A DNA stretch of 64,000 nt from Sinomonas gamaensis. GTDB lineage: Bacteria > Actinomycetota > Actinomycetes > Actinomycetales > Micrococcaceae. The stretch is from positions 62,001 through 126,000 of the forward strand of contig NZ_SSCL01000008.1 of the NCBI RefSeq assembly GCF_005876955.1. Reading direction: 5' to 3'. The first letter of the stretch is position 1; each line of letters starts with the position of its first letter. Made by a program: the position numbers and the translations under genes. This document shows positions 1 through 64,000 of the stretch, piece by piece. The notes under the pieces were generated by a model. That model was not told the DNA's origin and made no database searches. It was given only the letters and a program-made list of their open reading frames with translations.

Positions 1-842
1 ACACCAGGCAGCGTGAGCGCGTCACCGTGCTTGACGAAGCGCTCTGCCTTCCATTCCTCGTCTTGCTGATAGTCGAGTTCCTTGGCCACCGCGGGATCGG
101 TCGGATCCTGGCCCGCCAAGATGTTCTCGACACCCATGAGCTCCATGTCCATTCGACGCTGAGTCTGGGCGCGTAGGATCTCGATCGTCCCTGTAAGGAC
201 GATGATCAGTCGGTAGCCAGCGTCGATTGCCTTCGCTATGACGCCCGTGAAGTTTGCAGTCTTCCCGCTCTGCACGTAGCCCACGACTAAGCCCTTGGTC
301 TGCTTGGCTTCAGGTCGTGTTGGGCGACTCAGACGCTCGATGACCTCCGTCGTCGTCCCATCGAGCGACGAGATAGACGAGGCTGGCCACTTCTTGACGT
401 CGCGGAGGTAGGCCTCATAGTCGTCCCAGTAAACGCTGGTGCGTAAGTTCCGCTCGGCCGGATACCACGGTTCGAACACCTTCGAGATGACGACGGCGGG
501 GATCTCGAAGACTTCAACCCGTGCCGTAAACGCGGCGGCCACTTCTGTGGAGAGGCTGAGGCCAGCATAGATTGCTGCGCGACGCTCCTTGGTTCGCGGC
601 GCCGTGGCGAGGCCTTCGAGATCCTCGTCTTGGTTGTCCCACTTCGCCAGCGCCATCCGGGCTTGAGTCAAAGCCGGCTCGTTCTCGTCCGCCTCCCGGA
701 TGAACGCAGCGAGATCTTCTTCACTGACGTCCGTCCCCGCCAGCGCCGCAAGCAGGGGCCCCAGCGGCGTGGGTTGCTGGTTCTTCAGGGCGACGAAGAC
801 GTTGGTCAGGGCGTCTGCCCAGGCGGGGCGTTGTTCGGTCAC
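1..842 (-). CDS. Z1-domain P-loop protein of a GHKL-type restriction system (partial, C-terminus off window)
   Basis: Translating the minus strand from the GTG at 842 gives about 280 uninterrupted residues that run off the left edge. A P-loop of the Z1 type, GYVQSGKT, lies near residues 187-195 and is followed by a strand and a LTGTIEILRAQTQRR stretch. Z1 domains are ATPases found beside GHKL ATPases, PD-(D/E)XK nucleases and DNA methylases in restriction-like defence systems, and these are exactly its neighbours here. It starts 6 nt after the stop of the DUF4420 nuclease gene, so the three minus-strand genes form one operon. GTG is chosen because it directly follows that stop and the frame is open. 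Whether the rest of the domain is intact cannot be seen. Confidence 0.85.
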   Translation of the reverse strand, partial: MTEQRPAWADALTNVFVALKNQQPTPLGPLLAALAGTDVSEEDLAAFIREADENEPALTQARMALAKWDNQDEDLEGLATAPRTKERRAAIYAGLSLSTEVAAAFTARVEVFEIPAVVISKVFEPWYPAERNLRTSVYWDDYEAYLRDVKKWPASSISSLDGTTTEVIERLSRPTRPEAKQTKGLVVGYVQSGKTANFTGVIAKAIDAGYRLIIVLTGTIEILRAQTQRRMDMELMGVENILAGQDPTDPAVAKELDYQQDEEWKAERFVKHGDALTLPG

Positions 843-848
843 GTTCGT

Positions 849-1832
849 TCAACTCTCTTTCGACTCTACGAATCCGGAGATGGGTTCGGGAAGTGGGTCA
901 GGGTGCAGGTCCGTCAGGTCCACTCTGTAAGAGACTTCCGACACGAGTGCGAAGTTAGGGACGACTGGAGCCACAAGATCGGTGGTCATCGCAGGAAAGC
1001 CGTTCTTCACGTCGTAGGCGCGTGGCTGAGAACGAAGCGCCCAGAACGTCGGATACAGGTCCGCATCGTCGTCCTGCCAGCCGAAGCTCGCTAGCATCGC
1101 ATCGGTCGCGACCCGATGTCCACCGGCGATCTTCCGGACGTGAGCGATAACCTGCGGAAGGGTTCGTCCCCCCTCTGGGGCAGTTCGAGTGAGCTGAATC
1201 GACAACACGCTGAGCGAAACACCCCGCAACGGCACGAGCTGGTTGAGCCCATGGATGATGTGGTGGCGACGCTCGCTGCTGGTCGTCTTCACCTCGATGT
1301 GAATCGAATCGAAAGTGAAGTCGTGCTCTTCTGACAACGGCCCCTGCCAAGCGACAGTCGCCGGTCCCGCGCCGATCTGATGCATGAGGAACTCCAGGAA
1401 AAGCAACTCCCCGATGAGCCCGACTTCCTTTTCAGGGGTCATCGCTCCACGGTTCGCAAACACGTTCCTGTGGCGAGCTATGCCCGCCGCAACAGCGGCC
1501 GCCAAGGGCATCTTCTCGATCTGGAGCTCATCGGCGATGGTGGCGAGCAATCCGTAGGCACCGTGCGCGCTGCCCTCAACTCTAACCGCGAGCTCGGCGA
1601 GTTCGTCATCGCCGGACGAAACCGCGCTGAAGCGGACGTTCCTAAGCTTGGCAACGTCAGGTTCAGGCGTTTCATACGGCGTCACGAGGGTGATAACGCT
1701 GTTCTTGGGGTCGAGTTGCAGACGGCAGGCCGGCTTACCCTTGATCGGAAGCACCATGGGTGCGCCGTTGTCCCACAACTCGTCGAGGGTGCTGAATGTC
1801 AGATGGCGCGCATCATCAGGGGAAATGGTCAT
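849..1832 (-). CDS. PD-(D/E)XK motif protein (DUF4420 family), predicted restriction nuclease
   Basis: The product has 327 residues. A restriction-endonuclease fold is visible: GELLFLEFL around E142, an acidic residue at D171 (HDFTF) and the EVK triad at 180-182 (IEVKTT), in the order and spacing of PD-(D/E)XK enzymes. Family DUF4420 is typically encoded between a GHKL ATPase and a Z1 protein. The ATG at 1832 overlaps the stop of the GHKL gene in an ATGA arrangement, which fixes the start and implies translational coupling. It is probably the DNA-cleaving subunit of the minus-strand system. The target sequence is unknown. Confidence 0.85.
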   Translation of the reverse strand: MTISPDDARHLTFSTLDELWDNGAPMVLPIKGKPACRLQLDPKNSVITLVTPYETPEPDVAKLRNVRFSAVSSGDDELAELAVRVEGSAHGAYGLLATIADELQIEKMPLAAAVAAGIARHRNVFANRGAMTPEKEVGLIGELLFLEFLMHQIGAGPATVAWQGPLSEEHDFTFDSIHIEVKTTSSERRHHIIHGLNQLVPLRGVSLSVLSIQLTRTAPEGGRTLPQVIAHVRKIAGGHRVATDAMLASFGWQDDDADLYPTFWALRSQPRAYDVKNGFPAMTTDLVAPVVPNFALVSEVSYRVDLTDLHPDPLPEPISGFVESKES

Positions 1833-3349
1833 TGCTTCGTTCCTTGCCCGCCACGCATATGGTCCTCGGCGGCCGCAGCCGTACCAAGGACACTTTTCCA
1901 AAGGGCGATTTCATCCTTGTCTCGCGACCCGAGGTGCTGACCTTCGAAGACGTGGTGGGTCAGCAGATAGATCAACGCCTTGAGCACCGGGGCGTCGTTC
2001 AAACTCCCGCCATCGGGCGCAAACAACCCGCGGTAGCGACTGTTGAGCCACAGGGTCTTGGCCGGGTAGTCGACGTCGAGGAACTCGCTAGCCAGCATGC
2101 GCTTCCACTTGACGTTGACTGGGTCCCCGTCAATGAAGGACAGCTCGGTGCCGATGCGCTTGCGGACAGCAGGGGCGATGCCCTTATCCGGTCGGATGAC
2201 CGGTTTGCGCTCACGCTTCCGCCTGTTGGCGTCGGTGTAAATTGACTCTGCATCTTGAAGAAAGGTCAGAAAGGTCGTGCCGTCGATTGCCTCAGCCTTG
2301 TTGAGGGCATCGTGGAAGACCGGTTCGAACTTCAGGCCGCTCTTCTCGGGGTTCATCGTCACGAAGGGGCCGATTGCGCCGTTGTCCTCCAGCACCACTC
2401 TAGCGAGCTGACGCGCAGTGCTCGGCGTGGCCGTGTCGGACCAGCCGCCGATCTGAAGTAGGCGATCGTTCCGGTAGATGTAGAACCCTTGGAACTGATC
2501 GCCGCTCTTGGCTCCAATGCGGAATCCTGTGACGTCCGACTTCGCCGGCCAAATGTGGCACGTCAGCTTCACTCGAGTCTCGCCAACCTTCGCAACCAAG
2601 TCCTTGGGGTACTCGGGATGGCCCGATGTCTTGTATCCGAAGGGATCAATCGGCAAGATCGGAATACCAAGACCAGCCAGGGCGTCCCCGAGTTCGTCAA
2701 TTAGTACGTCGATCTGGAGACGCTTGGCGGCGATAAGCCTGTGGAACGTGACGCCAAGATGCGATCTAAGCGCTTCGTTGCGCTTAGAGAGCCAACTTCG
2801 TGCCTCAGCTTGGTTGCGGCCTCGATACGCGTTGCGGACTTCCGTCCAGACGATTGATGTCCCCTCGGGCGAGCCCAGAACGACCTGCCGGTCGGCGGCA
2901 TGCTCGGCGGCAACATCGGACGACAGCACTTCACACGTGAAGTCCTTCGAGAAGTCCGCGCGACGAATGCGGCGTCCGACCGGAGTTGCACCGTAGCGCG
3001 CGGACCACACGGTCAGGACATCGCTGTGGCCGAACGATGCCGCCTTCAAACCCATGCCGAAGTGGCCCAAGTCCTCTTCGGCGTATGTGCGCTGATGTCC
3101 GATAGTCATGGCTGCATTCGCGGCGCTGGCGTCCATGCCTCTGCCGTTGTCGAGTACCTCCACCTGGGCAAGACGGTCGTTCCGAGTCAGAAGCCTGATC
3201 GACACGCGCGATGCGCCAGCGTCAACACTGTTGTCCACCACATCGGCTATCGCTGACTCCAATGTATGGTTAGCACCGAGGCTCTTGACGAGACCCGCAT
3301 CTGGAGCCAGTTTGATCCGGTCGACAACGTCGCTCGAACTCGCAATCAT
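1829..3349 (-). CDS. GHKL (MORC/MutL-like) ATP-binding protein of a restriction-type defence operon
   Basis: The product has 506 residues and a clear GHKL ATPase domain at its N-terminus: N-box AIADVVDNSVDAG (about 34-45), G1 motif DNGRGM (67-72) and G2 motif GHFGMGLK (95-102). The remaining 350 residues are the conserved C-terminal part of this prokaryotic family. Such proteins are thought to act as ATP-dependent DNA clamps within R-M-like systems. It is the first gene of the minus-strand operon (GHKL, DUF4420 nuclease, Z1) and diverges from the C5 methyltransferase across about 520 bp. Biochemical role is inferred from family and context. Confidence 0.9.
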   Translation of the reverse strand: MIASSSDVVDRIKLAPDAGLVKSLGANHTLESAIADVVDNSVDAGASRVSIRLLTRNDRLAQVEVLDNGRGMDASAANAAMTIGHQRTYAEEDLGHFGMGLKAASFGHSDVLTVWSARYGATPVGRRIRRADFSKDFTCEVLSSDVAAEHAADRQVVLGSPEGTSIVWTEVRNAYRGRNQAEARSWLSKRNEALRSHLGVTFHRLIAAKRLQIDVLIDELGDALAGLGIPILPIDPFGYKTSGHPEYPKDLVAKVGETRVKLTCHIWPAKSDVTGFRIGAKSGDQFQGFYIYRNDRLLQIGGWSDTATPSTARQLARVVLEDNGAIGPFVTMNPEKSGLKFEPVFHDALNKAEAIDGTTFLTFLQDAESIYTDANRRKRERKPVIRPDKGIAPAVRKRIGTELSFIDGDPVNVKWKRMLASEFLDVDYPAKTLWLNSRYRGLFAPDGGSLNDAPVLKALIYLLTHHVFEGQHLGSRDKDEIALWKSVLGTAAAAEDHMRGGQGTKQ

Positions 3350-3873
3350 TCGACGCCTCTAAACTCGCTTGCCTTCAGCGGTAGCGACACCTCGATGAGC
3401 TTGCGCTTCAATCTGTTCCCTCGGCTCAGTCCGAATATGGAAACCCATCGGGCTCCACCAAATACGTATCACAGATACGTGGTAAAAGCTGCTAGGGCTA
3501 GCCTCCTGATCGAACCATCGCCTTAAGGCGATCGACGTAATCTGGCATCCGCACGAGTGATTCGGATCCTCAGACTCAAAGAACAGAGGCACCTCGACCT
3601 GAGCAGCGGTTCCGGGCCATCTCGGGGATGCCCCCACCTGACTGCGCGACATCGTTCGCTGGAGGCAACCCCAGCTCGGATGATTTCGATTAGTAGCCCG
3701 CGCAAGGGGGCTCTCCCCTGTGTTCGGCTGTGGCTGCATCCGTCCGTGCAGTCTCAAGCTGGTCTACTCAGCGTACGGGTCGCCACTACGTGGGTCTTAA
3801 ATGGCACAATCTTGATGCGAGTTTCGAGCCGTAACGGCTGCTCGCAATACCCAGGCCTTATGGTTGAGGCACC
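3350..3873. promoter_or_regulatory. Divergent intergenic region between the two defence operons, with a perfect inverted repeat
   Basis: These 524 bp separate the starts of the GHKL operon (minus) and the methyltransferase (plus), so both promoters must lie here. A perfect 7-bp dyad with a 3-bp spacer, ACGTATC-aca-GATACGT, occupies 3464-3480 and is a candidate operator. A 132-codon minus-strand frame (3359-3757) crosses the region, but I recognise no family in it and it has no convincing start. I see no convincing promoter hexamers. Confidence 0.45.
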
Positions 3874-4986
3874 ATGAGCAAGACCCTAGGGCATCGAGCC
3901 CCCTACGAACGCACGCCCGCCTCGGACTCCATCCGCGTCCTCGACCTCTTCGCGGGCGCGGGCGGGCTAACGCAGGGACTCTATGCAGCATCGCCGCGTT
4001 TCGTGACCGAACAAGCAGTTGAGATCGATCTGGCGGCCGCTGCCAGCTTCGCGGCTACTTTCGGCCGGAAGAAGATCTTCGCAGGCTCTATCGAGCAGTG
4101 GCTTGAGCTAGGAGCGGTGCCGAAAGCCGACGTCGTAGTCGGCGGCCCACCCTGCCAGGGTTTCTCTCTGCTGGGGAAACGAGACCCCAGGGACCTGCGG
4201 AACCAGCTGTGGCAGGCGTACGCGGAGACAATTGTTCAGGCAAAGCCCACCTACTTCGTAGTGGAGAACGTCCCGGCCTTCAGCAAGTCCGAACAGCTTG
4301 CCGATTTCAAAGCAGCCACTGGACGCTATGGAATGTTGAGCGACTATGCCTTCGACTGGCATGTGCTCAACGCCGCCGATTACGGTGCTCCCCAGGCTCG
4401 CAAGCGAGCGATCTTGATTGGCCATCATCGCTCGGTCCCCTCCCCTGGGTTTCCCGCTCCTACTCATGTAGGTAGACACGTTTCAGTAAGAAGGGCGCTC
4501 GCCGCGGTCTCAAAAGATCCTACGGGGACCGTCCTCGCAGACCGCATGACGGAATTCAACGGGACGAGGTTGCGGGGCCCATACACCACTGCCGAATTGC
4601 ATGTCGACCGTGAGTACCGCGAGATCTCTCTGCAACGCTTTCAAGCTATTCCTCCGGGCGGCAACCGATTTGATCTTCCCGAGGATCTCCTGGCTCCTTG
4701 CTGGGTCAGCCATAAGTCCGGATCGGGAGACGTGATGGGCCGTCTCCGCTGGGATAGCCCGTCTGTCACGATACGCACCGAATTCTTCAAGCCGGAAAAG
4801 GGACGGTACCTGCACCCCGAAGAGCACCGGGCGATCACGCCCCTCGAGGCGGCGCTCCTACAAGGTTTTCCTTTGGACCGGCTGTGGCTCGGCTCTAAGA
4901 CGTCCATCGCTCGTCAAATCGGAAACGCTGTGCCTATCGAACTCGGCGCTGCCATCGGACGGCTTTTGGCAAAAAACCTCGCGTAG
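3874..4986 (+). CDS. C5-cytosine DNA methyltransferase
   Basis: The 370-residue enzyme shows the full motif set of C5 methyltransferases: motif I DLFAGAGGL (24-32, SAM binding), motif IV GGPPCQGFS with catalytic Cys94, motif VI VVENV, motif VIII QARKR and motif X RQIGNAVP near the C-terminus. The target-recognition region lies between VIII and X and is of ordinary length. It transfers methyl groups from SAM to cytosine in a site that cannot be predicted from sequence. It could protect host DNA for the divergent GHKL/nuclease/Z1 operon, act as the DrmMII-type methylase of the DISARM-like genes downstream, or serve both. The start is preceded by a GAGG-like site. Confidence 0.95.
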   Translation: MSKTLGHRAPYERTPASDSIRVLDLFAGAGGLTQGLYAASPRFVTEQAVEIDLAAAASFAATFGRKKIFAGSIEQWLELGAVPKADVVVGGPPCQGFSLLGKRDPRDLRNQLWQAYAETIVQAKPTYFVVENVPAFSKSEQLADFKAATGRYGMLSDYAFDWHVLNAADYGAPQARKRAILIGHHRSVPSPGFPAPTHVGRHVSVRRALAAVSKDPTGTVLADRMTEFNGTRLRGPYTTAELHVDREYREISLQRFQAIPPGGNRFDLPEDLLAPCWVSHKSGSGDVMGRLRWDSPSVTIRTEFFKPEKGRYLHPEEHRAITPLEAALLQGFPLDRLWLGSKTSIARQIGNAVPIELGAAIGRLLAKNLA

Positions 4987-5059
4987 TCCGACCAACCTGA
5001 TCCTCGGCCCAAGACGACGGGGACCACTGATACAACCGAATAACGATGAAAGTTGGCCA

Positions 5060-5077
5060 CGGCGATCATCATCGCCG
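5060..5077 (+). promoter_or_regulatory. Small perfect hairpin upstream of the GHKL-helicase gene
   Basis: CGGCGAT-catc-ATCGCCG forms a 7-bp stem with a 4-nt loop, about 20 nt before the ribosome-binding site (GAGGGGAG) of the next gene. It could be an operator or an mRNA structure. It is short and GC-rich, so chance is possible. Confidence 0.3.
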
Positions 5078-5097
5078 AGGCTATGAGGGGAGCTTCA

Positions 5098-8000
5098 ATG
5101 TTGAACGCGGCGAAGTGGCAAGGACCAGAGGGAAACCTGGGCCGATGGCTCGTTGCAGATGGACGAGCCGCGTTGGAGGCCTACAGGGTCAGGCCGGAAC
5201 TCGTCAAGGAGCACGACGCTCTCGAACGCAGCACTGTGGAAAGCGGCTACGGGCGAAAGCAGCTCAACGAGCTGGCTCAGAACGCTGCCGACGCCATGAG
5301 GGGCATGTCCGGCCGGCTGGCCTTCGTGCTGACCGAAAGCTCGCTCTACTGCGCCAATGAGGGCGATCCGCTGACGCAGGGAGGCCTTGAAGCTCTGCTC
5401 ATGTCCCACTCGTCCCAGAAGCGTGACGACGAGATCGGCCGATTCGGACTCGGCTTCAAATCAGTGTTGCAGTTGACGGACGCCCCGCAGATCATCAGTC
5501 GCACTGTCTCCGTCAAATGGGATCGGGCTCGCTCGGCTGCAGTGATCTCCGGAGTCGTCGGGGGCAGAGAACGGTATCCGGCCCTGCGGCTCGCTGAGCC
5601 TTTCGACCCGGTCGTCGCTGCCGCCACCGACCAGGTGCTCTCCGAACTCATGGACTGGGCTACTACCATCGTCCGAATTCCGCTCAAGGACCGAACTCCA
5701 TGGCTTGACGAAGAGCTCGAGCGGTTCCCCCACGAATTCATCCTGTTCGCAGACCATATCGACACCCTCGATCTCGACAATCGCCGCACCGGCAAGCGCA
5801 AGACGTGGACGGCAGATCGCAGGCCCTATCCCCATGGGCTGGGGGAACGCGTCGTGCTGCAGGCCGATGGCCAAGCTGAGTCTTGGGACGTCTTCCGGGT
5901 GCCCCACCAACCCTCCCCCGAGGCCGCCAAGGACGCCGGCAGCGTTGCTGCCCGCTCCGAGCTGAAGCTCACCTGGGCCGTTCCGCTCAAGAGCCGCGGC
6001 CGCGGGCTAGGCAGGGTCTGGAATTACTTCCCGACGCAGTCGTACACGACCCTCAGCGGCATCATCAATGCTGCCTTCAAGCTCAACGAAGACCGCGAGA
6101 ACATGCTGGCCGGGCTGTACAACGAGGAGATCCTCACCAAGAGCCTGCCCCGGGTTGTCGCATTCGCCCTGCCCGACCTGGTCGACCCTCAGGATCCCGG
6201 CAGCATCCTGGACATCCTCCCTGCCCGTGGCCGTGAAGCTCGATCCTGGGCAGACGAGGTCCTCAACAAGCCCGTCATGGCGACAGTCGCCGCCATGACG
6301 TTCGTCCCCGACCGGATGGGAGTCCTGCGCGCGGCGAACGAGCTGCAGATCGAACCCGAACTCGACCAGGCCGAGCGACTCGAATCCATGTGGGATGCCG
6401 CCGTCGGACGTGAAAGGCCGTGGGCGCATCGAAGCCTGACCAGCAACGCAGCCCGGAATCACACCCTCAATCGCCTTCTCTCGATGGCCAACAAAGAGCG
6501 AGCCGGGGTCAGAGCGTGGCTTGAAGAAGTGGTGCATCCGCGGACGGCCGAGAGCTTCCTTGCCGCATTGGAGATCGCGGTTGAGATCAACCAGCGCTTC
6601 TCAGAACTTGCAAGCGAAATGCGCTCCGCCCGGATCGTTCCAGCGGGTGACGGATCCCTCCAAGCACCCATCGGCAGCGCACTGTTCGTACCCATCGACG
6701 ACGACGACAACGCCCCGAACCTCGTGTCCCTCGAATTCGTTCGGCACCGGAATGCGCGTGAGCTTCTCCGGAAGCTCGACATCGGACTCCTCGACGCGCA
6801 GGGACGCCTCAAGAAGGCGATTGCCGCAATCAGATCGAACCCGGCAGACCGCGCATCACTGGAGGCGTTCTGGGCTCTGTCGCGGTCAGTCGATCTCCCC
6901 TCCGTCCTGCAGCTCCTCCAAGGGCTCGCCAACACTTCCCTGCCTGTCCGCTGCGAGGACGGCCAGTGGCGGCCCATCGGCGAGGTCTGGCTTCGCGGCG
7001 ACCTGTTCCCCCAGGGAAGCATGGACGATGCATCCCTTGTCGTCGACAGTTCGTTTCATGCTCAAGACATGCGCGTCCTCAAAGCGCTCAAGGTGCACTC
7101 CGATCTCGGCGACCCTGTGCAGATCAGCTCGGGGAGATTGCACCAGCTATGGAAGGATGCCATCTCGGAGACGATCGAAGCGCACTTCCGAAACAGTCCC
7201 ACCCCCGTATCGGGAATCCATCTCGCATTCGGGCAGCCCTTCGCCACCCCAGGACTCGAACTGCTGTCGGACGCGAGCGCCGAAGTCAGACGGCGCGCGA
7301 CCGAGCGCATCCTCGATCAGCCGCACTATGAAGTGCGAGTCAAGATCAACAACCAATACGTGAGCGACCGTAAAGTATTCGACCCCGACATCTGGTGGGC
7401 CCGGAATCACGGAACGCTCAAGACGCCCCTCGGTCTCGTTGAAGCGCGCAACGCCGTCGCTGGATCTCCTGACATCCCCGACGGATTCTTGCCTGTCGCC
7501 CTGGATCAGCGCGCCGCCGATCTCCTCGCGCTTCCCGCCGATCCCGCCACCTACAGCTGGCCCTACATCTACACCTTGGCCAATCGGTCCCTGGGACTTT
7601 CAGAACTCCACCAGCTCTACGGCATCGCCGCACTGCACGGGTTCCGGAAGCCAGAGCATGTGTCGGTGATGACGAAGCATGGACGTGCCGAGCTTCCTTT
7701 CGAAGACGCACAGGTGGCGACCGACCGCCGAACCTACGAGCACTTCGCCCAGAACCGCGAAGCCGCAGTGCTGTTCGTCGAATCAGACGAGCTCCGCCTG
7801 GCCTTGGTAGATCAATGGAACCTCCCAGCGCTGGAAGTCAGGTTCGAATCCAAGCTCGTGGCCGAAGGGCAGGGAGACCCCCTGCCGTTGATGAAGCGGA
7901 TTCCGTTCATCCACAAGGCCGTATCAGGGATTTCGAAACTCATCACCGTTCCGTGCGAGAACATTCGAATCGAAACCACGAACGATGCCGGCGACCCGCC

Positions 8001-9756
8001 CGCTGTCGTAACGAGACAGGCATATCTCGAGGGAGACACCTTCTACTACCTCGAAACCATGACTCCCCGAATTTGGCTGCAGGCACTGCTGGACAGCACG
8101 GGCAAGAAGGTCGACTCAAGAATAGCCCTCGACAACGCCCAACAGGCCAAGAAGGAGCACGATCAGGCCGAAAGGCTGCGGAAGATCCAGGCAAAGCAGA
8201 CTGATGAAGAGAAGCTGCTGGAGCTGGTAGGCGAATCCACCATACGGTCGCTGATTCCCAACCACGTCTTTGCACTGCTGAACAGCAGAAGTGACGAGGA
8301 GATCTCGGGCACAGCTCTCGTGCGGCTCGCAAGCACACTCCATGGGGCAAGCCTTCTCCAGAAGATTCGACCCTTCTTGGAAGAACAGGGGATCGAGACC
8401 CCCAGCCAGTTCAAGGGCAGCTCCGCCGCCCGCAGTTTCGTGCGCAAGCTGGGGATCTCGGAGGACTTTGCCGGTTCCAGCGAGATCCGCAAGCCTGTCC
8501 GTGAAGAAGTGATGGGCCCCGTACGTCTCAGCGCCATGCACGACTACCAGGTGGATGTCAGCAAGCAGATTCTGGCCGTCCTCGAACGCGAAACCGAGAA
8601 CCGGGCTATCGTCCAGCTTCCGACGGGGGCAGGCAAGACCCGAGTCGCCGTCGAATCGGTCATTCAGCACGTCGGCCGTTCAGAGGGTCAGAAGCTTGTC
8701 GTCTGGGTGGCCCAGACCGAAGAGCTCTGCGAACAGGCGGTGGAAGCATGGCTCTACGTGTGGCAAGGGGCCGGGGTCCCGGAGCAGCGGATGGCTGTAG
8801 GCCGCCTCTGGGACGGAAGACGACCCAAGCCCGAAGAGACCCGGCTGCACGTCGTCGTTGCCACCATCCAAACCCTGAGCAGTATCGTGCAGGACGCGGG
8901 TGAGCGCGAAGAATACGCCTGGCTCTTCGGCGCCGACATACTCATCGTCGATGAGGCGCACGGAGCCATCGCCCCTACCTACACAGACGTATTCCGGGCC
9001 TTCGGCAGAGGCAACTCCCAGAGGGGCAAACCTCTCATCGGCCTCTCAGCAACTCCTTACAAGGGAACCAACGAAGCCGAGACAACACGTCTTGTGAGGC
9101 GCTTCGATGGGCATCTCCTGATGCCATCGCTTTTCACGACCGACAATGCCCATGCATATCTTCAGTCCATGGGAGTGCTGGCCCGGGTGCGGCACGAGGC
9201 GCTGGACGGGATCGAGCTCCAACTGACCAAGGGCGTCCAGCGCCCGGACCGCGGAGACAGTGCCATGCTGGAAACCCGGATCGATCTGGATGTCGTGGCC
9301 AAGAGCAAGACGCGGAACGATACCATCCTGGACCATCTGCATTCTGTCGCGCCCAAAGAGACGGCGCTGGTTTTCGCGGCATCAGTCGACCACGCAGAGG
9401 CGCTGGCCGCGACGCTCACCGCGGAGGGCATCCGAGCAGCCGCGATCTCGTCGAAGACTAACCCCTCCGACAGGAGGCGCGAGATCGAGGACTTCCGTTC
9501 GGGCAAGATCCGGGTCCTGACCAACTTCGATGTGCTCTCGCAGGGTTTCGATGCACCAAAGGTGGGTGCTGTCTATGTCTGCAGGCCGACATTCACCCCG
9601 AACAAGTACCTGCAGATGATCGGGCGCGGGCTGCGGGGTCCGAAGAACGGCGGCAGCGAGGAAGTCCTGATCGTCAACGTCAAGGACAACATCGACCAAT
9701 TCGGACAGCGGCTCGCGTTCAATCACTTCGAGTATCTCTGGAACCGCGAATCGTGA
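5098..9756 (+). CDS. Giant sacsin/Hsp90-type GHKL ATPase fused to an SF2 DEAD/DEAH helicase
   Basis: The product has 1552 residues. The N-terminal GHKL domain carries the N-box LNELAQNAADA (N62, D65), a divergent G1 motif ANEGDPLT and a G2 motif IGRFGLGFKSV, the pattern of sacsin-like ATPases. About 900 residues without a recognisable domain follow, with a charged helical stretch near 1010-1035. From about residue 1150 there is an SF2 helicase: Walker A PTGAGKT (about 1171), DEAH (about 1283), LSATPYKG, and motif VI QMIGRGLRG. The start at ATG 5098 has a GAGGGGAG site; an upstream in-frame ATG at 5053 has none. Its stop overlaps the UvrD start by 4 nt. It probably senses or remodels DNA in the DISARM-like system, but the exact role is unknown. 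Confidence 0.85.
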   Translation: MLNAAKWQGPEGNLGRWLVADGRAALEAYRVRPELVKEHDALERSTVESGYGRKQLNELAQNAADAMRGMSGRLAFVLTESSLYCANEGDPLTQGGLEALLMSHSSQKRDDEIGRFGLGFKSVLQLTDAPQIISRTVSVKWDRARSAAVISGVVGGRERYPALRLAEPFDPVVAAATDQVLSELMDWATTIVRIPLKDRTPWLDEELERFPHEFILFADHIDTLDLDNRRTGKRKTWTADRRPYPHGLGERVVLQADGQAESWDVFRVPHQPSPEAAKDAGSVAARSELKLTWAVPLKSRGRGLGRVWNYFPTQSYTTLSGIINAAFKLNEDRENMLAGLYNEEILTKSLPRVVAFALPDLVDPQDPGSILDILPARGREARSWADEVLNKPVMATVAAMTFVPDRMGVLRAANELQIEPELDQAERLESMWDAAVGRERPWAHRSLTSNAARNHTLNRLLSMANKERAGVRAWLEEVVHPRTAESFLAALEIAVEINQRFSELASEMRSARIVPAGDGSLQAPIGSALFVPIDDDDNAPNLVSLEFVRHRNARELLRKLDIGLLDAQGRLKKAIAAIRSNPADRASLEAFWALSRSVDLPSVLQLLQGLANTSLPVRCEDGQWRPIGEVWLRGDLFPQGSMDDASLVVDSSFHAQDMRVLKALKVHSDLGDPVQISSGRLHQLWKDAISETIEAHFRNSPTPVSGIHLAFGQPFATPGLELLSDASAEVRRRATERILDQPHYEVRVKINNQYVSDRKVFDPDIWWARNHGTLKTPLGLVEARNAVAGSPDIPDGFLPVALDQRAADLLALPADPATYSWPYIYTLANRSLGLSELHQLYGIAALHGFRKPEHVSVMTKHGRAELPFEDAQVATDRRTYEHFAQNREAAVLFVESDELRLALVDQWNLPALEVRFESKLVAEGQGDPLPLMKRIPFIHKAVSGISKLITVPCENIRIETTNDAGDPPAVVTRQAYLEGDTFYYLETMTPRIWLQALLDSTGKKVDSRIALDNAQQAKKEHDQAERLRKIQAKQTDEEKLLELVGESTIRSLIPNHVFALLNSRSDEEISGTALVRLASTLHGASLLQKIRPFLEEQGIETPSQFKGSSAARSFVRKLGISEDFAGSSEIRKPVREEVMGPVRLSAMHDYQVDVSKQILAVLERETENRAIVQLPTGAGKTRVAVESVIQHVGRSEGQKLVVWVAQTEELCEQAVEAWLYVWQGAGVPEQRMAVGRLWDGRRPKPEETRLHVVVATIQTLSSIVQDAGEREEYAWLFGADILIVDEAHGAIAPTYTDVFRAFGRGNSQRGKPLIGLSATPYKGTNEAETTRLVRRFDGHLLMPSLFTTDNAHAYLQSMGVLARVRHEALDGIELQLTKGVQRPDRGDSAMLETRIDLDVVAKSKTRNDTILDHLHSVAPKETALVFAASVDHAEALAATLTAEGIRAAAISSKTNPSDRRREIEDFRSGKIRVLTNFDVLSQGFDAPKVGAVYVCRPTFTPNKYLQMIGRGLRGPKNGGSEEVLIVNVKDNIDQFGQRLAFNHFEYLWNRES

Positions 9757-11564
9757 ACGCCTTCGAACTCGACCGCAGCCAGACCGAAGTGGCCACGGCC
9801 CCTGCCGAGGACCGGCAGTACGTGATTGCCGGAGCGGGCCAGGGAAAGACCGAGGTGCTCGTATCCCGGATCCTCCACCTCGCAGAGGCGGAAGGCCTGA
9901 ACCCTGCCGATGAGATCCTTGTGCTCAGCTTCTCTCGCGCTGCCGTCGAAGCCGCGCGGAAACGGGCTCTCTCCGCTGATGTCGATCAAGTCATGATCCG
10001 AACCTTCGACTCGCTGGCCAGCGCAATCATCCTCGATCTCCTCGGGCCGGACGGCGGTGCCGAAGGCGGATCCTTCGAACAGCGGATACGCCAGGCCACA
10101 GCCTTGGTCGAGGAGCACGGGCTGCCGAGCTTCCTCTTGGGTCTCCGGCACCTGTGCGTCGACGAAGCCCAGGACCTGGTCGGCGACCGCGCCCGCCTGG
10201 CGACTGTCATCCTCGAGAACGCGCCAGAGGAGCTCGGGTTCACTTTCCTCGGCGACCCGCTCCAAGGCGTCTACGACTTCCAGCTCCAGGCATCCGCCGC
10301 AGAGACGACTGCGCAGCAGCTCTTCGACACTCTCGTCAGCGACTATGGCGCCAAACCCCGAGCCCTCGAGCGCAACTACAGGGCCCAGAGCGAGCGCGCA
10401 AGGCAGCTGATCGAGGTCGGGAAGGCCCTCCGCGACACCGACCTCGGGGATCCGCGGGCCGCCGCTGGCGCATACGAGGCCCTCGAGGCCTACCGAGCCG
10501 AAGACGCGACAAGCACCTCGTTCCTCGACGTCGGGGCGGTCCTGCGCCCCGACCCCGAAACAGCCGCGATCCTCTGTGCGACGAACTACGAGGTGCTGCT
10601 GATCAGCGAGGCACTCGACCAGCAGAGAATAGAACACGGCGTACGTCGAAGAGCTCAGGACATGGGCGCCGCGAAGTGGATATGGCAAGCGCTCCACGAG
10701 CTGGCCCCCACAAAGCACCCAGAAGCGACCGTGCTTGAAGGGCTCGACTCTGCAGGGCGGCGGGACCCAGCCGGGGACTGGTTCCTGCTGAAGCAATGCG
10801 AAGCCAACTGGCGCGATCCCTGGTCCCTCGACCTGGCCGAACTCGCCCGAAAGATCGCGCGAGGCTCCCTGCCCCTGCCGCTGACAGCCAGCGACTCGCT
10901 CCCGCTGACCGTCTCGACCATCTACAGGGCCAAGGGACTCGAGTACGACCATGTGCTCTACATCGAGCCGGACGAGCGCAGCGACTCCCAGCCCGACTTC
11001 GCCAGCCTAGTCCGCCGCACCTATGTGGCCCTCAGCCGCGCACGCGAATCCATCTTCTCAGCTCGCCTCGAACGGCCCGGAGGAACCTTCGCACAGAAGC
11101 ACGCGGCCACAGGACGGTGGACCGAACGCCGGTTCGGGAAGCCCAGGGACTACGCCTCCAGGATGGCCGTCGAATCCTCGGATGTCCGCTCGACGTTCCC
11201 ATACGCCAGCCGATCGCGCGATGCCCTGCCGGTCCAGTTGGCGATACTCGACTCGTCGATCGGCACCCAGGCGCAGGCCATCCGGATCGTCGACGCCGAT
11301 GAGGCCAATCCGGCATTCTACGAGTTCCAGACCCTGGAGGGCCGAGCACTCGGCATTTCCAGCGAGAAATTCGGCCGCGATGTCCGAAGGGTCTTCTACA
11401 GAGGTGGAGACTTCAAGTGGCCCGTGAGCTTTACATGTCTACGTCTCTCCTCGGTCGAAAGTGCAGCAGGCAGTCCCGAGCAGACAGACGAAGTTGGACT
11501 CGGGAGATCAGGGCTCTGGCTCGTCCCGAGGTTCTCAGGCCTGGCCCGCGCGAGTTGGAAGTGA
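9753..11564 (+). CDS. UvrD/Rep-like SF1A DNA helicase
   Basis: The 603-residue protein has all major SF1A motifs: Walker A GAGQGKTEVL (about 27-35), Walker B VDEAQDL (about 136), motif III FLGDPLQGVYDF, LERNYR, motif V TIYRAKGLEYDHV and motif VI RRTYVALSRAR. It starts with GTG overlapping the previous stop (GTGA) and ends 13 nt before the DrmA gene, so it is translationally embedded in this operon. A UvrD helicase is not a standard DISARM component. Here it may unwind or process DNA delivered by the GHKL-helicase. The last 90 residues are poorly conserved in motif content. Confidence 0.9.
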   Translation: MNAFELDRSQTEVATAPAEDRQYVIAGAGQGKTEVLVSRILHLAEAEGLNPADEILVLSFSRAAVEAARKRALSADVDQVMIRTFDSLASAIILDLLGPDGGAEGGSFEQRIRQATALVEEHGLPSFLLGLRHLCVDEAQDLVGDRARLATVILENAPEELGFTFLGDPLQGVYDFQLQASAAETTAQQLFDTLVSDYGAKPRALERNYRAQSERARQLIEVGKALRDTDLGDPRAAAGAYEALEAYRAEDATSTSFLDVGAVLRPDPETAAILCATNYEVLLISEALDQQRIEHGVRRRAQDMGAAKWIWQALHELAPTKHPEATVLEGLDSAGRRDPAGDWFLLKQCEANWRDPWSLDLAELARKIARGSLPLPLTASDSLPLTVSTIYRAKGLEYDHVLYIEPDERSDSQPDFASLVRRTYVALSRARESIFSARLERPGGTFAQKHAATGRWTERRFGKPRDYASRMAVESSDVRSTFPYASRSRDALPVQLAILDSSIGTQAQAIRIVDADEANPAFYEFQTLEGRALGISSEKFGRDVRRVFYRGGDFKWPVSFTCLRLSSVESAAGSPEQTDEVGLGRSGLWLVPRFSGLARASWK

Positions 11565-11577
11565 GTTGACCTTAGCC

Positions 11578-14500
11578 ATGAGTCTTGCATCGAAATACGC
11601 CTTCCGATCCGAAATGGTGGACCGTCTCGTCACGGACCTCTACGGCCCCGGCGGAATCGACGAGGTCCTCGACGAACGGCCCCTCGACCGCTATCTGACA
11701 GGCGTCCTCTGGCCATTGTCCGGCGAATCCCTCGACGCCGTCGCCGACGACCCCGACGCGGGAACCGCCTCAGACGACGAGGTCCAAGACAGCCCAGTCG
11801 CGGCTTCCCGCATGACCTACCCCTCGAGCATCGGCATGACATTCACGATCGACACCCGCGTCACCCCTCTGTTCACTGTCCGCCCACAGGCGGCGCGATA
11901 CGTCCCAGCTGCCCCTGACGGCCAGACCCAGAACGGGTCGCCGTCCGGACGTTGGGCACGTCATGCCCAGGACCTGCCGCCCTTGACGGTCGACGTCTCG
12001 AACACCGCTGGGGAAGTCGCGCATCCCGTCCACGGCGAACTGGAGCTGTACGTCCTTGCACGCCCGCCTCAGGCCGACCTGGTCACTGTCACCGTTGCTC
12101 TGCGGAACCGTCTGCCCAAGCCAGCCGAAGGTGATAGGGACCTCAACTGCTGGTTCCAAGTGGGACTGACCGTGGAAACACCATTGCCCGCTCTCGTGGA
12201 CCGCCAGTCCCTCCACACAGAAGCCTCGGCGGAAGAAGACCTGGCCAGCGCGCAGCTCCTCTACAGGAACGCCCGCATATTCGCGGCCGGACACGGCTGT
12301 GCCACCACGTGGGGGGACGACGATGTCCAGGGGGCTCTCTGCCAGCGCGTCGCCACGACGTTCGTTCCCCGCCAGGAAGTTCCCCGAGCCATGACCGGTG
12401 AAGTGTCGGCGGACCTCCGCCTCGGCTTCCTCAGTCAGGCAGACGCCGCACGAATCGCCGAAGAGCTCGCCCTCCTGGTCAACGAATACCGAAGCTGGAT
12501 AGCCAGCAAACGCGAGAGCCTCATCGCAGGGAACTCCGGCGAGGACATCCCAGAGCACCTGCGGGCAACCGCAGAACGCCATCTCGAATCCGCATCCGTG
12601 GCCGCCGACCGCATCCAAGCCGGCATCGACTTGATCGCCGCAGACCCCCAGGCGTTCAAAGCCTTCCAGCTGGCCAACCGGGCGATGCACCTTCAGAGAT
12701 CGCGTCAGGATTGGGTGCGTTCGAAGTCAACCGCGGCCTTCACCCTTGACCAGGACCAGGAGTGGCGGCCTTTCCAGATCGCCTTCATCCTGCTCAATCT
12801 CCCTTCGTTGACACAGCCAGACCACTCCGAACGCGACATCGCGGACCTCCTCTGGTTCCCGACCGGTGGCGGCAAGACGGAGGCGTACCTCGGCCTGATC
12901 GCCTACACCATCCTTCTGCGCAGGCTCCGAGACAACAGCGCCAAGGGCGTTGCCGTGATCATGCGATACACCCTCCGCCTCCTGACGATCCAGCAGTTCG
13001 AGCGCGCCGCCATGCTCATCTGCTCCCTCGAGCACCTTCGGAGGGCAGATGCCGACCTGGGAGGGGAGGCCTTCGGCATCGGCTTGTGGGTAGGAGCCGG
13101 AGCCACACCGAACGATGCCAAGACCGCAAAGAGGAACCTCGGCAGACTCTCCCGGGGCGAGGACGTGATGGAAGGCAATCCGGTGCAGCTCAAAGCCTGC
13201 CCCTGGTGCGGACGTGTCCTCAGCGAGGCGAACTACGACGTCCGCAGACTGCCCTACGAACGGATGGTCATCGAGTGCCCGAGCTCGTCCTGCGACTATC
13301 ATTCAGGCTTGCCGGTCCATCTGGTCGACTCCGACATCTACCGGGAGCGCCCCGAGCTCGTCATCGCGACAGTCGATAAATTCGCCCAAATGGCGTGGAA
13401 CGGCGCCATCGCCAATATCTTCGGACGCGCCAATTCTGGCGATCACGGCCCCGACCTGATCATCCAGGACGAATTGCATCTCATCTCCGGACCACTCGGG
13501 TCGACCGTCGGACTATACGAATCCGCGTTCGACATGGCAGCCAGCGACGCCTTCCGATCCCCGGAGGAAGCTGCCCGCAAGCCCAAAGTCATCGCCTCGA
13601 CCGCGACAATCCGCCGCGCTGCGGCACAAATTTCCGCAGTCTTCGACCGCAAATCGCGCCTCTTCCCGCCCCCCGGGCTACTCCCCGACGATTCGTTCTT
13701 CGCCGAAAAGGCCCCGCGAGAAAAATTCGGCACCCGCGAGTACGTGGGCGTTATGGCCTCCGGCACAAGCCACGCCACCCTGATGGTCCGCGTCTACGCC
13801 TCCCTGCTGAATTCCAGCCTGCGGATTGAGGGCAGCGACGAGGACCGCGATCCCTACTGGACGCTCATAGGCTACTTCAACAGCCTTCGCGTGCTTGGCA
13901 GCGCGTACCTACAGGTCAGCGACGATGTCCGAGTCCGGCTCGGGCTCCTCGCAGCCCGGGACGGCCAGCGCAACCAGGTGCGCGACGTGAACCCGAGCGA
14001 GCTGACCAGCCGGGTCGCCAACAACCTCATCCCGGTCCGTCTGAAGAATCTCGAGACCTGGTTCGGAGAACCTGGAGTCGACAGCGTGGTCCTGGCCACG
14101 AACATGATCTCCGTCGGGCTCGACGTCGACCGCCTCGGGCTCATGGCCGTCATGGGCCAGCCCCAGTCCAGCGCCGAATACATCCAGGCAACCAGCCGCG
14201 TCGGGCGCCGCTGGCCGGGGCTCGTGGTCACCATCTTCAACGCGGCCAAGTCCAGGGACCGCTCGCACTTCGAAGGATTCGTCCCGTTCCATCAGGCCAT
14301 GTACCGCGCCGTCGAAGCCACAAGCGCCACCCCCTTTGCCGCACGGTCCCGGGATCGCGCCCTGCACGGAGCCCTCGTCTCCGCCGTGCGAATGCTCTCC
14401 CCCGCAATGGCAGTGGACGGCGCGGCAGCAACACTCGAGGACCACGCGGCAATTGTTGAGGAAATCAAGAGTCACCTGGTGGAACGCGTGTCCCGCGTCG

Positions 14501-14763
14501 CCCCTCCCGAGGCGGAGGCTACAGACGCCCAGCTCGAGGCGCTGCTGTCGGTATGGGCCATCGAAGCGGCAGGAAAGTCATCCTTGCGGTACAAGGACGA
14601 GAAGAACTCTGCCAATTCCCTCCTGATTCGGTACAGCCAGGCTTTGGAAAAGGAGGACTTCGAGTTCTCTCTCGACCACGCGCCCTGGGCAACCCCGGAG
14701 AGCATGCGCGACGTCGATGCGGAGACGCCCCTTAAACAGATCTTCTTACGGAAGGACGCCTGA
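11578..14763 (+). CDS. drmA: DISARM-type helicase DrmA (YprA family)
   Basis: The product has 1061 residues. The helicase core shows Walker A FPTGGGKTEAY (about 426), a DELH motif II in IIQDELHLISGP (about 630), STATIRR motif III, and C-terminal motifs V-VI NMISVGLDVDR and QATSRVGRRWPG (about 870). A four-cysteine zinc-finger insert CPWC...CPSSSC (541-573) lies between motifs I and II, as in DrmA. In DISARM, DrmA and DrmB together load on phage DNA and block its propagation. The ATG at 11578 is chosen because residues from MSLASKY onward look coding; an upstream in-frame start at 11461 would overlap the UvrD gene by 100 bp. One base separates its stop from drmB. Confidence 0.87.
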   Translation: MSLASKYAFRSEMVDRLVTDLYGPGGIDEVLDERPLDRYLTGVLWPLSGESLDAVADDPDAGTASDDEVQDSPVAASRMTYPSSIGMTFTIDTRVTPLFTVRPQAARYVPAAPDGQTQNGSPSGRWARHAQDLPPLTVDVSNTAGEVAHPVHGELELYVLARPPQADLVTVTVALRNRLPKPAEGDRDLNCWFQVGLTVETPLPALVDRQSLHTEASAEEDLASAQLLYRNARIFAAGHGCATTWGDDDVQGALCQRVATTFVPRQEVPRAMTGEVSADLRLGFLSQADAARIAEELALLVNEYRSWIASKRESLIAGNSGEDIPEHLRATAERHLESASVAADRIQAGIDLIAADPQAFKAFQLANRAMHLQRSRQDWVRSKSTAAFTLDQDQEWRPFQIAFILLNLPSLTQPDHSERDIADLLWFPTGGGKTEAYLGLIAYTILLRRLRDNSAKGVAVIMRYTLRLLTIQQFERAAMLICSLEHLRRADADLGGEAFGIGLWVGAGATPNDAKTAKRNLGRLSRGEDVMEGNPVQLKACPWCGRVLSEANYDVRRLPYERMVIECPSSSCDYHSGLPVHLVDSDIYRERPELVIATVDKFAQMAWNGAIANIFGRANSGDHGPDLIIQDELHLISGPLGSTVGLYESAFDMAASDAFRSPEEAARKPKVIASTATIRRAAAQISAVFDRKSRLFPPPGLLPDDSFFAEKAPREKFGTREYVGVMASGTSHATLMVRVYASLLNSSLRIEGSDEDRDPYWTLIGYFNSLRVLGSAYLQVSDDVRVRLGLLAARDGQRNQVRDVNPSELTSRVANNLIPVRLKNLETWFGEPGVDSVVLATNMISVGLDVDRLGLMAVMGQPQSSAEYIQATSRVGRRWPGLVVTIFNAAKSRDRSHFEGFVPFHQAMYRAVEATSATPFAARSRDRALHGALVSAVRMLSPAMAVDGAAATLEDHAAIVEEIKSHLVERVSRVAPPEAEATDAQLEALLSVWAIEAAGKSSLRYKDEKNSANSLLIRYSQALEKEDFEFSLDHAPWATPESMRDVDAETPLKQIFLRKDA

Positions 14764-14764
14764 C

Positions 14765-16525
14765 ATGGCAGAACTGAAGGTCCGCAGGTCCCAGTTGCTC
14801 TCAACCTACGGCGTGGGCGGCCTGCTGCCGGACGAGAACGCCAGCTTCATGGTCGCCAGTCTCGACCAGTGGGACCAGGGACACCTGACCCCCGTCCCGG
14901 AGCCCCGACTGGCCCGGGCCCTGAACGTCGCAGCGCTCTACCTGCCGTCCGCCAGCAAAAAGACCGGGTCTGTATCCGTCATCCGTTTCCCCTTCATCCA
15001 GTCATGCAGCAAATGCGGACGTCTCGGAGACCTCGCGCGACTCAAATCGGCGTGGAACGAACCGAAGTGCGGGTTCTGCAAGTCTCCTACACTCACTCCC
15101 TCCCGCCTGATCGTCATCTGCCAAGACGGACACATAGATGACTTTCCCTATCATTACTGGGTTCATTCGGAGTACTACTCCCCAGATCCCGGAGCCCACC
15201 TTCTGGAGCTCAAAGCCCAGGGTCGCACCTCCTCACTCGGTGACATGGTCGTCTCCTGCTCCTGCGGACGGAAACGCAGTCTCGCGGATGCCTTCTTCCC
15301 CAACGCCTTCGGCCCAATGCGCTGCAACGGCCGGCGGCCCTGGCTCGGGGGGGCGGCGTTCACGGAGAAGAGCTGCGACAAGAAGCCGCGCGCCACACAA
15401 CGCGGTGCTTCCAACGTATGGTTCCCTTCAATCGCCTCCGTCATCTCCATTCCTCCCTATTCAGAGGCGCTGTCCAAGGCCGTTGCTGCCGACGCTGGCT
15501 TTCTGGCCGATCCCGAGGCCCTCACTCCTGAAGGGCGAGTCCTCATCACGACAGCAGCCAAGAAGTACGGGGGCAAGTACTCGGAGGAGGAGATCATCGC
15601 CGAGATCAAACGCCTCTTCCACAACGACGACTCGGGGACGGCCAACACAGCCCAACTCAAGAAGCAGGAGTTCGCAGCACTTGTAGAAGGGCGTGAGGAC
15701 GGCCCCGGCCGTGACTTCGTCTGCCTGCCGGTCGACGTCGATCCGAGCCTCTACCCTCTGGTGACCGGCGTCCGACGAGTCACCCGACTCCGGGAGGTCA
15801 GGGCGCTATTCGGCTTCAGCCGGCTAACCGCCCCCTCAGAGGACAACCCTGATGTCAAGACGTGCACCCTCAGCCCCGAGGACCACAAAGTTCCCTGGCT
15901 TCCTGCCGTTGAGAACATCGGAGAGGGAATCTTCATCGCACTCGACCGAGACCGCCTGGAGGAATGGTCCCGCCGAGAATTCGTCCAGCGACGCCTCGCG
16001 CAGCTCACAGCAAACGCGAAGACGGCGGCCGCCCAGCGAAAGCAGCAGCCGGCACCCGTCGACATCATCAAGGTCGCGGTGCACACCCTCGCCCACGTTC
16101 TGATCGACCAGCTCTCCATGGATGCCGGCTACCCCACATCATCGATTCGAGAGCGACTGTATGTCGACGACGACTCCGCCGGAATCCTGCTCTTCACAGC
16201 CTCAGCCGATTCGGCAGGAAGCCTCGGCGGCCTGGCTGCGCAGGCGGACACCGCCGCTCTGGCCAGCGTCTTCCGCGAAGGCCTCCGGCGCCTTTCCTGG
16301 TGCTCGGCCGACCCCGTCTGCATCGAATCCACCGGCACGGGCACCGACGGACGCAATCTAGCAGCTTGTCACAACTGCGTCTACCTGCCCGAGACCAGCT
16401 GTGAAGGCTTCAACGGCGGGCTGGACAGGGGGCTCCTCTTCGGAACCCCGGGCAGCCGCGACAATGGGCTGTTCGGCGCCTTCGCATCGGTTCTCTCTGG
16501 TTTGACTCCCTCGATTGAGCGCTGA
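14765..16525 (+). CDS. drmB: DISARM protein DrmB (DUF1998)
   Basis: The product has 586 residues. Near the N-terminus (about 81-125) are two CxxC pairs, CSKC and CGFC, followed by CQDGHIDDFPY. The C-terminal DUF1998 domain begins near HTLAHVLIDQLS (about 439) and ends in the cysteine cluster CHNCVYLPETSCEGFNGGLDR. This is the signature of DrmB, the obligate partner of DrmA. The start follows the drmA stop by one base. No phospholipase-D gene (drmC) follows, which sets this locus apart from class 1 and class 2 DISARM. Confidence 0.9.
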   Translation: MAELKVRRSQLLSTYGVGGLLPDENASFMVASLDQWDQGHLTPVPEPRLARALNVAALYLPSASKKTGSVSVIRFPFIQSCSKCGRLGDLARLKSAWNEPKCGFCKSPTLTPSRLIVICQDGHIDDFPYHYWVHSEYYSPDPGAHLLELKAQGRTSSLGDMVVSCSCGRKRSLADAFFPNAFGPMRCNGRRPWLGGAAFTEKSCDKKPRATQRGASNVWFPSIASVISIPPYSEALSKAVAADAGFLADPEALTPEGRVLITTAAKKYGGKYSEEEIIAEIKRLFHNDDSGTANTAQLKKQEFAALVEGREDGPGRDFVCLPVDVDPSLYPLVTGVRRVTRLREVRALFGFSRLTAPSEDNPDVKTCTLSPEDHKVPWLPAVENIGEGIFIALDRDRLEEWSRREFVQRRLAQLTANAKTAAAQRKQQPAPVDIIKVAVHTLAHVLIDQLSMDAGYPTSSIRERLYVDDDSAGILLFTASADSAGSLGGLAAQADTAALASVFREGLRRLSWCSADPVCIESTGTGTDGRNLAACHNCVYLPETSCEGFNGGLDRGLLFGTPGSRDNGLFGAFASVLSGLTPSIER

Positions 16526-16569
16526 CATCTCGAGACCGGCGTTCAGCGGAAGGTGGGCACCGAGATGTC
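16524..16569 (+). terminator. Inverted repeat directly after drmB, possible terminator
   Basis: GACATCTCG (16524-16532) and CGAGATGTC (16561-16569) are perfect 9-bp inverted arms around a 28-nt loop, starting at the stop codon of drmB. There is no U-tract. The remaining sequence up to 16790 holds no gene that I can support. Confidence 0.35.
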
Positions 16570-16790
16570 TCTGGGCCCTCCGAGATGGCAAGCTCGGTGG
16601 ACCACGACAGAATTGATTGAACCTCGTCGGAGGGGGTGCACCGCTGGGAGATATGACAACTAGGAGAACCAAGGGGACATTCAACTGCGAAGGATGAGAA
16701 CGAAGTCACCTCGCCTGGGACTGAAGTTGGGACCCAATCCTCCGCTACTGACGTCGCGACCATCGGAGGATGTAGGAGGCGGTTGATACC

Positions 16791-17129
16791 GTGCAACACA
16801 TGACTGCGGATCGAACCGGCCACACATTGAAGGCCCTCAGAGAGCTTGTTCAAGAGAGGAACTGGGGACAATTCCACTCGCCTGAGAACCTAGCGAAGAG
16901 CATTTCGATCGAAGCTGCTGAACTGCTCGAATGCTTTCAGTGGGGACCGCCAGAAGACAACTCTGCCGTACGCCACGAGCTCGCTGATGTAATCACCTAC
17001 TGCCTTCTCCTCGCCGACAAACTGGGGCTCGATCCCCACGACATCGTGCTTGAGAAGCTAGACATCACCCGGGCCAAGTACCCGATCGAGCTCTCACACG
17101 GTCGGAGTACTAAGCATGACCAGTTTTAG
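16791..17129 (+). CDS. MazG-like nucleotide pyrophosphohydrolase
   Basis: The 112-residue all-helical protein matches the MazG/dCTPase family: the metal-binding motif SIEAAELLECFQW (ExxE) and the second acidic pair ELADVITY. Such enzymes hydrolyse (d)NTPs to monophosphates. Small versions occur in phages and defence islands, where they can deplete or sanitise nucleotides. The GTG start sits 11 nt after a strong AGGAGG; an in-frame ATG three codons later is possible. The gene overlaps the following DUF2075 gene by 14 nt, so the two are co-translated. Confidence 0.85.
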   Translation: MQHMTADRTGHTLKALRELVQERNWGQFHSPENLAKSISIEAAELLECFQWGPPEDNSAVRHELADVITYCLLLADKLGLDPHDIVLEKLDITRAKYPIELSHGRSTKHDQF

Positions 17130-18879
17130 GATCGAACGCCTGACGCTTGATAGCGAGTCGGTCAAGGTGTGGGCCGCGGGAGATGTCCGGCACCGCAATT
17201 GGCCCGTGGTCTACACCCTCAACAACGAGCGCAGCATCTATGTTGGAGAGTCCTTGAACGCGGCAACGCGGATGCACCAGCACATCTCAAGTGGCCGCGA
17301 GAACCTGCACGCGGTTCGAGTTATCGTGGATGAACGGTTCAATAAGTCGGTATGCCTCGACCTCGAGTCGTACCTGATTCGGTTCTTCGCAGGCGATGGT
17401 AGGTTCACGGTCGAGAACCGCAATGAGGGCATCACAGACGCTGACTACTTCGATAGACCTCACTATCAGAAGGCGTTCGATGCCGTCTTCGAGGCCCTCC
17501 GCAAGGAAGGGATGTTCACTCAGACGATCCCTCAGATCGTCAATAGCGATCTCTTCAAGCTCTCGCCGTTCAAGGCCCTCACGCAAGACCAAGCAGCCGC
17601 AGTCAATGACATTCTGGAAGGCTTCTTCGATGATCTCGAACACGGGAGTTCGAGCACAATCGTCATCCAAGGAGATCCCGGAACCGGGAAGACAATTGTC
17701 GCCATCTATCTCATGAAGCTTCTCAGCGATATTCGGTCCCACCATAACGAGGATATCGTTGAGAGCGATTCAATCTTCGCCGAGTACTTCCTGGAAGGCT
17801 ACCCCGAGATGCTTCGAAACTTCCGAGTAGCGCTCGTGGTTCCTCAGCAATCTCTTCGCCAGTCCATTCAGAATGTCTTCGCGAAAACGCCTGGACTCAC
17901 GAGGGACATGGTGGTGACTCAATTCGATGTCGGCTTCGCCGAAGAACCGTACGATCTGCTGATCGTCGACGAAGCCCATAGACTCTCGCAGCGCGCGAAT
18001 CAATCGTCGGGTATCCGGAACAAGCATTTTGAAGAGATCAACAGGCGCCTTTTCGGGAAAGACGACGATTCCCGGACCCAGCTCGATTGGATCAAGAAAC
18101 AGAGCAGACATCAGATCTTCCTTATCGATGCTGCTCAAAGTGTTCGCCCGGCCGATCTACCCCGGGAGGTAGTGACATCGCTAGTCTCGGAAGCAAAGGA
18201 TGACCACCGGCTGTACCGGCTGATGACCCAGATGCGGCTCGCCTCCGGCGAAGACTATGTCGGCTACACCAGGGCGATGCTCAGCTCCTCGCCACCAGAA
18301 CGGCGAACCTTCGGAGACTACGACTTCACGCTCTACGATAATCTCAAGGACCTGCTGGCGGCAATCCGCAAGAGAGAGCGCGAGTCTGGGCTCGCAAGAA
18401 TTGTCGCAGGCTACGCCTGGCCTTGGGTTAGCAAAAAGAACTCCAAGGTTTACGACATCGAACTCGACGGCTGCAAGCTCCGATGGAACTCGACAGACCG
18501 CGACTGGATCAACTCGCCGAAGTCAATTGACGAAGTCGGATCGATCCACACGGTTCAAGGCTATGACCTTAACTACGCGGGCGTCATTATCGGACCTGAG
18601 CTGAAATACGACCCTGACCTGCAGCGTATCGTAGTCGACCGCGAACGCTACCACGACAAGAAGGGCAAAGAGAACAACTCGCGCCTGGGCATCAGCTATT
18701 CAGATGAGCAGCTCCTCGAATACATCATCAACATCTATGGGGTGCTTCTCACTCGCGGAATGCTCGGGACTTACGTGTACGTCTGCGACCCGGCTCTGCG
18801 CACATATCTAGGTCGGTTCATACAAAATGCTCAGCCTTCCTCTTCAAGGTCAACGATTTCAGGTCCACGAACGCCCTGA
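17116..18879 (+). CDS. GIY-YIG nuclease-like domain fused to a DUF2075 (Schlafen-group-like) ATPase/helicase
   Basis: The product has 587 residues. The N-terminal 110 residues fit a GIY-YIG fold (VYTLNNERSIYVGES... for the GIY-YIG strands, then R/E-containing helices ending in CLDLESYLIRFF). The DUF2075 ATPase follows: Walker A GDPGTGKT (about 186-193), Walker B LLIVDEAHRLS (about 283), a DAAQSVRP motif, IHTVQGYDLNYAGVIIGPE and a C-terminal LLTRGMLGTYVYV motif. It is coupled by overlap to the MazG-like gene. The combination suggests an ATP-dependent nuclease in defence. Its substrate is unknown. The 3' end overlaps the convergent DUF6308 gene by 49 bp. Confidence 0.85.
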   Translation: MTSFRIERLTLDSESVKVWAAGDVRHRNWPVVYTLNNERSIYVGESLNAATRMHQHISSGRENLHAVRVIVDERFNKSVCLDLESYLIRFFAGDGRFTVENRNEGITDADYFDRPHYQKAFDAVFEALRKEGMFTQTIPQIVNSDLFKLSPFKALTQDQAAAVNDILEGFFDDLEHGSSSTIVIQGDPGTGKTIVAIYLMKLLSDIRSHHNEDIVESDSIFAEYFLEGYPEMLRNFRVALVVPQQSLRQSIQNVFAKTPGLTRDMVVTQFDVGFAEEPYDLLIVDEAHRLSQRANQSSGIRNKHFEEINRRLFGKDDDSRTQLDWIKKQSRHQIFLIDAAQSVRPADLPREVVTSLVSEAKDDHRLYRLMTQMRLASGEDYVGYTRAMLSSSPPERRTFGDYDFTLYDNLKDLLAAIRKRERESGLARIVAGYAWPWVSKKNSKVYDIELDGCKLRWNSTDRDWINSPKSIDEVGSIHTVQGYDLNYAGVIIGPELKYDPDLQRIVVDRERYHDKKGKENNSRLGISYSDEQLLEYIINIYGVLLTRGMLGTYVYVCDPALRTYLGRFIQNAQPSSSRSTISGPRTP

Positions 18880-19532
18880 CTCCCGTACATCCACAGCACT
18901 ACATCGAGGATGCGCAAGAGCGAAATATCGTGTAGGCCCGTCGCGGACTGCAGCGAACGAATTCTTTCGACGAACGCCGAGTCCAAGGCGAACGCTTCGT
19001 GCCAGGCGCGCCAGATGCCCAGGCTGTCCCTGAACCCAGTTACTCTCCCGACCACAGAGTCATAGATTGGGAAGAGCGCCGGCCGCTTCCGCGCCATCAG
19101 CTTGCTCGTGGCCGTGGGACCGACGCCCCAACGTTCGCGTCCATGGGCACGCAACAGCCGCCAAAGGCGAATGGCCGCGCTGGCGTCGCCGAAGTACTTC
19201 TCGTGGTCGTCCAGGGGGAGTTCTTCCAGAGCAAGGTCGACGGGAATCTCCGAGAGCAGCTCGGTGATCTCGGCTGCATGCTCACCGAGGATGCCTAAAG
19301 CTCCTTTAGCCGGTATGTGAATGGACAGGCACGAGACGGCCACGATGTCATCGGCAGTCAGCTCGTCCGGAACCCGTCGTCCCAACCGCTCGAAGTGGGC
19401 GCCCTCGTACTCCTTGCCCTCCCACGCCCCGAGCCCGAAATACTTCTCGAGGTGCTCCCGCGCGTCGTCATCGGAGATACTCCCGAAAGCAGCGGTGACC
19501 TGTGCTCCCGAACCAAGAGACGTCGTCGTCAT
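18831..19532 (-). CDS. DUF6308 family protein
   Basis: The 233-residue protein resembles DUF6308 proteins common in actinobacteria. The central TSKLMARKRPALFPIYDSVV segment is reminiscent of the helical DNA-glycosylase-like folds in such families, but I see no proven catalytic residue. No signal peptide or membrane segment is visible. It is a single gene convergent with the DUF2075 gene and divergent from the NERD helicase. Its position inside the island suggests a defence-linked role, but this is only guilt by association. Confidence 0.6.
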   Translation of the reverse strand: MTTTSLGSGAQVTAAFGSISDDDAREHLEKYFGLGAWEGKEYEGAHFERLGRRVPDELTADDIVAVSCLSIHIPAKGALGILGEHAAEITELLSEIPVDLALEELPLDDHEKYFGDASAAIRLWRLLRAHGRERWGVGPTATSKLMARKRPALFPIYDSVVGRVTGFRDSLGIWRAWHEAFALDSAFVERIRSLQSATGLHDISLLRILDVVLWMYGSQGVRGPEIVDLEEEG

Positions 19533-19649
19533 AATTCCTCCCCTTGATAGAAATTCGCACTGTTCGCCAACCTACCCCGCACATCCGACAAAACCGTGCA
19601 ACCTTCGTGGTAGAACTGCGCTGAACCACGCATGCAAAAGGGGACAGCA

Positions 19650-21332
19650 ATGGCGAGATCGCTTCCGGAAGATCCCGATTTCGGACCAGGCCACGAAGCC
19701 GAAAGAGTCGTTTGGGAAGTCCTCGTCGCAGCGCTGCCGGACGACGTCGTCGTCTGTCACTCCGTTCAAGTACGCCACGGCACCGCAGAGCACGAAATTG
19801 ACCTGCTCGTCCTATGGCCCGGAATCGGTATTGCTTGTGTCGAGGTCAAGGGTGGGCTCGTCAGCGTCGACGGGGCCCAGTGGTACCAGTCGGATAAGGG
19901 TGGGCGGCACAAGATCAAGAGCCCAGTCGCGCAGGCCCAGTCCGCGATGCACGGCTTCATCGAGATGACCGGAGACCAGCTCGGAACTCCCCTGACGAGC
20001 CGCACGATCTACATCGCAGCACTCCCCTACACCAGCGTCCCGAAGGACTGGGCTATGGCGGGCATCCCGCGCAGCCTGATCCTGGACAAGGACGACGTCG
20101 CCGCCAGCCTCCAGCTGGTTGAGCGCCTGCGCGCCGCGATCCTGATGGAAGCCCGAGGGGTGAGCAATTTGAGCCCCGAGTACGCCGCGCGGATCGAACG
20201 GTTCGTGGCAGCCAAGCTCGAGGTGGATAACAGAGATGCATCCGCTAGCCTCGAAGTCGAGGACGCGCAGGACACTCTGACCGAGAAGCAAGCGGTGCTC
20301 CTCGGTGCGACCCGCTCACTGAAGCACGTACGTTTCATCGGAGGTGCGGGGAGCGGCAAGACATGGCTCGCCGTCGAGAAGGCCAAACGGCTCTGCCGCG
20401 AAGGCAAGCGGGTTGGCCTGTTCTGCTACAACAAGGGCCTTGGAATGCACCTCAAACGCCGCGTAGATAAGTGGCGGCAGCGCAAGCCCGAATTCACGGG
20501 CGAGTTTCACGAATACGCACTCGCCATGGGCGTGCCTGCCGGGGAGGGGCAGGACTACTACGACCGGGAGATGCCACGGCAGCTCGCCGGCATCGGGAAG
20601 CAGCTTCCGCCCGAAGAGAAGTTCGATGCCATCGTCGTAGACGAGGCACAAGACTTCGCTCCGGAATGGTGGGACGCTCTTCTCGCCTGCGTGAACAATC
20701 CCAGCGAGGCCGTCGTGTACGCATTCATGGACGGTCAACAAGACGTCTATCGACGCTGGGACGGACAGGGAACGGTCGGGGCGAACGGTAGCGGTATCCA
20801 GCTCGAGCCGATTCATGTGGATGACAATCTGCGGAACACGCGGAAGATCGCCGAGACGTTTCGCTGCTTCGCCGGCGAACACTTCACGCCGCGCACCTCC
20901 ACTGGGCTGCCCGTGCGGATTGTTCCCTGCACAACAGAGGAGGCGCTGGACTACGCCTCAGACTGCGTCGACGCCCTCATTGCCGAGGGCTGGGCGAACA
21001 ACCAGATCGCGCTCCTCACCACCAAGAGCCGGCACCCAGTGCATCAGGAAGCGTTCGACGCCGGCCCCGACGCAACCGCTGACTATTGGCGCGAATTCCA
21101 CGACGACGTCAGCGAGTTCTATGGTCACGTCCTCGGATTCAAGGGCCTTGAGCGATCAGTCGTGATTCTCTGCGTCAACGGGTTCAAGGAAATGACCCGG
21201 GCCGCGGAACAGCTGTACGTGGGTCTGTCGAGGGCACGGAGCCTGCTGGTTGTTGTGGGTGACCCTGAGCTCATCGCCGAAGCAGGTGGCCCCGAACTCG
21301 CGAGGGCGCTGGCGAAGGCTGAGCGTTGGTGA
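19650..21332 (+). CDS. NERD-domain nuclease fused to a UvrD-like helicase
   Basis: The protein has 560 residues from the ATG at 19650, which is preceded by AAAAGGGGACA. The N-terminal NERD domain includes ACVEVKGGLVSVDG (about 60-72), a PD-(D/E)XK-like core. A superfamily 1 helicase follows with Walker A GGAGSGKTWLA (about 231), Walker B VVDEAQDFAPEW, DGQQDVYRR, and C-terminal FKGLERSVVIL and YVGLSRARSLLVV. NERD-helicase fusions are frequent in defence islands and are predicted to cleave foreign DNA. It is a single gene, divergent from DUF6308 and convergent with the next minus-strand gene 18 bp downstream. Confidence 0.88.
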   Translation: MARSLPEDPDFGPGHEAERVVWEVLVAALPDDVVVCHSVQVRHGTAEHEIDLLVLWPGIGIACVEVKGGLVSVDGAQWYQSDKGGRHKIKSPVAQAQSAMHGFIEMTGDQLGTPLTSRTIYIAALPYTSVPKDWAMAGIPRSLILDKDDVAASLQLVERLRAAILMEARGVSNLSPEYAARIERFVAAKLEVDNRDASASLEVEDAQDTLTEKQAVLLGATRSLKHVRFIGGAGSGKTWLAVEKAKRLCREGKRVGLFCYNKGLGMHLKRRVDKWRQRKPEFTGEFHEYALAMGVPAGEGQDYYDREMPRQLAGIGKQLPPEEKFDAIVVDEAQDFAPEWWDALLACVNNPSEAVVYAFMDGQQDVYRRWDGQGTVGANGSGIQLEPIHVDDNLRNTRKIAETFRCFAGEHFTPRTSTGLPVRIVPCTTEEALDYASDCVDALIAEGWANNQIALLTTKSRHPVHQEAFDAGPDATADYWREFHDDVSEFYGHVLGFKGLERSVVILCVNGFKEMTRAAEQLYVGLSRARSLLVVVGDPELIAEAGGPELARALAKAERW

Positions 21333-21350
21333 CGATGTCCCGCCCCTCAG

Positions 21351-22598
21351 TCAGCCCTCCTCGACGCGTTCCTCCTCCTTGATGGCCTGACGGAACGCTG
21401 CGACCCCGTTGGAGAACCTGTCCTTCGTCGACCTCATGCGGCCCAGGCCCTCGTTGCCGAGATTCCTCGCGGCGTCGACGCCCTCTGCTCCCGTCACGAG
21501 CACCTTGTCCTTCACCTCCACAACCGCGTCCACCCACCGTTGCGCCTCGAGCGACTGCCTCCCAGACTCGATCCCGAGCCTCCCCTGGAAGTCGATGACG
21601 CCCGTCGCCACGTGATTGCTGGAATCCACGACGCTGCGGGATGAAGTGGGGTGTAGGAGCACCTTCGTGTTGGCCCACTTGGCGGCCGCATCGATGCGGG
21701 ACAACAAATGCTCAGTGCTCCGCGCAATCAGCTCGCGCCGGTTCTGCCGGGCGGCCCGGAGTGCGAGGCGATGCTGGTCCAGGTCCTCGGGAGACGCGTC
21801 CAGAACGCGGTCGAGTTCCAGCACAGAAATCGCATCTTGCAGTTGGAAGCAACGAGCCAACACGGCGAGCCACTCCTGAACTTTGGACTCGGCTTCCTTG
21901 GAAGCCTTGGCGAGATCACCGATCTTGGCCTTGTGCTCGAGCTTCTCCGCAAGAGCGTCGAGCTGACGCAACGCGTACCCCTGCGTTCTTGCGATCGTCG
22001 CAGTCGTGCCCTGCACCTTCGACCAGGTGACCTCGGAAACCCGCCCAACCTGTTCTCGGATGGTCATGGCCTCCTCGATGACGAAGTCCACCCCGATCAT
22101 GTCTGCGAGCACGGCGTCCTTCTGGGCGCGCAGCACGTCGTCGACCTTCTCATCGATTGTGGCGAGATAGTCGAGGATCTCATCCATGGTCTGCTCCATG
22201 GCTACCTGCGCCATGATTCCGGCGGCACCAGCAAGAATCGCCGGATTGGTCGCCAGCGAGGCCGGTCCCTTCACGAATTCGACAAATCCCCTGATCTGGC
22301 CGTCGCTCCCCTTTAGCACTCCGGTACTGAGGCCCGACTTCGAGCTTTCCCTCAATCCGAACGCTTTGACCCGCTCCGCCGACTCCTTGGTCAGTTTCAC
22401 CCACCGACCTGAGTTGGCTGCAATCTCGGAATGTGCCTGTACGGCGCCAGCAGCGGTATTGAGGGCGGGTCCGAGCCGTTGCAGCCCGAGAGCCCTCGAC
22501 GGCAGCCCCTCGGAGGCGAGAAAGCGATCGACGGCGGCGGCGTCTCCAATGACCGCCAGTCCATCGCCGTCACTGATCAGCTGAATCTTGTTATCCAT
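21351..22598 (-). CDS. Unknown large helical protein with a small hydrophobic segment
   Basis: The product has 415 residues and no family that I recognise. The ATG at 22598 has a clear TAGGAG site. Residues about 110-135 (ASLATNPAILAGAAGIMAQ) form an alanine/glycine-rich hydrophobic patch that could enter a membrane. The remainder is long amphipathic helices, with lysine/glutamate-rich stretches between about 215 and 250. No catalytic motif or signal peptide is seen. This layout is compatible with a helical membrane-active effector or a structural protein. It lies between two defence-type genes. Function is open. Confidence 0.75.
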   Translation of the reverse strand: MDNKIQLISDGDGLAVIGDAAAVDRFLASEGLPSRALGLQRLGPALNTAAGAVQAHSEIAANSGRWVKLTKESAERVKAFGLRESSKSGLSTGVLKGSDGQIRGFVEFVKGPASLATNPAILAGAAGIMAQVAMEQTMDEILDYLATIDEKVDDVLRAQKDAVLADMIGVDFVIEEAMTIREQVGRVSEVTWSKVQGTTATIARTQGYALRQLDALAEKLEHKAKIGDLAKASKEAESKVQEWLAVLARCFQLQDAISVLELDRVLDASPEDLDQHRLALRAARQNRRELIARSTEHLLSRIDAAAKWANTKVLLHPTSSRSVVDSSNHVATGVIDFQGRLGIESGRQSLEAQRWVDAVVEVKDKVLVTGAEGVDAARNLGNEGLGRMRSTKDRFSNGVAAFRQAIKEEERVEEG

Positions 22599-22769
22599 CG
22601 ACGGCTCCTAAAGGGTTGGCAGAGAAGAGGTTCTTCTGAGTGGGGAGTGTAGTCGGCACGTGCGACGGCCACCGCGGGGGTTGAGGTGTTTGAGGACTGC
22701 GTCGCCAAACCGACCGGGCGCCGCCCCTCACACCGTACGGTGCCGGATCTCTTTGACGAGCGAACGAAT

Positions 22770-23351
22770 TCACTCGATGAGCGCTGCGAGTATGTAATCG
22801 CGATGTCTGAACCATGCTGCCCGCCCGTCACCGTCGAAAATCGGGATGCGGATCAACGGTGGGTGGCCCATAGCCGGAACGGCTAAGTCGCGAAGGGCGT
22901 CATAATAGGCGCGCTGCCGCTGTCGTCCACCGCGGCCGAAGCCAGAGGCCTCCTTCGTCGCACGGTACTTGTCGGCCTGGGACGCCAATTCTTGGCAGTG
23001 AACTGAGTATGCCCCTAGATCGAAGGCAAGGGGAATCCCGTCGGGATAGAGCTCAAGAGTCTTCAAACGAAACGAGGTGAAGTGCTGCATTTCATCCGTC
23101 TCGATGAACGTTCCAGTTGGCCTATGAATGAAGTCCCCCGGAAGCGGCGTTAACTTCTTCGCCGCCTGAACGCTCGGATCTCCTCCGAGCTCCCGAAAGA
23201 TGACATCGAGTGCGTCCCAGGCGTCAGCGGCTTCAGGGGGCAGCCCGAAGTGGCCTCGCTGATTGATCCAAGGCACCTTTGCCTGATCTAGCAAGACGCC
23301 ATCCCGAGCGGCAGCCGCTTGAAATGAGGCTTGCGCCTCGCCAACAGGCAT
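22770..23351 (-). CDS. Conserved hypothetical protein with a GTFIETDEMQHF motif
   Basis: From ATG 23351 the product has 193 residues; an alternative TTG start at 23387 would add 12 residues. A central RPTGTFIETDEMQHFTSFR block followed by GFGRGGRQRQRAYYDALRDLAVP looks like a conserved active-site region (acidic residues next to QH), with some resemblance to restriction-like nucleases. I cannot assign a family with confidence. No membrane segment is seen. Nothing overlaps it. It may be another solitary island gene. Confidence 0.65.
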   Translation of the reverse strand: MPVGEAQASFQAAAARDGVLLDQAKVPWINQRGHFGLPPEAADAWDALDVIFRELGGDPSVQAAKKLTPLPGDFIHRPTGTFIETDEMQHFTSFRLKTLELYPDGIPLAFDLGAYSVHCQELASQADKYRATKEASGFGRGGRQRQRAYYDALRDLAVPAMGHPPLIRIPIFDGDGRAAWFRHRDYILAALIE

Positions 23352-23387
23352 ATTTGCACCATCCTCGAGCTGTAGTGGTCTTATCAA

Positions 23388-23866
23388 TCAATGACTGCGG
23401 ATAGCGGCACAGCAGCCCAGTCTGGAGGAGGAGAACATCCCAGTTTTGGCCGAGACTGATGGTCCGAACGATCTTCTCACCGTAGCATCGAGAACTCACC
23501 GACCACGGCAGTGACGCTGGATGCTCCATTAGGAGATCTCAGCGCGACTGCTACACCCGGTGTGACGAGACCTACCTGTGCGACGCTCGTTCACCCCGAT
23601 CACTACCCTCCGGAGAAGACCAATGAACCTTTCCTCCCAAGTGACGGCACCGCCGGCAATCCTCGTCGCGATGCCTACTGTCTTCCAGCTCAGCGCCCCC
23701 GCCGAACTGTGCGCCGAGTCCGCCATCGTCGAGGCAGACTCAACACGAGCAGGGCGAATTCCCTGTGAAGCCTCGCAAATACGTTTGGGAGAAGTGGAGC
23801 GGATCTCAGCAGATCACGATACGGTCGAGAAGTGCGCTACATCCGCTTAGTCAGTAGGAGGGGACA
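23388..23866. other. Intergenic stretch without a supported gene
   Basis: Short frames on both strands here lack starts, ribosome-binding sites and recognisable motifs. The region must carry the promoter of the nuclease gene at 23867 and that of the minus-strand gene ending at 22770. I see no repeat or RNA gene in it. Confidence 0.5.
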
Positions 23867-24979
23867 ATGCCTGTGGAGGTAGGACTCTGGCGCATTGACG
23901 AACGCGCCGAGCGCGTGCACCAGCGACAGATGCCATTCGAATCCAAACTTGAACAGCTGATCCTCGACGATCCGGAAATCCTGGAAGCGAAGCTACTCCT
24001 TCTGGGCAGCCAAGTGCCGACAAGATATGGCAAGTTCATTGACATCCTTGGACTTGATGCCGAAGGAAGCCTCCACGTCCTAGAACTCAAGCGAGATCGA
24101 ACCCCGCGTGACGTCGTTGGGCAGATCCTCGACTATGCCTCGTGGATCCAAGAGCTAGGCAACGCTGATGTCCGTGACATTTTCGACGCAAATCATCCCG
24201 GCGCGAGCCTAGACGAAAGGTTCGCTGAACGGTTCGACGGTGCACCCGTCCCGGACGAACTCAACTCGGCCCATCGACTCACGATCGTCGCGAGTGACCC
24301 TGACCCTGCGACTGAACGCATAGTCACCTACCTCAACAAGTTCCACGGCGTTCCGATCAACGTCATGAAGTTCCAGTACTTTCAAGACAATGGTCACGAG
24401 TATCTGGCCCGAACATGGGTCGTGGACGAGGCCCTTCCGACTGCATCGACAGTAACCGGCCGATCGGCTTCGACAAGGGCAGTCTGGAATGGTCGAGACT
24501 GGTACGCAGCCTTTGGGCATGTTCCGGCTGGAGGCCGCAACTGGGACGACGCCCGAAAATATGGCTTCATCTCGGCTGGGGGCGGTGAGTGGTACTCCAG
24601 GTCCCTGAAGAGCCTTCCCGAAGGGGCTCGCGTATTCGTTCATGTCCCCAAGCACGGTTATGTAGGAGTTGGGATCGCGGCAGGACCAGCGCGCCCAACT
24701 GATGAGGCTGTGTTGACTCATGACGGCGTCGCCCAGCCCTTCCGGTCTCTGGAACTTGCTGGAAGGTACTTCGACCCATCGAGCGAGGAACGAGACGACA
24801 CAGCCGAATACGTCGTTCCGGTGGTTTGGATCAAAACTGTGTCGCTGGAGGACGCGTTTTGGCGTCAAGGATTGTTTGCTAATCAGAACAGCGCGTGCAA
24901 ACTCAGAAATCAATTCACTATCGACGAGGTCTCGAAGGCATTCGGACTGGGCGACGAGGAAACTTCGCTCCCTAGCTGA
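23867..24979 (+). CDS. DUF91/NucS-like PD-(D/E)XK nuclease family protein
   Basis: The product has 370 residues. The N-terminal half has the nuclease core: FESKLEQLILDDPEIL, then FIDILGLDAEGSLHVLELKRDRTPRDVVGQ, giving D...E-x-K (D58/E74/K76 region). The C-terminal half, rich in aromatics and ending in a VVPVVWIKTVSLEDAF segment, has no confident assignment. The start is well defined by AGGAGGGGACA 3 nt before ATG. Such single-gene nucleases occur frequently in accessory regions and probably act on DNA. A similar unlinked protein lies at 29332-30414. Confidence 0.75.
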   Translation: MPVEVGLWRIDERAERVHQRQMPFESKLEQLILDDPEILEAKLLLLGSQVPTRYGKFIDILGLDAEGSLHVLELKRDRTPRDVVGQILDYASWIQELGNADVRDIFDANHPGASLDERFAERFDGAPVPDELNSAHRLTIVASDPDPATERIVTYLNKFHGVPINVMKFQYFQDNGHEYLARTWVVDEALPTASTVTGRSASTRAVWNGRDWYAAFGHVPAGGRNWDDARKYGFISAGGGEWYSRSLKSLPEGARVFVHVPKHGYVGVGIAAGPARPTDEAVLTHDGVAQPFRSLELAGRYFDPSSEERDDTAEYVVPVVWIKTVSLEDAFWRQGLFANQNSACKLRNQFTIDEVSKAFGLGDEETSLPS

Positions 24980-25009
24980 CCGCATCTGCCGGGTCTAAAT
25001 GTCGTTCGC

Positions 25010-25077
25010 GAGGCCTACGACACCGCACCCCACCTAGAGCCCCGCTCGAGGGGGAGCGCGGCGTCATCGTAGGCCTC
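25010..25077. repeat. Long-armed inverted repeat downstream of the nuclease gene
   Basis: GAGGCCTACGA (25010-25020) and TCGTAGGCCTC (25067-25077) are perfect 11-bp inverted arms with a 46-nt loop. It could terminate transcription from the nuclease gene or mark a recombination junction, because coding remnants begin right after it. Confidence 0.45.
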
Positions 25078-25126
25078 ATGGGGCCCGTGCCCTCGTGCTC
25101 GAGCTGTTCGGCACCCCGCTCCCCAC

Positions 25127-25363
25127 TTGTTCGGCCCCACCGCCCGACAGGCGACTCGCGACTTCGCCGCCGCGCTCGCCACCGACCCGCGCCGGCTCGC
25201 CGCGGGGCCGACCCGCTCCCATGGCAACGTCGCCAGCACTCCTGTGCGCGCCGCCGTCCGCCGCTTCGCCTACAGCGGCCTCGCCGTCCAGCGGCCGGGT
25301 GCCGAACCGCAGTTCGCCCACATGAGCGTCTGGGACGCTGCGCACCCGCTGGCCACCGTCTGA
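25127..25363 (+). pseudogene. C-terminal fragment of an unidentified gene
   Basis: This 78-codon frame ends at TGA 25363 and has strong GC-third-position bias with sensible composition (TARQATRDFAAALATD, RRFAYSGLAVQ), unlike random antisense. It has no credible start (only TTG inside the frame), and the preceding sequence continues in another frame. It looks like the tail of a gene truncated near the inverted repeat at 25010-25077. I do not recognise the family. Confidence 0.35.
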
Positions 25364-25407
25364 CTCCCATCCCGTCCACCCTTCCATCCGCCACCAAAGG
25401 AGTCCCC

Positions 25408-26946
25408 ATGAGGCTTTCCCCGCTCCAGAACGACCGCGCCGCAGGCACCCTCGTCACGATGGCCGCCGGCGACGCCCTCGGCGCCGGCTACGAGTTCGGC
25501 GCTCCCCTGCCGGACGGCACGCCCGTCGCCATGGTTGGTGGCGGTCCCTTCGGCTTCGCCCCCGCTGAATGGACCGACGACACCTCCATGGCCATCCCCC
25601 TCGCCGAATGCCTCCTCGCCCAAGCCGGCGCCATCGACGCGGGCAAGTCCGTCGACTGGAGGATCGCCGCTCGTGCTTGGGCTTCTTGGGCGCGTGAGGC
25701 GAAGGACGTCGGCTCCCAGACGCGCGCGGTCATCTCGGCTGCGCGGGGCCTCGCCCGAGGAACGGACGACGGCGAACTCACCGCTGCCCACTTCGTCGCC
25801 GCTTCTGCGGCTCACCTCGAGCGGACCGGCCGGGGCGCCGGAAATGGCTCACTCATGCGCACCGCGTCAGTGGCGCTCGCATTCCTCTCGCGGCCCGAGA
25901 CTGAACTCGCCCGCGCCGCCGCCGAAGCCTCGGCGCTCACGCACGCCGACCCCGATGCCGTTGACGCCTGCGCCCTCTGGCGCCTCGCCATTCGCCACGC
26001 GGTCCTGACCGGTCGGCTAGATGTTCGTATTGGGCTTGGTCTTGTCGATGCCGATCGCGTGGGGCTCTGGGAGGAGCGGATTGCCGCGGCGGAGGCGTCG
26101 CGGCCCAAGGACTTCACGAACAACGGCTGGGTGGTCGAAGCCCTCCAGGGAGCGTGGAGCGCAATCGTCTCGACCGCGTCGGGGAACAAGGGACCGGCCC
26201 AGCTGCGGGCGGCGCTTGAAGACGCGGTGCGCGGCGGACATGACACCGACACCGTAGCCGCCATCGCCGGCGGCCTCCTAGGCGCTGCCTACGGCATCTC
26301 GGCGGTGCCGTTTGAATGGCGGCGGCGCCTGCACGGCTGGCCCGGGCTGACGGCCCTCGACCTTCAGCGGCTTGGCATGGAGCTCGGCCGCGGTGATGGG
26401 CCGCGGGTTGGCGAGTGGCCCTCGGTGGAGAAGTTCGACCACTCGGATATGTGTCTGCTTCCGCCGGGGAGGCGGTTGCTCACCCGGCCGACTCCGGCGT
26501 GCTCCTCGGCGCCGCACCGGCCACGTCGCACGACGACTACGACGCCGTCGTCAGCCTCTGCCGGATGGGCACCGCCGACGCCAACGTGCCCTCCGAAGAC
26601 CACGCGCGCTTCTGGCTCATCGACTCGGCGCTCGCGGCAGACAATGCCCACCTCGAGTTCGTCCTCCACGACGCAGCCGACGCCATCGCCACCTTCCGCG
26701 CCGAAGGCAAGCGCGTGCTCCTGCACTGCGTGCGCATGGAAAGCCGGACGCCGACAGTGGCTGCCCTGTATGGGGCGAAGGTCCGCGGGGTTTCGGGAGC
26801 CGAGGCGCTCGACGAGATGCGGGAGGTGCTCCCCGCGGCCCGGCCGAATCAGGCCTTCATGGAGGTTCTGCGGAAGATGTCGGCATAAACCGCGCGACGG
26901 CAAGCGCCTGCGTTGGGGGCAGGCGCTCGCCGCCGCTTCCTCCTAA
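25408..26946 (+). CDS. ADP-ribosylglycohydrolase domain of a frameshifted DraG-phosphatase fusion
   Basis: From ATG 25408 (AAAGGAG 5 nt upstream) about 310 residues match ADP-ribosylglycohydrolases: GDALGAGYEFG, the metal-binding WTDDTSMA, GAGNGSLMRTASV and HDTDTVAAIAGGLLGA, which provide the two-magnesium site that removes ADP-ribose from targets. After VEKFDHSD (about 26445) the frame drifts into Ser/Thr/Pro/Arg-rich nonsense until 26946, while the true continuation is in the +1 frame (26415-26888). Alignment with the related sequence at 28421-28490 shows one base fewer here (31 against 32 nt between shared blocks), so a 1-nt deletion split a two-domain gene. The hydrolase domain should still be functional. 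Confidence 0.8.
   Translation: MRLSPLQNDRAAGTLVTMAAGDALGAGYEFGAPLPDGTPVAMVGGGPFGFAPAEWTDDTSMAIPLAECLLAQAGAIDAGKSVDWRIAARAWASWAREAKDVGSQTRAVISAARGLARGTDDGELTAAHFVAASAAHLERTGRGAGNGSLMRTASVALAFLSRPETELARAAAEASALTHADPDAVDACALWRLAIRHAVLTGRLDVRIGLGLVDADRVGLWEERIAAAEASRPKDFTNNGWVVEALQGAWSAIVSTASGNKGPAQLRAALEDAVRGGHDTDTVAAIAGGLLGAAYGISAVPFEWRRRLHGWPGLTALDLQRLGMELGRGDGPRVGEWPSVEKFDHSDMCLLPPGRRLLTRPTPACSSAPHRPRRTTTTTPSSASAGWAPPTPTCPPKTTRASGSSTRRSRQTMPTSSSSSTTQPTPSPPSAPKASACSCTACAWKAGRRQWLPCMGRRSAGFREPRRSTRCGRCSPRPGRIRPSWRFCGRCRHKPRDGKRLRWGQALAAASS
26415..26888 (+). pseudogene. Displaced dual-specificity-phosphatase-like domain of the DraG fusion
   Basis: This frame holds the C-terminal half of the fusion: PADSGVLLGAAPATSHDDYDAVVSL, FWLIDSALAADNAHL, and the phosphatase-like signature RVLLHCVRMESRTPTVAALYG (Cys followed by SRTP, like HCxxGxxRT loops). 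The genuine part starts near 26445. Without the frameshift it would be fused to the glycohydrolase domain. It has no start or ribosome-binding site of its own. It ends at TAA 26886-26888, just before a hairpin. Confidence 0.7.
26904..26928 (+). terminator. Hairpin after the DraG-phosphatase gene
   Basis: AGCGCCTGC-gttgggg-GCAGGCGCT gives a perfect 9-bp stem, 16 nt after the phosphatase stop codon. No U-tract follows, as often in actinobacteria. The decayed copy at 28.4-28.9 kb has a related hairpin at the same relative place. Confidence 0.6.
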
Positions 26947-26948
26947 GG

Positions 26949-27289
26949 CGAGGAGCCGCAAGCAAGATGCCGCGAGTCGGACTGGATCGACCGGAGCCTG
27001 AGACTTGAAGGGCGTATCTGCGTGGAACACGAAGATGGTGCTGCGTGGTCGCAGCGCAATACGTAGATGAGGCGGAATATCGACATCATTTCCACGGAGT
27101 TAGGCCCAAGGGCACCACTGAATTTTCAACCGACTCGCAGCCCATCGGGACTAAGTATATTGACCTGCGGGCCCGTCAAGGGAAGAGTTTGCTCGTCGGA
27201 GCCAATTGAGGCGATGCCCAGTCCCGTGGGGTGCGTGCTGATGAAGATGTGATGCGCCCTCACGTGCAATGTGTGGGGGGAGATCAAGA
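26949..27289. other. Intergenic region before the secreted-protein gene
   Basis: No supported gene. Base composition is lower in GC than the surroundings around 27060-27170. The promoter of the secreted protein should lie here; the ribosome-binding site GGGGGGAG is at 27275-27282. No repeat of note. Confidence 0.45.
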
Positions 27290-28000
27290 ATGAAATGCTT
27301 TCGCGTGTTTTCAATCACCGTTTCAGCCGTTGCCCTGATTTTGGTTGGGCTATCCGTACCGGCCCAAGCTTCGTCGGGGACGAAAATCTCTTCGAGCGAT
27401 CGCCAGCATGTCCTCGAGTTCTTCCGAGAATATTCCGTGCCACCATCCCGGTGGGGACCCCTCATCAAGGAGTGGGAACGCGGAAAGCCATGGGATTCGG
27501 TAAAGGGAGGGCAGCCCGCGAGCATCGAAATGCAAGACCGGGCGGACGCGACAGTCAGTATCAGCAGGTATCCCGACGGTTCGGTGAAGGTGAGCAGTCT
27601 CGAAAAGCCAATCCAAGCAGTCGGCGGAGGCGGCGGAGACGGCACTACTCCTTACGCCAGTGTCTCGGGTTGCCGAGTCTTCACCGGCAGCGGTTACGCC
27701 GTGTATCGCGGCTGCAGGGTGGAGAACCAGTGGGGCAACATCTACCTGGGCTTCAATGCAGACTACGAAGTGTGGCCAGGTTACGGTCAGATCGATGGGG
27801 TCGGGAACCAGACGGCTGGGTGTTGGGGCTGGGGATGGAGCTGCGACCAGCCCTGGTTCGAGCCGATCAAGTCCGGCTCGGACGGTTGGGGGCCGGGTAC
27901 GGCCAGAGCGCACAGCTGGATACACTCGCCGTGGGGATCGTGGGACGTTTGGGTGCAGTTGAACGTGAGTGGGAGCGGTGCATGGGCCACGAGTTCGTAG
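27290..28000 (+). CDS. Secreted protein of unknown function
   Basis: The product has 236 residues. It starts with a Sec signal peptide: MKCFR, a hydrophobic core (VSAVALILVGLSV) and a cleavage-like PAQASS site near residue 27-29. A charged helical segment, a Gly-rich linker (AVGGGGGDG) and a C-terminal domain rich in Trp, Gly and Cys (GCRVF, GCRVENQWGN, GCWGWGWSC) follow. Four cysteines could form two disulfides outside the cell. The ATG at 27290 is chosen for its ribosome-binding site. It overlaps the start of a small membrane protein gene by 19 nt. I recognise no family. Confidence 0.75.
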   Translation: MKCFRVFSITVSAVALILVGLSVPAQASSGTKISSSDRQHVLEFFREYSVPPSRWGPLIKEWERGKPWDSVKGGQPASIEMQDRADATVSISRYPDGSVKVSSLEKPIQAVGGGGGDGTTPYASVSGCRVFTGSGYAVYRGCRVENQWGNIYLGFNADYEVWPGYGQIDGVGNQTAGCWGWGWSCDQPWFEPIKSGSDGWGPGTARAHSWIHSPWGSWDVWVQLNVSGSGAWATSS

Positions 28001-28269
28001 CGGGCTTCCCCGTTCAGGAGGCCGCGCTGGAGCCGAACTACTGGCTCATGGGACTCGCCGCGGCGCCCACCTTTCTAGTGGTGGTTTTGGAGCTCGCGGT
28101 CGTGGTCCTGGCGCTGACGGACCGTGGGCAGGCGATGTGGGCTCGCTATTCTTGGGCGCTCATCGTGGTTATTGCTCCATTGATCGGCGCCCTCGCATTC
28201 CTCATAGTGCGGGGGAAGGAGCGCCTGCGCCAACTGCGGCGCAGATCCGAGCGTTCACGAGCGGTGTAG
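27982..28269 (+). CDS. Small two-helix membrane protein overlapping the secreted-protein gene
   Basis: The product has 95 residues with two predicted transmembrane helices, WLMGLAAAPTFLVVVLELAV and YSWALIVVIAPLIGALAFLI, and a basic C-terminal tail (RLRQLRRRSERSR) that would face the cytoplasm. It starts 19 nt inside the 3' end of the secreted-protein gene, which suggests translational coupling. A later ATG at 28048 is possible but would cut the first helix. It might anchor or protect against the secreted product. Confidence 0.6.
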   Translation: MGHEFVAGFPVQEAALEPNYWLMGLAAAPTFLVVVLELAVVVLALTDRGQAMWARYSWALIVVIAPLIGALAFLIVRGKERLRQLRRRSERSRAV

Positions 28270-28404
28270 TAACTTAAGCGATCGAACGTGTGACTTGAGC
28301 CTAAGAGAAACTTCTTTGCCCCGCCCCGTCGTGCTCTCCGAGCAGGACCTACCGCACCAGATCCTCGTCGTCGATCTCGCCCAGCGGCTCGAAGGAGTTC
28401 GCGA

Positions 28405-28879
28405 TGTGCATGACGCTGCGGAGAAGTTCGACCACTCGGAACACGTGGCGGAGTCCGAGGTGCGTGTGGTGTCTCACCCGGCCGACCCGGGCGTGCTCCT
28501 CGGCGCCGCACCCGCGGCCTTGCGCGACGACTATGACGCCGTCGTCAGCCTCGGCCGCATGGGCACCGCCTGCCCATGTCCCCACCGGAAGACCACGCTC
28601 TCTTCTGGCTGATCGACTCCGCGCTGTCACAGGACAACGCGCACCTCGAGTTCGTCCTCCAGGACGGGGCCGACGCCGTCGCCGCCTTCCGCCGAAGGCA
28701 AGCGTGTGCTCCTGCACTGCGTGCGGATGGAAAGTCGGACCCCGACCGTCGCCGCTTTGTACGGGGCTAAGGTCCGCGCCGTCTCGGGAGTCGAGGCGCT
28801 CGACAAGGTGCGGGCCGTGCCACCTGTGGCACGGCCCAATCGGGCCTTCATGGACGTGCTGCGGGGAGTGACGGCATAA
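28405..28879 (+). pseudogene. Decayed copy of the DraG-fused phosphatase domain
   Basis: The sequence AEKFDHSE...SHPADPGVLLGAAPAALRDDYDAVVSL repeats the phosphatase half of the gene at 26.4-26.9 kb, then loses frame near 28575 (FWLIDSALSQDNAHLEFVLQD continues in another frame from 28576) and again near 28690 (the catalytic-loop region is in a third frame). The end matches the other copy (stop TAA 28877-28879). No glycohydrolase domain precedes it. It is therefore a non-functional partial duplicate. Confidence 0.75.
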
Positions 28880-28891
28880 GCCGCACGGCGA

Positions 28892-28917
28892 CCAGCGTCC
28901 GCGTTGGCGTGCGCTGG
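28892..28917 (+). terminator. Hairpin after the decayed phosphatase copy
   Basis: CCAGCG and CGCTGG form a 6-bp stem with a 14-nt loop at the position corresponding to the hairpin behind the intact copy. It is probably an old terminator carried along in the duplication. Confidence 0.35.
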
Positions 28918-28956
28918 CCGCTTGCCAGAAGAATGTCAGATCCACTTGTTAGTGCC

Positions 28957-29229
28957 ATGACGATCAGAACCGAGCTCACTGCTCAGGAGTGCAACGAGCA
29001 GATGATGGAACGATAGGCGTCCGGCGAGACGCTTGAAACAATTGGCTCAAGCTACGGCGTGACCAGGGAAGGGCGGCAGATTGTCGCAAAGCTTGGCGGG
29101 GCGATCTGCGGAAGAGTTTCCTGCGCCCGCGCATCGCCGCCCGTGAAAATGCCGCGGCCACTGCGAGTACATAGTTTCTCGCGGCACATGGTGGACGGCT
29201 CAGGCTCACCACAACTGTATTGTGCTTGA
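28957..29229 (+). pseudogene. Helix-turn-helix fragment interrupted by a stop codon
   Basis: Translation from ATG 28957 gives 19 residues, a TAG, then ASGETLETIGSSYGVTREGR QIVAKLGG in the same frame. This is the typical layout of a sigma-70 region-4-like or resolvase-type HTH (T-L-x-x-I-G-x-x-Y-G-V-T-R-x-x-x-x-Q-I). The remainder degenerates. It looks like a dead DNA-binding gene, perhaps left from a mobile element. Confidence 0.45.
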
Positions 29230-29331
29230 AGCACAAGCCGGACGAACTAGACCTTCGGTCTCATCGATCCGGAATGTCCTTTTGAACCTGGGGCGAGGCG
29301 CTGCGGGTGGGACTGGACGTTCATCGCCCGC

Positions 29332-30414
29332 CTAGTTCCCATTGAACTGCGCGACGAGCGTCACAAGGGATGCCACATCGTCAGGAGTCAGGTCATTGAG
29401 GAACAGGTTGGGTCGCCTATGCCCGATGCCCTTCTGCTGGATCTCCGCAATAGCTCCGGTGAAACTCGGTAAGAGACTGATCCGCTCCAAGAGGCCCGCG
29501 ACCCTCGTTGTGACTGAATCGTCACGGAACTTTGCAGACGGGATGAAGTTCAACTCGAGTTTCGTGGTCGCTGGCGGGTAAAAGATAACGGTAAGTTCGC
29601 CTACTTTCCCGACTTCCGGATCTTTGATAATCACACCCCCAGCAGGGTCGAGCGCCGACTTCCCCTCAAATTCCAACCCTGACTTCGCAATCGTTCGAAC
29701 AAAGGCGTCAAATACGGGGACCGATCCTGCATCTCTCGCCTCAAGATCAGACCTGATGACATCTGACGTCCACAGTTTCCGCTCGCGTCCGTCGACCGAC
29801 GCCCTGATGGATTCCTTCGCCGTGGCGAGTTCCTCACCGTACACCGTCGGGAGGAGCAACTCGACTGATCCGTGACGGAGCCGGGAATACTCCACGGCGA
29901 TCACCGACGCGTTCCCGCTGATGCTGTTCAAGTACTCCATCATCCGCTGGAGAGCTGGATTGATTGCGTCGACAGCGATTACGAGTCTAAAGGAACCAGC
30001 ATCAAGAGTTTGCTGGAGCGCTTGACGGTACCCTGGCGTCTGAGATTCAAAGTCGGCGATGGCCGATCGGCCCACGCGACGAGCCCAAAGTTCATCAAAC
30101 CTGCCAACCTGCATTCGCCACAATGCCGAGGCGTAATCAAAGAGTTGGCCTACGATCTCGCGCCGAACTTGAGGGTTTCTCGCCAGCTTGCACTCGACGA
30201 TCGCGATCGCGGCGTCGGAACCGAGGACCACGAGATCGGCTGGCCCCGGGTCAAGCTGAAGTTCGCGGCACGCCGCCGAACCGTCGCCGACGCCCGGCAC
30301 GAGCTGGGGGTGCTCGAGGAGCAGATCCTGAAGCTCCTGTTCGAGCAGATACGCCTCAGCCGACGGCTCTTGCCAGGAACCGTCGCTACTCCGAACGAGA
30401 ATCCTCTGCCCCAT
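29332..30414 (-). CDS. PD-(D/E)XK nuclease-like protein (DUF91-type core)
   Basis: The product has 360 residues. The N-terminal domain has the restriction fold: EAYLLEQELQDLLLEHP, then PADLVVLGSDAAIAIVECKL with D, E and K in D-x(n)-ExK order near residues 59-77, and VRREIVGQLFDYAS, closely resembling the solitary nuclease at 23867-24979 (DVVGQILDYAS). The C-terminal 200 residues are unassigned. It is a single gene with no coupled partner, flanked by decayed sequence. A nuclease role is inferred from the motif. Confidence 0.75.
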   Translation of the reverse strand: MGQRILVRSSDGSWQEPSAEAYLLEQELQDLLLEHPQLVPGVGDGSAACRELQLDPGPADLVVLGSDAAIAIVECKLARNPQVRREIVGQLFDYASALWRMQVGRFDELWARRVGRSAIADFESQTPGYRQALQQTLDAGSFRLVIAVDAINPALQRMMEYLNSISGNASVIAVEYSRLRHGSVELLLPTVYGEELATAKESIRASVDGRERKLWTSDVIRSDLEARDAGSVPVFDAFVRTIAKSGLEFEGKSALDPAGGVIIKDPEVGKVGELTVIFYPPATTKLELNFIPSAKFRDDSVTTRVAGLLERISLLPSFTGAIAEIQQKGIGHRRPNLFLNDLTPDDVASLVTLVAQFNGN

Positions 30415-30695
30415 CTGCCCTCCAAGACTGGTTTGTAGAGCTGAAAGCGAGAATATGCCCCACAGATACCGATGGAAAGAGGTGCGTCAGATGGTGACCA
30501 CTTGCGGAGAACGAGAAGCTCCGGTGGCAGAATTCGAGTACAGGCAAGTGTGGTTACAAGCATCCGCACTCTGCGATGCTGTCTGAACGGTCGGCATCCC
30601 CAGTGACCATTCTCGTCAGCTGTTCATTTGTCGATCTTTGTCCGCACGCCCATCAAGGGAGCGAAGGCATTTCCCTGACACTACAGGAGGTCAAC

Positions 30696-30951
30696 ATGGC
30701 CGACGGATACGAGGTCTTCGATACCGGCCACGACAAAATGGCAACCTATTCGGAGGCATCTCACTCCCCAAGGCTGCCAGCAAGTGCTCGACGCTCTGCA
30801 AGCTCTAAATCTGGCTGGCGAGGAAGAAAGGATGCTGGAGCTCAAACACGCCACAAAACGCAGAATCATCGCAATCCACGACCTCTACGACGTCGAATTG
30901 CACCCCGTCCTCGAGTACCTTCGAAACGCACGCCCCGAATCAGAGAATTGA
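30696..30951 (+). pseudogene. Small frameshifted gene of unknown function
   Basis: A very good start (CTACAGGAGG then ATG 30696) gives MADGYEVFDTGHDKMATYSEA. The coding signal then continues in another frame as TPQGCQQVLDALQALNLAGE, EEERMLELKHATKRR and a stop at 30951. Joined by one indel near 30760-30770, this would be a helical protein of about 85 residues. Whether the indel is real decay, a sequencing error or recoding is unclear. No family recognised. Confidence 0.45.
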
Positions 30952-31938
30952 GCGGCTCGGGCTTCCCGACTCTCAAATCCGGCTGACCGGCTATGCTCCC
31001 TATAGCATTTCGACGCACTCAATAAGGCACCGATGGAGCCAGCCGATTGCCCAACTGTCGAGGTCATTACGCGATCGGCCGGACCGGGGTGAGGTTATCG
31101 GCGGCATTTCGCGCCAAAGCCACAGTCGAGGAGACACCCATCCATCCTGCTCGGGCAGGCTCGATCCCCTTAAGATGGCCGATCAAGCGAAGGCCGCGGG
31201 CACGAGGTCGCTCATGTTCTACGACCACACGCTCGGCATCAGCGCGGGCACCGCCGCCCAGACGAAGAGTCGTCCGGGCCCCCGGGATCGAGATCTATGG
31301 CGGGATCATTCTGACAAGCGTCCTCGGTAGTGGGCCTTGAAGACCGCTCTGCACTACCCACCCGAGGCAAAGTTTGTGCACTTCGGCGCCCATTGCAGGC
31401 ATTACATGATGAGCCACGGAGACGCTTCGTGGATGGTTGCCCGTCCGCGTCGTCGACCAGTATCCAAAGTTCGCCCGACCGAGCCGCCTCGCGCCATTCA
31501 GGTTCCACTGAACGGACCGGTCCCTGAGAATCTCGGAGCAGATTCTCAAACTCATCGCCGACGTCCCGACGCCCACCTGAACATTGGCCACGTCCCAGTC
31601 GAGGGAGGCTAGCCGTCAAGTTGACCTGGCCATCCATTTTCGGAATCAAGAAGATCGTCGTTGCCCACGCGTTCCGGCCTGCTCAAGGAAGCGGCCGTCT
31701 CCGACCTGGACGTTCCATCCGTTTGAGCGAAGCAAATCGGGGAGATCGGCATCGAGCACTTCATGCCCGGCACTGACTGGGGATCCGGTCCGTCCTGGCC
31801 CACAGGCTCGAGGGCGTTGCGCACGCACATCAGCACCCTGCCCGACCTCGGGTTCGATCCGAGACTAGGAGCCGTCTATAGGCCGCTCGTCAACAAGGCG
31901 CTGAATCTGGCGTTCACAGACCAGCTCCTGCAGTACTG
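30952..31938. pseudogene. Degenerate region with gene fragments ahead of the acetyltransferase
   Basis: Coding-like pieces occur on the plus strand but none is complete: GTRSLMFYDHTLGISAGTAA near 31198-31260, LKTALHYPPEAKFVHFGAHC near 31337-31400, and MPGTDWGSGPSW through GFDPRLGAVYRPLVNKALNL, ending at TGA 31939. They lie in different frames with stops between. This looks like one or more destroyed genes. Its place before a hexapeptide acetyltransferase and a glycosyltransferase suggests a polysaccharide locus, but the families cannot be read. Confidence 0.4.
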
Positions 31939-32061
31939 ATGCGGCGCCACGAACAGCGGCTAAGTGGTGCGAACGAAGAGATAGCATCTGAAAGCGTTCG
32001 CCGGGGCGCACAACGGACGCCCGCGGCACGTTCATGGGTAACGAAATCACTTGGGGGCCTA

Positions 32062-32565
32062 ATGGGGCTAGGCGTTAAGACACGTCTGATCGAAATCGCC
32101 GAACATGCAGCGTTTTCTCCGCTGATAGCGATGACGATCCGCTGGCGATTACTCCGTGCTTTAGGTTGGAGCGAACTTGGGCACGCTCACATCAAGCCCG
32201 GATGCTTCATAAACGGGCACAAGCTGAAGACCGGGGAAGGCTGCTACTTCAATCGAGGCGTTTTTATCGATGCCAGCGCCCAAGTGACAATGGGTTCCCA
32301 TGTCCAGATCGGCCCGCCTGCAATGGTTCTTACCGCGACGCACCGGATTGGGACCGCGCAGGTTCGTGGCGGCGACCCGTGGAACAAGGCGGTCACGATC
32401 GGCGACGGCTGCTGGATCGGAGCTGGCGCCATCATCATGCCCGGCGTGGATGTGGCTTCCGGCTGCATCGTCGCGAGTGGAGCCGTTGTCACGAAAGACA
32501 CGGAGCCGAACGGCATATACGCTGGCGTTCCGGCGCAAAGAATACGAGAACTTGATGTTGCCTAG
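32062..32565 (+). CDS. Left-handed beta-helix (hexapeptide) acyltransferase
   Basis: The product has 167 residues from ATG 32062, preceded by TTGGGGGCC. Hexapeptide repeats are clear from about residue 60: AHIKPGCFINGHKLKTGEGC, VTIGDGCWIGAGAIIMPGVD, VASGCIVASGAVVTKD, IYAGVPAQRI, as in NodL/WcaF-type O-acetyltransferases. It would transfer an acetyl group from acetyl-CoA to a sugar hydroxyl of a surface polysaccharide. An upstream in-frame start at 31939 exists but overlaps the degenerate fragment. It lies 105 bp before a glycosyltransferase with the same orientation. Confidence 0.88.
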   Translation: MGLGVKTRLIEIAEHAAFSPLIAMTIRWRLLRALGWSELGHAHIKPGCFINGHKLKTGEGCYFNRGVFIDASAQVTMGSHVQIGPPAMVLTATHRIGTAQVRGGDPWNKAVTIGDGCWIGAGAIIMPGVDVASGCIVASGAVVTKDTEPNGIYAGVPAQRIRELDVA

Positions 32566-32670
32566 GGAGAATATCATTCATCTTATGCCGCTCAGCTCGA
32601 ATTAAACACAAGTACTCGAGATTCTCCAACGACGCGGAGCATCAGCGGTCTCCGGAAAGAAAGCGATGCA

Positions 32671-33681
32671 ATGAACAATGTCGACATCCTTTTCACGCAT
32701 CCGGGTGGCCGGGGTTGGGCGCCAGTAGCAAGGCTGGCCCGCTTAGCATCCCGGGTCTTGGAGGGGCGACTCCTTGAGTACAAGGACACTGGATATTCAG
32801 CGGCACTGGTAGGCCGCGGCCTGCTGCCTCGGCTTCGCGGGGGCGCCCGTCGCGCGGTCGTCATTGCGCCGTCTCCTGCACACCTCAACGTGATCCTCGA
32901 GGCCATGCCCCTCAGGTCACGCTACGAAGCTGTTTCTGCTTGGGTGATCGACTCATTTTGGTGGGAGCGCATTCCAAGAATCGCAAAGAAACGCGGCCGT
33001 TTCGACTACGTGTACGTAACCGACGATGGCGATCAAGGTCACTGGTCTGGGGTGGCAGGCGACATAGTCAAAGTGCTGCCTTGGGGAACGGACACTCTGT
33101 CTGTGAGGCCCCGGCCTAAGACCGTCGATCTACAGAGACTCGGACGCCAGCCCGAAGATTGGGAGGATGATCTTGCCACGAAGTCAGAAAGCCTCGTGCG
33201 CGGTCTTGTGTTCGAAGGTCGGCCACCATTTGAGGCCACGGATTTGGAATCGCAGATCCATGTTGATCTTGCTCTTGCCCGTGCGAAATTCGTCCTGGCC
33301 TTCAGCAATCGAGTACATGACACCGGGTACACGCATCCTGAGCGCGAGTACCTGACCGCACGATGGGTTGACAGTTTGGCTCATGGGGCGGTCGTCGCCG
33401 GGGTTGCTCCGCGAAGCGCCGCTGCCAAGAGCCTACTTTGGGATGCGGCAACGCTGGATCTGGGCGGGACAAACCGCACTGAAGGACTTGCCCGACTGGC
33501 AGAAGCTGTGGCCGTTTGGACGCCCTCAATCGCTGAGCGGAATCGGATCGAGGCCCAAAAGCGGCTGGATTGGCGGCATCGCCTCAAGGTGATTTCACAC
33601 GATCTCGGGCTTGAGGCTCCCACCCTCGAACGGGAGCTGGCTGAACTCGATGACGAGTCGGAGTCAGCCTCTCTGCAGTAA
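32671..33681 (+). CDS. Glycosyltransferase, copy 1
   Basis: The 336-residue protein has two Rossmann-like halves. The N-terminal half includes the GGRGWAPVARLARLAS loop and VIAPSPAHLN, and the C-terminal half has GLVFEGRPPFEATDLESQ, VLAFSNRVHDTGYTHPER and EYLTARWVDSLAHGAVVAG, typical of GT-B enzymes that resemble CgeB/family-1 glycosyltransferases. The gene at 51916-52926 encodes a protein of identical length with very similar sequence. It probably adds a sugar to a cell-surface glycan with the neighbouring acetyltransferase. Donor and acceptor cannot be inferred. Confidence 0.8.
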   Translation: MNNVDILFTHPGGRGWAPVARLARLASRVLEGRLLEYKDTGYSAALVGRGLLPRLRGGARRAVVIAPSPAHLNVILEAMPLRSRYEAVSAWVIDSFWWERIPRIAKKRGRFDYVYVTDDGDQGHWSGVAGDIVKVLPWGTDTLSVRPRPKTVDLQRLGRQPEDWEDDLATKSESLVRGLVFEGRPPFEATDLESQIHVDLALARAKFVLAFSNRVHDTGYTHPEREYLTARWVDSLAHGAVVAGVAPRSAAAKSLLWDAATLDLGGTNRTEGLARLAEAVAVWTPSIAERNRIEAQKRLDWRHRLKVISHDLGLEAPTLERELAELDDESESASLQ

Positions 33682-33728
33682 TAGTGAATGGCTCCTCACC
33701 CTTTGAATGAAAGGTCGGAAGCTGGAAG

Positions 33729-34949
33729 CTACGTCTGTGAAGTCCAAGGAGTTCCCTGCCAAGGCCGCAGCCAGAAGTCCGGGATCGGTCGGCCCCAGTC
33801 TACGGGTGCCCATTCAGTCAGGTGCCAGGGGAAATCATCGACTTCAATAGCTCGCGTGACGGGATGGCCGTACTGCTGGACGAGGATTCCATCCGACTTG
33901 CCCGTGCCGTCAGTCGCGTCGCGATACCAAGGATCCTTGCCGTAGAGCTGTTTCCAAGTCCGGCCGTTCTCGCCATTGAAGGCATGACACCAGAGATTCT
34001 TGTCCGAAGCGAATCCTCCGTACCGCTGGACCGCCTCGATGATCACCTGGGTAAGCGGGTTGTAGGGCTTCCCGGTTCTTGGGTTTTTCTTGATATCCAC
34101 GCTCGCTGGCAACCTGAACCACTGGCCTTCTAATGGGGCATTGGCATCCGTAGATAGGCCATCAGCAGCGCGGGCTGGCCACGACTGACCAATGCCCATG
34201 TTGGAGCATGTGAAGGCGACCGCATGGTTCACATGGCCGGCAATGAGTTCGGCGATCCCCAGGAACCCAAGGGCATTGTGCATGCCTACGGCGGCGTTGG
34301 TGCCTGTACGTAGCTGAACCCCGGGATTCGTCTCAGAAAGGTCCATGAGGCTTGGCTTCGCCACGGAGTAGCCGCCTGTCTTAGCCGTCCAGTGACCGGG
34401 ATTGCCCACCACGGGCTGAAACAAGAAATATTCTCGCATGATCCCGGTCCCGAGGTCATACAGCGCGAGCCCTTTGTCGCCTTGGGGCGGTGGCGTAACC
34501 CAAATCGGGAGGGGGATCGGACCTTTGCAGAAAAGGTCAATTTCTGCTTGGTTGTGGCCCGCGCCTGCTGCAACGGAATCAACATATTGCCAATCACAGG
34601 CTGGGGCGGTCGAATCCACCACATACACCGCAATGGGCTCTGTCCCAAATACCGATGTATTCAGGGAGGTCTTAGCACCCCACGCCCCGCCTGCAATATG
34701 CAGCGCGTTGGCGTCCATCCATCTCGCGCAATCGGCGCTGTTGGATGCCAGCGGCATCGCGGATCCACGTACATCGCGCGTCAGAACCGTTCCCTCCGCG
34801 ACATATTTCGGCCAGAAGAGAGAGCCGCGGAACGCACTCGCGGACGCGGGGAGCTGATTGCTTGCCCATCGGCCCCTGCTTTCGTGAAAGCTGTATGTCT
34901 CAGTCCAGCGCCATCTCTGGCTGCCGGAACCAGGAGCGAAAACGGGCAT
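33729..34949 (-). CDS. Unknown protein coupled to a phage-tail-like gene
   Basis: The product has 406 residues and no family that I recognise. No transmembrane segment or obvious signal peptide is present. Composition is rich in Trp, Gly, Asn and Pro (GHWTAKTGGYSVAKPSLM, YGKDPWYRD), as in extracellular or virion-surface proteins. Its ATG directly follows the TAG of the tail-like gene with no gap, so the two were translated together. It may be a tail-spike, lectin or hydrolase partner from a phage, now isolated from other phage genes. Confidence 0.7.
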   Translation of the reverse strand: MPVFAPGSGSQRWRWTETYSFHESRGRWASNQLPASASAFRGSLFWPKYVAEGTVLTRDVRGSAMPLASNSADCARWMDANALHIAGGAWGAKTSLNTSVFGTEPIAVYVVDSTAPACDWQYVDSVAAGAGHNQAEIDLFCKGPIPLPIWVTPPPQGDKGLALYDLGTGIMREYFLFQPVVGNPGHWTAKTGGYSVAKPSLMDLSETNPGVQLRTGTNAAVGMHNALGFLGIAELIAGHVNHAVAFTCSNMGIGQSWPARAADGLSTDANAPLEGQWFRLPASVDIKKNPRTGKPYNPLTQVIIEAVQRYGGFASDKNLWCHAFNGENGRTWKQLYGKDPWYRDATDGTGKSDGILVQQYGHPVTRAIEVDDFPWHLTEWAPVDWGRPIPDFWLRPWQGTPWTSQT

Positions 34950-36364
34950 CTAAACGCCTCCGATGCTGTAGATCTTGAAGTTGTCGATCGTCCAGGCCCT
35001 CGTGTCTGACGACATGGTGTTCCAGAGGTAGACCTGGCTTCCGCGCTTGCCCGGGGGAACCCCTGTGGACTTGTCCACGTAAGAAATGTCGAAGTAGCGC
35101 GTGCCCGGCTCGTCCGGAATCCCGAGCCCCACCTGGTTCTCGAAGATCTCAAGTCGATATGTTCCGAGAGGCGTCCTCTCCGGCCGAGGAACATGACAAG
35201 ACTCTGGGAGCCTCCACTTTCATTGCTGCAAATCAGGCGTAGCCGGTTCTGCCCGAGCAGTAGGCCTACGGAACTGCCTACCATGACGCTCAAGGGCGCG
35301 TCTTGGTCTGATCCTGACCACCCAAAGCCAACCATGTCGAATTCGATCCGGTGATTGCGCGCTCCCGTGTCGAGGTCGTAGCGAACGGGGCTGAGCGTAA
35401 GATTCTTGGCTTGATTACCTACGACATGGATAGCATCGCCACCGGTACCGTACCTGACCCATTTGAGTGGGCTGGTGCCTCCGAGCGCGTTGTCCACGTT
35501 TCGCCCGTTCAGACCAGAACCGTCAGGACCCGTAAACCCGTCGGATGCAATGAGCGTAGACAGCGCTGGGTTCGGGAACCAGTGCTTCCAGCTAAATGGC
35601 GCGGAGGCGGTGTAACCGGGTTGAGCGATGGCTACTACATCGACGGCGGCAGGAAGCGTCGTCGGAGCGGGGACGACAGTCCCTTGGGTGAGGACCTGGC
35701 CGGTAGCCGAATTCTTATAGACAACGCCAACAACTCCAGCCGGGATGGTGAACTCTCGCTTGGTGTTGTCCCAGAGGGGCTGGGGTGGGATCTGAGGAAT
35801 GTCGGTGAGCAAGCCGCTGGGCTTGAACCAGAGCACAGGCATCCCATACATCGTCGTGTTTGAGGGCGGCGTCTCTGAGTATATGGGCCAAAAACCCTGT
35901 CCCCGTGCCTGAAACTCTGAACTCCAAACTCCTGGTTCCCCCTTGTCACCCTTGGCACCTGCCTCCCCCTTAGGGATCATGAAGCTGAATTGCCCTGCTG
36001 AATCGATAGAGACTACAGCCTCGGAACCAGCAGGACCCGTCAGCGTTTCCTTGACGCCAATGCCCTCAACGAACTCCTTCGCGGCGCGCGCTTCGTCCAG
36101 AATCGCGTCATAAGAGGCCTGAACGACGGCGAGAGTTCCCGCCACTAACTTGACGTGTGACGAGGTGGTGCTGAAAGCCGGGATGATGGCTTCGTCGTTC
36201 GACGAGAGAGGGTTTGGCAGGGGATCTCCGTTGACGTCCTTGAGCCCGAGTGGACTCGCATTGGCGGTATCGGTGATGGCATAGACGGTGACCGTCGCAT
36301 TCGACGCACGTTGATGGGTTACCGGGTCAATGACGAGGATTGGGTCAAACTGATAGTCGGTCAT
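34950..36364 (-). pseudogene. Phage minor-tail/tail-fibre-like protein with collagen-like motif, frameshifted
   Basis: ATG 36364 has a CAGGAG site and begins MTDYQFDPILVIDPVTHQ, as in minor tail proteins of actinobacterial siphophages. A collagen-like GEAGAKGDKGEPG follows at about residue 140, then beta-rich domains. Near 35175-35195 the frame breaks: the original frame reads on into Arg/Ser-rich nonsense to 34781, while frame -1 gives ERTPLGTYRLEIFENQ, YFDISYVDKSTGV and a natural stop at 34950, immediately before the next gene. A 1-nt indel is the simplest explanation. No capsid, portal or terminase genes are nearby, so this is a phage remnant or an acquired tail module. Confidence 0.7.
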
Positions 36365-36813
36365 TTGGGGCTCCTGGATTTCAAGAATTTGATCTGGTGG
36401 AGTCCGAACCCTGCGACTCCTCATCCCAGTCAAGGAGACCCCCGAGCCGCCTCAGTGGTTTCGAGACGCGGAATGGGTGATCCGTGCGTGCTCGTTTGGA
36501 AATCTCCGTACCGGGTGCGGGCATCTCTCAGTGTTGGCGGGACCAGAACTCAGTGCCGGCTCTATCGCCAGCCATCAAGCCAGGACTGCACTCGCCCTCG
36601 CCACAGAGAATGAGATTCTCCGCCTCGAATTAAGGCGCCGATTTGCTCTCGGAGGGGCCAAGAATAGGCAGAGCACTGGCATCATTGCGGCCTGTTCAAA
36701 AGGCCGCGGCCGAACGCTCGGGCGATTGCCGCCGTCGTTCGCTTCGCAGAGTTCAACGTAGCCGAGACCTTCCCCTCAGAACCGCGGGACGGGCTCACTG
36801 TCGGTGCAGTTGC
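36365..36813. other. Intergenic stretch without a supported gene
   Basis: No frame here has a start with a ribosome-binding site or a recognisable motif. It separates the tail-like gene from the NERD pseudogene. No repeats or RNA gene seen. Confidence 0.5.
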
Positions 36814-37240
36814 TCAGGCGGGTTTGAACCGGGAGGCCGCCTTGGCTCGCACTTCGGCGACGTCGATTTCACCAACTGGCTCCTCAGCGAGCCGCTTAAC
36901 CTGCCGTCTTGGTGGGGGCACCTGAACCCCAAGCGTCGAGAAGAAGGCACCGATCAAGGGCGAATCCGCCTCTACGAAGCAGAGCGCCCCCCGTGACCGA
37001 CACATCCGGTACAAGGTTGCGGACGACCTCGACCAGCTTCAGCACGTCATCAACGGGCTTCGTGCAGCCTCGCCGACCGACGAGGAGCTTTTCTACGCTC
37101 GGCCGCGGGAGGCCTTCCTCGATCTTCAACTCGGGCCAGCCCTTGTACCGGTCTCCGCGGGGAACGTCATCCCGCATTCCCGGCACTTCCCGGCACTTCC
37201 AGGTGTGCCAAAGCTTCATCTTCCTCACGACTATAGGCAT
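36814..37240 (-). pseudogene. Internally deleted NERD-domain gene, paralogue of the gene at 43396-44214
   Basis: Pieces of the intact NERD protein occur in order on the minus strand: the N-terminal KMKL...KCRE start of the zinc ribbon, then directly RYKGWPELKIEEGLPRPSVE and KLLVGRRGCTKPVDDVLK, and in another frame ALCFVEADSPLIGAFFSTLG to the end. About 140 central residues are missing, and there is a further frame change near 37000. A 10-bp tandem duplication lies in the zinc-ribbon part. The copy is non-functional. Confidence 0.75.
37181..37200 (+). repeat. 10-bp tandem duplication inside the NERD pseudogene
   Basis: CGGCACTTCC occurs twice in tandem. On the minus strand it duplicates the codons around the first CREC cysteines and changes the reading frame. 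It is probably a replication-slippage scar and one of the inactivating mutations. Confidence 0.7.
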
Positions 37241-37337
37241 TCCTCCCACAACCCACCGCCTGCTCATTCCCCGCATACGGTACGAATTTGTTGGCCGATG
37301 GTTGCGTGGAGGGCCGCAGGCGGACAAGGATCCGGGC

Positions 37338-38183
37338 ATGACGCCATCAGCGGTGGGAATCGACGTTGGCCTCCTCGAGCGCAGAGGTCTCGACGTCGTG
37401 GCCCTCGACTCCTCACGTCAAATCCTCGAGTACGCTCGACGCATTCGCAGCCTCCAGACCCTTATTCGGATCGTGGAAGCTCTGGCCCCCGACGTCGTCT
37501 GCATCGATTCGCCGTCACAGTGGGCCTATCCAGGCACGCGTCGCCCGGCCGAGGTGGAACTCACACGTCGCGGAATCAACCTGTACACCACACCCTCAGA
37601 AGACCGGGCGGGCCCGTTCCACCGGTGGATGCAGGACGGATTCCGCGTCTTCGACGCTCTCGCTCCCGCCTACCCGCGGTACACGGGAGGCGACGTCCGT
37701 GGAACAGCGGCGGAGTACTACCCGCACGCCTCTGCTGTCGCCCTGAGGGGGCAGATCGGAGACTTCGACGACAAGTTACAGTTCCGTCGGCAGCTCTTGG
37801 AAGAGCAAGGCATCGACGCGTCAAAACTCGTGGACGGCGATCAGGTCGATGCCGCGCTGGGTGCACTCACAGGACTGATCGCATTGGAAGGACAGCATTC
37901 GTGGGTGGGCCAGGGAAAGGACGCGATGCTCCTCCCTGTTACTGAGTTGCCCGCCAAGTTCGAACGCGTCCCTGCCCTCGCTGCACCTGCGGGTGTGAAA
38001 AGCACACCAGCACTACCCACCCTGTCCAAGGAACGTATGCCCTGCCTGTGCGGCTGCGGAGGAATTCCGGCAGGGCGAAACTCGCGTTTTCTGCCCGGTC
38101 ATGACAATCGCTTGAATCCCACGACGGGTCGAAGATGGAACGGACTCGCCGGACCGCATTCGGGAGTCACGCGGAAGACGTGA
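37338..38183 (+). CDS. DUF429 domain protein with C-terminal zinc-ribbon-like motif
   Basis: The product has 281 residues. The start ATG 37338 opens with AVGIDVGLLERRGLDVVAL, the RNase H-like first strand of DUF429, followed by VCIDSPSQW and later DQVDAALGALTGLIA, which supply the acidic residues of that fold. A C-terminal extension contains CLCGCG...FLPGHD, a short cysteine motif typical of actinobacterial phage and HNH-type proteins. DUF429 proteins are suspected nucleases of unknown substrate. Upstream sequence in the same frame is antisense to the NERD pseudogene, so the longer frame is not used. Confidence 0.75.
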   Translation: MTPSAVGIDVGLLERRGLDVVALDSSRQILEYARRIRSLQTLIRIVEALAPDVVCIDSPSQWAYPGTRRPAEVELTRRGINLYTTPSEDRAGPFHRWMQDGFRVFDALAPAYPRYTGGDVRGTAAEYYPHASAVALRGQIGDFDDKLQFRRQLLEEQGIDASKLVDGDQVDAALGALTGLIALEGQHSWVGQGKDAMLLPVTELPAKFERVPALAAPAGVKSTPALPTLSKERMPCLCGCGGIPAGRNSRFLPGHDNRLNPTTGRRWNGLAGPHSGVTRKT

Positions 38184-38205
38184 GCAAGGCGAGCTTTCTG
38201 GTGGC

Positions 38206-38415
38206 TTACTTCTTTCCGTTCCTGATGTACCTCAGACAGCAATAGAAGAAGAAGCACACGGCGAACATCCACAAGGCGGAGGCTCCCCATCGTTGCTCGT
38301 TAGTCCAGATTGTCAGGAACACCATCGCGAACCCGGCGAGTCCCGACCCGACGACGAGGCCCCACACTACGTCCTGTGGGTCCCGGTCCTTCCACCGCAG
38401 GTCCAGCAGCGCCAT
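38206..38415 (-). CDS. Small two-helix membrane protein
   Basis: The product has 69 residues, with a GAGGAGGAG ribosome-binding site before the ATG at 38415. Two hydrophobic helices (VVWGLVVGSGLAGFAMVFLT and ALWMFAVCFFFYCCLRYI) are joined by a short loop, with a lysine-rich end. No family recognised. It is convergent with the DUF429 gene. Confidence 0.6.
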   Translation of the reverse strand: MALLDLRWKDRDPQDVVWGLVVGSGLAGFAMVFLTIWTNEQRWGASALWMFAVCFFFYCCLRYIRNGKK

Positions 38416-38615
38416 CGCTCCTCCTCGGTCCCGGGGCGTCTACTCCGCCCTTACTTCTCGATTCCCAAAGGATCCATCCCAGAGTTGGACGCGTTCAAGA
38501 TGCAGCTCGAACTTACCCGGCATCAGTTTGGCGGCAATTCCGATTCAGGTGTCCTGAAGGTCGCCGATAGACTAGGAAGGCACTCGGGAACAATCGGGAC
38601 GGAAGGTCACGAAGC

Positions 38616-39296
38616 ATGGCTGCGTCCCTGTCATGGCGCGGAATTCTCTACGCCGGCGGCCTCTCGGCCACCGCTGGCTACGTCGACGCCGTCGCCTACA
38701 TCCACCTCGGTGGCTATTTCGTATCGTTCATGAGCGGCAATACCACGCGAGCGAGCTCGGACGTTGTTCACGGCTCCCTTATCGGAGCGGGACTTGCCCT
38801 CGGCTTGGTGGCCTTCTTCGTCCTCGGGGTTATAACCAGCACGCTGGCGTTCCGACGACTGGAGACGTTTAGGCTCCCCCTCGTGTTGGCCCTTGCAAGC
38901 TTCCTCCTCGCCGCAGGGGCTCTGCTGCCCGACTTGGGCGCCGAGCGTGTGGTGCCTCCCCTGCTGGCGATGGCAATGGGGGTCGTGAACACCTCGTATA
39001 CGAAGAACGGCGAGGTCAGTATCGGGCTCACGTACATGACCGGAACCTTGGTCAAGATAGGGCAGAACTTCGCCGCCGCGCTCACGGGCGGGAGCCACAC
39101 AAGGTGGCTGAAATACCTGAGTTTGTGGACCATGATCAGCGTTGGCGCTCTGGTCGGGGCGACTGCCTACCAGTATTCAGGGCTGCTCAGTCTCTGGGTC
39201 GCGACAGCGGCGTTGGCCGTGTGGGCGGTTCTGGGAGTCGTGCAGGCACGCGGGAATCGGATTGGCGGGGCAGCCGAACCGGTCCCTGGCGACTAG
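38616..39296 (+). CDS. YoaK family (DUF1275) membrane protein
   Basis: The 226-residue protein has about six transmembrane helices and the family signature at the N-terminus, GGLSATAGYVDAVAYIHLGG followed by FVSFMSGNTT, plus the internal YMTGTLVKIG motif. DUF1275 proteins are inner-membrane proteins of unknown transport function. It is a single gene. The 39297-39538 gap downstream holds nothing that I can support. Confidence 0.88.
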   Translation: MAASLSWRGILYAGGLSATAGYVDAVAYIHLGGYFVSFMSGNTTRASSDVVHGSLIGAGLALGLVAFFVLGVITSTLAFRRLETFRLPLVLALASFLLAAGALLPDLGAERVVPPLLAMAMGVVNTSYTKNGEVSIGLTYMTGTLVKIGQNFAAALTGGSHTRWLKYLSLWTMISVGALVGATAYQYSGLLSLWVATAALAVWAVLGVVQARGNRIGGAAEPVPGD

Positions 39297-39538
39297 TTGT
39301 CCATCATCGCCTTCGCCCTAGCGACACTTGTCAATCGCTCGAAGCAGCAGCACGCAGCTCACGGCGCCAAGAACACGTAGATGGGCTCGATCCACCACTG
39401 AGTTCCCCTCGACAGACACTGAACCCCAGCGTTTGACGGTCCTCCGAATGTCGACCCGCCATAGGCTCTGACGGTCAGCCACGCCAGTGGCGTTCCGGGG
39501 ACGACTCCCCCGTCGTATCTCTTCAGGGAGGAAGGCAA

Positions 39539-39829
39539 ATGCTACAGACGAAGAAGCGCCTCATCACTGCGGGCATCCTCATTTGCTTGGGGGGGATCCT
39601 TTTTGAGGCTCTGAGCTCTTGGGCTCTGGATATGATCATGGGCACGTTTGACCCCAATGCCGTACGAATTGCGTGGATCGCACAGCCTGTCGTCGGCGCT
39701 ATACGATACGGCGCCGCTGCGCTCGGAGCGTCCTTGATCGCCATCGGCATCGCAATCCACTGGCTCAGCGACCACCTGGCCATGGCCCCTTCGCTGCCTC
39801 TCGCCGATAAAGATCGCCCGCCTCGCTGA
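39539..39829 (+). CDS. Small membrane protein of unknown function
   Basis: The product has 96 residues. A strong AGGGAGGAAGG site precedes ATG 39539. Helices are predicted at LITAGILICLGGILFEAL and around AIRYGAAALGASLIAIGIAI, with an extracellular-type loop between them. No family recognised. Confidence 0.6.
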   Translation: MLQTKKRLITAGILICLGGILFEALSSWALDMIMGTFDPNAVRIAWIAQPVVGAIRYGAAALGASLIAIGIAIHWLSDHLAMAPSLPLADKDRPPR

Positions 39830-39880
39830 CCTCTCATCCCGCTTTGAGGCTGCTTGGGAAACAGATAAAGGACCTGAACT

Positions 39881-40241
39881 ATGGAGGAGACGTCGATCGT
39901 AATGCGGACCCTCCTACAGACGCTCGCCGCCTGGCCGTGATGTCTTGATCCACGAAGTGTGGGCAGACTCCCACACAAGTGCTTGTGTCGTGTTTGAACG
40001 CGCAGGCGAGGATCTGGGGCCAATAGGGTATCGAGTGTCGTACCCGCCTCATGCAGTCGGGAACGATCCGACATCCACGGGCGAATCGTGGGCGCTTGGG
40101 CTGATCGAACCGCTGGGAGCACTCACCAAGGGAATCCGGCGAGATGCTCTTGGAATTGGCTGGGCGGCCGGCCTCGATCGCAACAGTTCGTTCCCTGTGC
40201 CGCCGACGTGGCGACCAAACGAATATCTTGGCCACGTCTGA
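39881..40241 (+). pseudogene. Small gene with a +1 frame change at CCG-TGA-T
   Basis: AAAGGACCTGAACT before ATG 39881 gives MEETSIVMRTLLQTLAAWP and then TGA (39938-39940). Skipping one base after CCG gives DVLIHEVWADSHTSACVVFE and continues, open, to TGA 40241, with a plausible protein of about 119 residues in total. Without the shift the second part has only a TTG start at 39945. The site resembles +1 recoding sites, where a UGA is bypassed and read as GAU, but a 1-nt insertion is the simpler explanation. No family recognised. Confidence 0.5.
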
Positions 40242-40257
40242 GTGTCAGACGTCATTG

Positions 40258-42297
40258 CTAAGAATCTCGCCGGTGAGGATCTCGCGATCCGGCTGCCAAC
40301 GCTGAGTCGAGAGCACGTCTGATGCGTTCAGGTTCGCCGCTGCCAGTAGTTGAGAGCCGGAGCAACGGCAAGGCCAGTATCTCTAGAACGTCGTCCTTGA
40401 GCCTGTCACGAGCGAGCTGAGTGGGGTTGTTCTCGTGATACTTGAATCCGTCAACCTCGATCGCAAGAACTGGGGCTCGGGTGATCCGGTTGTACACCAC
40501 GATATCGAGTGATGAGCGGCGCTGGACGAACACGGCGTGCGGCCCCGGCAGGGTGGAGAGATTTGGGACGAGGCTCCGCAGCAGCACTTGTGGAACGGCA
40601 CTCAGGCCGTTGTAAGCCTCCTCGCTAAGCAAGTCTTGAAGGACGGTCCAGACGATGTCCTCCGACTTCTGGGAAAGTCTGCCGTGCAACTTCGAAGCCA
40701 GCGGACGAAGGCGATCCGAGTAATTTCGATAGAGCAGATCGAACACCGAAACGATAGAGCTTTCGAAGATCTCGCGATCAGGGTCCTGATAGCGGATGTA
40801 CCCCATGAGGTCTCGAAGGTTCCTGCTGGTGGGCAGCATTCGGTGGTCGGTGACGAGGATGAATCGCTTTGTGGCTCGAGACACAGCAACATTCACGAGT
40901 CGTGGATCATCGGCAAAGCGTATTCCTCGACGACCACCCACAGTGTCGTCGAGGACAGTGCTCATGATGACGATTTGCTTCTCACGCCCCTGATAGCGGT
41001 GGACGGTATCGGACTCCAGACCAGTCAGTCTGGAACCAGCGGCGAGCCTCTCTCCAACCCTTTGAACCTGCTTCCGATATGGAGTCGTGATGCCGATCTG
41101 ATCTGCAGGAATGCCTGAGCAGTATCGCGGTATCACCTCGTTGACGATGACGTCGACCTCGCGGCGGTTGGTGCGGCCCCCATCCCCGTGTTGACGCATG
41201 TGGTTTCCCTCTGCCGTGCGCACGATCGTCATTGGCTCCGATCCCGGGGTGCTTTTCGTTAGCGGGATTAGTTGCCCTCTGTAGTACTTGTCGTTGCAGA
41301 ACCCGATGATTGCCGGATCGCACCGATAGTGCTCCCGCAGCAGCGTGGCAGGAAGGCCTTCCCCGTACAGCTGCCGCAGCGAAGTCAGAATACTGTGTGC
41401 GCGATAGTCGTACTCTGCTGCTGGCGGCACCGCTCCTCGAGCCGCGGACTCATCAACGATGTGCGGAAGTTGGCGCTGATCGCCCACCACAACGACTCGT
41501 CGGCAGGACGCCAACGCAAGCGCCGCTGTAAGGAGGTCCACCTGGGAAGCCTCGTCGATGATGACATAGTCCAGCAATTGGTCCTCGCCGATGCTGCTGC
41601 GTAGTGAGTGACAGGTGCTGAGGATTACCGGATAGTCACGGCTGAAGGTACCGAACTGCTGGCGGGAACTTCGCGAATCGTACTCGGTGCGGTGCTGCCC
41701 TGCGTAACGTTGGCGAAGGGCCACGCGCAACATCTCCTCGGAGAGGCGCCTATGTTGTTTCAGGAGCGTTGGAAGATCGTCCTTCCTGAGACGCATCTCG
41801 CAGTCCGCGATAGTCCGGTCAAGTTCAACGATGCGCCGGTCGTAGTAGGCACGCTGAACGTTGAGGATGAGGTCGGTGTCGTTGAGGTCGAAACCTCGTA
41901 GAGGACCGTACTTGAAAAGACGGCGAAGAGTTCGCACCCACCTCATGGCCGGAGTTCTGCGGTTCTCCAGTTCCGCGTCAGCGAGAAACTCTAGAAGCTT
42001 GTGCGAGGATCTTCGCAGCAGCGGCAGGCCTTCGAGATGGGGGACCTCCTGGGCCCTGAGAAAATGCCTGAAGTGTTCCCGCTCGAGACGGTACGCATCG
42101 GCCTCACGGGTGAGCTGCGCTAGTTCCAGCTCTGTACTTTGAACGGCGTCCAATCGGGCCGCGAGGGCAGTGAGTTCTCCGCGGTCTGCGTCCCTCATTT
42201 CTGATACGGCCATCATTCTTTCAACGGCGGAGTTCCGGGCAGCCTGGCCGCGAAAGAACTCTTCTCTTTTTATCGCGGTTTCCCAGGTTCGCCACAA
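40258..42297 (-). CDS. C-terminal part of a Upf1-like SF1 helicase with restriction-like nuclease domain (downstream of a frameshift)
   Basis: This 679-codon frame holds coiled-coil helices (about 40-180), then helicase motifs II-VI: VIIDEASQVDLL, VVVVGDQRQLPHI, LREHYRCDPAIIGF, DTVHRYQGREKQIV and VAVSRATKRFIL. A C-terminal nuclease-like domain follows with VLAIEVDGFKYHENNPTQLA (E-x-D...K), as in helicase-DUF559/DUF2726 fusions. Walker A is missing because it lies in the upstream frame (42221-43084). The frame start is not a real initiation site. The whole gene would be about 940 residues and resembles defence-associated helicase-nucleases. Confidence 0.75.
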   Translation of the reverse strand: MWRTWETAIKREEFFRGQAARNSAVERMMAVSEMRDADRGELTALAARLDAVQSTELELAQLTREADAYRLEREHFRHFLRAQEVPHLEGLPLLRRSSHKLLEFLADAELENRRTPAMRWVRTLRRLFKYGPLRGFDLNDTDLILNVQRAYYDRRIVELDRTIADCEMRLRKDDLPTLLKQHRRLSEEMLRVALRQRYAGQHRTEYDSRSSRQQFGTFSRDYPVILSTCHSLRSSIGEDQLLDYVIIDEASQVDLLTAALALASCRRVVVVGDQRQLPHIVDESAARGAVPPAAEYDYRAHSILTSLRQLYGEGLPATLLREHYRCDPAIIGFCNDKYYRGQLIPLTKSTPGSEPMTIVRTAEGNHMRQHGDGGRTNRREVDVIVNEVIPRYCSGIPADQIGITTPYRKQVQRVGERLAAGSRLTGLESDTVHRYQGREKQIVIMSTVLDDTVGGRRGIRFADDPRLVNVAVSRATKRFILVTDHRMLPTSRNLRDLMGYIRYQDPDREIFESSIVSVFDLLYRNYSDRLRPLASKLHGRLSQKSEDIVWTVLQDLLSEEAYNGLSAVPQVLLRSLVPNLSTLPGPHAVFVQRRSSLDIVVYNRITRAPVLAIEVDGFKYHENNPTQLARDRLKDDVLEILALPLLRLSTTGSGEPERIRRALDSALAAGSRDPHRRDS

Positions 42298-43084
42298 CGT
42301 GCCCGAATCCCTGTGCGGTGAGCTTCTCTAACACGTTGTCCACGGCGGCATTGTTGAACGAGACCACTCCGACGTTCACGCGGGGGGTGGCAATCAACGT
42401 TGCAATCAAGTTCAGGATGGTCTGTGTCTTCCCCGTTCCTGGCGGACCTTCAATCACCGAGATGGGGAACCGCAACGCGTTCTTCACTGCCGCGCGTTGG
42501 CTCACGTTTGAAGAAAAGGGGAAGATCGGAACAACATCGAGGCCTTCGCCCTCTCCGATCGGCCGCCCGTTGAGGTAGCGTCCCAAGACGCTGTCGGGAT
42601 GCACGTGTGTGAGTTGCTCGTACGCTCGCTTCAGCGGATTCGGGCCATCCCGCCCTGCGGGCATCGCCCCGACTATCTGCCGCCAGTACGCCAGCACCTG
42701 TGCCGCCCGTGGCGAGCTCGTAGCGCCGCGGACAATACGCACGTCGCATTCGGGATGCAGTTCGTGGCGCACCCCAGCTCCGCCCGCGGAGAAGACTCGA
42801 ATCCGTGCTCCGGCAGGCCCACTGAACCGGCAAGCGGCAACCGCGCCGCTAGAACGTCGGCCACGAATTTCTACCCAGACGTCGTCCGTCAGCTGGATCA
42901 TCTCTGGGCGACGCAGCGTCTGGATTCTTCCCGTTCTGTACCTGTATGTCTTGCTACCCCGGATGAATCTCACCAAGGTCGCGTCTGCATCGACACGGTA
43001 GGACGCGATCTCGGACGTCTTGTCCTCCCAATACCCCTGTTCCGACGACTTTATGAGGACGGCTTCGGCTTTGGGATCAAGCAT
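42221..43084 (-). CDS. N-terminal part of the same Upf1-like helicase, ends after a frameshift
   Basis: ATG 43084 has GGGAG upstream. The frame encodes an N-terminal beta-rich region and the helicase Walker A FPISVIEGPPGTGKTQTILN, then VVSFNNAAVDNVLEKL. At GFGHVVANLGNRDK the frame should continue as REEFFRGQAARN, found in the other frame. The switch falls in an A5 run (T5 on the plus strand at 42267-42271). With four As instead of five, the two frames join perfectly. It is therefore either a slippage mutation, a base-calling error, or a transcriptional-slippage site. Confidence 0.75.
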   Translation of the reverse strand: MLDPKAEAVLIKSSEQGYWEDKTSEIASYRVDADATLVRFIRGSKTYRYRTGRIQTLRRPEMIQLTDDVWVEIRGRRSSGAVAACRFSGPAGARIRVFSAGGAGVRHELHPECDVRIVRGATSSPRAAQVLAYWRQIVGAMPAGRDGPNPLKRAYEQLTHVHPDSVLGRYLNGRPIGEGEGLDVVPIFPFSSNVSQRAAVKNALRFPISVIEGPPGTGKTQTILNLIATLIATPRVNVGVVSFNNAAVDNVLEKLTAQGFGHVVANLGNRDKKRRVLSRPGCPELRR

Positions 43085-43395
43085 CGCTCGTCTCCCGAGC
43101 GCCCTGGTTGGTCGGCACCCCTGATAAGTGATCTGGGAGCCCACGGATAGTGCGCGGATTAACCTGCATGCTCCCCCCAAAATCTCTGCAATCCGACCGC
43201 ATGTACATGCCTAACAACAGCTTGGCACAGCCGGGCAACCCTCTTTGACCGGCAGCACCCAAGGTCTAGACATCGTCGCTCAACCAGTGGGGCGACGCGG
43301 CCGAGGACGTCGTGAGCACCGGTTCAGCACCCGCCCGCAAAGCCTTTGAGGTGCGGCGTGCCGCCGCAGCGGATGGCTAGCCACAGTTGGTAGCG

Positions 43396-44214
43396 TCACG
43401 CCGGTCTGAATCGTGGGGCCACCACCGCTTGCACTTCTGCAACGCTGATATCTCCGGCGGTCTCCCCTGCAAGCTTCTTCGCCAGCCGTCGCGGCGAAAG
43501 CACGTGAACTCCTCGGGTCGAGAAGAAGGCTCCGATGAGGGGCCAGTCAGCCTCGACAAAGCAGAGCACTCCGGTGACCGGCACATCCGGCACGAGGTTA
43601 CGGACGACCTGGACCTGCTTCAGCACGCCATCGACGAGCTTGGAGCAGTCTCGACGACCCACGAGGAGCTTCTCGACCCGCGGCCGAAAGAGGCCGCCCT
43701 CGACCTTCAGTTCGGGCTGGCCCTTGTACCGTTTGGCGTCAACTACCCAGATCCTGTCAGGGGTGATGACGATGTGGTCGATGTTCGCTTTCGAGCCAGG
43801 AATTCTTCGGTCGTGGAGCACGGCGATTCCGTGTTCGACGAGGGAATCGAGCCGTGCTCCGAGCCGTTCCTCACCTACCGCCCCTCGCTCCCACGCCTTG
43901 GTGCTTTGACGCTCCTCTGAAAGAGCTACTGCGAGGTTGCCGAATCGACCCCATCGTTCGCGGAGCCGCTCCTCATCCTTGGCCTTGCGGCGCTCATATT
44001 CCCTGCGTGCGGAGGCGCCGGCACTGCCGGATTCATTGAGTGGTAGTCCGTTCGATGACTCGACCTCCGGGACCGCAAGTTCCCCCAGGCGATCTCCGCA
44101 GTCGAGGCAGCGAACGGCCTTCGTTTCGCTCTCGTAATCCGCTTCCGTCCCGGCGGGCAGAGAAGCCCCGCATTCGCGGCAACTCCCTGCGTACCGGAGT
44201 TTCATCTTTTTCAT
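43396..44214 (-). CDS. NERD-domain protein with N-terminal zinc ribbon
   Basis: The product has 272 residues. The N-terminal zinc ribbon is CRECGASLP...CLDCG (12-41), followed by a charged helix (RREYERRKAKDEERLRERWG) and the NERD nuclease-like domain: AVGEERLGARLDSL, NIDHIVITPDRIWVVDAKRY (D-x-K type core) and GVLCFVEADWPLIG. NERD proteins are predicted DNA-processing nucleases. A broken copy lies at 36814-37240. The gene is in the same direction as the helicase-nuclease downstream, 215 bp away. Confidence 0.85.
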   Translation of the reverse strand: MKKMKLRYAGSCRECGASLPAGTEADYESETKAVRCLDCGDRLGELAVPEVESSNGLPLNESGSAGASARREYERRKAKDEERLRERWGRFGNLAVALSEERQSTKAWERGAVGEERLGARLDSLVEHGIAVLHDRRIPGSKANIDHIVITPDRIWVVDAKRYKGQPELKVEGGLFRPRVEKLLVGRRDCSKLVDGVLKQVQVVRNLVPDVPVTGVLCFVEADWPLIGAFFSTRGVHVLSPRRLAKKLAGETAGDISVAEVQAVVAPRFRPA

Positions 44215-44331
44215 CGGAAAGCGTCCCTTCGTAGGCCGGGAACTTCAGTCTGACCGAAGCGCTGGAAAGCAGCATGCCGAGAGATGTCCGGCGCAGCTCC
44301 GATGGGTCGATGTTGAAATGACACAGTGCAG

Positions 44332-44649
44332 TTAGCCGGCAAGAAGTTCATCTTCGCTTTCGGCCGCGCGGAGGGACCGCAGGTGCTCGACAAACGCTGC
44401 CTCTGGACGGTCGACGTGTTCAGCAATAAGTCGACGAAGCCGATCCCTCGACTCCTCTGACAGACCCGGCCCTTCGAGGGCCTCGCGCAGGATGCCGCGC
44501 AACTGATCGCGAAGAGTCTTTTCCTCTGGACGCTGCTTTGGAAGAGAATGAGGTTCTCCGATCGTCGCCACCGCTCTCCCTGCTTCTTGGACGTCTTCGT
44601 CTCGGTTCTTGGTAGCACGGGCGCGTCGGGCGCACATCAACCGGGACAT
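44332..44649 (-). CDS. Small hypothetical protein
   Basis: From ATG 44649 the product has 105 residues: a basic N-terminus and amphipathic helices (LRDQLRGILREALEGPGLSE, RDRLRRLIAEHVDRPEA). The coding signal is good from about 44600, but the start lacks a strong ribosome-binding site. An upstream in-frame start at 44796 overlaps the lipoprotein gene. No family recognised. Confidence 0.5.
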   Translation of the reverse strand: MSRLMCARRARATKNRDEDVQEAGRAVATIGEPHSLPKQRPEEKTLRDQLRGILREALEGPGLSEESRDRLRRLIAEHVDRPEAAFVEHLRSLRAAESEDELLAG

Positions 44650-44761
44650 CACCACGCTAAGACCGCGTGACACCGGCAGTCGCTGTTCTTGCGGATTCTT
44701 ATGCGAAGCCTTGCAATCCCTACTTCTCCGTGCAGACTGGCGGACCTCCGCAGCGCAGCCG

Positions 44762-45202
44762 TCAGCGAATCCCGGTGTCGCAGGAGATGTCAGCACGAGT
44801 CGTTACGCCCGCCATAAGCGAAACCGGCGTCTCGGGGCAGCGCGGCCAAGTAGCCGAGCCACCAACCACAATCACATAGCTCCCCGGCGCGAGATGGAAC
44901 TCGTATCGACCGCTCCCGTCGCTCTGGGTTGAGGCCACCGCTCCGCCAACACCACGAGCTTCAATAACGGTCGGCACCGGCCGTGGCGGGCACGGCTGAT
45001 CCAGCCTCTCCACGGGACACGTCGGTCCGGCCGTGACGAAGCCATACACGCCCGAGGTGATGGACGACGAGGGCGACGGGCTCGCCGAACCGCTTGCCGC
45101 CGTCGTCGTCCGTTGGTCGGAGGCGACTCCGCTGCCGCAGCCAGCCAAAAGCAGACAGGCCGCGGCCATCTCAAAGATGACCGCGGCCTTGGCGCGTTTC
45201 AT
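44762..45202 (-). CDS. Lipoprotein with a carboxypeptidase-regulatory-like beta domain
   Basis: The 146-residue protein begins with a type II signal peptide: basic n-region, hydrophobic stretch and the lipobox LLAGC (Cys22), so it is lipid-anchored outside the membrane. A Ser/Thr/Pro linker leads to a beta-sandwich region (GVYGFVTAGPTCP...; GRYEFHLAPGSYVIVVGGSA) typical of carboxypeptidase-regulatory-like or collagen-binding-like domains. Cysteines at both ends of this domain may pair. Function unknown. Confidence 0.75.
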   Translation of the reverse strand: MKRAKAAVIFEMAAACLLLAGCGSGVASDQRTTTAASGSASPSPSSSITSGVYGFVTAGPTCPVERLDQPCPPRPVPTVIEARGVGGAVASTQSDGSGRYEFHLAPGSYVIVVGGSATWPRCPETPVSLMAGVTTRADISCDTGIR

Positions 45203-45218
45203 GACGATGCCCCGACGG

Positions 45219-45455
45219 CTATCGATCTACCAGGTCGTCGGCCACGCGGCGAAGATCCTGAGCCCAGCCCGCTGAGCGGCTTGTCCCGGCTGATCCAGCC
45301 TCGAAGTTGACCAGCGCGTCCGCAATAGAGTCCAAGGCCATGGAAAGGTTCCCCTTCACCGCGGCGTACCCTTCCTCGGAACGCGGATCTGCAGATTCCA
45401 TTGAGAGCAGTTCGGCCCCGGCCCTAATGATCAGCGAAGCTTCGAATTCATTCAT
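45219..45455 (-). CDS. Small helical hypothetical protein
   Basis: The product has 78 residues. ATG 45455 follows GAGGAGG at the right distance. It is acidic and helical (MNEFEASLIIRAGAELLSM; LSMALDSIADALVNFEAGSA) with no membrane segment. It is encoded 17 nt upstream of the lipoprotein gene on the same strand, so the two may be co-transcribed. No family recognised. Confidence 0.6.
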   Translation of the reverse strand: MNEFEASLIIRAGAELLSMESADPRSEEGYAAVKGNLSMALDSIADALVNFEAGSAGTSRSAGWAQDLRRVADDLVDR

Positions 45456-45546
45456 CGCCAGCCTCCTCGAAACTCAGACTACGCCCGAGCGCTCCGCCGG
45501 GCGGCAATGATGTTCAGCACCGCGATGAAGTGCGGGCTGCCGAACA

Positions 45547-46704
45547 TTACGCTCGCCCATATCGGGCGGCAATGGGGCACTCGAAGGGGTCACGGGCCGC
45601 CAGCCCGACGCTGTTGAGGTAGGCGATAACGATGCCGTAAGACCGCCAAAGACTGGTTTCGGTGTAGGGAACGGCGAGGCGTGTGCATTGCTCGCGCACA
45701 ATCCTCCTGGCCTTGGCCAGATGAGGGCGCGGCATGCTCGGGAAGAGGTGATGCTCAACCTGGTAATTCAAACCGCCCATGAGCCACGTGGCCCACCAAC
45801 CCCCGGAGATGTTGCGCGACGTGCGAACCTGCTTCGAGAAGAAGTCGAGCTTCGCATCCTGAGCGATCACCGGCATTCCTTTATGGTTGGGGGCAAATGT
45901 CGCCCCCATATAAAGGCCGAAGACTGCCAGTTGGACGCCGAGAAACGCGAACGCAATTCCTGGCGGGAGCAGCAGGAAGAGCGGGAGAAGTACAACGACA
46001 AAGCGCACCGCGAGCAGGCCGAGCTCGGCCCAGCGGCCCTTGACGGGGCCGCGTGAAAACAGGTGGCGGAAGCTGAGGTAGTGCAGGTTGAGGCCCTCGA
46101 GCGTGAGCAGCGGGAAGAACAACCATCCTTGGCGACGCGCGATCAGACGGCGCATGCCAGTGGCCTTCGCTGCGTCTTCTTGGAGGAAGGACACCGTATC
46201 GACCTCGATGTCGGGGTCGCGGCCTACCCTGTTCGGGTTCGCGTGATGGCGAGAGTGCTTGGAGTCCCACCACGAGTAGCTCATGCCGACGGCGGCACCC
46301 AGAATTCTGCCAAGAACATCATTCGCTCGTCCCCCAGACAGGATCTGGCGGTGCGCCGCCTCGTGAGCCAGGAAGGCGACCTGAGTGAACAGGATGCCGA
46401 GCGCGGCGGCGATCAGGAGCTGGAACCAGCTGTGGCCAATGAGCAGTGATCCGGTGATGCAGCCGGCGAGCGCGACCACGAGGATTCCGCCGATGAGCGC
46501 ATAGAACCATGGAGTGCGACGCAGCAGGCCGCCCTCTCGCACTGTCTGGGATAGCTGGAGGTAGGCCTTGGTCAGCGGAGGGAACGACTCCGTGCCCGCG
46601 TAGGCCTGACGGCCGGGAGTGAGATTGAGAGCGGGGCTGGAGACCGTAGTGATCAGAGTGCCTTCTTCAGGGTGAGTGTCGCAGTCGGGGGGATGTGGGC
46701 CCAT
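45547..46704 (-). CDS. Membrane fatty-acid desaturase
   Basis: The three histidine boxes of membrane acyl desaturases are present: HEAAH, HSRHH and QVEHHLFP, between hydrophobic segments (ALIGGILVVALAGCITGSLL; GRWAELGLLAVRFVVVLLPL). They bind the di-iron site that inserts a double bond into membrane acyl chains. The frame opens upstream at GTG 46737, but that lies inside the cspA terminator. I use ATG 46704; initiation further in, after GAAGAAGG near 46655, is also possible. Being next to cspA fits a role in membrane adaptation to cold. Confidence 0.88.
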   Translation of the reverse strand: MGPHPPDCDTHPEEGTLITTVSSPALNLTPGRQAYAGTESFPPLTKAYLQLSQTVREGGLLRRTPWFYALIGGILVVALAGCITGSLLIGHSWFQLLIAAALGILFTQVAFLAHEAAHRQILSGGRANDVLGRILGAAVGMSYSWWDSKHSRHHANPNRVGRDPDIEVDTVSFLQEDAAKATGMRRLIARRQGWLFFPLLTLEGLNLHYLSFRHLFSRGPVKGRWAELGLLAVRFVVVLLPLFLLLPPGIAFAFLGVQLAVFGLYMGATFAPNHKGMPVIAQDAKLDFFSKQVRTSRNISGGWWATWLMGGLNYQVEHHLFPSMPRPHLAKARRIVREQCTRLAVPYTETSLWRSYGIVIAYLNSVGLAARDPFECPIAARYGRA

Positions 46705-46735
46705 GGGGGTGGATCGCTGGCCGCGATCCACCCCC
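46705..46735 (-). terminator. Strong hairpin between cspA and the desaturase gene
   Basis: GGGGGTGGATCGC (46705-46717) and GCGATCCACCCCC (46723-46735) form a perfect 13-bp stem with a 5-nt loop, directly after the cspA stop codon. There is no U-tract. It probably ends most cspA transcripts and may allow limited read-through into the desaturase. Confidence 0.75.
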
Positions 46736-46746
46736 ACGGTTGTGAA

Positions 46747-46950
46747 TCAGAGCGGGCGGATGTTCGCCGCTTGAGGACCCTTCGGGCCGCGCTCGGAGTC
46801 GAACTCGACCTTCTGGCCCTCGTCGAGCGAGCGGAAGCCCTGGGCAGCAATCGCGCTGTAGTGAGCGAAGACGTCCGGAGCGCCGTCGTCGGGCTCGATG
46901 AAGCCGAAGCCCTTTTCGGAGTTGAACCATTTGACAGTGCCAGTGGCCAT
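46747..46950 (-). CDS. cspA: Cold-shock protein CspA family
   Basis: The 67-residue protein is a complete cold-shock domain. RNP1 is KGFGFI (13-18), RNP2 is VFAHYSAI (27-34), and the N-terminus [16 protein letters not shown] is diagnostic. It is a single-stranded nucleic-acid-binding chaperone that melts RNA structure in the cytoplasm. ATG 46950 follows AGAAGG. A 5' leader of up to 320 nt precedes it, as in cold-regulated genes, but no defined structure is claimed. A strong terminator follows. Confidence 0.96.
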
Positions 46951-47271
46951 TGTCGTTTTTCCTTCTGTTGAGTTGGCCGTTGAAGACCATGGATTCCGCG
47001 CCCAACGTTCGGGTGCGGGAGCTAGTTGGATGAGGAGGCTCAGGGTGCCGACGTGTGGGCGTCGGCAGGGGCGAAAGTCGGGAGGTGATCAGCGCACGCC
47101 GCTCTGTGACAACGACAGGAGATCTGTGAGATAGACGGCGGCGGGAATGCAGGAGGCCTTCGACGGTGAGCCTCGGCCGGACAGCGATTGGGCTGACGGC
47201 GTTCCAACCAGTCTACACGGTGCAGAAACGGATTGAGACAGAGCCTAGGTGGACGGCGGTACCGTTGAGAG
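46951..47271. promoter_or_regulatory. Divergent upstream region of cspA
   Basis: These 321 bp separate cspA (minus) from the plus-strand gene at 47272. They must contain both promoters and probably a long cspA leader. I see no gene and no convincing hexamers. Confidence 0.4.
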
Positions 47272-47754
47272 ATGGACTACAGGAGCTCGCCTCATGCCCC
47301 TTGGGACGAGGGGCCTGCACGTCCCATCACAGAGCTCGCGGCAGACCTCGGCGAGGAGGCCTACGAACACCCGGAAGAGCACGGGTACGGAGAGTGTGAT
47401 GCTGAGACGATGCGACAGCTTCGTCAGGTCCGCGAGTTCCCGGATGCGCTCGTGCGGATCTATCGCGCGCTGCCGCCTGGCCTCGGCCAGATCAACACCG
47501 GCGACTGGATCACGCTCTCAAAGGACTACGCGCGGCAGCACGCGATGCGTGACGACGCGGCCGCGAACGACTGGCCGATCGTGCACGCCGATGTCCCGGC
47601 ACGCACCGTCTTCAGTGACGGCAAGGACCTGGACGAGTACGGCTACGGCGGCCCCTCCCTGACCGGCCTCAAGGATCATCTGGTGGGCGAAGGCAAGGGT
47701 CATCAGGTGAAGCCGGCATCCAAGAGCAGCCTCAAGGGCGACCTCATCAGCTAG
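47272..47754 (+). CDS. Hypothetical protein with possible ADP-ribosyltransferase-like fold
   Basis: The product has 160 residues. The central segment VRIYRALPPGLGQINTGDWI followed by TLSKDYARQHAMRD resembles the R-x-x..G..S/T-x-S/T pattern of ADP-ribosyltransferase-fold domains (YRA, INTGDW, TLS). The WPIVHADVPARTVF and DLDEYGYG parts would supply later strands. The match is visual only and the catalytic glutamate is not certain. The acidic N-terminus has no signal peptide. It is followed 10 bp later by a glycosyltransferase gene in the same direction. Confidence 0.6.
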   Translation: MDYRSSPHAPWDEGPARPITELAADLGEEAYEHPEEHGYGECDAETMRQLRQVREFPDALVRIYRALPPGLGQINTGDWITLSKDYARQHAMRDDAAANDWPIVHADVPARTVFSDGKDLDEYGYGGPSLTGLKDHLVGEGKGHQVKPASKSSLKGDLIS

Positions 47755-47764
47755 CCCAGAATCC

Positions 47765-48649
47765 GTGGAAGGCCCTGCGTGGTCAGGGCAGGCAATTAGC
47801 CTTTCGCAAGTGACCCGAATTCCCGATGGCACCGCCGCGGCCCACGACCGATCCGTCGACGTATCCATCATCGTGCCCTGCTACAACCGCGGAGACACGC
47901 TCCGGGAAGCGGTCGAGTCCGCGGTGACCCAACGCGGGGCCTCGGTTGAAGTGTTTGTCGTGGACGATGGTTCCGGGCGACGCACACGCGCAGTGATCGA
48001 CAGCATCTCCCATGAGCGGGTTCGAGTGCTGCGCCAAGCCAATGCCGGACCTTCGGCCGCAAGGAATGCCGGCATCAGGAGTGCGAGGGGCCGGTACGTC
48101 TTGCCTCTGGACGCCGACGACACCCTGAGCGCAGGCATCGCGAAGCTCGGAGCGGAGGTGCTTGATGCCCAGCCGAACGTGGGCATCGTCGCTGGTGCAA
48201 CACGCGTCATGGGCAAGCCCGAGGTCATCCCGTGCGCCTTTGACGGAATGCAATCCATGCTTCCGAAGAACTCCATTCTCAACACCGCGATGTTCCGCCG
48301 TGAAGACTGGGAAACGGTCGGCGGCTACCCAGAGAGCCTTCGCATGGGGGAAGACTGGGCATTCTGGATGCGCGTGCTCTCGCTGGGGCGCGAGGTGGTC
48401 GTACGTCCTGAGGTCTTCTTCGACTATCGCTCGTCGCCCCAGCAGGCCACCCACAGCCCCAATCCGGTCCGGGTTGTGGAGGCGCAGAACCTCATTCTCC
48501 GCGAGCACACGGAACTGTATCGGCAGAACTTCGATCTGCTCGTCGATCAGCTCACCACGACCAGGTCGGCCCTTGCCGCCTACCGACGGGCCTATCGGGG
48601 CACTGACCGCGCAAAGGCCGCCATCAAGACCCTCCTCCGCCTCTCCTAA
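47765..48649 (+). CDS. Family 2 glycosyltransferase
   Basis: The product is up to 294 residues. The GT-A core starts with VDVSIIVPCYNRGDTLREAV and has the nucleotide-binding VVDDGSG, NAGPSAARNAGI and the metal-binding LPLDADDTLS (DxDD), then GEDWAFWMRVL. It transfers sugar from a nucleotide-sugar to a glycan on the cytoplasmic side of the membrane. The start is uncertain: GTG 47765 or GTG 47810, since no ATG lies before the catalytic core. It probably belongs to surface polysaccharide synthesis with the other glycosyltransferases of this window. Confidence 0.88.
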   Translation: MEGPAWSGQAISLSQVTRIPDGTAAAHDRSVDVSIIVPCYNRGDTLREAVESAVTQRGASVEVFVVDDGSGRRTRAVIDSISHERVRVLRQANAGPSAARNAGIRSARGRYVLPLDADDTLSAGIAKLGAEVLDAQPNVGIVAGATRVMGKPEVIPCAFDGMQSMLPKNSILNTAMFRREDWETVGGYPESLRMGEDWAFWMRVLSLGREVVVRPEVFFDYRSSPQQATHSPNPVRVVEAQNLILREHTELYRQNFDLLVDQLTTTRSALAAYRRAYRGTDRAKAAIKTLLRLS

Positions 48650-48668
48650 GACGAGGTTCCTAGGACGA

Positions 48669-48699
48669 GGGCCGCGCCTATCAGGGATAGGCGCGGCCC
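48669..48699. terminator. Bidirectional hairpin between converging genes
   Basis: GGGCCGCGCCTATC-agg-GATAGGCGCGGCCC is a perfect 14-bp stem with a 3-nt loop, between the ends of the glycosyltransferase (plus) and katG (minus). It is a very probable shared transcription terminator. Confidence 0.85.
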
Positions 48700-48712
48700 C
48701 TTGCCTGTGACC

Positions 48713-50920
<2,208 letters not shown>

Positions 50921-51115
50921 CTATCCCGAGTTCGAGTTCCGATGTGGGGAGGCTTCGGCTGTTCGGCTGTGCTGGTCTTTGGTTGGAGGGCAGACGGACG
51001 ACGACGGTCCTCGCCTGGGGCGGGCTCCATAGGTGCCGCTGGGGCTGGCGCACCCTTCGGAGTATTGACCAGTCGGAGGTGCGAGTAAAGGCCCTTCGGC
51101 AGCATCGGACAGAGG

Positions 51116-51355
51116 TTACTGCTCCTCCGCTGCCTGACGTGCGAGATCTCGGGTCATCCATCGGCGCACCAGGGCTGTATCAAGAACGAGGTCTGCGAGC
51201 AGAACCGTCCAGAAGAGCCACAGGGGCACGCCAGCGAGCGAGGTCAAGGCAAGGAGGCCGAGGAGGCAGAGCGCCGAGGCATAGCCGTAGACCCTGCGCG
51301 GGAGCGTCGCGTTTCGTGCGTCCCGCCACTCGCGCAGGAGGTGGAGGAGTTTCAT
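51116..51355 (-). CDS. Small membrane protein, second gene of a coupled pair
   Basis: The product has 79 residues: a basic N-terminus (MKLLHLLREWRDARN), two close hydrophobic helices (VYGYASALCLLGLLALTSLA and VPLWLFWTVLLADLVLDTAL) and a charged tail. Its ATG overlaps the stop of the upstream gene in an ATGA junction. It resembles small actinobacterial membrane proteins of unknown function. Confidence 0.65.
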   Translation of the reverse strand: MKLLHLLREWRDARNATLPRRVYGYASALCLLGLLALTSLAGVPLWLFWTVLLADLVLDTALVRRWMTRDLARQAAEEQ

Positions 51356-51552
51356 GGTTTCGGCTTCCTGCTGCAAACACCCGGGATGAGCGACCAAAGC
51401 CAGAGGACTTCGAAGACTCCGATTCCTCCCCAGACGACCCAAGACCAGCTCGGAAGGTCGGGTCTGAGAATCAATGACGCAGCCACTAGCACCATCGAGC
51501 ACTGCTGCAGGATGAGCATGCTCAAAGGCTCCGTTCGGGTATTGCCGTCCAT
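51352..51552 (-). CDS. Small membrane protein, first gene of a coupled pair
   Basis: The product has 66 residues, with two hydrophobic helices (SMLILQQCSMVLVAASLILR and WSWVVWGGIGVFEVLWLWSL). GAGAGGTGAAGG precedes ATG 51552. It is translationally coupled to the following membrane-protein gene. No family recognised. Confidence 0.65.
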   Translation of the reverse strand: MDGNTRTEPLSMLILQQCSMVLVAASLILRPDLPSWSWVVWGGIGVFEVLWLWSLIPGVCSRKPKP

Positions 51553-51915
51553 CCTTCACCTCTCAGAAGCCGGACCGTACTCACGCCAGACTTCCAGCCT
51601 TCGGTCCCACGGAGACAGCTGTGGCGTGGGCTTCTCAGTGGTTTGCAGGGTCCGACCGGAAAACACTGAGCGGGGGCCGAATGGACTCGTAGAAACGCGA
51701 TCTACATTCGCAGGGGCAGGGGCAAGTCGCTAACGTTCATACATCCCCGACAGCAGTGGAGCGAAGGGCTGAAGCATGGACGGGATGGAGATCACTCATC
51801 GTTTGGACTGGGATCTTCGCGAAGGTGACGACGCACATCGTTGCCACAAACAACGACCACGCATTCAATGCCGAATGGGTAGTCCTCCACTCGGACGGAT
51901 GGGAAGGGCGACGCG
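51553..51915. other. Intergenic region ahead of glycosyltransferase copy 2
   Basis: No supported gene. It contains the start regions of two divergent genes: the membrane-protein pair and the glycosyltransferase, whose GGGAAGGGCG site is at 51901-51910. Short frames crossing it have no motif support. Confidence 0.45.
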
Positions 51916-52926
51916 ATGAGCAAGGTAGACGTTATTTTCACGCACTCGGGCGGGCGGGGATGGGCACCTGTTGCGAGGCTTGCCCGACTGGCCTCTCAAG
52001 TCTTCGATGCACGGCTCCTCGAATACACCGACACCGGCTACACGAGACCCCTAATGGCTCGGGGGCTGCTGCCACGGATCAAGAGAACCGGACGGCACGC
52101 TCTCGTCATCGCCCCCTCCCCCGCGCACCTCAACGCGATGCTCGAGATCACGCCGTTGCTCTCGCAGTATGAGGCGGTGGCTGCTTGGGTGATCGACTCG
52201 TTCTGGTGGGAGCGAGTGCCACGAATTGCAAGGAATCACGGACGCTTCGACTTCCTCTACGTCACGGATGAAGGCGACCGCGACCACTGGTCCGAGGTGA
52301 CAGGGATCGATGTTGGAGTCTTGCCCTGGGGAACGGACACCTTGCGCCTGAGGCCACAGTCCAAGACTGTGGATCTCCAGCGCCTCGGACGCCAGCCAGA
52401 GGACTGGGATGACGATGAAATCACTGCCGTAGATGCTGCCAGGCGGGGCTTGGTGTTCGAAGGACGTCCGCCATTCGAAGCAACGGACTTGGAATCGCAG
52501 ATTCATGTTGATCTTGCGCTTTCGCAGGCAAAATTCGTCCTGGCCTTCTCAAACCGTGTGCACAACACTGGATATACACACCCCGAACGCGAATACCTCA
52601 CCGCGCGCTGGATCGACAGCCTGGCACACGGGGCCGTGGTCGCCGGAATAGCGCCTCGATCCCCGTCCGCAGATGTTCTGCTTTGGCCTGGCGCGACCCT
52701 CGATCTGTCCGGAACGACGCGTGCTGAGGGGCTTTCTCGCGTGGAAGATGCGGTAGCTGCGTGGACCCCCGAGTCAGCCGAATTGAATCGCGCCGAAGCC
52801 CGAAGACTCTTGGACTGGAGGCATCGGCTCAAAGTGATCGCAGATGATCTGGGAATCGCGGCTCCCGCCCTCCTTCGGGGACTCTCTGCACTCAAGGAGA
52901 GTGCAACGCCCACCTTGCTGCAGTAG
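51916..52926 (+). CDS. Glycosyltransferase, copy 2
   Basis: It encodes 336 residues, the same length as the gene at 32671-33681, with the same blocks nearly unchanged: FTHSGGRGWAPVARLARLAS, AWVIDSFWWERVPRIA, VLPWGTDTL, VDLQRLGRQPEDW, GLVFEGRPPFEATDLESQ, YTHPEREYLTARWIDSLAHG. The differences are spread through the protein, so this is a diverged, still-selected paralogue rather than a recent duplication. It is followed by an acyltransferase-3 gene. It probably works on a surface glycan. Confidence 0.8.
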   Translation: MSKVDVIFTHSGGRGWAPVARLARLASQVFDARLLEYTDTGYTRPLMARGLLPRIKRTGRHALVIAPSPAHLNAMLEITPLLSQYEAVAAWVIDSFWWERVPRIARNHGRFDFLYVTDEGDRDHWSEVTGIDVGVLPWGTDTLRLRPQSKTVDLQRLGRQPEDWDDDEITAVDAARRGLVFEGRPPFEATDLESQIHVDLALSQAKFVLAFSNRVHNTGYTHPEREYLTARWIDSLAHGAVVAGIAPRSPSADVLLWPGATLDLSGTTRAEGLSRVEDAVAAWTPESAELNRAEARRLLDWRHRLKVIADDLGIAAPALLRGLSALKESATPTLLQ

Positions 52927-52992
52927 AACAGAGGTGTCCGGCCGTGCGTGCGGCCCGTCTAAGTAGCCGCGGCCTCTGGTTACGATCCCCGG

Positions 52993-54057
52993 GTGAATCG
53001 CACTTTGGGGGACGCACTCAATGGGCGCGACAATGCGCTGAACTCCATTCGCCTTCTGTTGGCGGTGGCTGTCATCTTCTGGCACACCTACCCAATTAGT
53101 GGGACGAACCCTTCTTGGCCGGCCTCGACGGTCGGATCCTGGGCCGTAAATTCATTCTTTGCCATTAGTGGATTCCTAGTCGCAGGCTCGCGGCTCCGCC
53201 TCAACTTTTCGCATTACCTCATTCGTAGGGCTGCCCGAGTATTTCCCGCCTTCTGGGTCGTGTTAGTCGTCACAGCTTTTGTGCTTGCACCATTTTCGAC
53301 GCTCTTCACTGGTAGCCCCTATTCTTTCTTCGAGGGCGTGAATTACGTCAGCCAGAACTTCCTCCTTTGGTTGGGAGAACTTGCCGTCGGCAGCACCCTG
53401 TCGGGGGTACCGCATGCTAACTCGTGGAATGGATCCCTTTGGACCCTCTTCCACGAGTTCGGCGCATACCTTGTCGCGGGCGGGGTGCTCTCACTCGCGT
53501 TGGTCCGGAAACACATTGCTTTTGCAGCCCTCACTGCCGTCGTGCTCCTCTCGGCGGCTGTGGCAAGCGGGTTCGGGCACACGCTCCCCGGATTCCTCAG
53601 CCAAGCCGGCCCGGCTTCCCGCCTCTGGTCCTTCTTCGCCGCAGGAGTGCTCGTCTACGCCCTCCGTGATCGTCTCTCCACTCGGCCTCCCATCGTGATC
53701 GCTTCAGCAGGCCTTCTCTGCCTTACTTTCACCCTTGGGATCGCCGAATGGCTGGGTCAGATTTTCCTCGCGGTCACGCTTCTGTGGCTTGGAGCGCGTC
53801 TCCCTTTGAGAATGGGAAGCCGCAATGACCTCTCATATGGCGTGTACATCTATGCGTTCCCCGTTCAGCAGCTCTTGGTCGTGTCAGGGATCACGCCGAT
53901 TGCCGGCCCAGAGCTCAGTGCTGTCCTTGCGGCCGTCCTGACCCTACCGCTCGCTTGGGCATCGTGGACCTTGGTGGAGAAGCCCTGCAACCGACTCGCA
54001 TCCCGTTTCACCCGATACACTCCGGGCGCCGAGCGGGAAGATCGCCTTCGGTCATGA
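52993..54057 (+). CDS. Acyltransferase family 3 membrane protein
   Basis: The 354-residue protein has about ten transmembrane helices and the acyltransferase-3 features: N-terminal LNSIRLLLAVAVIFWHTYPI (R...H), FFAISGFLVAGS, and YLIRRAARVFPAFWVVLVVT. Such enzymes transfer acetyl or other acyl groups to sugars of exported polysaccharides at the membrane. The start is GTG 52993. It lies 66 bp after the glycosyltransferase on the same strand, so the pair may modify the same glycan, like the acetyltransferase/glycosyltransferase pair at 32-33.7 kb. Confidence 0.9.
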   Translation: MNRTLGDALNGRDNALNSIRLLLAVAVIFWHTYPISGTNPSWPASTVGSWAVNSFFAISGFLVAGSRLRLNFSHYLIRRAARVFPAFWVVLVVTAFVLAPFSTLFTGSPYSFFEGVNYVSQNFLLWLGELAVGSTLSGVPHANSWNGSLWTLFHEFGAYLVAGGVLSLALVRKHIAFAALTAVVLLSAAVASGFGHTLPGFLSQAGPASRLWSFFAAGVLVYALRDRLSTRPPIVIASAGLLCLTFTLGIAEWLGQIFLAVTLLWLGARLPLRMGSRNDLSYGVYIYAFPVQQLLVVSGITPIAGPELSAVLAAVLTLPLAWASWTLVEKPCNRLASRFTRYTPGAEREDRLRS

Positions 54058-54603
54058 GCCAATCTCCGTGTCGAGAGCAGTGAGCACGCCACTTCGCGAG
54101 CGCCGCCAGGTTGCAGAGGAGCTGTCCCGGAAGGTCAGCTCCGCGCAATAGTCGAGATTCTTGAAAATCGGCTCTAAATCGACCCGCGGCAGCGCACGCG
54201 GCATTTCGCCTGGCTTGGAATTCGCCTTCAAGAAATACAGCCCAGGGGGAACCACTTTCAGATTCGCCCGGATCGCGGCGATGTCCGAGCCGCCTTGGGC
54301 GATGCCAGGCCGCCGAGCGACCGTGACGTCGTAGATCGGATCATCGGAAGCGTTGGCGATGACGATGCCCCATTCCTGCTGCCCTCGGCCGAGGTGCCTG
54401 ATGGCCGGCCACGTGGATATCTGATGGGCCTGCGCTCGGGCCCGCTCTCGGCACCTCTCGTCGTCCCGGGCTCTTTCGACGCTCAACTGCTGTTCCGCGG
54501 CGATAGCAGCCTTCTTTGCATGCGCCGTGGAGGCGGCAATGAAGAACAGGGCACCCGCCGTCGCCGCGCTCCCTGCAGCCTCGAAGACATCAAGCCAGAT
54601 CAA
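54052..54603 (-). CDS. Hypothetical protein with N-terminal membrane anchor
   Basis: The product has 183 residues. The TTG start at 54603 is favoured by AAGGAGGGG 5 nt before it. A single transmembrane helix near the N-terminus (AAGSAATAGALFFIAASTA) is followed by a charged helix and a beta-rich soluble domain (GQQEWGIVIANASDDPIYDV; FKNLDYCAELTFRDSS). This layout is common in actinobacterial proteins of unknown function. It overlaps the acyltransferase end by 6 nt on the opposite strand. Confidence 0.65.
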   Translation of the reverse strand: MIWLDVFEAAGSAATAGALFFIAASTAHAKKAAIAAEQQLSVERARDDERCRERARAQAHQISTWPAIRHLGRGQQEWGIVIANASDDPIYDVTVARRPGIAQGGSDIAAIRANLKVVPPGLYFLKANSKPGEMPRALPRVDLEPIFKNLDYCAELTFRDSSSATWRRSRSGVLTALDTEIGS

Positions 54604-54660
54604 GCGGTCCCCTCCTTGAGCGATGAGCCGCCCCCGACGGCTCGCCCCCTCAAGTCAACC

Positions 54661-54669
54661 GGGGGGGGG
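54661..54669 (+). repeat. G9 homopolymer
   Basis: Nine consecutive G residues in a non-coding stretch. Such runs are prone to slippage and to base-calling errors. It is not inside a recognised gene. Confidence 0.6.
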
Positions 54670-54760
54670 AAGCTCGCCTCAGTGCTGCCGAGGCAGGAAT
54701 CTCAGTGGTGAGCGGACCCGCGAGTCAGTGGTGCGCCGTCGTCAGCCTCCCACGAGAGTC

Positions 54761-54801
54761 ATGCCACAAGTGCCATTGACCGAGCATTCCACTTGTGTCA
54801 T
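54761..54801. promoter_or_regulatory. Probable PadR operator overlapping the padR promoter
   Basis: ATGCCACAAGTG (54761-54772) and CACTTGTGTCAT (54790-54801) are 12-nt inverted arms with one mismatch, separated by 17 nt. A -35-like TTGACC lies between them (54776-54781), and a -10 would fall in the second arm. PadR regulators bind such dyads as dimers and repress their own operon, so this is a good candidate for autoregulation of padR and the genes behind it. Confidence 0.6.
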
Positions 54802-54846
54802 CCTATTCGTGATGCACCTCACAGCAGCGACTGAAGCGAGAGAGCG

Positions 54847-55461
54847 ATGAAGCTGGAACACCTTCTCTTGGGCGTCCTGTCGGCCCACCCGAGCACGGGT
54901 TACGACCTCAAGAAGTACCTCGACACCCACGGCCGCTTCCTGCGGTCCAACACGCAGATGAGCCAGGTCTACCGATCGCTCGCGACCATGGAGAAGCAGG
55001 GCTGGATCACCCACACTGTCGACCCGCGGCCGGGTGCACAGGACGCGAAGACCTATCGGGTCACCGAAGAAGGCGCCACGGTCTTCCTCGACTGGCTCAC
55101 GGGGCCGTACCAACCGCCGTCGCGCTTTCAGGACCCGGAACTCGGGGCTCGCTTGAGCTTCGCCGGGTTCATGAGCGCCGAGCAGGTGCTGCGCCTCCTC
55201 GACGTCGAGATCGAGACGCGTCAGGCAGAGATCGCCCGGTACCGCTACCGCGACCGTCGCGAGAATTGGGCGCCGACCATCCCGTTCGACGTCGAACTCG
55301 CGGAATCGATTGGCGAGCGGCTGCACTTCATGGGTGCCGCTGCGATCGACGCGCACGTCGCCGCGCTCATCGAACTCCGCAAAGACCTCCTGGACGGCAA
55401 GCTTTCCTCCCGCTCGCTGACAGCCCTCCCCGACAGTCTCGTCACAGACGAGACCCACTGA
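54847..55461 (+). CDS. PadR family transcriptional regulator
   Basis: The product has 204 residues. The N-terminal winged helix runs LLLGVLSAHPSTGYDLKKYL, MSQVYRSLATMEKQGWITHT and VTEEGATVFLDWL, the PadR DNA-binding unit. The C-terminal helical dimerisation domain (Vir-C-like) follows. It probably represses the operon with the sulfatase (24 bp downstream) and the MFS transporter until a ligand, perhaps an organic sulfate or its product, binds. A 12-nt dyad about 50 bp upstream is its likely site. Confidence 0.92.
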   Translation: MKLEHLLLGVLSAHPSTGYDLKKYLDTHGRFLRSNTQMSQVYRSLATMEKQGWITHTVDPRPGAQDAKTYRVTEEGATVFLDWLTGPYQPPSRFQDPELGARLSFAGFMSAEQVLRLLDVEIETRQAEIARYRYRDRRENWAPTIPFDVELAESIGERLHFMGAAAIDAHVAALIELRKDLLDGKLSSRSLTALPDSLVTDETH

Positions 55462-55485
55462 CCCCACTCCCCCGGAAGGACCCTC

Positions 55486-57261
55486 ATGCGGGCCATCATC
55501 CTGATGTTCGACAGCCTGAACCGTCACATGCTGTCGCCCTACGCGGACACGCTTGTGAACGCGCCGAACTTCGCACGGCTCGCGTCCAAAGCCGTGACGT
55601 TCGAGAACTTCTACGCGGGCTCGATGCCGTGCATGCCCGCCCGGCGCGAGATGCACACCGGCCGCTACAACTTCCTCCACCGCTCCTGGGGCCCGCTGGA
55701 GCCGTTCGACGACTCGATGCCGGAGATGCTCAAGCAGGCCGGTATCCACACGCACTTGGTCTCCGACCACCCGCACTACTGGGAGGACGGCGGCGCAACC
55801 TATCACCCGCGCTACACGACCTGGGAGTTCTTCCGCGGCCAGGAGGGCGATCCATGGAAGGGCGTCGTCCAACCCCAGGTCGAGGGCGGCGGCGACTGGC
55901 GCGCGGGCATGAAACGCCAGGACCTCGTCAACCGCTCCTACATGCCGACCGAGGCCGAGCACTCACAGACCCTCACCGTCGACGCCGGAATCCACTTCAT
56001 CGACACCAACCAGGCCGCCGACCAGTGGATGCTGCAGATCGAGCTCTTCGACCCGCACGAGCCGTTCTTCACCCACGACAGCTACAAGGCGCTGTACCCG
56101 CACGAGTACAGCGGTCCCGAGTTCGACTGGCCCGGCTACCAGCGTGTGACCGAGCCCGAGGAGCAGGTCGAGCACGCCCGCTATGAGTACGCCGCGCTGG
56201 TCTCGATGTGCGACAAGTCCCTCGGCCGCGTCCTCGACGCCATGGACGAGCACGACATGTGGAAGGACACCCTCCTCCTCGTCAACACCGACCACGGCTT
56301 CCTCCTCGGCGAGCACGGCTGGTGGGCCAAGTCCGTCCAGCCGTGGTTCAACGAGCTCGTCCACCTGCCGATGTTCCTCTGGGACCCCCGCACCGGGGGC
56401 CGGGACACCCGCCGCGGCGCCCTCGCCCAGACGATCGACATCGCCCCGACGATGCTCAAGTACTTCGGGCTCGAGCCGACGCCCGACATGCAGGGCCGGG
56501 ATCTCGCCGTCGTCCTCGAAGACGACACCAAAGTCAGGGAAGCCGCCCTCTTCGGTATCCACGGCGGGCACGTGAACGTCACCGACGGACGCTACGTGTA
56601 CATGCGCGCGGCCGCCGACGCCTCGAACACCCCGCTCGAGGACTTCACCCTCATGCCCACCCACATGCGCTCCCGCTTCACCGTCAAGGAGCTCGAGGCC
56701 TGGGAGCCCGCCGAACCGTTCACGTTCACCAAGGGCCTCCGCACCATGAAGGTGCACACCAAGTCGCTCATGAACCCGTGGTCCCACGGCACCTTGCTTT
56801 TCGACCTCGAGACAGACCCGCAGCAGGAGCACCCCTTGGAGGACGACGACGTCGAACTCCGCATGGTGCGCCTGCTCGCCGAGCTGATGCACACCTCGGA
56901 TGCCCCGGCCAGCCAGTTCGCGCGACTGGGACTCCCCTTCGACACGCCGCCCACCGAAGACCACCTTCTGGTGCGCCGTCAGGCCGAGCGCGCCTCGGCA
57001 GCCCTCGAGCTGCTGCCGCCGCTGGCCCACTTCCACGCCGACGGCTCGGTCCTGGAGATCCCGATCCTCGAACTCCTCCAGGACCCCGACCGCCGCACCG
57101 TCCTCGAGCGGCACCTCCCGCACCTCGTGGCCACCGAGCTGGTCAACATCCCCGCCCAGCTCACGCTCTACCAAATGGCCCGCGTCACCCCGATCCCGCT
57201 CGTGACGCTCCGCGCCCTCGCTGAAGAACTCGCCCCCGTTCCGACCCCCGCTGCTCTCTGA
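55486..57261 (+). CDS. Type I sulfatase
   Basis: The product has 591 residues. The formylglycine signature C-x-P-x-R is present as GSMPCMPARREMHTGR, with Cys49 as the residue converted to formylglycine. Metal-binding D9 lies in LMFDSLNRH and later DTLLLVNTDHGFLLGEHGWW holds the second metal site. It hydrolyses sulfate (or phosphate/phosphonate) monoesters. No signal peptide is present, so it acts in the cytoplasm, which fits co-expression with a transporter. GGAAGGA precedes ATG. A formylglycine-generating enzyme is not in the window. Confidence 0.92.
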   Translation: MRAIILMFDSLNRHMLSPYADTLVNAPNFARLASKAVTFENFYAGSMPCMPARREMHTGRYNFLHRSWGPLEPFDDSMPEMLKQAGIHTHLVSDHPHYWEDGGATYHPRYTTWEFFRGQEGDPWKGVVQPQVEGGGDWRAGMKRQDLVNRSYMPTEAEHSQTLTVDAGIHFIDTNQAADQWMLQIELFDPHEPFFTHDSYKALYPHEYSGPEFDWPGYQRVTEPEEQVEHARYEYAALVSMCDKSLGRVLDAMDEHDMWKDTLLLVNTDHGFLLGEHGWWAKSVQPWFNELVHLPMFLWDPRTGGRDTRRGALAQTIDIAPTMLKYFGLEPTPDMQGRDLAVVLEDDTKVREAALFGIHGGHVNVTDGRYVYMRAAADASNTPLEDFTLMPTHMRSRFTVKELEAWEPAEPFTFTKGLRTMKVHTKSLMNPWSHGTLLFDLETDPQQEHPLEDDDVELRMVRLLAELMHTSDAPASQFARLGLPFDTPPTEDHLLVRRQAERASAALELLPPLAHFHADGSVLEIPILELLQDPDRRTVLERHLPHLVATELVNIPAQLTLYQMARVTPIPLVTLRALAEELAPVPTPAAL

Positions 57262-57310
57262 CCCACCCCGCGAAACCTCACATCCCTGCCAACGCAGACA
57301 GGACCACACC

Positions 57311-58660
57311 ATGGACCTTCAGACCAACGTGCCGCCAGCCGCTCCCGCCGAAGGCGAGGCGAAAGCCCGCCACGTGCCCCACCGCTGGCGGAACCTCGCG
57401 GTGCTCACCGGCGTGAGCATCGTCGACAACACCGAGGCCGGCCTCACCTCCACGATCTTCCCCTCGATCGCCGCGGCCCTGAAGCTGCAGAGCAGCCATC
57501 TCGGCCTGCTCGCCGCGCTCGGCAAGATCATCGGCGTGCCCGCAGGACCGGCCTGGACCTGGCTAGCAGGGAAGATCGGCCGGCGCAACACCCTCATCGC
57601 GATCACACTGACCGGCGGCCTGTTCGGTGCGGCAGCCGGCTTCGCCCAGGACTTCACACAGCTCCTGATTTTCAACGGGCTCATGTCCGCGGCGATGGTG
57701 GGCGGCGGCCCGATCGCCAACGCGATCCTCGCCGACTCGTTCGACGACGCCAATCGCGGCAAGGCCGTGGGCTACTTCTACGGGTTCATCAGCCTGGTGA
57801 GCTCGTTTGTCGGACCCGTGCTGGCACTGTTCACCGGTCTCTCGAATGGCTGGCGCTACGGCATGTGGACAATCGGCGGGATCTGCGTCCTCGCTGGCTT
57901 CCTCGTCGCGGCCCTGTACCGGGACCCGGGCATCGGTGCCGCGGAACGGCAGCTCGCCGACCTCTCGGAGAGCAAGCGCCACCTCTCACGCGTCACGGTC
58001 AAGTCCGTGCTCTCGATCATGAAGGTGCCCACGTTCGCGATCATGATGCTCTCCCGCCTCCTCTCAGGCCACCTGCTCATCGCGATCTTCGGCATCCAGT
58101 TCCTGGTCACCGAGCGGCACTTCACCAACGCCGTCGCAGCGACCGTCCTCATCCCGTTCGGTCTCGCCTACTTCGCCGGAACCGTGGGCGGCGGGTGGTT
58201 CCTCGCCCTCTTGGACCGCGCCGTGCCGCACCACGGACGAGTTGCCTACATTCAGGGCGCGCAGCTCTTCTTCGCGGCCGTCGCCTTCTTCGGGACGCAG
58301 TTCCACTATGACGGGATCGGCATCTACGCGATCTTCTGGGGCCTCATGGGCTTCGGCCAAGGGCTCAACCCGTCCGTGAACCGGTCCATTGTCGCGGCCG
58401 TCATCCTTCCCGAGCTTCGGGGTCAGGCGTTCGCGATCTTCCTCGCGATCTTCGAGACCATCGGCTGGGCCATCTTCTCGCTCGGTGCCGGCGCGCTCGC
58501 TGCGAGCCTCGGCATCCAGGCCGTGTTCCTGGGGACGCTCGTGATCCTCATGGTCATCAACGCCGTAGTGCTCACCGGCCTGTACGTGACGTACCCCCGC
58601 GACGTCGCGCGTGTCACCGACACCCTCGAGGCCCGGCGCCAGGAAGCCCTCGGGCTCTAA
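57311..58660 (+). CDS. MFS transporter
   Basis: The 449-residue protein has about twelve transmembrane segments and the MFS loop motif GPAWTWLAGKIGRRNTL between helices 2 and 3. The order padR-sulfatase-MFS suggests uptake of an organic sulfate ester for the sulfatase, or export of a product. It begins 49 bp after the sulfatase stop with an AGGA site. It is not assignable to a drug or sugar subfamily by sequence alone. Confidence 0.92.
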   Translation: MDLQTNVPPAAPAEGEAKARHVPHRWRNLAVLTGVSIVDNTEAGLTSTIFPSIAAALKLQSSHLGLLAALGKIIGVPAGPAWTWLAGKIGRRNTLIAITLTGGLFGAAAGFAQDFTQLLIFNGLMSAAMVGGGPIANAILADSFDDANRGKAVGYFYGFISLVSSFVGPVLALFTGLSNGWRYGMWTIGGICVLAGFLVAALYRDPGIGAAERQLADLSESKRHLSRVTVKSVLSIMKVPTFAIMMLSRLLSGHLLIAIFGIQFLVTERHFTNAVAATVLIPFGLAYFAGTVGGGWFLALLDRAVPHHGRVAYIQGAQLFFAAVAFFGTQFHYDGIGIYAIFWGLMGFGQGLNPSVNRSIVAAVILPELRGQAFAIFLAIFETIGWAIFSLGAGALAASLGIQAVFLGTLVILMVINAVVLTGLYVTYPRDVARVTDTLEARRQEALGL

Positions 58661-58682
58661 CAACTTCTGTTCCTCCCCCATC

Positions 58683-58738
58683 GCTTGCGCCGTCAGGTTT
58701 ACAGGGTGGGCGCACCCTGCAAACATGACGGCGCAAGC
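58683..58738. terminator. Large near-perfect palindrome between MFS and beta-glucosidase genes
   Basis: GCTTGCGCCGTCAGGTTT (58683-58700) pairs with AAACATGACGGCGCAAGC (58721-58738) with one mismatch. The 20-nt centre contains a second stem, CAGGGTG...CACCCTG. It may terminate the padR operon. It also lies 27 nt before the GH3 start, so it could be an operator for the beta-glucosidase gene. Confidence 0.6.
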
Positions 58739-58764
58739 AGAGAATTCCTCGCTAAGGACGGCCC

Positions 58765-61032
58765 ATGAATGCTTCGCCCGACTCCCATGCCGATAAGCTC
58801 GCTTCCCTGTCGTTGGAGGAGAAGGCGTCCCTGACTTCGGGGGCCGACTTCTGGAACACGAAGGCGGTCCCGGGGGCCGGGGTGCCGGGGATGCTGCTCA
58901 CGGACGGGCCGCACGGGGTGCGCCGCCAGGCCGAGGGCGATGACCATGTGGGCCTGAACGCGAGCGTGCCGGCCACGTGCTTCCCGCCCGCGGTGGCCCT
59001 GGGCTCGACCTGGGACCCGGAGCTGCTCCAGCGGATCGGGGCCGCGCTCGGGGAGGAGGCCCGTGCGGGCGGGGTGTCGGTGCTGCTGGGGCCCGGGATC
59101 AACATCAAGCGCTCACCGCTGGGCGGGCGGAACTTCGAGTACCTCTCCGAGGACCCCGTCCTGACCGGGGAGCTCGGGACCGCCCTCGTGGCCGGCATCC
59201 AGTCGAAGGGCGTGGGGGCGTCGCTGAAGCACTTCGCGGTGAACAACCAGGAGGCCGACCGGGTGCGGGTCAGCGCCGACGTGGACCCCCGGCCCCTGCG
59301 GGAGATCTACCTGCGGGGGTTCCAGAAGGTCGTCACCAAGGCCCAGCCCTGGACGGTGATGTGCTCCTACAACAGGATCAACGGCGTCTACGCCTCCGAG
59401 GACCCCTGGCTGCTCACCGACGTCCTGCGCGCCGAGTGGAGCCACACCGGCCTGGTGGTCTCGGACTGGGGCGCGGTCAACGACCGGGTGAAGGGCCTGG
59501 CCGCGGGGCTGGACCTGGAGATGCCCTCCAGCGGCGGCGCCACGGACGCCCAGATCGTCGAGGCCGTCAAGAACGGCGCCCTCGACGAGGCGGTGCTGGA
59601 CACCGCGGCCCGGCGGGTGCTGGAGCTGGCTGACCGCACCGAGGCCGCCCGGCGGGCCGGCGGGTCGTATGGCGCCGACGCGCACCATGCCCTGGCGCTG
59701 GAGGCGGCCCGGCGCAGCATCGTGCTGCTGAAGAACGAGAACAGCTTCCTGCCCCTCGACCCGCAGGCCGCGGGCCGGGTCGCGGTCATCGGCGAATACG
59801 CCCGCACCCCCCGCTATCAGGGCGGGGGCAGCTCTCTGGTGAACCCCACCAGGCTGGAGAACGCCCTCGACGCCATCACCGAGATCGCGTCCGGGGAGGT
59901 GGTCTTCGCCCCCGGCTACACCGCCGCCCAAGACGCCCCCGACAACGCGCTCATCGCCGAGGCCGTCGACGCCGCCCGCGCCGCCGACACCGTCATCCTG
60001 TTCATCGGCTCCGAGCTGGAGTCCGAGGGCTACGACCGCACCGGCATCGACCTGCCCGCCGCGCACCGGGCCCTCCTGGACGCGGTGCTGGAGGCGAACC
60101 CGTCCACCGCCGTCGTCCTCTCCAACGGCGGCGTGGTCCAGACCGCCGGCTGGGACCACAGGGTCCCGGCCATCCTGGAGGGCTGGCTGCTGGGGCAGGC
60201 CGGCGGCCCCGCCACCGCCGAAGTCCTCTTCGGGCTCGCCAACCCCTCCGGCCGGCTCGCCGAGACCATCCCGGCACGCCTGCAGGACACCCCCTCGTAT
60301 CTGGACTTCCCCGGCGAGTTCTCCCACGTCCGCTACGGCGAGGGCCTCTACGTCGGGTACCGGCACTACGACGCCCGCGACATCGAGCCCGCCTACCCCT
60401 TCGGCCACGGCCTCTCCTACACCGCCTTCTCCTATGCGAACCTCCTGGCGACGGCGGACGACGGCGGCGGCATCACCCTCCGCGTCGAGGTGACCAACAC
60501 CGGGGACCGGGCCGGGCACGAGATCGTCCAGGCCTACACCTCCCTCCCCGGGTCGGCGTTCGTGCGGCCCCTTCGGGAGCTCAAGGGCTTCGCCGCCGTC
60601 CACCTCGACCCGGGCGAAACCGAGACCGTCGAGATCCGGATCCCCCGCGAGGACCTGGCCGTCTGGCACCCCGTCCTCGAGAAATGGGTCCTGGAGGGCG
60701 GGGAGTACACCGTTGAGGTCGGGGCCTCCTCCCGCGACCTCCGCCAGACCGCCGTCGTCGGCCTCGACGGAGACGACCTCACCCTCCCCCTCGGCCCCGG
60801 CTCCACCCTCGAAGAATGGCTCGCCCACCCCACCGGCGGCCCAGCACTCAGTGCCATCCTCGAGGACGCCGCGGCCTCAGGGAACCAGCTCGCAGCCATG
60901 CTCACCGACCCCGAAGGCCGCGCCCTCATCGGAAACTTCCCCCTCAAACGCCTCGCCGCCTTCCCCGGCAGCCCCCTCACCCAGGACGCCCTCGGACGCC
61001 TCCTCAACGACGCGTCGGGAGATGTGCAATAA
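58765..61032 (+). CDS. Glycoside hydrolase family 3 beta-glucosidase-type enzyme
   Basis: The product has 755 residues. The N-terminal (beta/alpha)8 domain has KHFAVNNQEADR and the catalytic nucleophile Asp234 in LVVSDWGAVND. The (alpha/beta)6 domain follows (IGSELESEGYDR), then a C-terminal fibronectin-III-like domain (PAYPFGHGLSYTAFSYANLL; VTNTGDRAGHEIVQAY). It hydrolyses terminal beta-linked glucose or xylose units. No signal peptide is seen, so it is intracellular. It probably has its own promoter after the palindrome. GC content at third positions is very high. Confidence 0.93.
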   Translation: MNASPDSHADKLASLSLEEKASLTSGADFWNTKAVPGAGVPGMLLTDGPHGVRRQAEGDDHVGLNASVPATCFPPAVALGSTWDPELLQRIGAALGEEARAGGVSVLLGPGINIKRSPLGGRNFEYLSEDPVLTGELGTALVAGIQSKGVGASLKHFAVNNQEADRVRVSADVDPRPLREIYLRGFQKVVTKAQPWTVMCSYNRINGVYASEDPWLLTDVLRAEWSHTGLVVSDWGAVNDRVKGLAAGLDLEMPSSGGATDAQIVEAVKNGALDEAVLDTAARRVLELADRTEAARRAGGSYGADAHHALALEAARRSIVLLKNENSFLPLDPQAAGRVAVIGEYARTPRYQGGGSSLVNPTRLENALDAITEIASGEVVFAPGYTAAQDAPDNALIAEAVDAARAADTVILFIGSELESEGYDRTGIDLPAAHRALLDAVLEANPSTAVVLSNGGVVQTAGWDHRVPAILEGWLLGQAGGPATAEVLFGLANPSGRLAETIPARLQDTPSYLDFPGEFSHVRYGEGLYVGYRHYDARDIEPAYPFGHGLSYTAFSYANLLATADDGGGITLRVEVTNTGDRAGHEIVQAYTSLPGSAFVRPLRELKGFAAVHLDPGETETVEIRIPREDLAVWHPVLEKWVLEGGEYTVEVGASSRDLRQTAVVGLDGDDLTLPLGPGSTLEEWLAHPTGGPALSAILEDAAASGNQLAAMLTDPEGRALIGNFPLKRLAAFPGSPLTQDALGRLLNDASGDVQ

Positions 61033-61089
61033 GGCGCGGGCACATCCCCAGGAGAGGTGCCGGGGCCTCCGATCCTCCACAATTGCGGG

Positions 61090-61899
61090 ATGGGTGACCA
61101 TCTGCGCAGCGGAGAGGAGCTGGACCGGAAGGCGACGCTGAAGCGGCTCTCGGTCGCACTGGCGGTGCGCGGCGTCTTCGCGGGGGTCGGGTTGCTCGAG
61201 GGCGAAGCCGGCTTTGGCGATTTCGCCGCAAGCCCCTCCGCCGGAGAATTGCAGGAACACCGCTATTCGGTGCACGTCGAAGCAGTGATCACCAAGCTCG
61301 AGCAGGCCAATGGCCCGTACCAAATTCAGGCTTGCTTCACACTTTCGCGCGCCCTGGCCCTCGTCGCTGACCCGGAGAGCGCCATCGTCGAGTTCTACAA
61401 GCTCATCGAGCTGTACATCAAGCACCTCGCATGGACGGGCGCCCTCGACCCCGGGGCCGCGAAGAATGTCCTCGTCGACAAGATCATCTTCTCGAAGCGG
61501 GTCAAGGACAGCCTCAGGGTGCACAAGGTCCTCGACGAGGAGACGCTGGACTTGGCGTACCGAATGAAGGAAGTCCGGAACAAATTCATCGGCCACGGAG
61601 GAATGCGTCCTCCGCTCGGAGAGCTATTCGGGGATCCCGAGGGCTACGGGCAGCTCTTGGAAGGGTCGGCATTCAAATACGACGCGGACCTGAAATTCGG
61701 CTCGGACTTCTTCGAGCGCGTGCGGAATGACGTCATGCTGATGGCGACCTTCCTGTTCACCAAAATGCAGGGCATCGAGCCCTACGTCTGCGTCACGTCC
61801 GAACGGCTCGCCCACAGCAGCAAGCGTGTCATCGACGTCCTCACCCGCGCCGGGCGGTCTGGATCGAACCCGATCCAGACCTCTTCACCGCTTAGCTGA
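61090..61899 (+). CDS. Hypothetical helical protein with HEPN-like motif
   Basis: The product has 269 residues from ATG 61090. The central helices IVEFYKLIELYIKHLAW and DLAYRMKEVRNKFIGHGGMR carry an R-N-K-F-I-G-H (Rx5H) motif like the catalytic motif of HEPN RNases and HEPN-like nucleotidyltransferase partners. No Zn or nuclease motif is otherwise visible. An alternative start at 61057 has poor coding. It overlaps the next convergent gene by 8 nt. Could be an RNase or simply a helical protein of similar shape. Confidence 0.6.
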   Translation: MGDHLRSGEELDRKATLKRLSVALAVRGVFAGVGLLEGEAGFGDFAASPSAGELQEHRYSVHVEAVITKLEQANGPYQIQACFTLSRALALVADPESAIVEFYKLIELYIKHLAWTGALDPGAAKNVLVDKIIFSKRVKDSLRVHKVLDEETLDLAYRMKEVRNKFIGHGGMRPPLGELFGDPEGYGQLLEGSAFKYDADLKFGSDFFERVRNDVMLMATFLFTKMQGIEPYVCVTSERLAHSSKRVIDVLTRAGRSGSNPIQTSSPLS

Positions 61900-62482
61900 C
61901 CGGGGCAGGAACGACATAGGCGAGGTAATCGCCGTCGGCCACTTCGAAACCGAATTCCAAGCCGTACTTTGTCAGGGCGGTCTTCGCCGCTTCGTATTCA
62001 GGGCTGCCGGGAGCCGGCTCGCCGTCGACTTGGAGGGGCTTGGCCTGCTGGATCACCAGCCCAACGGAACGGCCGATCGCTCCGAGGACGGCACGCAGCA
62101 CGTCGTGCCCAATGTGTTCCCCACGGAATTCGGGAGCAATATCCAGAGTGGAAACGAACATCACGTCACGGCCGGCACTCTGTTCGAGCGCCTGGAGAAG
62201 ATCAGGGCGCCTCTGCACGAGCATCTCGGCCACGTCCTGCAGCTCTTTGCTGAACGCCTCGAGCAGGTCGACGCGGCCAGGTTCCGGCAGGATGTAGGCG
62301 ACCACCTGCCCTACTTGCGCATCGACATCGCCGTCAGCCAGATCGCCGTCGACCATCGCCGTGGTGACGTTGACCTCCCACAGCTGAGGGTAATCCTCGG
62401 GGGCTTCGTCAGGGACACCCGCGGAGACCATACGGCACTCAAGAATCAGGTCCTGCGGATCGAGCTTCTGCACTGAGACCAC
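61892..62482 (-). CDS. GNAT-like acetyltransferase family protein
   Basis: The 196-residue protein contains FVSTLDIAPEFRGEHIGHDV, which matches motif A of GNAT enzymes (strand, then RGxxIG acetyl-CoA loop and helix). The N-terminal half is acidic and unassigned. The rest of the fold is plausible, but the catalytic residues are not obvious, so it may be a degenerate member. Cytoplasmic. It is convergent with the HEPN-like gene. Confidence 0.6.
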   Translation of the reverse strand: MVSVQKLDPQDLILECRMVSAGVPDEAPEDYPQLWEVNVTTAMVDGDLADGDVDAQVGQVVAYILPEPGRVDLLEAFSKELQDVAEMLVQRRPDLLQALEQSAGRDVMFVSTLDIAPEFRGEHIGHDVLRAVLGAIGRSVGLVIQQAKPLQVDGEPAPGSPEYEAAKTALTKYGLEFGFEVADGDYLAYVVPAPVS

Positions 62483-62551
62483 CTGTTCGAAACGTCGGCA
62501 ACGGCTTCGATCCTATGCCGTCCCGCTGTGCTCGGCTACGGAGCAGCCGTC

Positions 62552-63682
62552 TCAGTTCGCCCCGCCACCGAACCTGACGACCTGCCGGATCACCTGCCCC
62601 GAGGCCAGCGCATCCATCCCCTCGTTGATCTCCTCGAGCACGATCTCGCGGGAGACGAGCCGCTCGAGCGGCAGCCGGCCGTCCCGCCAGAGTTGCTCGA
62701 ACACGGGGATGTCTCGCTTGGGCAGGGCCGAACCGAGGTAGCTGCCCACGATGGTCTGTGCCCGGGACGTCAGCTGGAGGGGCTCGATGGCGGCGGTGGC
62801 ACCCGGTGCGGGCAGCCCCACGGTCACCAGGGTGCCGCCGAGACCCACGAGTGCGAACGCCGTCTCGAAGGCCCGCGGGTGCCCGACCGCCTCGAGCACC
62901 ACGTCGGCCTCAACCCCATGCTGCGCTGCCTCCTCCGGAGTCCATGCCTCGTCCACGCCCCACTCGCGTGCCGTCGCCAGCTTGGACTCCTGCGCATCCA
63001 CCGCCACGACGCGACTTCCCACCGCGAGCGCCGTCAGCAGTCCCGCCATGCCCACTCCCCCGAGGCCGACGACGGCGACCGTCGACTCTGGCGTGATCCT
63101 CCCGGCGTTGAGGAGCGCGCCGCCCCCGGTGAGCACAGCGCAGCCGAGCAGCGCGGCGATAGCAGGCGGGACGTCGTCGCCCACGGGTACGACGGACCGC
63201 TCGTCGACGACGGCGTAGGTGGCAAAGCCGGACACGCCGAGGTGATGGGCGACGTCGTCCGTGGCTCGCCTGAGGTGACGCGACCCGGTGAGGAGGGTCC
63301 CCGCCGCATTCGAAGCGCTGCCCGCCGAACACGGCAGGCGCCCATCCGTCTGGCATGCGGGGCACTCGCCGCAGCGCGGCAAGAAGGTCATGACCACCCT
63401 CTGCCCCGTGCCCACCGACTCGACGTCCGGCCCCACCTCCTCGACGATCCCGGCAGCCTCGTGACCCAGCAGCATGGGCAGGGGGCGCGGGCGCGAGCCG
63501 TTGACCACCGAGAGGTCCGAGTGGCAGAGCCCCGCGGCCTCGATGCGGACGAGGAGTTCGCCCGGGCCCGGGCCGGCGAGCTCGAGCTCGTCGATCGTAA
63601 TCGGACGGCTCGTGGCGTACGGCGGCTCGGCTCCCGAGACGTTCAGGACGGCGCCGCGGATAGTTCGGGTCGAGTCCGGCAA
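62552..63682 (-). CDS. Zinc-dependent alcohol dehydrogenase (MDR superfamily)
   Basis: The 376-residue enzyme has the catalytic zinc ligands in GLCHSDLS and GHEAAG, the structural zinc cysteines in CGECPACQTDGRLPC, and the NAD(P) Rossmann motif VVGLGGVGMAG. The pattern is of class III-type or aryl alcohol dehydrogenases (formaldehyde or mycothiol-linked substrate possible). It oxidises an alcohol with NAD(P)+. Transcription is monocistronic as far as the window shows. The divergent gene at 63744 starts 62 bp away. Confidence 0.92.
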   Translation of the reverse strand: MPDSTRTIRGAVLNVSGAEPPYATSRPITIDELELAGPGPGELLVRIEAAGLCHSDLSVVNGSRPRPLPMLLGHEAAGIVEEVGPDVESVGTGQRVVMTFLPRCGECPACQTDGRLPCSAGSASNAAGTLLTGSRHLRRATDDVAHHLGVSGFATYAVVDERSVVPVGDDVPPAIAALLGCAVLTGGGALLNAGRITPESTVAVVGLGGVGMAGLLTALAVGSRVVAVDAQESKLATAREWGVDEAWTPEEAAQHGVEADVVLEAVGHPRAFETAFALVGLGGTLVTVGLPAPGATAAIEPLQLTSRAQTIVGSYLGSALPKRDIPVFEQLWRDGRLPLERLVSREIVLEEINEGMDALASGQVIRQVVRFGGGAN

Positions 63683-63743
63683 GGATCCTCCTTAGACGCA
63701 CCTATCGTTCCCTCGCGCAGTCTCGCATGGAAGACTCGCAAGC

Positions 63744-64000
63744 GTGACGCATCCGACCGACCTCTTCGGACAGCTGTTCGCCGCCGCCTTCGACGTCCTC
63801 AAGACCTTCCGGCCCCGCCGGCCCATCCACACCCAAGGCGTCCTGCTGTCGGGGACCCTCGAACGGCTGGGAAGCGGTGAGCCCTCTGCGATCGCGTTCC
63901 TCGACACGCCGGGCACCACCCCCGTATCGGCGCGGCTCTCGCGCTCGCTCGGGCTGCCGATTTCCTGGCCGGACATCATCGGCCTCGCCTTGCGCCTGCG
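63744..64000 (+). CDS. Partial gene of an actinobacterial hypothetical family (right edge)
   Basis: From GTG 63744 the frame is open to the window end: TDLFGQLFAAAFDVLKTFRP, RPIHTQGVLLSGTLERLGSG, VSARLSRSLGLPISWPDIIG. This N-terminal layout occurs in actinobacterial proteins often annotated as phosphodiesterase and related to heme-containing catalase-like folds, but the part seen is too short to decide. It is divergent from the alcohol dehydrogenase gene. Confidence 0.6.
   Translation, partial: MTHPTDLFGQLFAAAFDVLKTFRPRRPIHTQGVLLSGTLERLGSGEPSAIAFLDTPGTTPVSARLSRSLGLPISWPDIIGLALRL

Follow-up and report, generated by a model that had tools for sequence, protein, structure and literature searches.

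The window, by which we mean the whole 64,000-nt stretch of Sinomonas gamaensis DNA analyzed, carries a tightly packed block of four genes on the + strand (5098-16525) in the order GHKL-helicase, UvrD, DrmA, and DrmB. The first gene (5098-9756, +) encodes a 1552-aa protein, hereafter GHKL-RadD, that joins a sacsin/Hsp90/Tiamat-type GHKL ATPase, a long middle region, and a RadD-like SF2 helicase. It is followed by the genes for a 603-aa UvrD/GajB-like SF1 helicase with an extra C-terminal beta-rich region (9753-11564, +), a short-form DrmA of the YprA helicase family (11578-14763, +; 1061 aa), and DrmB, the DUF1998/MZB zinc-binding partner of DrmA (14765-16525, +; 586 aa). An earlier note on this DNA described the GHKL-SF2 and UvrD genes as coupled to drmA, and the junctions agree with this: the GHKL-RadD stop and the UvrD start overlap by 4 bases, and the most likely DrmA start (ATG 11578) lies 13 bases past UvrD. 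For DrmB, the most likely start is ATG 14765, 1 base beyond the end of DrmA; its longer frame opens at 14717, within DrmA. Ahead of the block lies the gene of a 370-aa C5 cytosine DNA methyltransferase (3874-4986, +), separated from GHKL-RadD by 111 bases when the GHKL-RadD start is taken at 5098; the longest open frame of GHKL-RadD begins at 5053 (1567 aa). The sought motifs are present in all five proteins; in GHKL-RadD, the N-box residues are E58/N62 (1552-aa form) and the RadD-like Walker A lies at 1177-1181. The window also contains neighbors of defense type outside the core, namely a divergent Z1-DUF4420-MutL (Mza-like) module, a NERD-helicase gene, and PDC-S11. The module comprises a MutL-like GHKL ATPase (1829-3349, -; PADLOC MzaB, 4e-25), a DUF4420 gene (849-1901), and a 982-aa Z1-like gene running from 842 across the window edge. 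The NERD-nuclease and UvrD-like helicase fusion (19632-21332, +; Pfam NERD, 9.5e-12; PADLOC NERD+UvrD, 1.6e-30) is a possible auxiliary nuclease gene.

The identities and pair order of DrmA and DrmB, first read from motifs, are borne out by the profiles. DrmA matches its PADLOC model at 9e-233 and scores 991.6 bits against NCBIfam DISARM_DrmAS (cut-off 950), and DrmB matches PADLOC at 4e-70 and scores 441 bits against NCBIfam DrmB_fam (cut-off 240). Both proteins match the solved Serratia DrmAB chains (PDB 7s9v_A, 2e-157; 7s9v_B, 9e-69), a complex for which ssDNA/5'-overhang binding is published (PMC9142583).

The profiles also support the proposed GHKL-SF2 fusion, with a sacsin-type GHKL ATPase and a RadD-like SF2 helicase in one protein. 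GHKL-RadD matches PADLOC TmtA, which we take to be the protein of the Tiamat system, at 4e-38 over residues 41-366 of the 1567-aa frame, and the match to another TmtA model reaches residue 564, where the best TmtA stretches end. It scores 73 bits against the NCBIfam sacsin ATP-binding-like domain (cut-off 50; 2e-20) and stays below the Pfam SACS cut-off (29.5 of 32.8 bits). The helicase half matches Pfam ResIII (5e-21) and Helicase_C (2e-17), and a profile search of the PDB with GHKL-RadD returned RadD at 2e-35 and sacsin at 1e-9. The AlphaFold2 (AF2) model of residues 1-1141 has a mean pLDDT of 87 and a pTM of 0.56, and Foldseek on the N-terminal model found TRAP1 (6e-6) and sacsin SR1 (1e-4) with low TM-scores, as well as Hsp90 folds; among the best 50 matches listed, the middle region (residues ~360-1140) shows no PDB fold of its own beyond the Hsp90 type. 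The SF2 half resembles RadD, and the GHKL half Tiamat and sacsin. GHKL-RadD has its ATPase fold in common with the sacsin/Hsp90 family, but that family is eukaryotic, whereas GHKL-RadD is bacterial and fused to a RadD-like DNA helicase. The likeness to TmtA lies in the N-terminal GHKL ATPase region; Tiamat is a single stand-alone TmtA protein, whereas GHKL-RadD has an SF2 helicase at its end and belongs to a four-gene DrmAB operon. The sacsin/Hsp90-type fold recurs in phage defense (Tiamat, MutL-like proteins), and we know of no settled mechanism for it.

The UvrD-like protein matches Pfam UvrD-helicase at 1.5e-19, and its AF2 model has a pLDDT of 92. Among the best 50 Foldseek matches listed, UvrD/PcrA/Rep structures stand on top, GajB lower, and RecBCD, AdnAB, and Dna2 chains further down, and none points specifically to a nuclease in the C-terminal region. 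Motif I lies at residue 27, leaving no space for an N-terminal RelE-like domain. Gabija GajB is a UvrD-type helicase of the same kind and the top PADLOC name for this protein, but UvrD/PcrA structures outscore it, and the PADLOC matches listed for eight proteins of the window (the best 25 for three of them) do not include GajA.

The earlier note had asked whether homologous loci keep the four genes together, and they largely do. Of 79 named loci, 72 are intact, with the order GHKL-RadD, UvrD, DrmA, and DrmB. The loci were chosen by similarity to GHKL-RadD (the top 80 of at least 509) and so are not a random sample; contig ends cut two of the seven failures, and DrmB adjoins DrmA in all 72, adjacency being part of the definition of intact. 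Among 394 evenly drawn genomes of the class, the window included, DrmA lies downstream of 17 of 18 GHKL-RadD genes on the same strand, with a start-to-start distance of 6.3-6.7 kb in those 17. GHKL-RadD adjoins 16 of the 17 best-scoring DrmA loci versus 1 of 50 lower-scoring ones (Fisher p 2.5e-13). These counts cover what was scored, at most two candidates per genome, and the window is itself one of the 17 DrmA loci and of the 18 GHKL-RadD genes. The class sample rules out chance adjacency, as the conservation goes far beyond chance. The set occurs in 17/394 of these genomes, a patchy distribution, and the cluster is found mainly in Actinomycetota. Exceptions include a gene of the class sample (G567) that lies 29 kb from DrmA, a locus with GHKL-RadD that has no UvrD, DrmA, or DrmB (L122), and two rearranged loci (L064 and L133).

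Over 84 loci, the protein distances of the four genes increase in parallel (Spearman 0.86-0.94, near copies included and species history uncorrected). By loose regular expressions, each of the three helicases has matches to motifs I and II in 84/84 intact loci, motif VI is matched in 72/84 for UvrD and 83/84 for DrmA, two GHKL motifs in 82/84 each, and another N-box form in 75/84; all counted motifs are present in 70/84. A phage origin of the cluster was considered and rejected: in the phage collection, UvrD had no match at E 1e-5 and GHKL-RadD matched four records by its helicase part only. Among the viral contigs listed, one of 80 loci (L194) matches GHKL-RadD nearly full length (residues 26-1544), in a stretch that ends ~0.2 kb past the match, with the downstream neighbors outside it.

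As in DISARM class 1 and class 2, DrmA is followed directly by DrmB, and a DNA methyltransferase is sometimes nearby. The DISARM core triplet is drmABC. In agreement with the earlier note, no DrmC is listed for the window, and DrmC was found in 0/92 GHKL stretches (the GHKL gene itself is present in 91, and 81, or 77 without four near copies, extend at least 1.5 kb past DrmB). As a control, the DrmC model recovered DrmC in 8 of 11 DrmD/DrmMI-bearing loci outside its building set. Neither DrmC nor DrmE is among the PADLOC matches listed for the eight window proteins, the lists of three giving the best 25, and DrmD appears there only as a generic match (E 0.0018) of the gene at 17116. No PLDc_2 match was found on the window contig, C34, whereas the host genome has such matches on C23 and C30. 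At 27271-28269, 10.7 kb downstream, PLDc_N scores below its threshold (17.6 of 23.3 bits). Class-1 DISARM has DrmD/DrmMI upstream of DrmA, and this cluster has GHKL-RadD and UvrD instead. A DrmD-like gene occurs in 5/92 stretches, downstream of DrmB in four (L065, L079, L080, and L112). In the fifth, L071, it lies upstream on the opposite strand, and no other stretch has DrmMI (1/92).

These data bear on whether the locus is an ordinary class 1 or 2 DISARM whose drmC, drmD, or drmE was lost or hidden and which lies beside unrelated helicases. DrmA and DrmB exceed the NCBIfam DISARM cut-offs, and a C5 methyltransferase stands in front, as it does in class-2 DISARM, but the absence of DrmC and PLDc_2, the scarcity and position of DrmD-like and DrmMI genes, and the conservation of the helicase pair with DrmAB make this reading highly improbable. 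The DrmA tree points the same way: DrmA of the GHKL-RadD loci forms a group of its own apart from class-1 DISARM (SH-aLRT 100), in a tree whose DISARM references were of class 1. A degenerate class-1 DISARM is ruled out by this tree together with the DrmC and PLDc_2 results. DrmC itself is reported to appear non-essential (PMC9142583).

A further reading, that the cluster belongs to ARMADA type II, has a shared recipe in its favor: a YprA-family helicase, a second SF2 motor, a UvrD/GajB-like helicase, and a methyltransferase, the main text describing three helicases, including YprA-family and GajB/UvrD-like ones, plus a methyltransferase (PMC12458937). An SNF2 helicase also lies downstream in L065, L079, L080, L112, and the relative L274. 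However, DrmA and DrmB are encoded separately here and belong to DISARM families, with DUF1998/MZB in a gene of its own, whereas ARMADA YprA helicases carry an OB-CON-DUF1998 module and a Vsr nuclease in that description. In place of BrxHII, the second motor here is RadD-like and fused to a GHKL ATPase; the methyltransferase is of the C5 rather than the PglX type, none of the latter being present among the five window proteins; and no fused Vsr or RelE domain was detected, the window UvrD having no room for the latter. We regard membership in ARMADA as extremely unlikely. The earlier note left open a match to a named DISARM or ARMADA subtype, and none emerges from the main-text descriptions (PMC12458937). 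The YprA preprint mentions 'many uncharacterized DISARM-like' classes. Our literature search found no published description of this gene set. We file the cluster as an undescribed DISARM-like class, set apart from ARMADA/BRIGADE/TALON and the DISARM classes by those main-text descriptions.

The methyltransferase has a looser tie to the set. It matches Pfam DNA_methylase at 8.7e-50 and, in PADLOC, DruM2 best (1.4e-88) and DrmMII more weakly (4e-44). The earlier note placed it at the front of the operon, which is true of the window but not of the set as a whole, since 31 of the 72 intact named loci have a C5 methyltransferase match no farther than 3.5 kb away (below 100 bits in 14 of the 31); it is an optional partner across loci. 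One alternative, which we consider possible though not favored, is that it belongs, as the Dcm gene, to the divergent Z1-DUF4420-MutL restriction module, with the GHKL cluster merely adjoining. That module stops ~0.5 kb from the methyltransferase in the window, Arthrobacter plasmid p2MP has the order methyltransferase, GHKL (without helicase), MutL, DUF4420, and Z1, and the other 41 of the 72 loci have no such match within 3.5 kb. Against this, L056, L062, L063, and L068 have strong methyltransferase matches 119-142 bp ahead of GHKL-RadD, and their searched stretches have no Z1, MutL, or DUF4420 match. The window enzyme may serve both the GHKL cluster and the Mza-like module. The module was rejected as a fixed part of the system: a Z1, MutL, or DUF4420 match occurs in just 13 of the 79 named stretches, and Z1 was found in 10 of the 40 system-bearing genomes examined, a set drawn from 40 of the 79 loci.

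GHKL-RadD accompanies two non-sister DrmA groups, which points to repeated gain or loss of the partnership. For the DrmA tree, rows below 700 aa or with stops were discarded, as were L043 and L055 (no DrmA), L077 (broken), and L056, L059, L068, and L075 (near copies), and thinning at 68% identity reduced its rows from 119 to 71. The GHKL tree kept 41 rows after thinning. A rarer form of the system carries a NERD-UvrD helicase (GHKL+NERD type; L048-L051 and L125). In the NERD-UvrD-DrmA-DrmB loci L168, L169, L170, L173, and L177, an SF1 helicase lies directly upstream of DrmA and DrmB as in the window, but it bears a NERD nuclease domain, and among NERD-type loci GHKL-RadD occurs only in the L048-L051 and L125 group. 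In L091, L103, and L166, a NERD-UvrD-related match begins no more than ~55 bp from the DrmB match. Clustering of flanking frames, which is noisy from antisense frames in GC-rich DNA and left out L056, L059, L068, and L075, showed this NERD-UvrD cluster and also placed a 729-aa HTH gene upstream in Streptomyces-type loci.

We think it likely that the cluster represents a distinct, conserved DrmAB-based DISARM-like anti-phage class with GHKL-RadD, UvrD, DrmA, and DrmB as its core. The anti-phage function is probable by analogy, because of the relatives and neighboring genes. RadD, UvrD, and YprA/MrfA relatives also have roles in DNA repair, and the cluster could instead be an accessory repair cluster whose RadD-, UvrD-, and MrfA/YprA-like motors act on damaged or stalled DNA. 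The nearest solved relatives of two motors are indeed repair helicases (RadD and UvrD/PcrA), but the rarity and patchiness of the set (17/394 genomes), the DISARM families of its DrmAB, and the defense-type neighbors make this improbable.

In the DISARM-like system that we favor, the DrmAB complex would load on invading DNA with single-stranded ends or on replication intermediates, as in Serratia DISARM. GHKL-RadD would fill the place of DrmD/DrmMI in class-1 DISARM, its sacsin/Hsp90-type ATPase dimerizing or clamping upon ATP binding as an ATP-gated partner. It would couple its own RadD-like motor and the UvrD helicase to the invading DNA and extend unwinding, a coupling modeled on MutL, also a GHKL ATPase, engaging UvrD. 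Because no nuclease was recognized in the four-gene core, we propose that the immediate effect would be the blocking or stripping of phage DNA (circularization, replication), and that host nucleases or, where present, the auxiliary NERD-helicase would degrade it. The methyltransferase, where present, may mark self DNA. A GHKL clamp and three helicases could plausibly form a multi-step machine, as the earlier note suggested. We offer only tentatively, and as rather doubtful, the stricter version of a nuclease-free immune machine. Here DrmAB would sense the single-stranded ends of phage DNA, the GHKL ATPase would serve as an ATP-gated clamp or loader, and replication would fail because the phage genome is unwound by three motors (RadD-like SF2, UvrD SF1, and DrmA SF2). 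Within that version, the GHKL module would be exchangeable with MutL-Z1 restriction modules, as on plasmid p2MP.

The cluster presents the DrmAB core as a plug-in module with quite different partners, so that drmC and drmD are unnecessary for recognizing a DISARM-type system. Judging from the NCBIfam results, present profiles would name DrmA and DrmB alone and suggest a partial DISARM. Were the stricter, nuclease-free version correct, GHKL-RadD would unite an Hsp90-like switch with a DNA motor in one protein of a DISARM-type system, a combination for which we found no description. The cluster thereby offers a route to the role of DrmAB without DrmC and to the role of the sacsin/Hsp90-type ATPase in phage defense.

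Five + strand genes stand in series with intergenic gaps of at most 111 bases: a C5 cytosine methyltransferase gene (3874-4986), the gene for a 1552-aa GHKL-helicase protein, here GHKL-RadD (5098-9756), a UvrD-type helicase gene (9753-11564), drmA (11578-14763) and drmB (14765-16525). Gene identities were assigned with Pfam, PADLOC and NCBIfam profiles and with solved structures; DrmA and DrmB match chains 7s9v_A and 7s9v_B of Serratia DrmAB at 2e-157 and 9e-69, respectively. Further defence-type genes occupy 17116-26946: an SLFN-g3 helicase with a weak GIY-YIG match (17116-18879), a NERD-UvrD gene 3.1 kb downstream (19632-21332), DUF7255 (22770-23387), NucS_C/PDC-S11 (23867-24979) and an ADP-ribosylglycohydrolase (25078-26946).

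The GHKL-RadD gene has its nearest named relative in Sinomonas albida (96% identity), which makes a Sinomonas species the probable host. The N-terminal part of the protein is a sacsin/Hsp90-type GHKL ATPase. The NCBIfam sacsin ATP-binding-like domain scores 73 bits (cut-off 50), PADLOC models of Tiamat align to residues 41-366 (4e-38) and 67-564 (9e-37) in the numbering of a 1567-aa frame, and a profile of 13 homologues matches sacsin structures at 1e-9; the Pfam SACS domain scores below its cut-off. The AlphaFold2 model of residues 1-1141 (39-row alignment) has a mean pLDDT of 87 but a pTM of 0.56, and Foldseek matches it to TRAP1/Hsp90 (6e-6 at best) and to sacsin (1e-4), the TM-scores across this long query being low. 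The C-terminal part, an SF2 helicase, most resembles RadD (2e-35), and the protein carries Walker, DEAH, SAT and QxxGRxxR motifs.

An alignment-based scan of genome contigs returned at least 509 relatives, and the best 80 gave 79 distinct named loci, by their titles mostly from Actinomycetota; an Acidobacterium and a Dehalococcoidia MAG are also among them. A six-frame profile scan shows the same-strand order GHKL-RadD, UvrD or NERD-UvrD, DrmA, DrmB in 72 of the 79, the second gene being UvrD in 71 and NERD-UvrD in one. Among the failures, L081 and L113 are truncated by contig ends, L077 and L105 have broken frames, L064 and L133 are rearranged, and L122 holds GHKL-RadD alone. The L077 locus (Arthrobacter sp. 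OVS8, 9995-21755), whose best segment is 71% identical, a value exceeded by L056 alone, has its entire operon split into many frames, through decay or sequencing error. Among 297 genomes sampled at order level, 11 (the window included) hold 13 full-length GHKL-RadD genes; 11 of these genes head a four-gene set (four of the NERD-UvrD type; one set, from genome G107, spans two separate stretches), and the remaining two are second copies immediately after DrmB. Such a second full-length copy lies directly behind DrmB on the same strand at L042 (genome G121) and L045/L046 (G107). Over 84 loci, the pairwise distances of one of the four proteins correlate with those of another at 0.86-0.94; these values, uncorrected for species history, fit inheritance of the four genes as a unit.

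Because the 79 named loci had been picked by GHKL-RadD, two separate searches, one with DrmA (E up to 1e-60) and one with GHKL-RadD (E up to 1e-30), were run on 394 genomes drawn evenly from the class; at most two candidates per genome were scored. GHKL-RadD occurs as 18 genes in 17 genomes, and for 17 of the 18 a same-strand DrmA starts 6.3-6.7 kb after the start of GHKL-RadD; the exception is genome G567, where DrmA is 29 kb away. Of 67 DrmA loci, those scoring at least 776 bits adjoin GHKL-RadD in 16 of 17 cases, whereas those scoring at most 616 bits do so in 1 of 50 (G1007, contig C64; Fisher p = 2.5e-13). These counts include the window, and without it become 16/17 for GHKL-RadD and 15/16 for DrmA.

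A model of DrmC derived from three class-1 loci was positive in 8 of 11 DrmD/DrmMI-bearing loci outside its training set and detected DrmC in none of 92 stretches, 91 of which hold the GHKL gene and 81 of which extend at least 1.5 kb past DrmB (77 once four near copies are left out). Five of the 92 have a DrmD-like gene and one has DrmMI. Of the 72 intact named loci, 31 have a C5 methyltransferase match no more than 3.5 kb away, its position varying: 16 matches exceed 300 bits, one scores 280 and 14 score below 100, and L065, among the weak ones, is a C5 methylase by Pfam. The close relatives L056, L062, L063 and L068 carry a strongly similar methyltransferase 119-142 bp upstream of GHKL-RadD. 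In L091, L103 and L166, a NERD-UvrD match begins about 55 bp or less from the DrmB match. At L089 (6861-9050), a ~730-aa gene whose product has an N-terminal HTH is found upstream of GHKL-RadD in divergent orientation, with similar frames in other loci; its flank cluster covers 42 loci, mostly of Streptomyces and Actinomadura types, with 41 frames upstream on the opposite strand. Pfam gives only the HTH and PADLOC gives PDC-M33A (4e-20), and the gene is possibly a regulator.

The DrmA tree (71 rows, MAFFT alignment, quick IQ-TREE with SH-aLRT only, midpoint drawing, known DISARM sampled from class 1) places UvrD-linked DrmA in a single 35-row set (support 100). Of these, 32 have GHKL-RadD and UvrD, and three have UvrD only: L064 (split), L165 (G567, GHKL-RadD 29 kb off) and L274 (a different, 464-aa gene). 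Since most of these rows were gathered via GHKL-RadD, it is the separateness of this set and not its proportion that counts as evidence. Two further UvrD-linked rows, L275 and L276 from plasmids, fall outside it. Thirteen class-1 DISARM rows form a separate set (support 97-98), and L188 and L192, called class 1 from DrmC alone, are long branches elsewhere. The GHKL+NERD type forms a third set of four rows (support 99) within a mixed group that includes NERD-linked rows, and is not sister to the 35-row set; GHKL-RadD was therefore gained or lost more than once. The Mycolicibacterium locus L079 is placed differently in the DrmA and GHKL trees, and L079 and L080 have more than 500 bp between GHKL-RadD and UvrD, which suggests module exchange. 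On a Tsukamurella plasmid, L274 (4804-21150) encodes a C5 methyltransferase, the 464-aa protein in GHKL-RadD's position, UvrD, DrmA, DrmB, an SNF2 helicase and a large methyltransferase, and is a hybrid of the GHKL-RadD class with class-1/ARMADA-like parts. NERD-UvrD, DrmA and DrmB also form sets without GHKL-RadD at L168, L169, L170, L173 and L177, possibly further undescribed DISARM-like classes; scans of upstream frames (500-1250 aa) in L168, L170, L173 and L177 gave no hit to any Pfam (E 1e-3) or PADLOC (E 1e-6) family.

At its start the window holds, on the - strand, the end of a Z1-like gene that measures 982 aa when read across the edge, together with DUF4420 and a MutL-like ATPase; this module (window 1-3349 and L038 14894-17000) is divergent from the methyltransferase at 3874. 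Z1, DUF4420 and a Dcm-type methylase are reported to stand together in a Corynebacterium restriction-modification island (PMC5379612). The module is not a fixed partner: it matches in 13 of 79 named stretches, and none of these is the stretch of L056, to which the window is most closely related. On Arthrobacter plasmid p2MP (L278, 7182-17386), a methyltransferase gene is in one series with GHKL, MutL-like, DUF4420 and Z1 genes, and the GHKL protein is 1096 aa, without the helicase half. Because this protein branches within the Arthrobacter GHKL-RadD clade of the GHKL tree, DISARM-like and MutL-Z1 systems appear to have exchanged the GHKL part, with the same GHKL module apparently at work in another restriction-type system on p2MP.

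In the text available to our literature search, no description of the GHKL-RadD/UvrD/DrmA/DrmB set was found, and the class is unnamed as far as we have seen; the YprA-family preprint (PMC12458937) speaks of many uncharacterized DISARM-like classes. The parts, gene order and motifs are directly established; the mechanism is inferred. Work on Serratia DISARM (PMC9142583) reports that DrmAB binds ssDNA and 5' overhangs and is autoinhibited via a trigger loop, and that DrmC is absent from co-purification and appears non-essential; a MutL-UvrD interaction is likewise described (PMC2292703). GHKL-RadD would stand in for DrmD/DrmMI, acting as an ATP-gated partner, and may recruit two more motors to DrmAB-marked DNA. 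Although other work assigns PLD-like nuclease domains to type III DruE (PMC12458937) or terms it a helicase-nuclease (PMC13192584), mycobacterial Druantia III is reported to block DNA circularisation by means of proteins that lack a canonical nuclease domain (PMC13316683), a partial precedent for a model in which unwinding or blocking would arrest phage growth.
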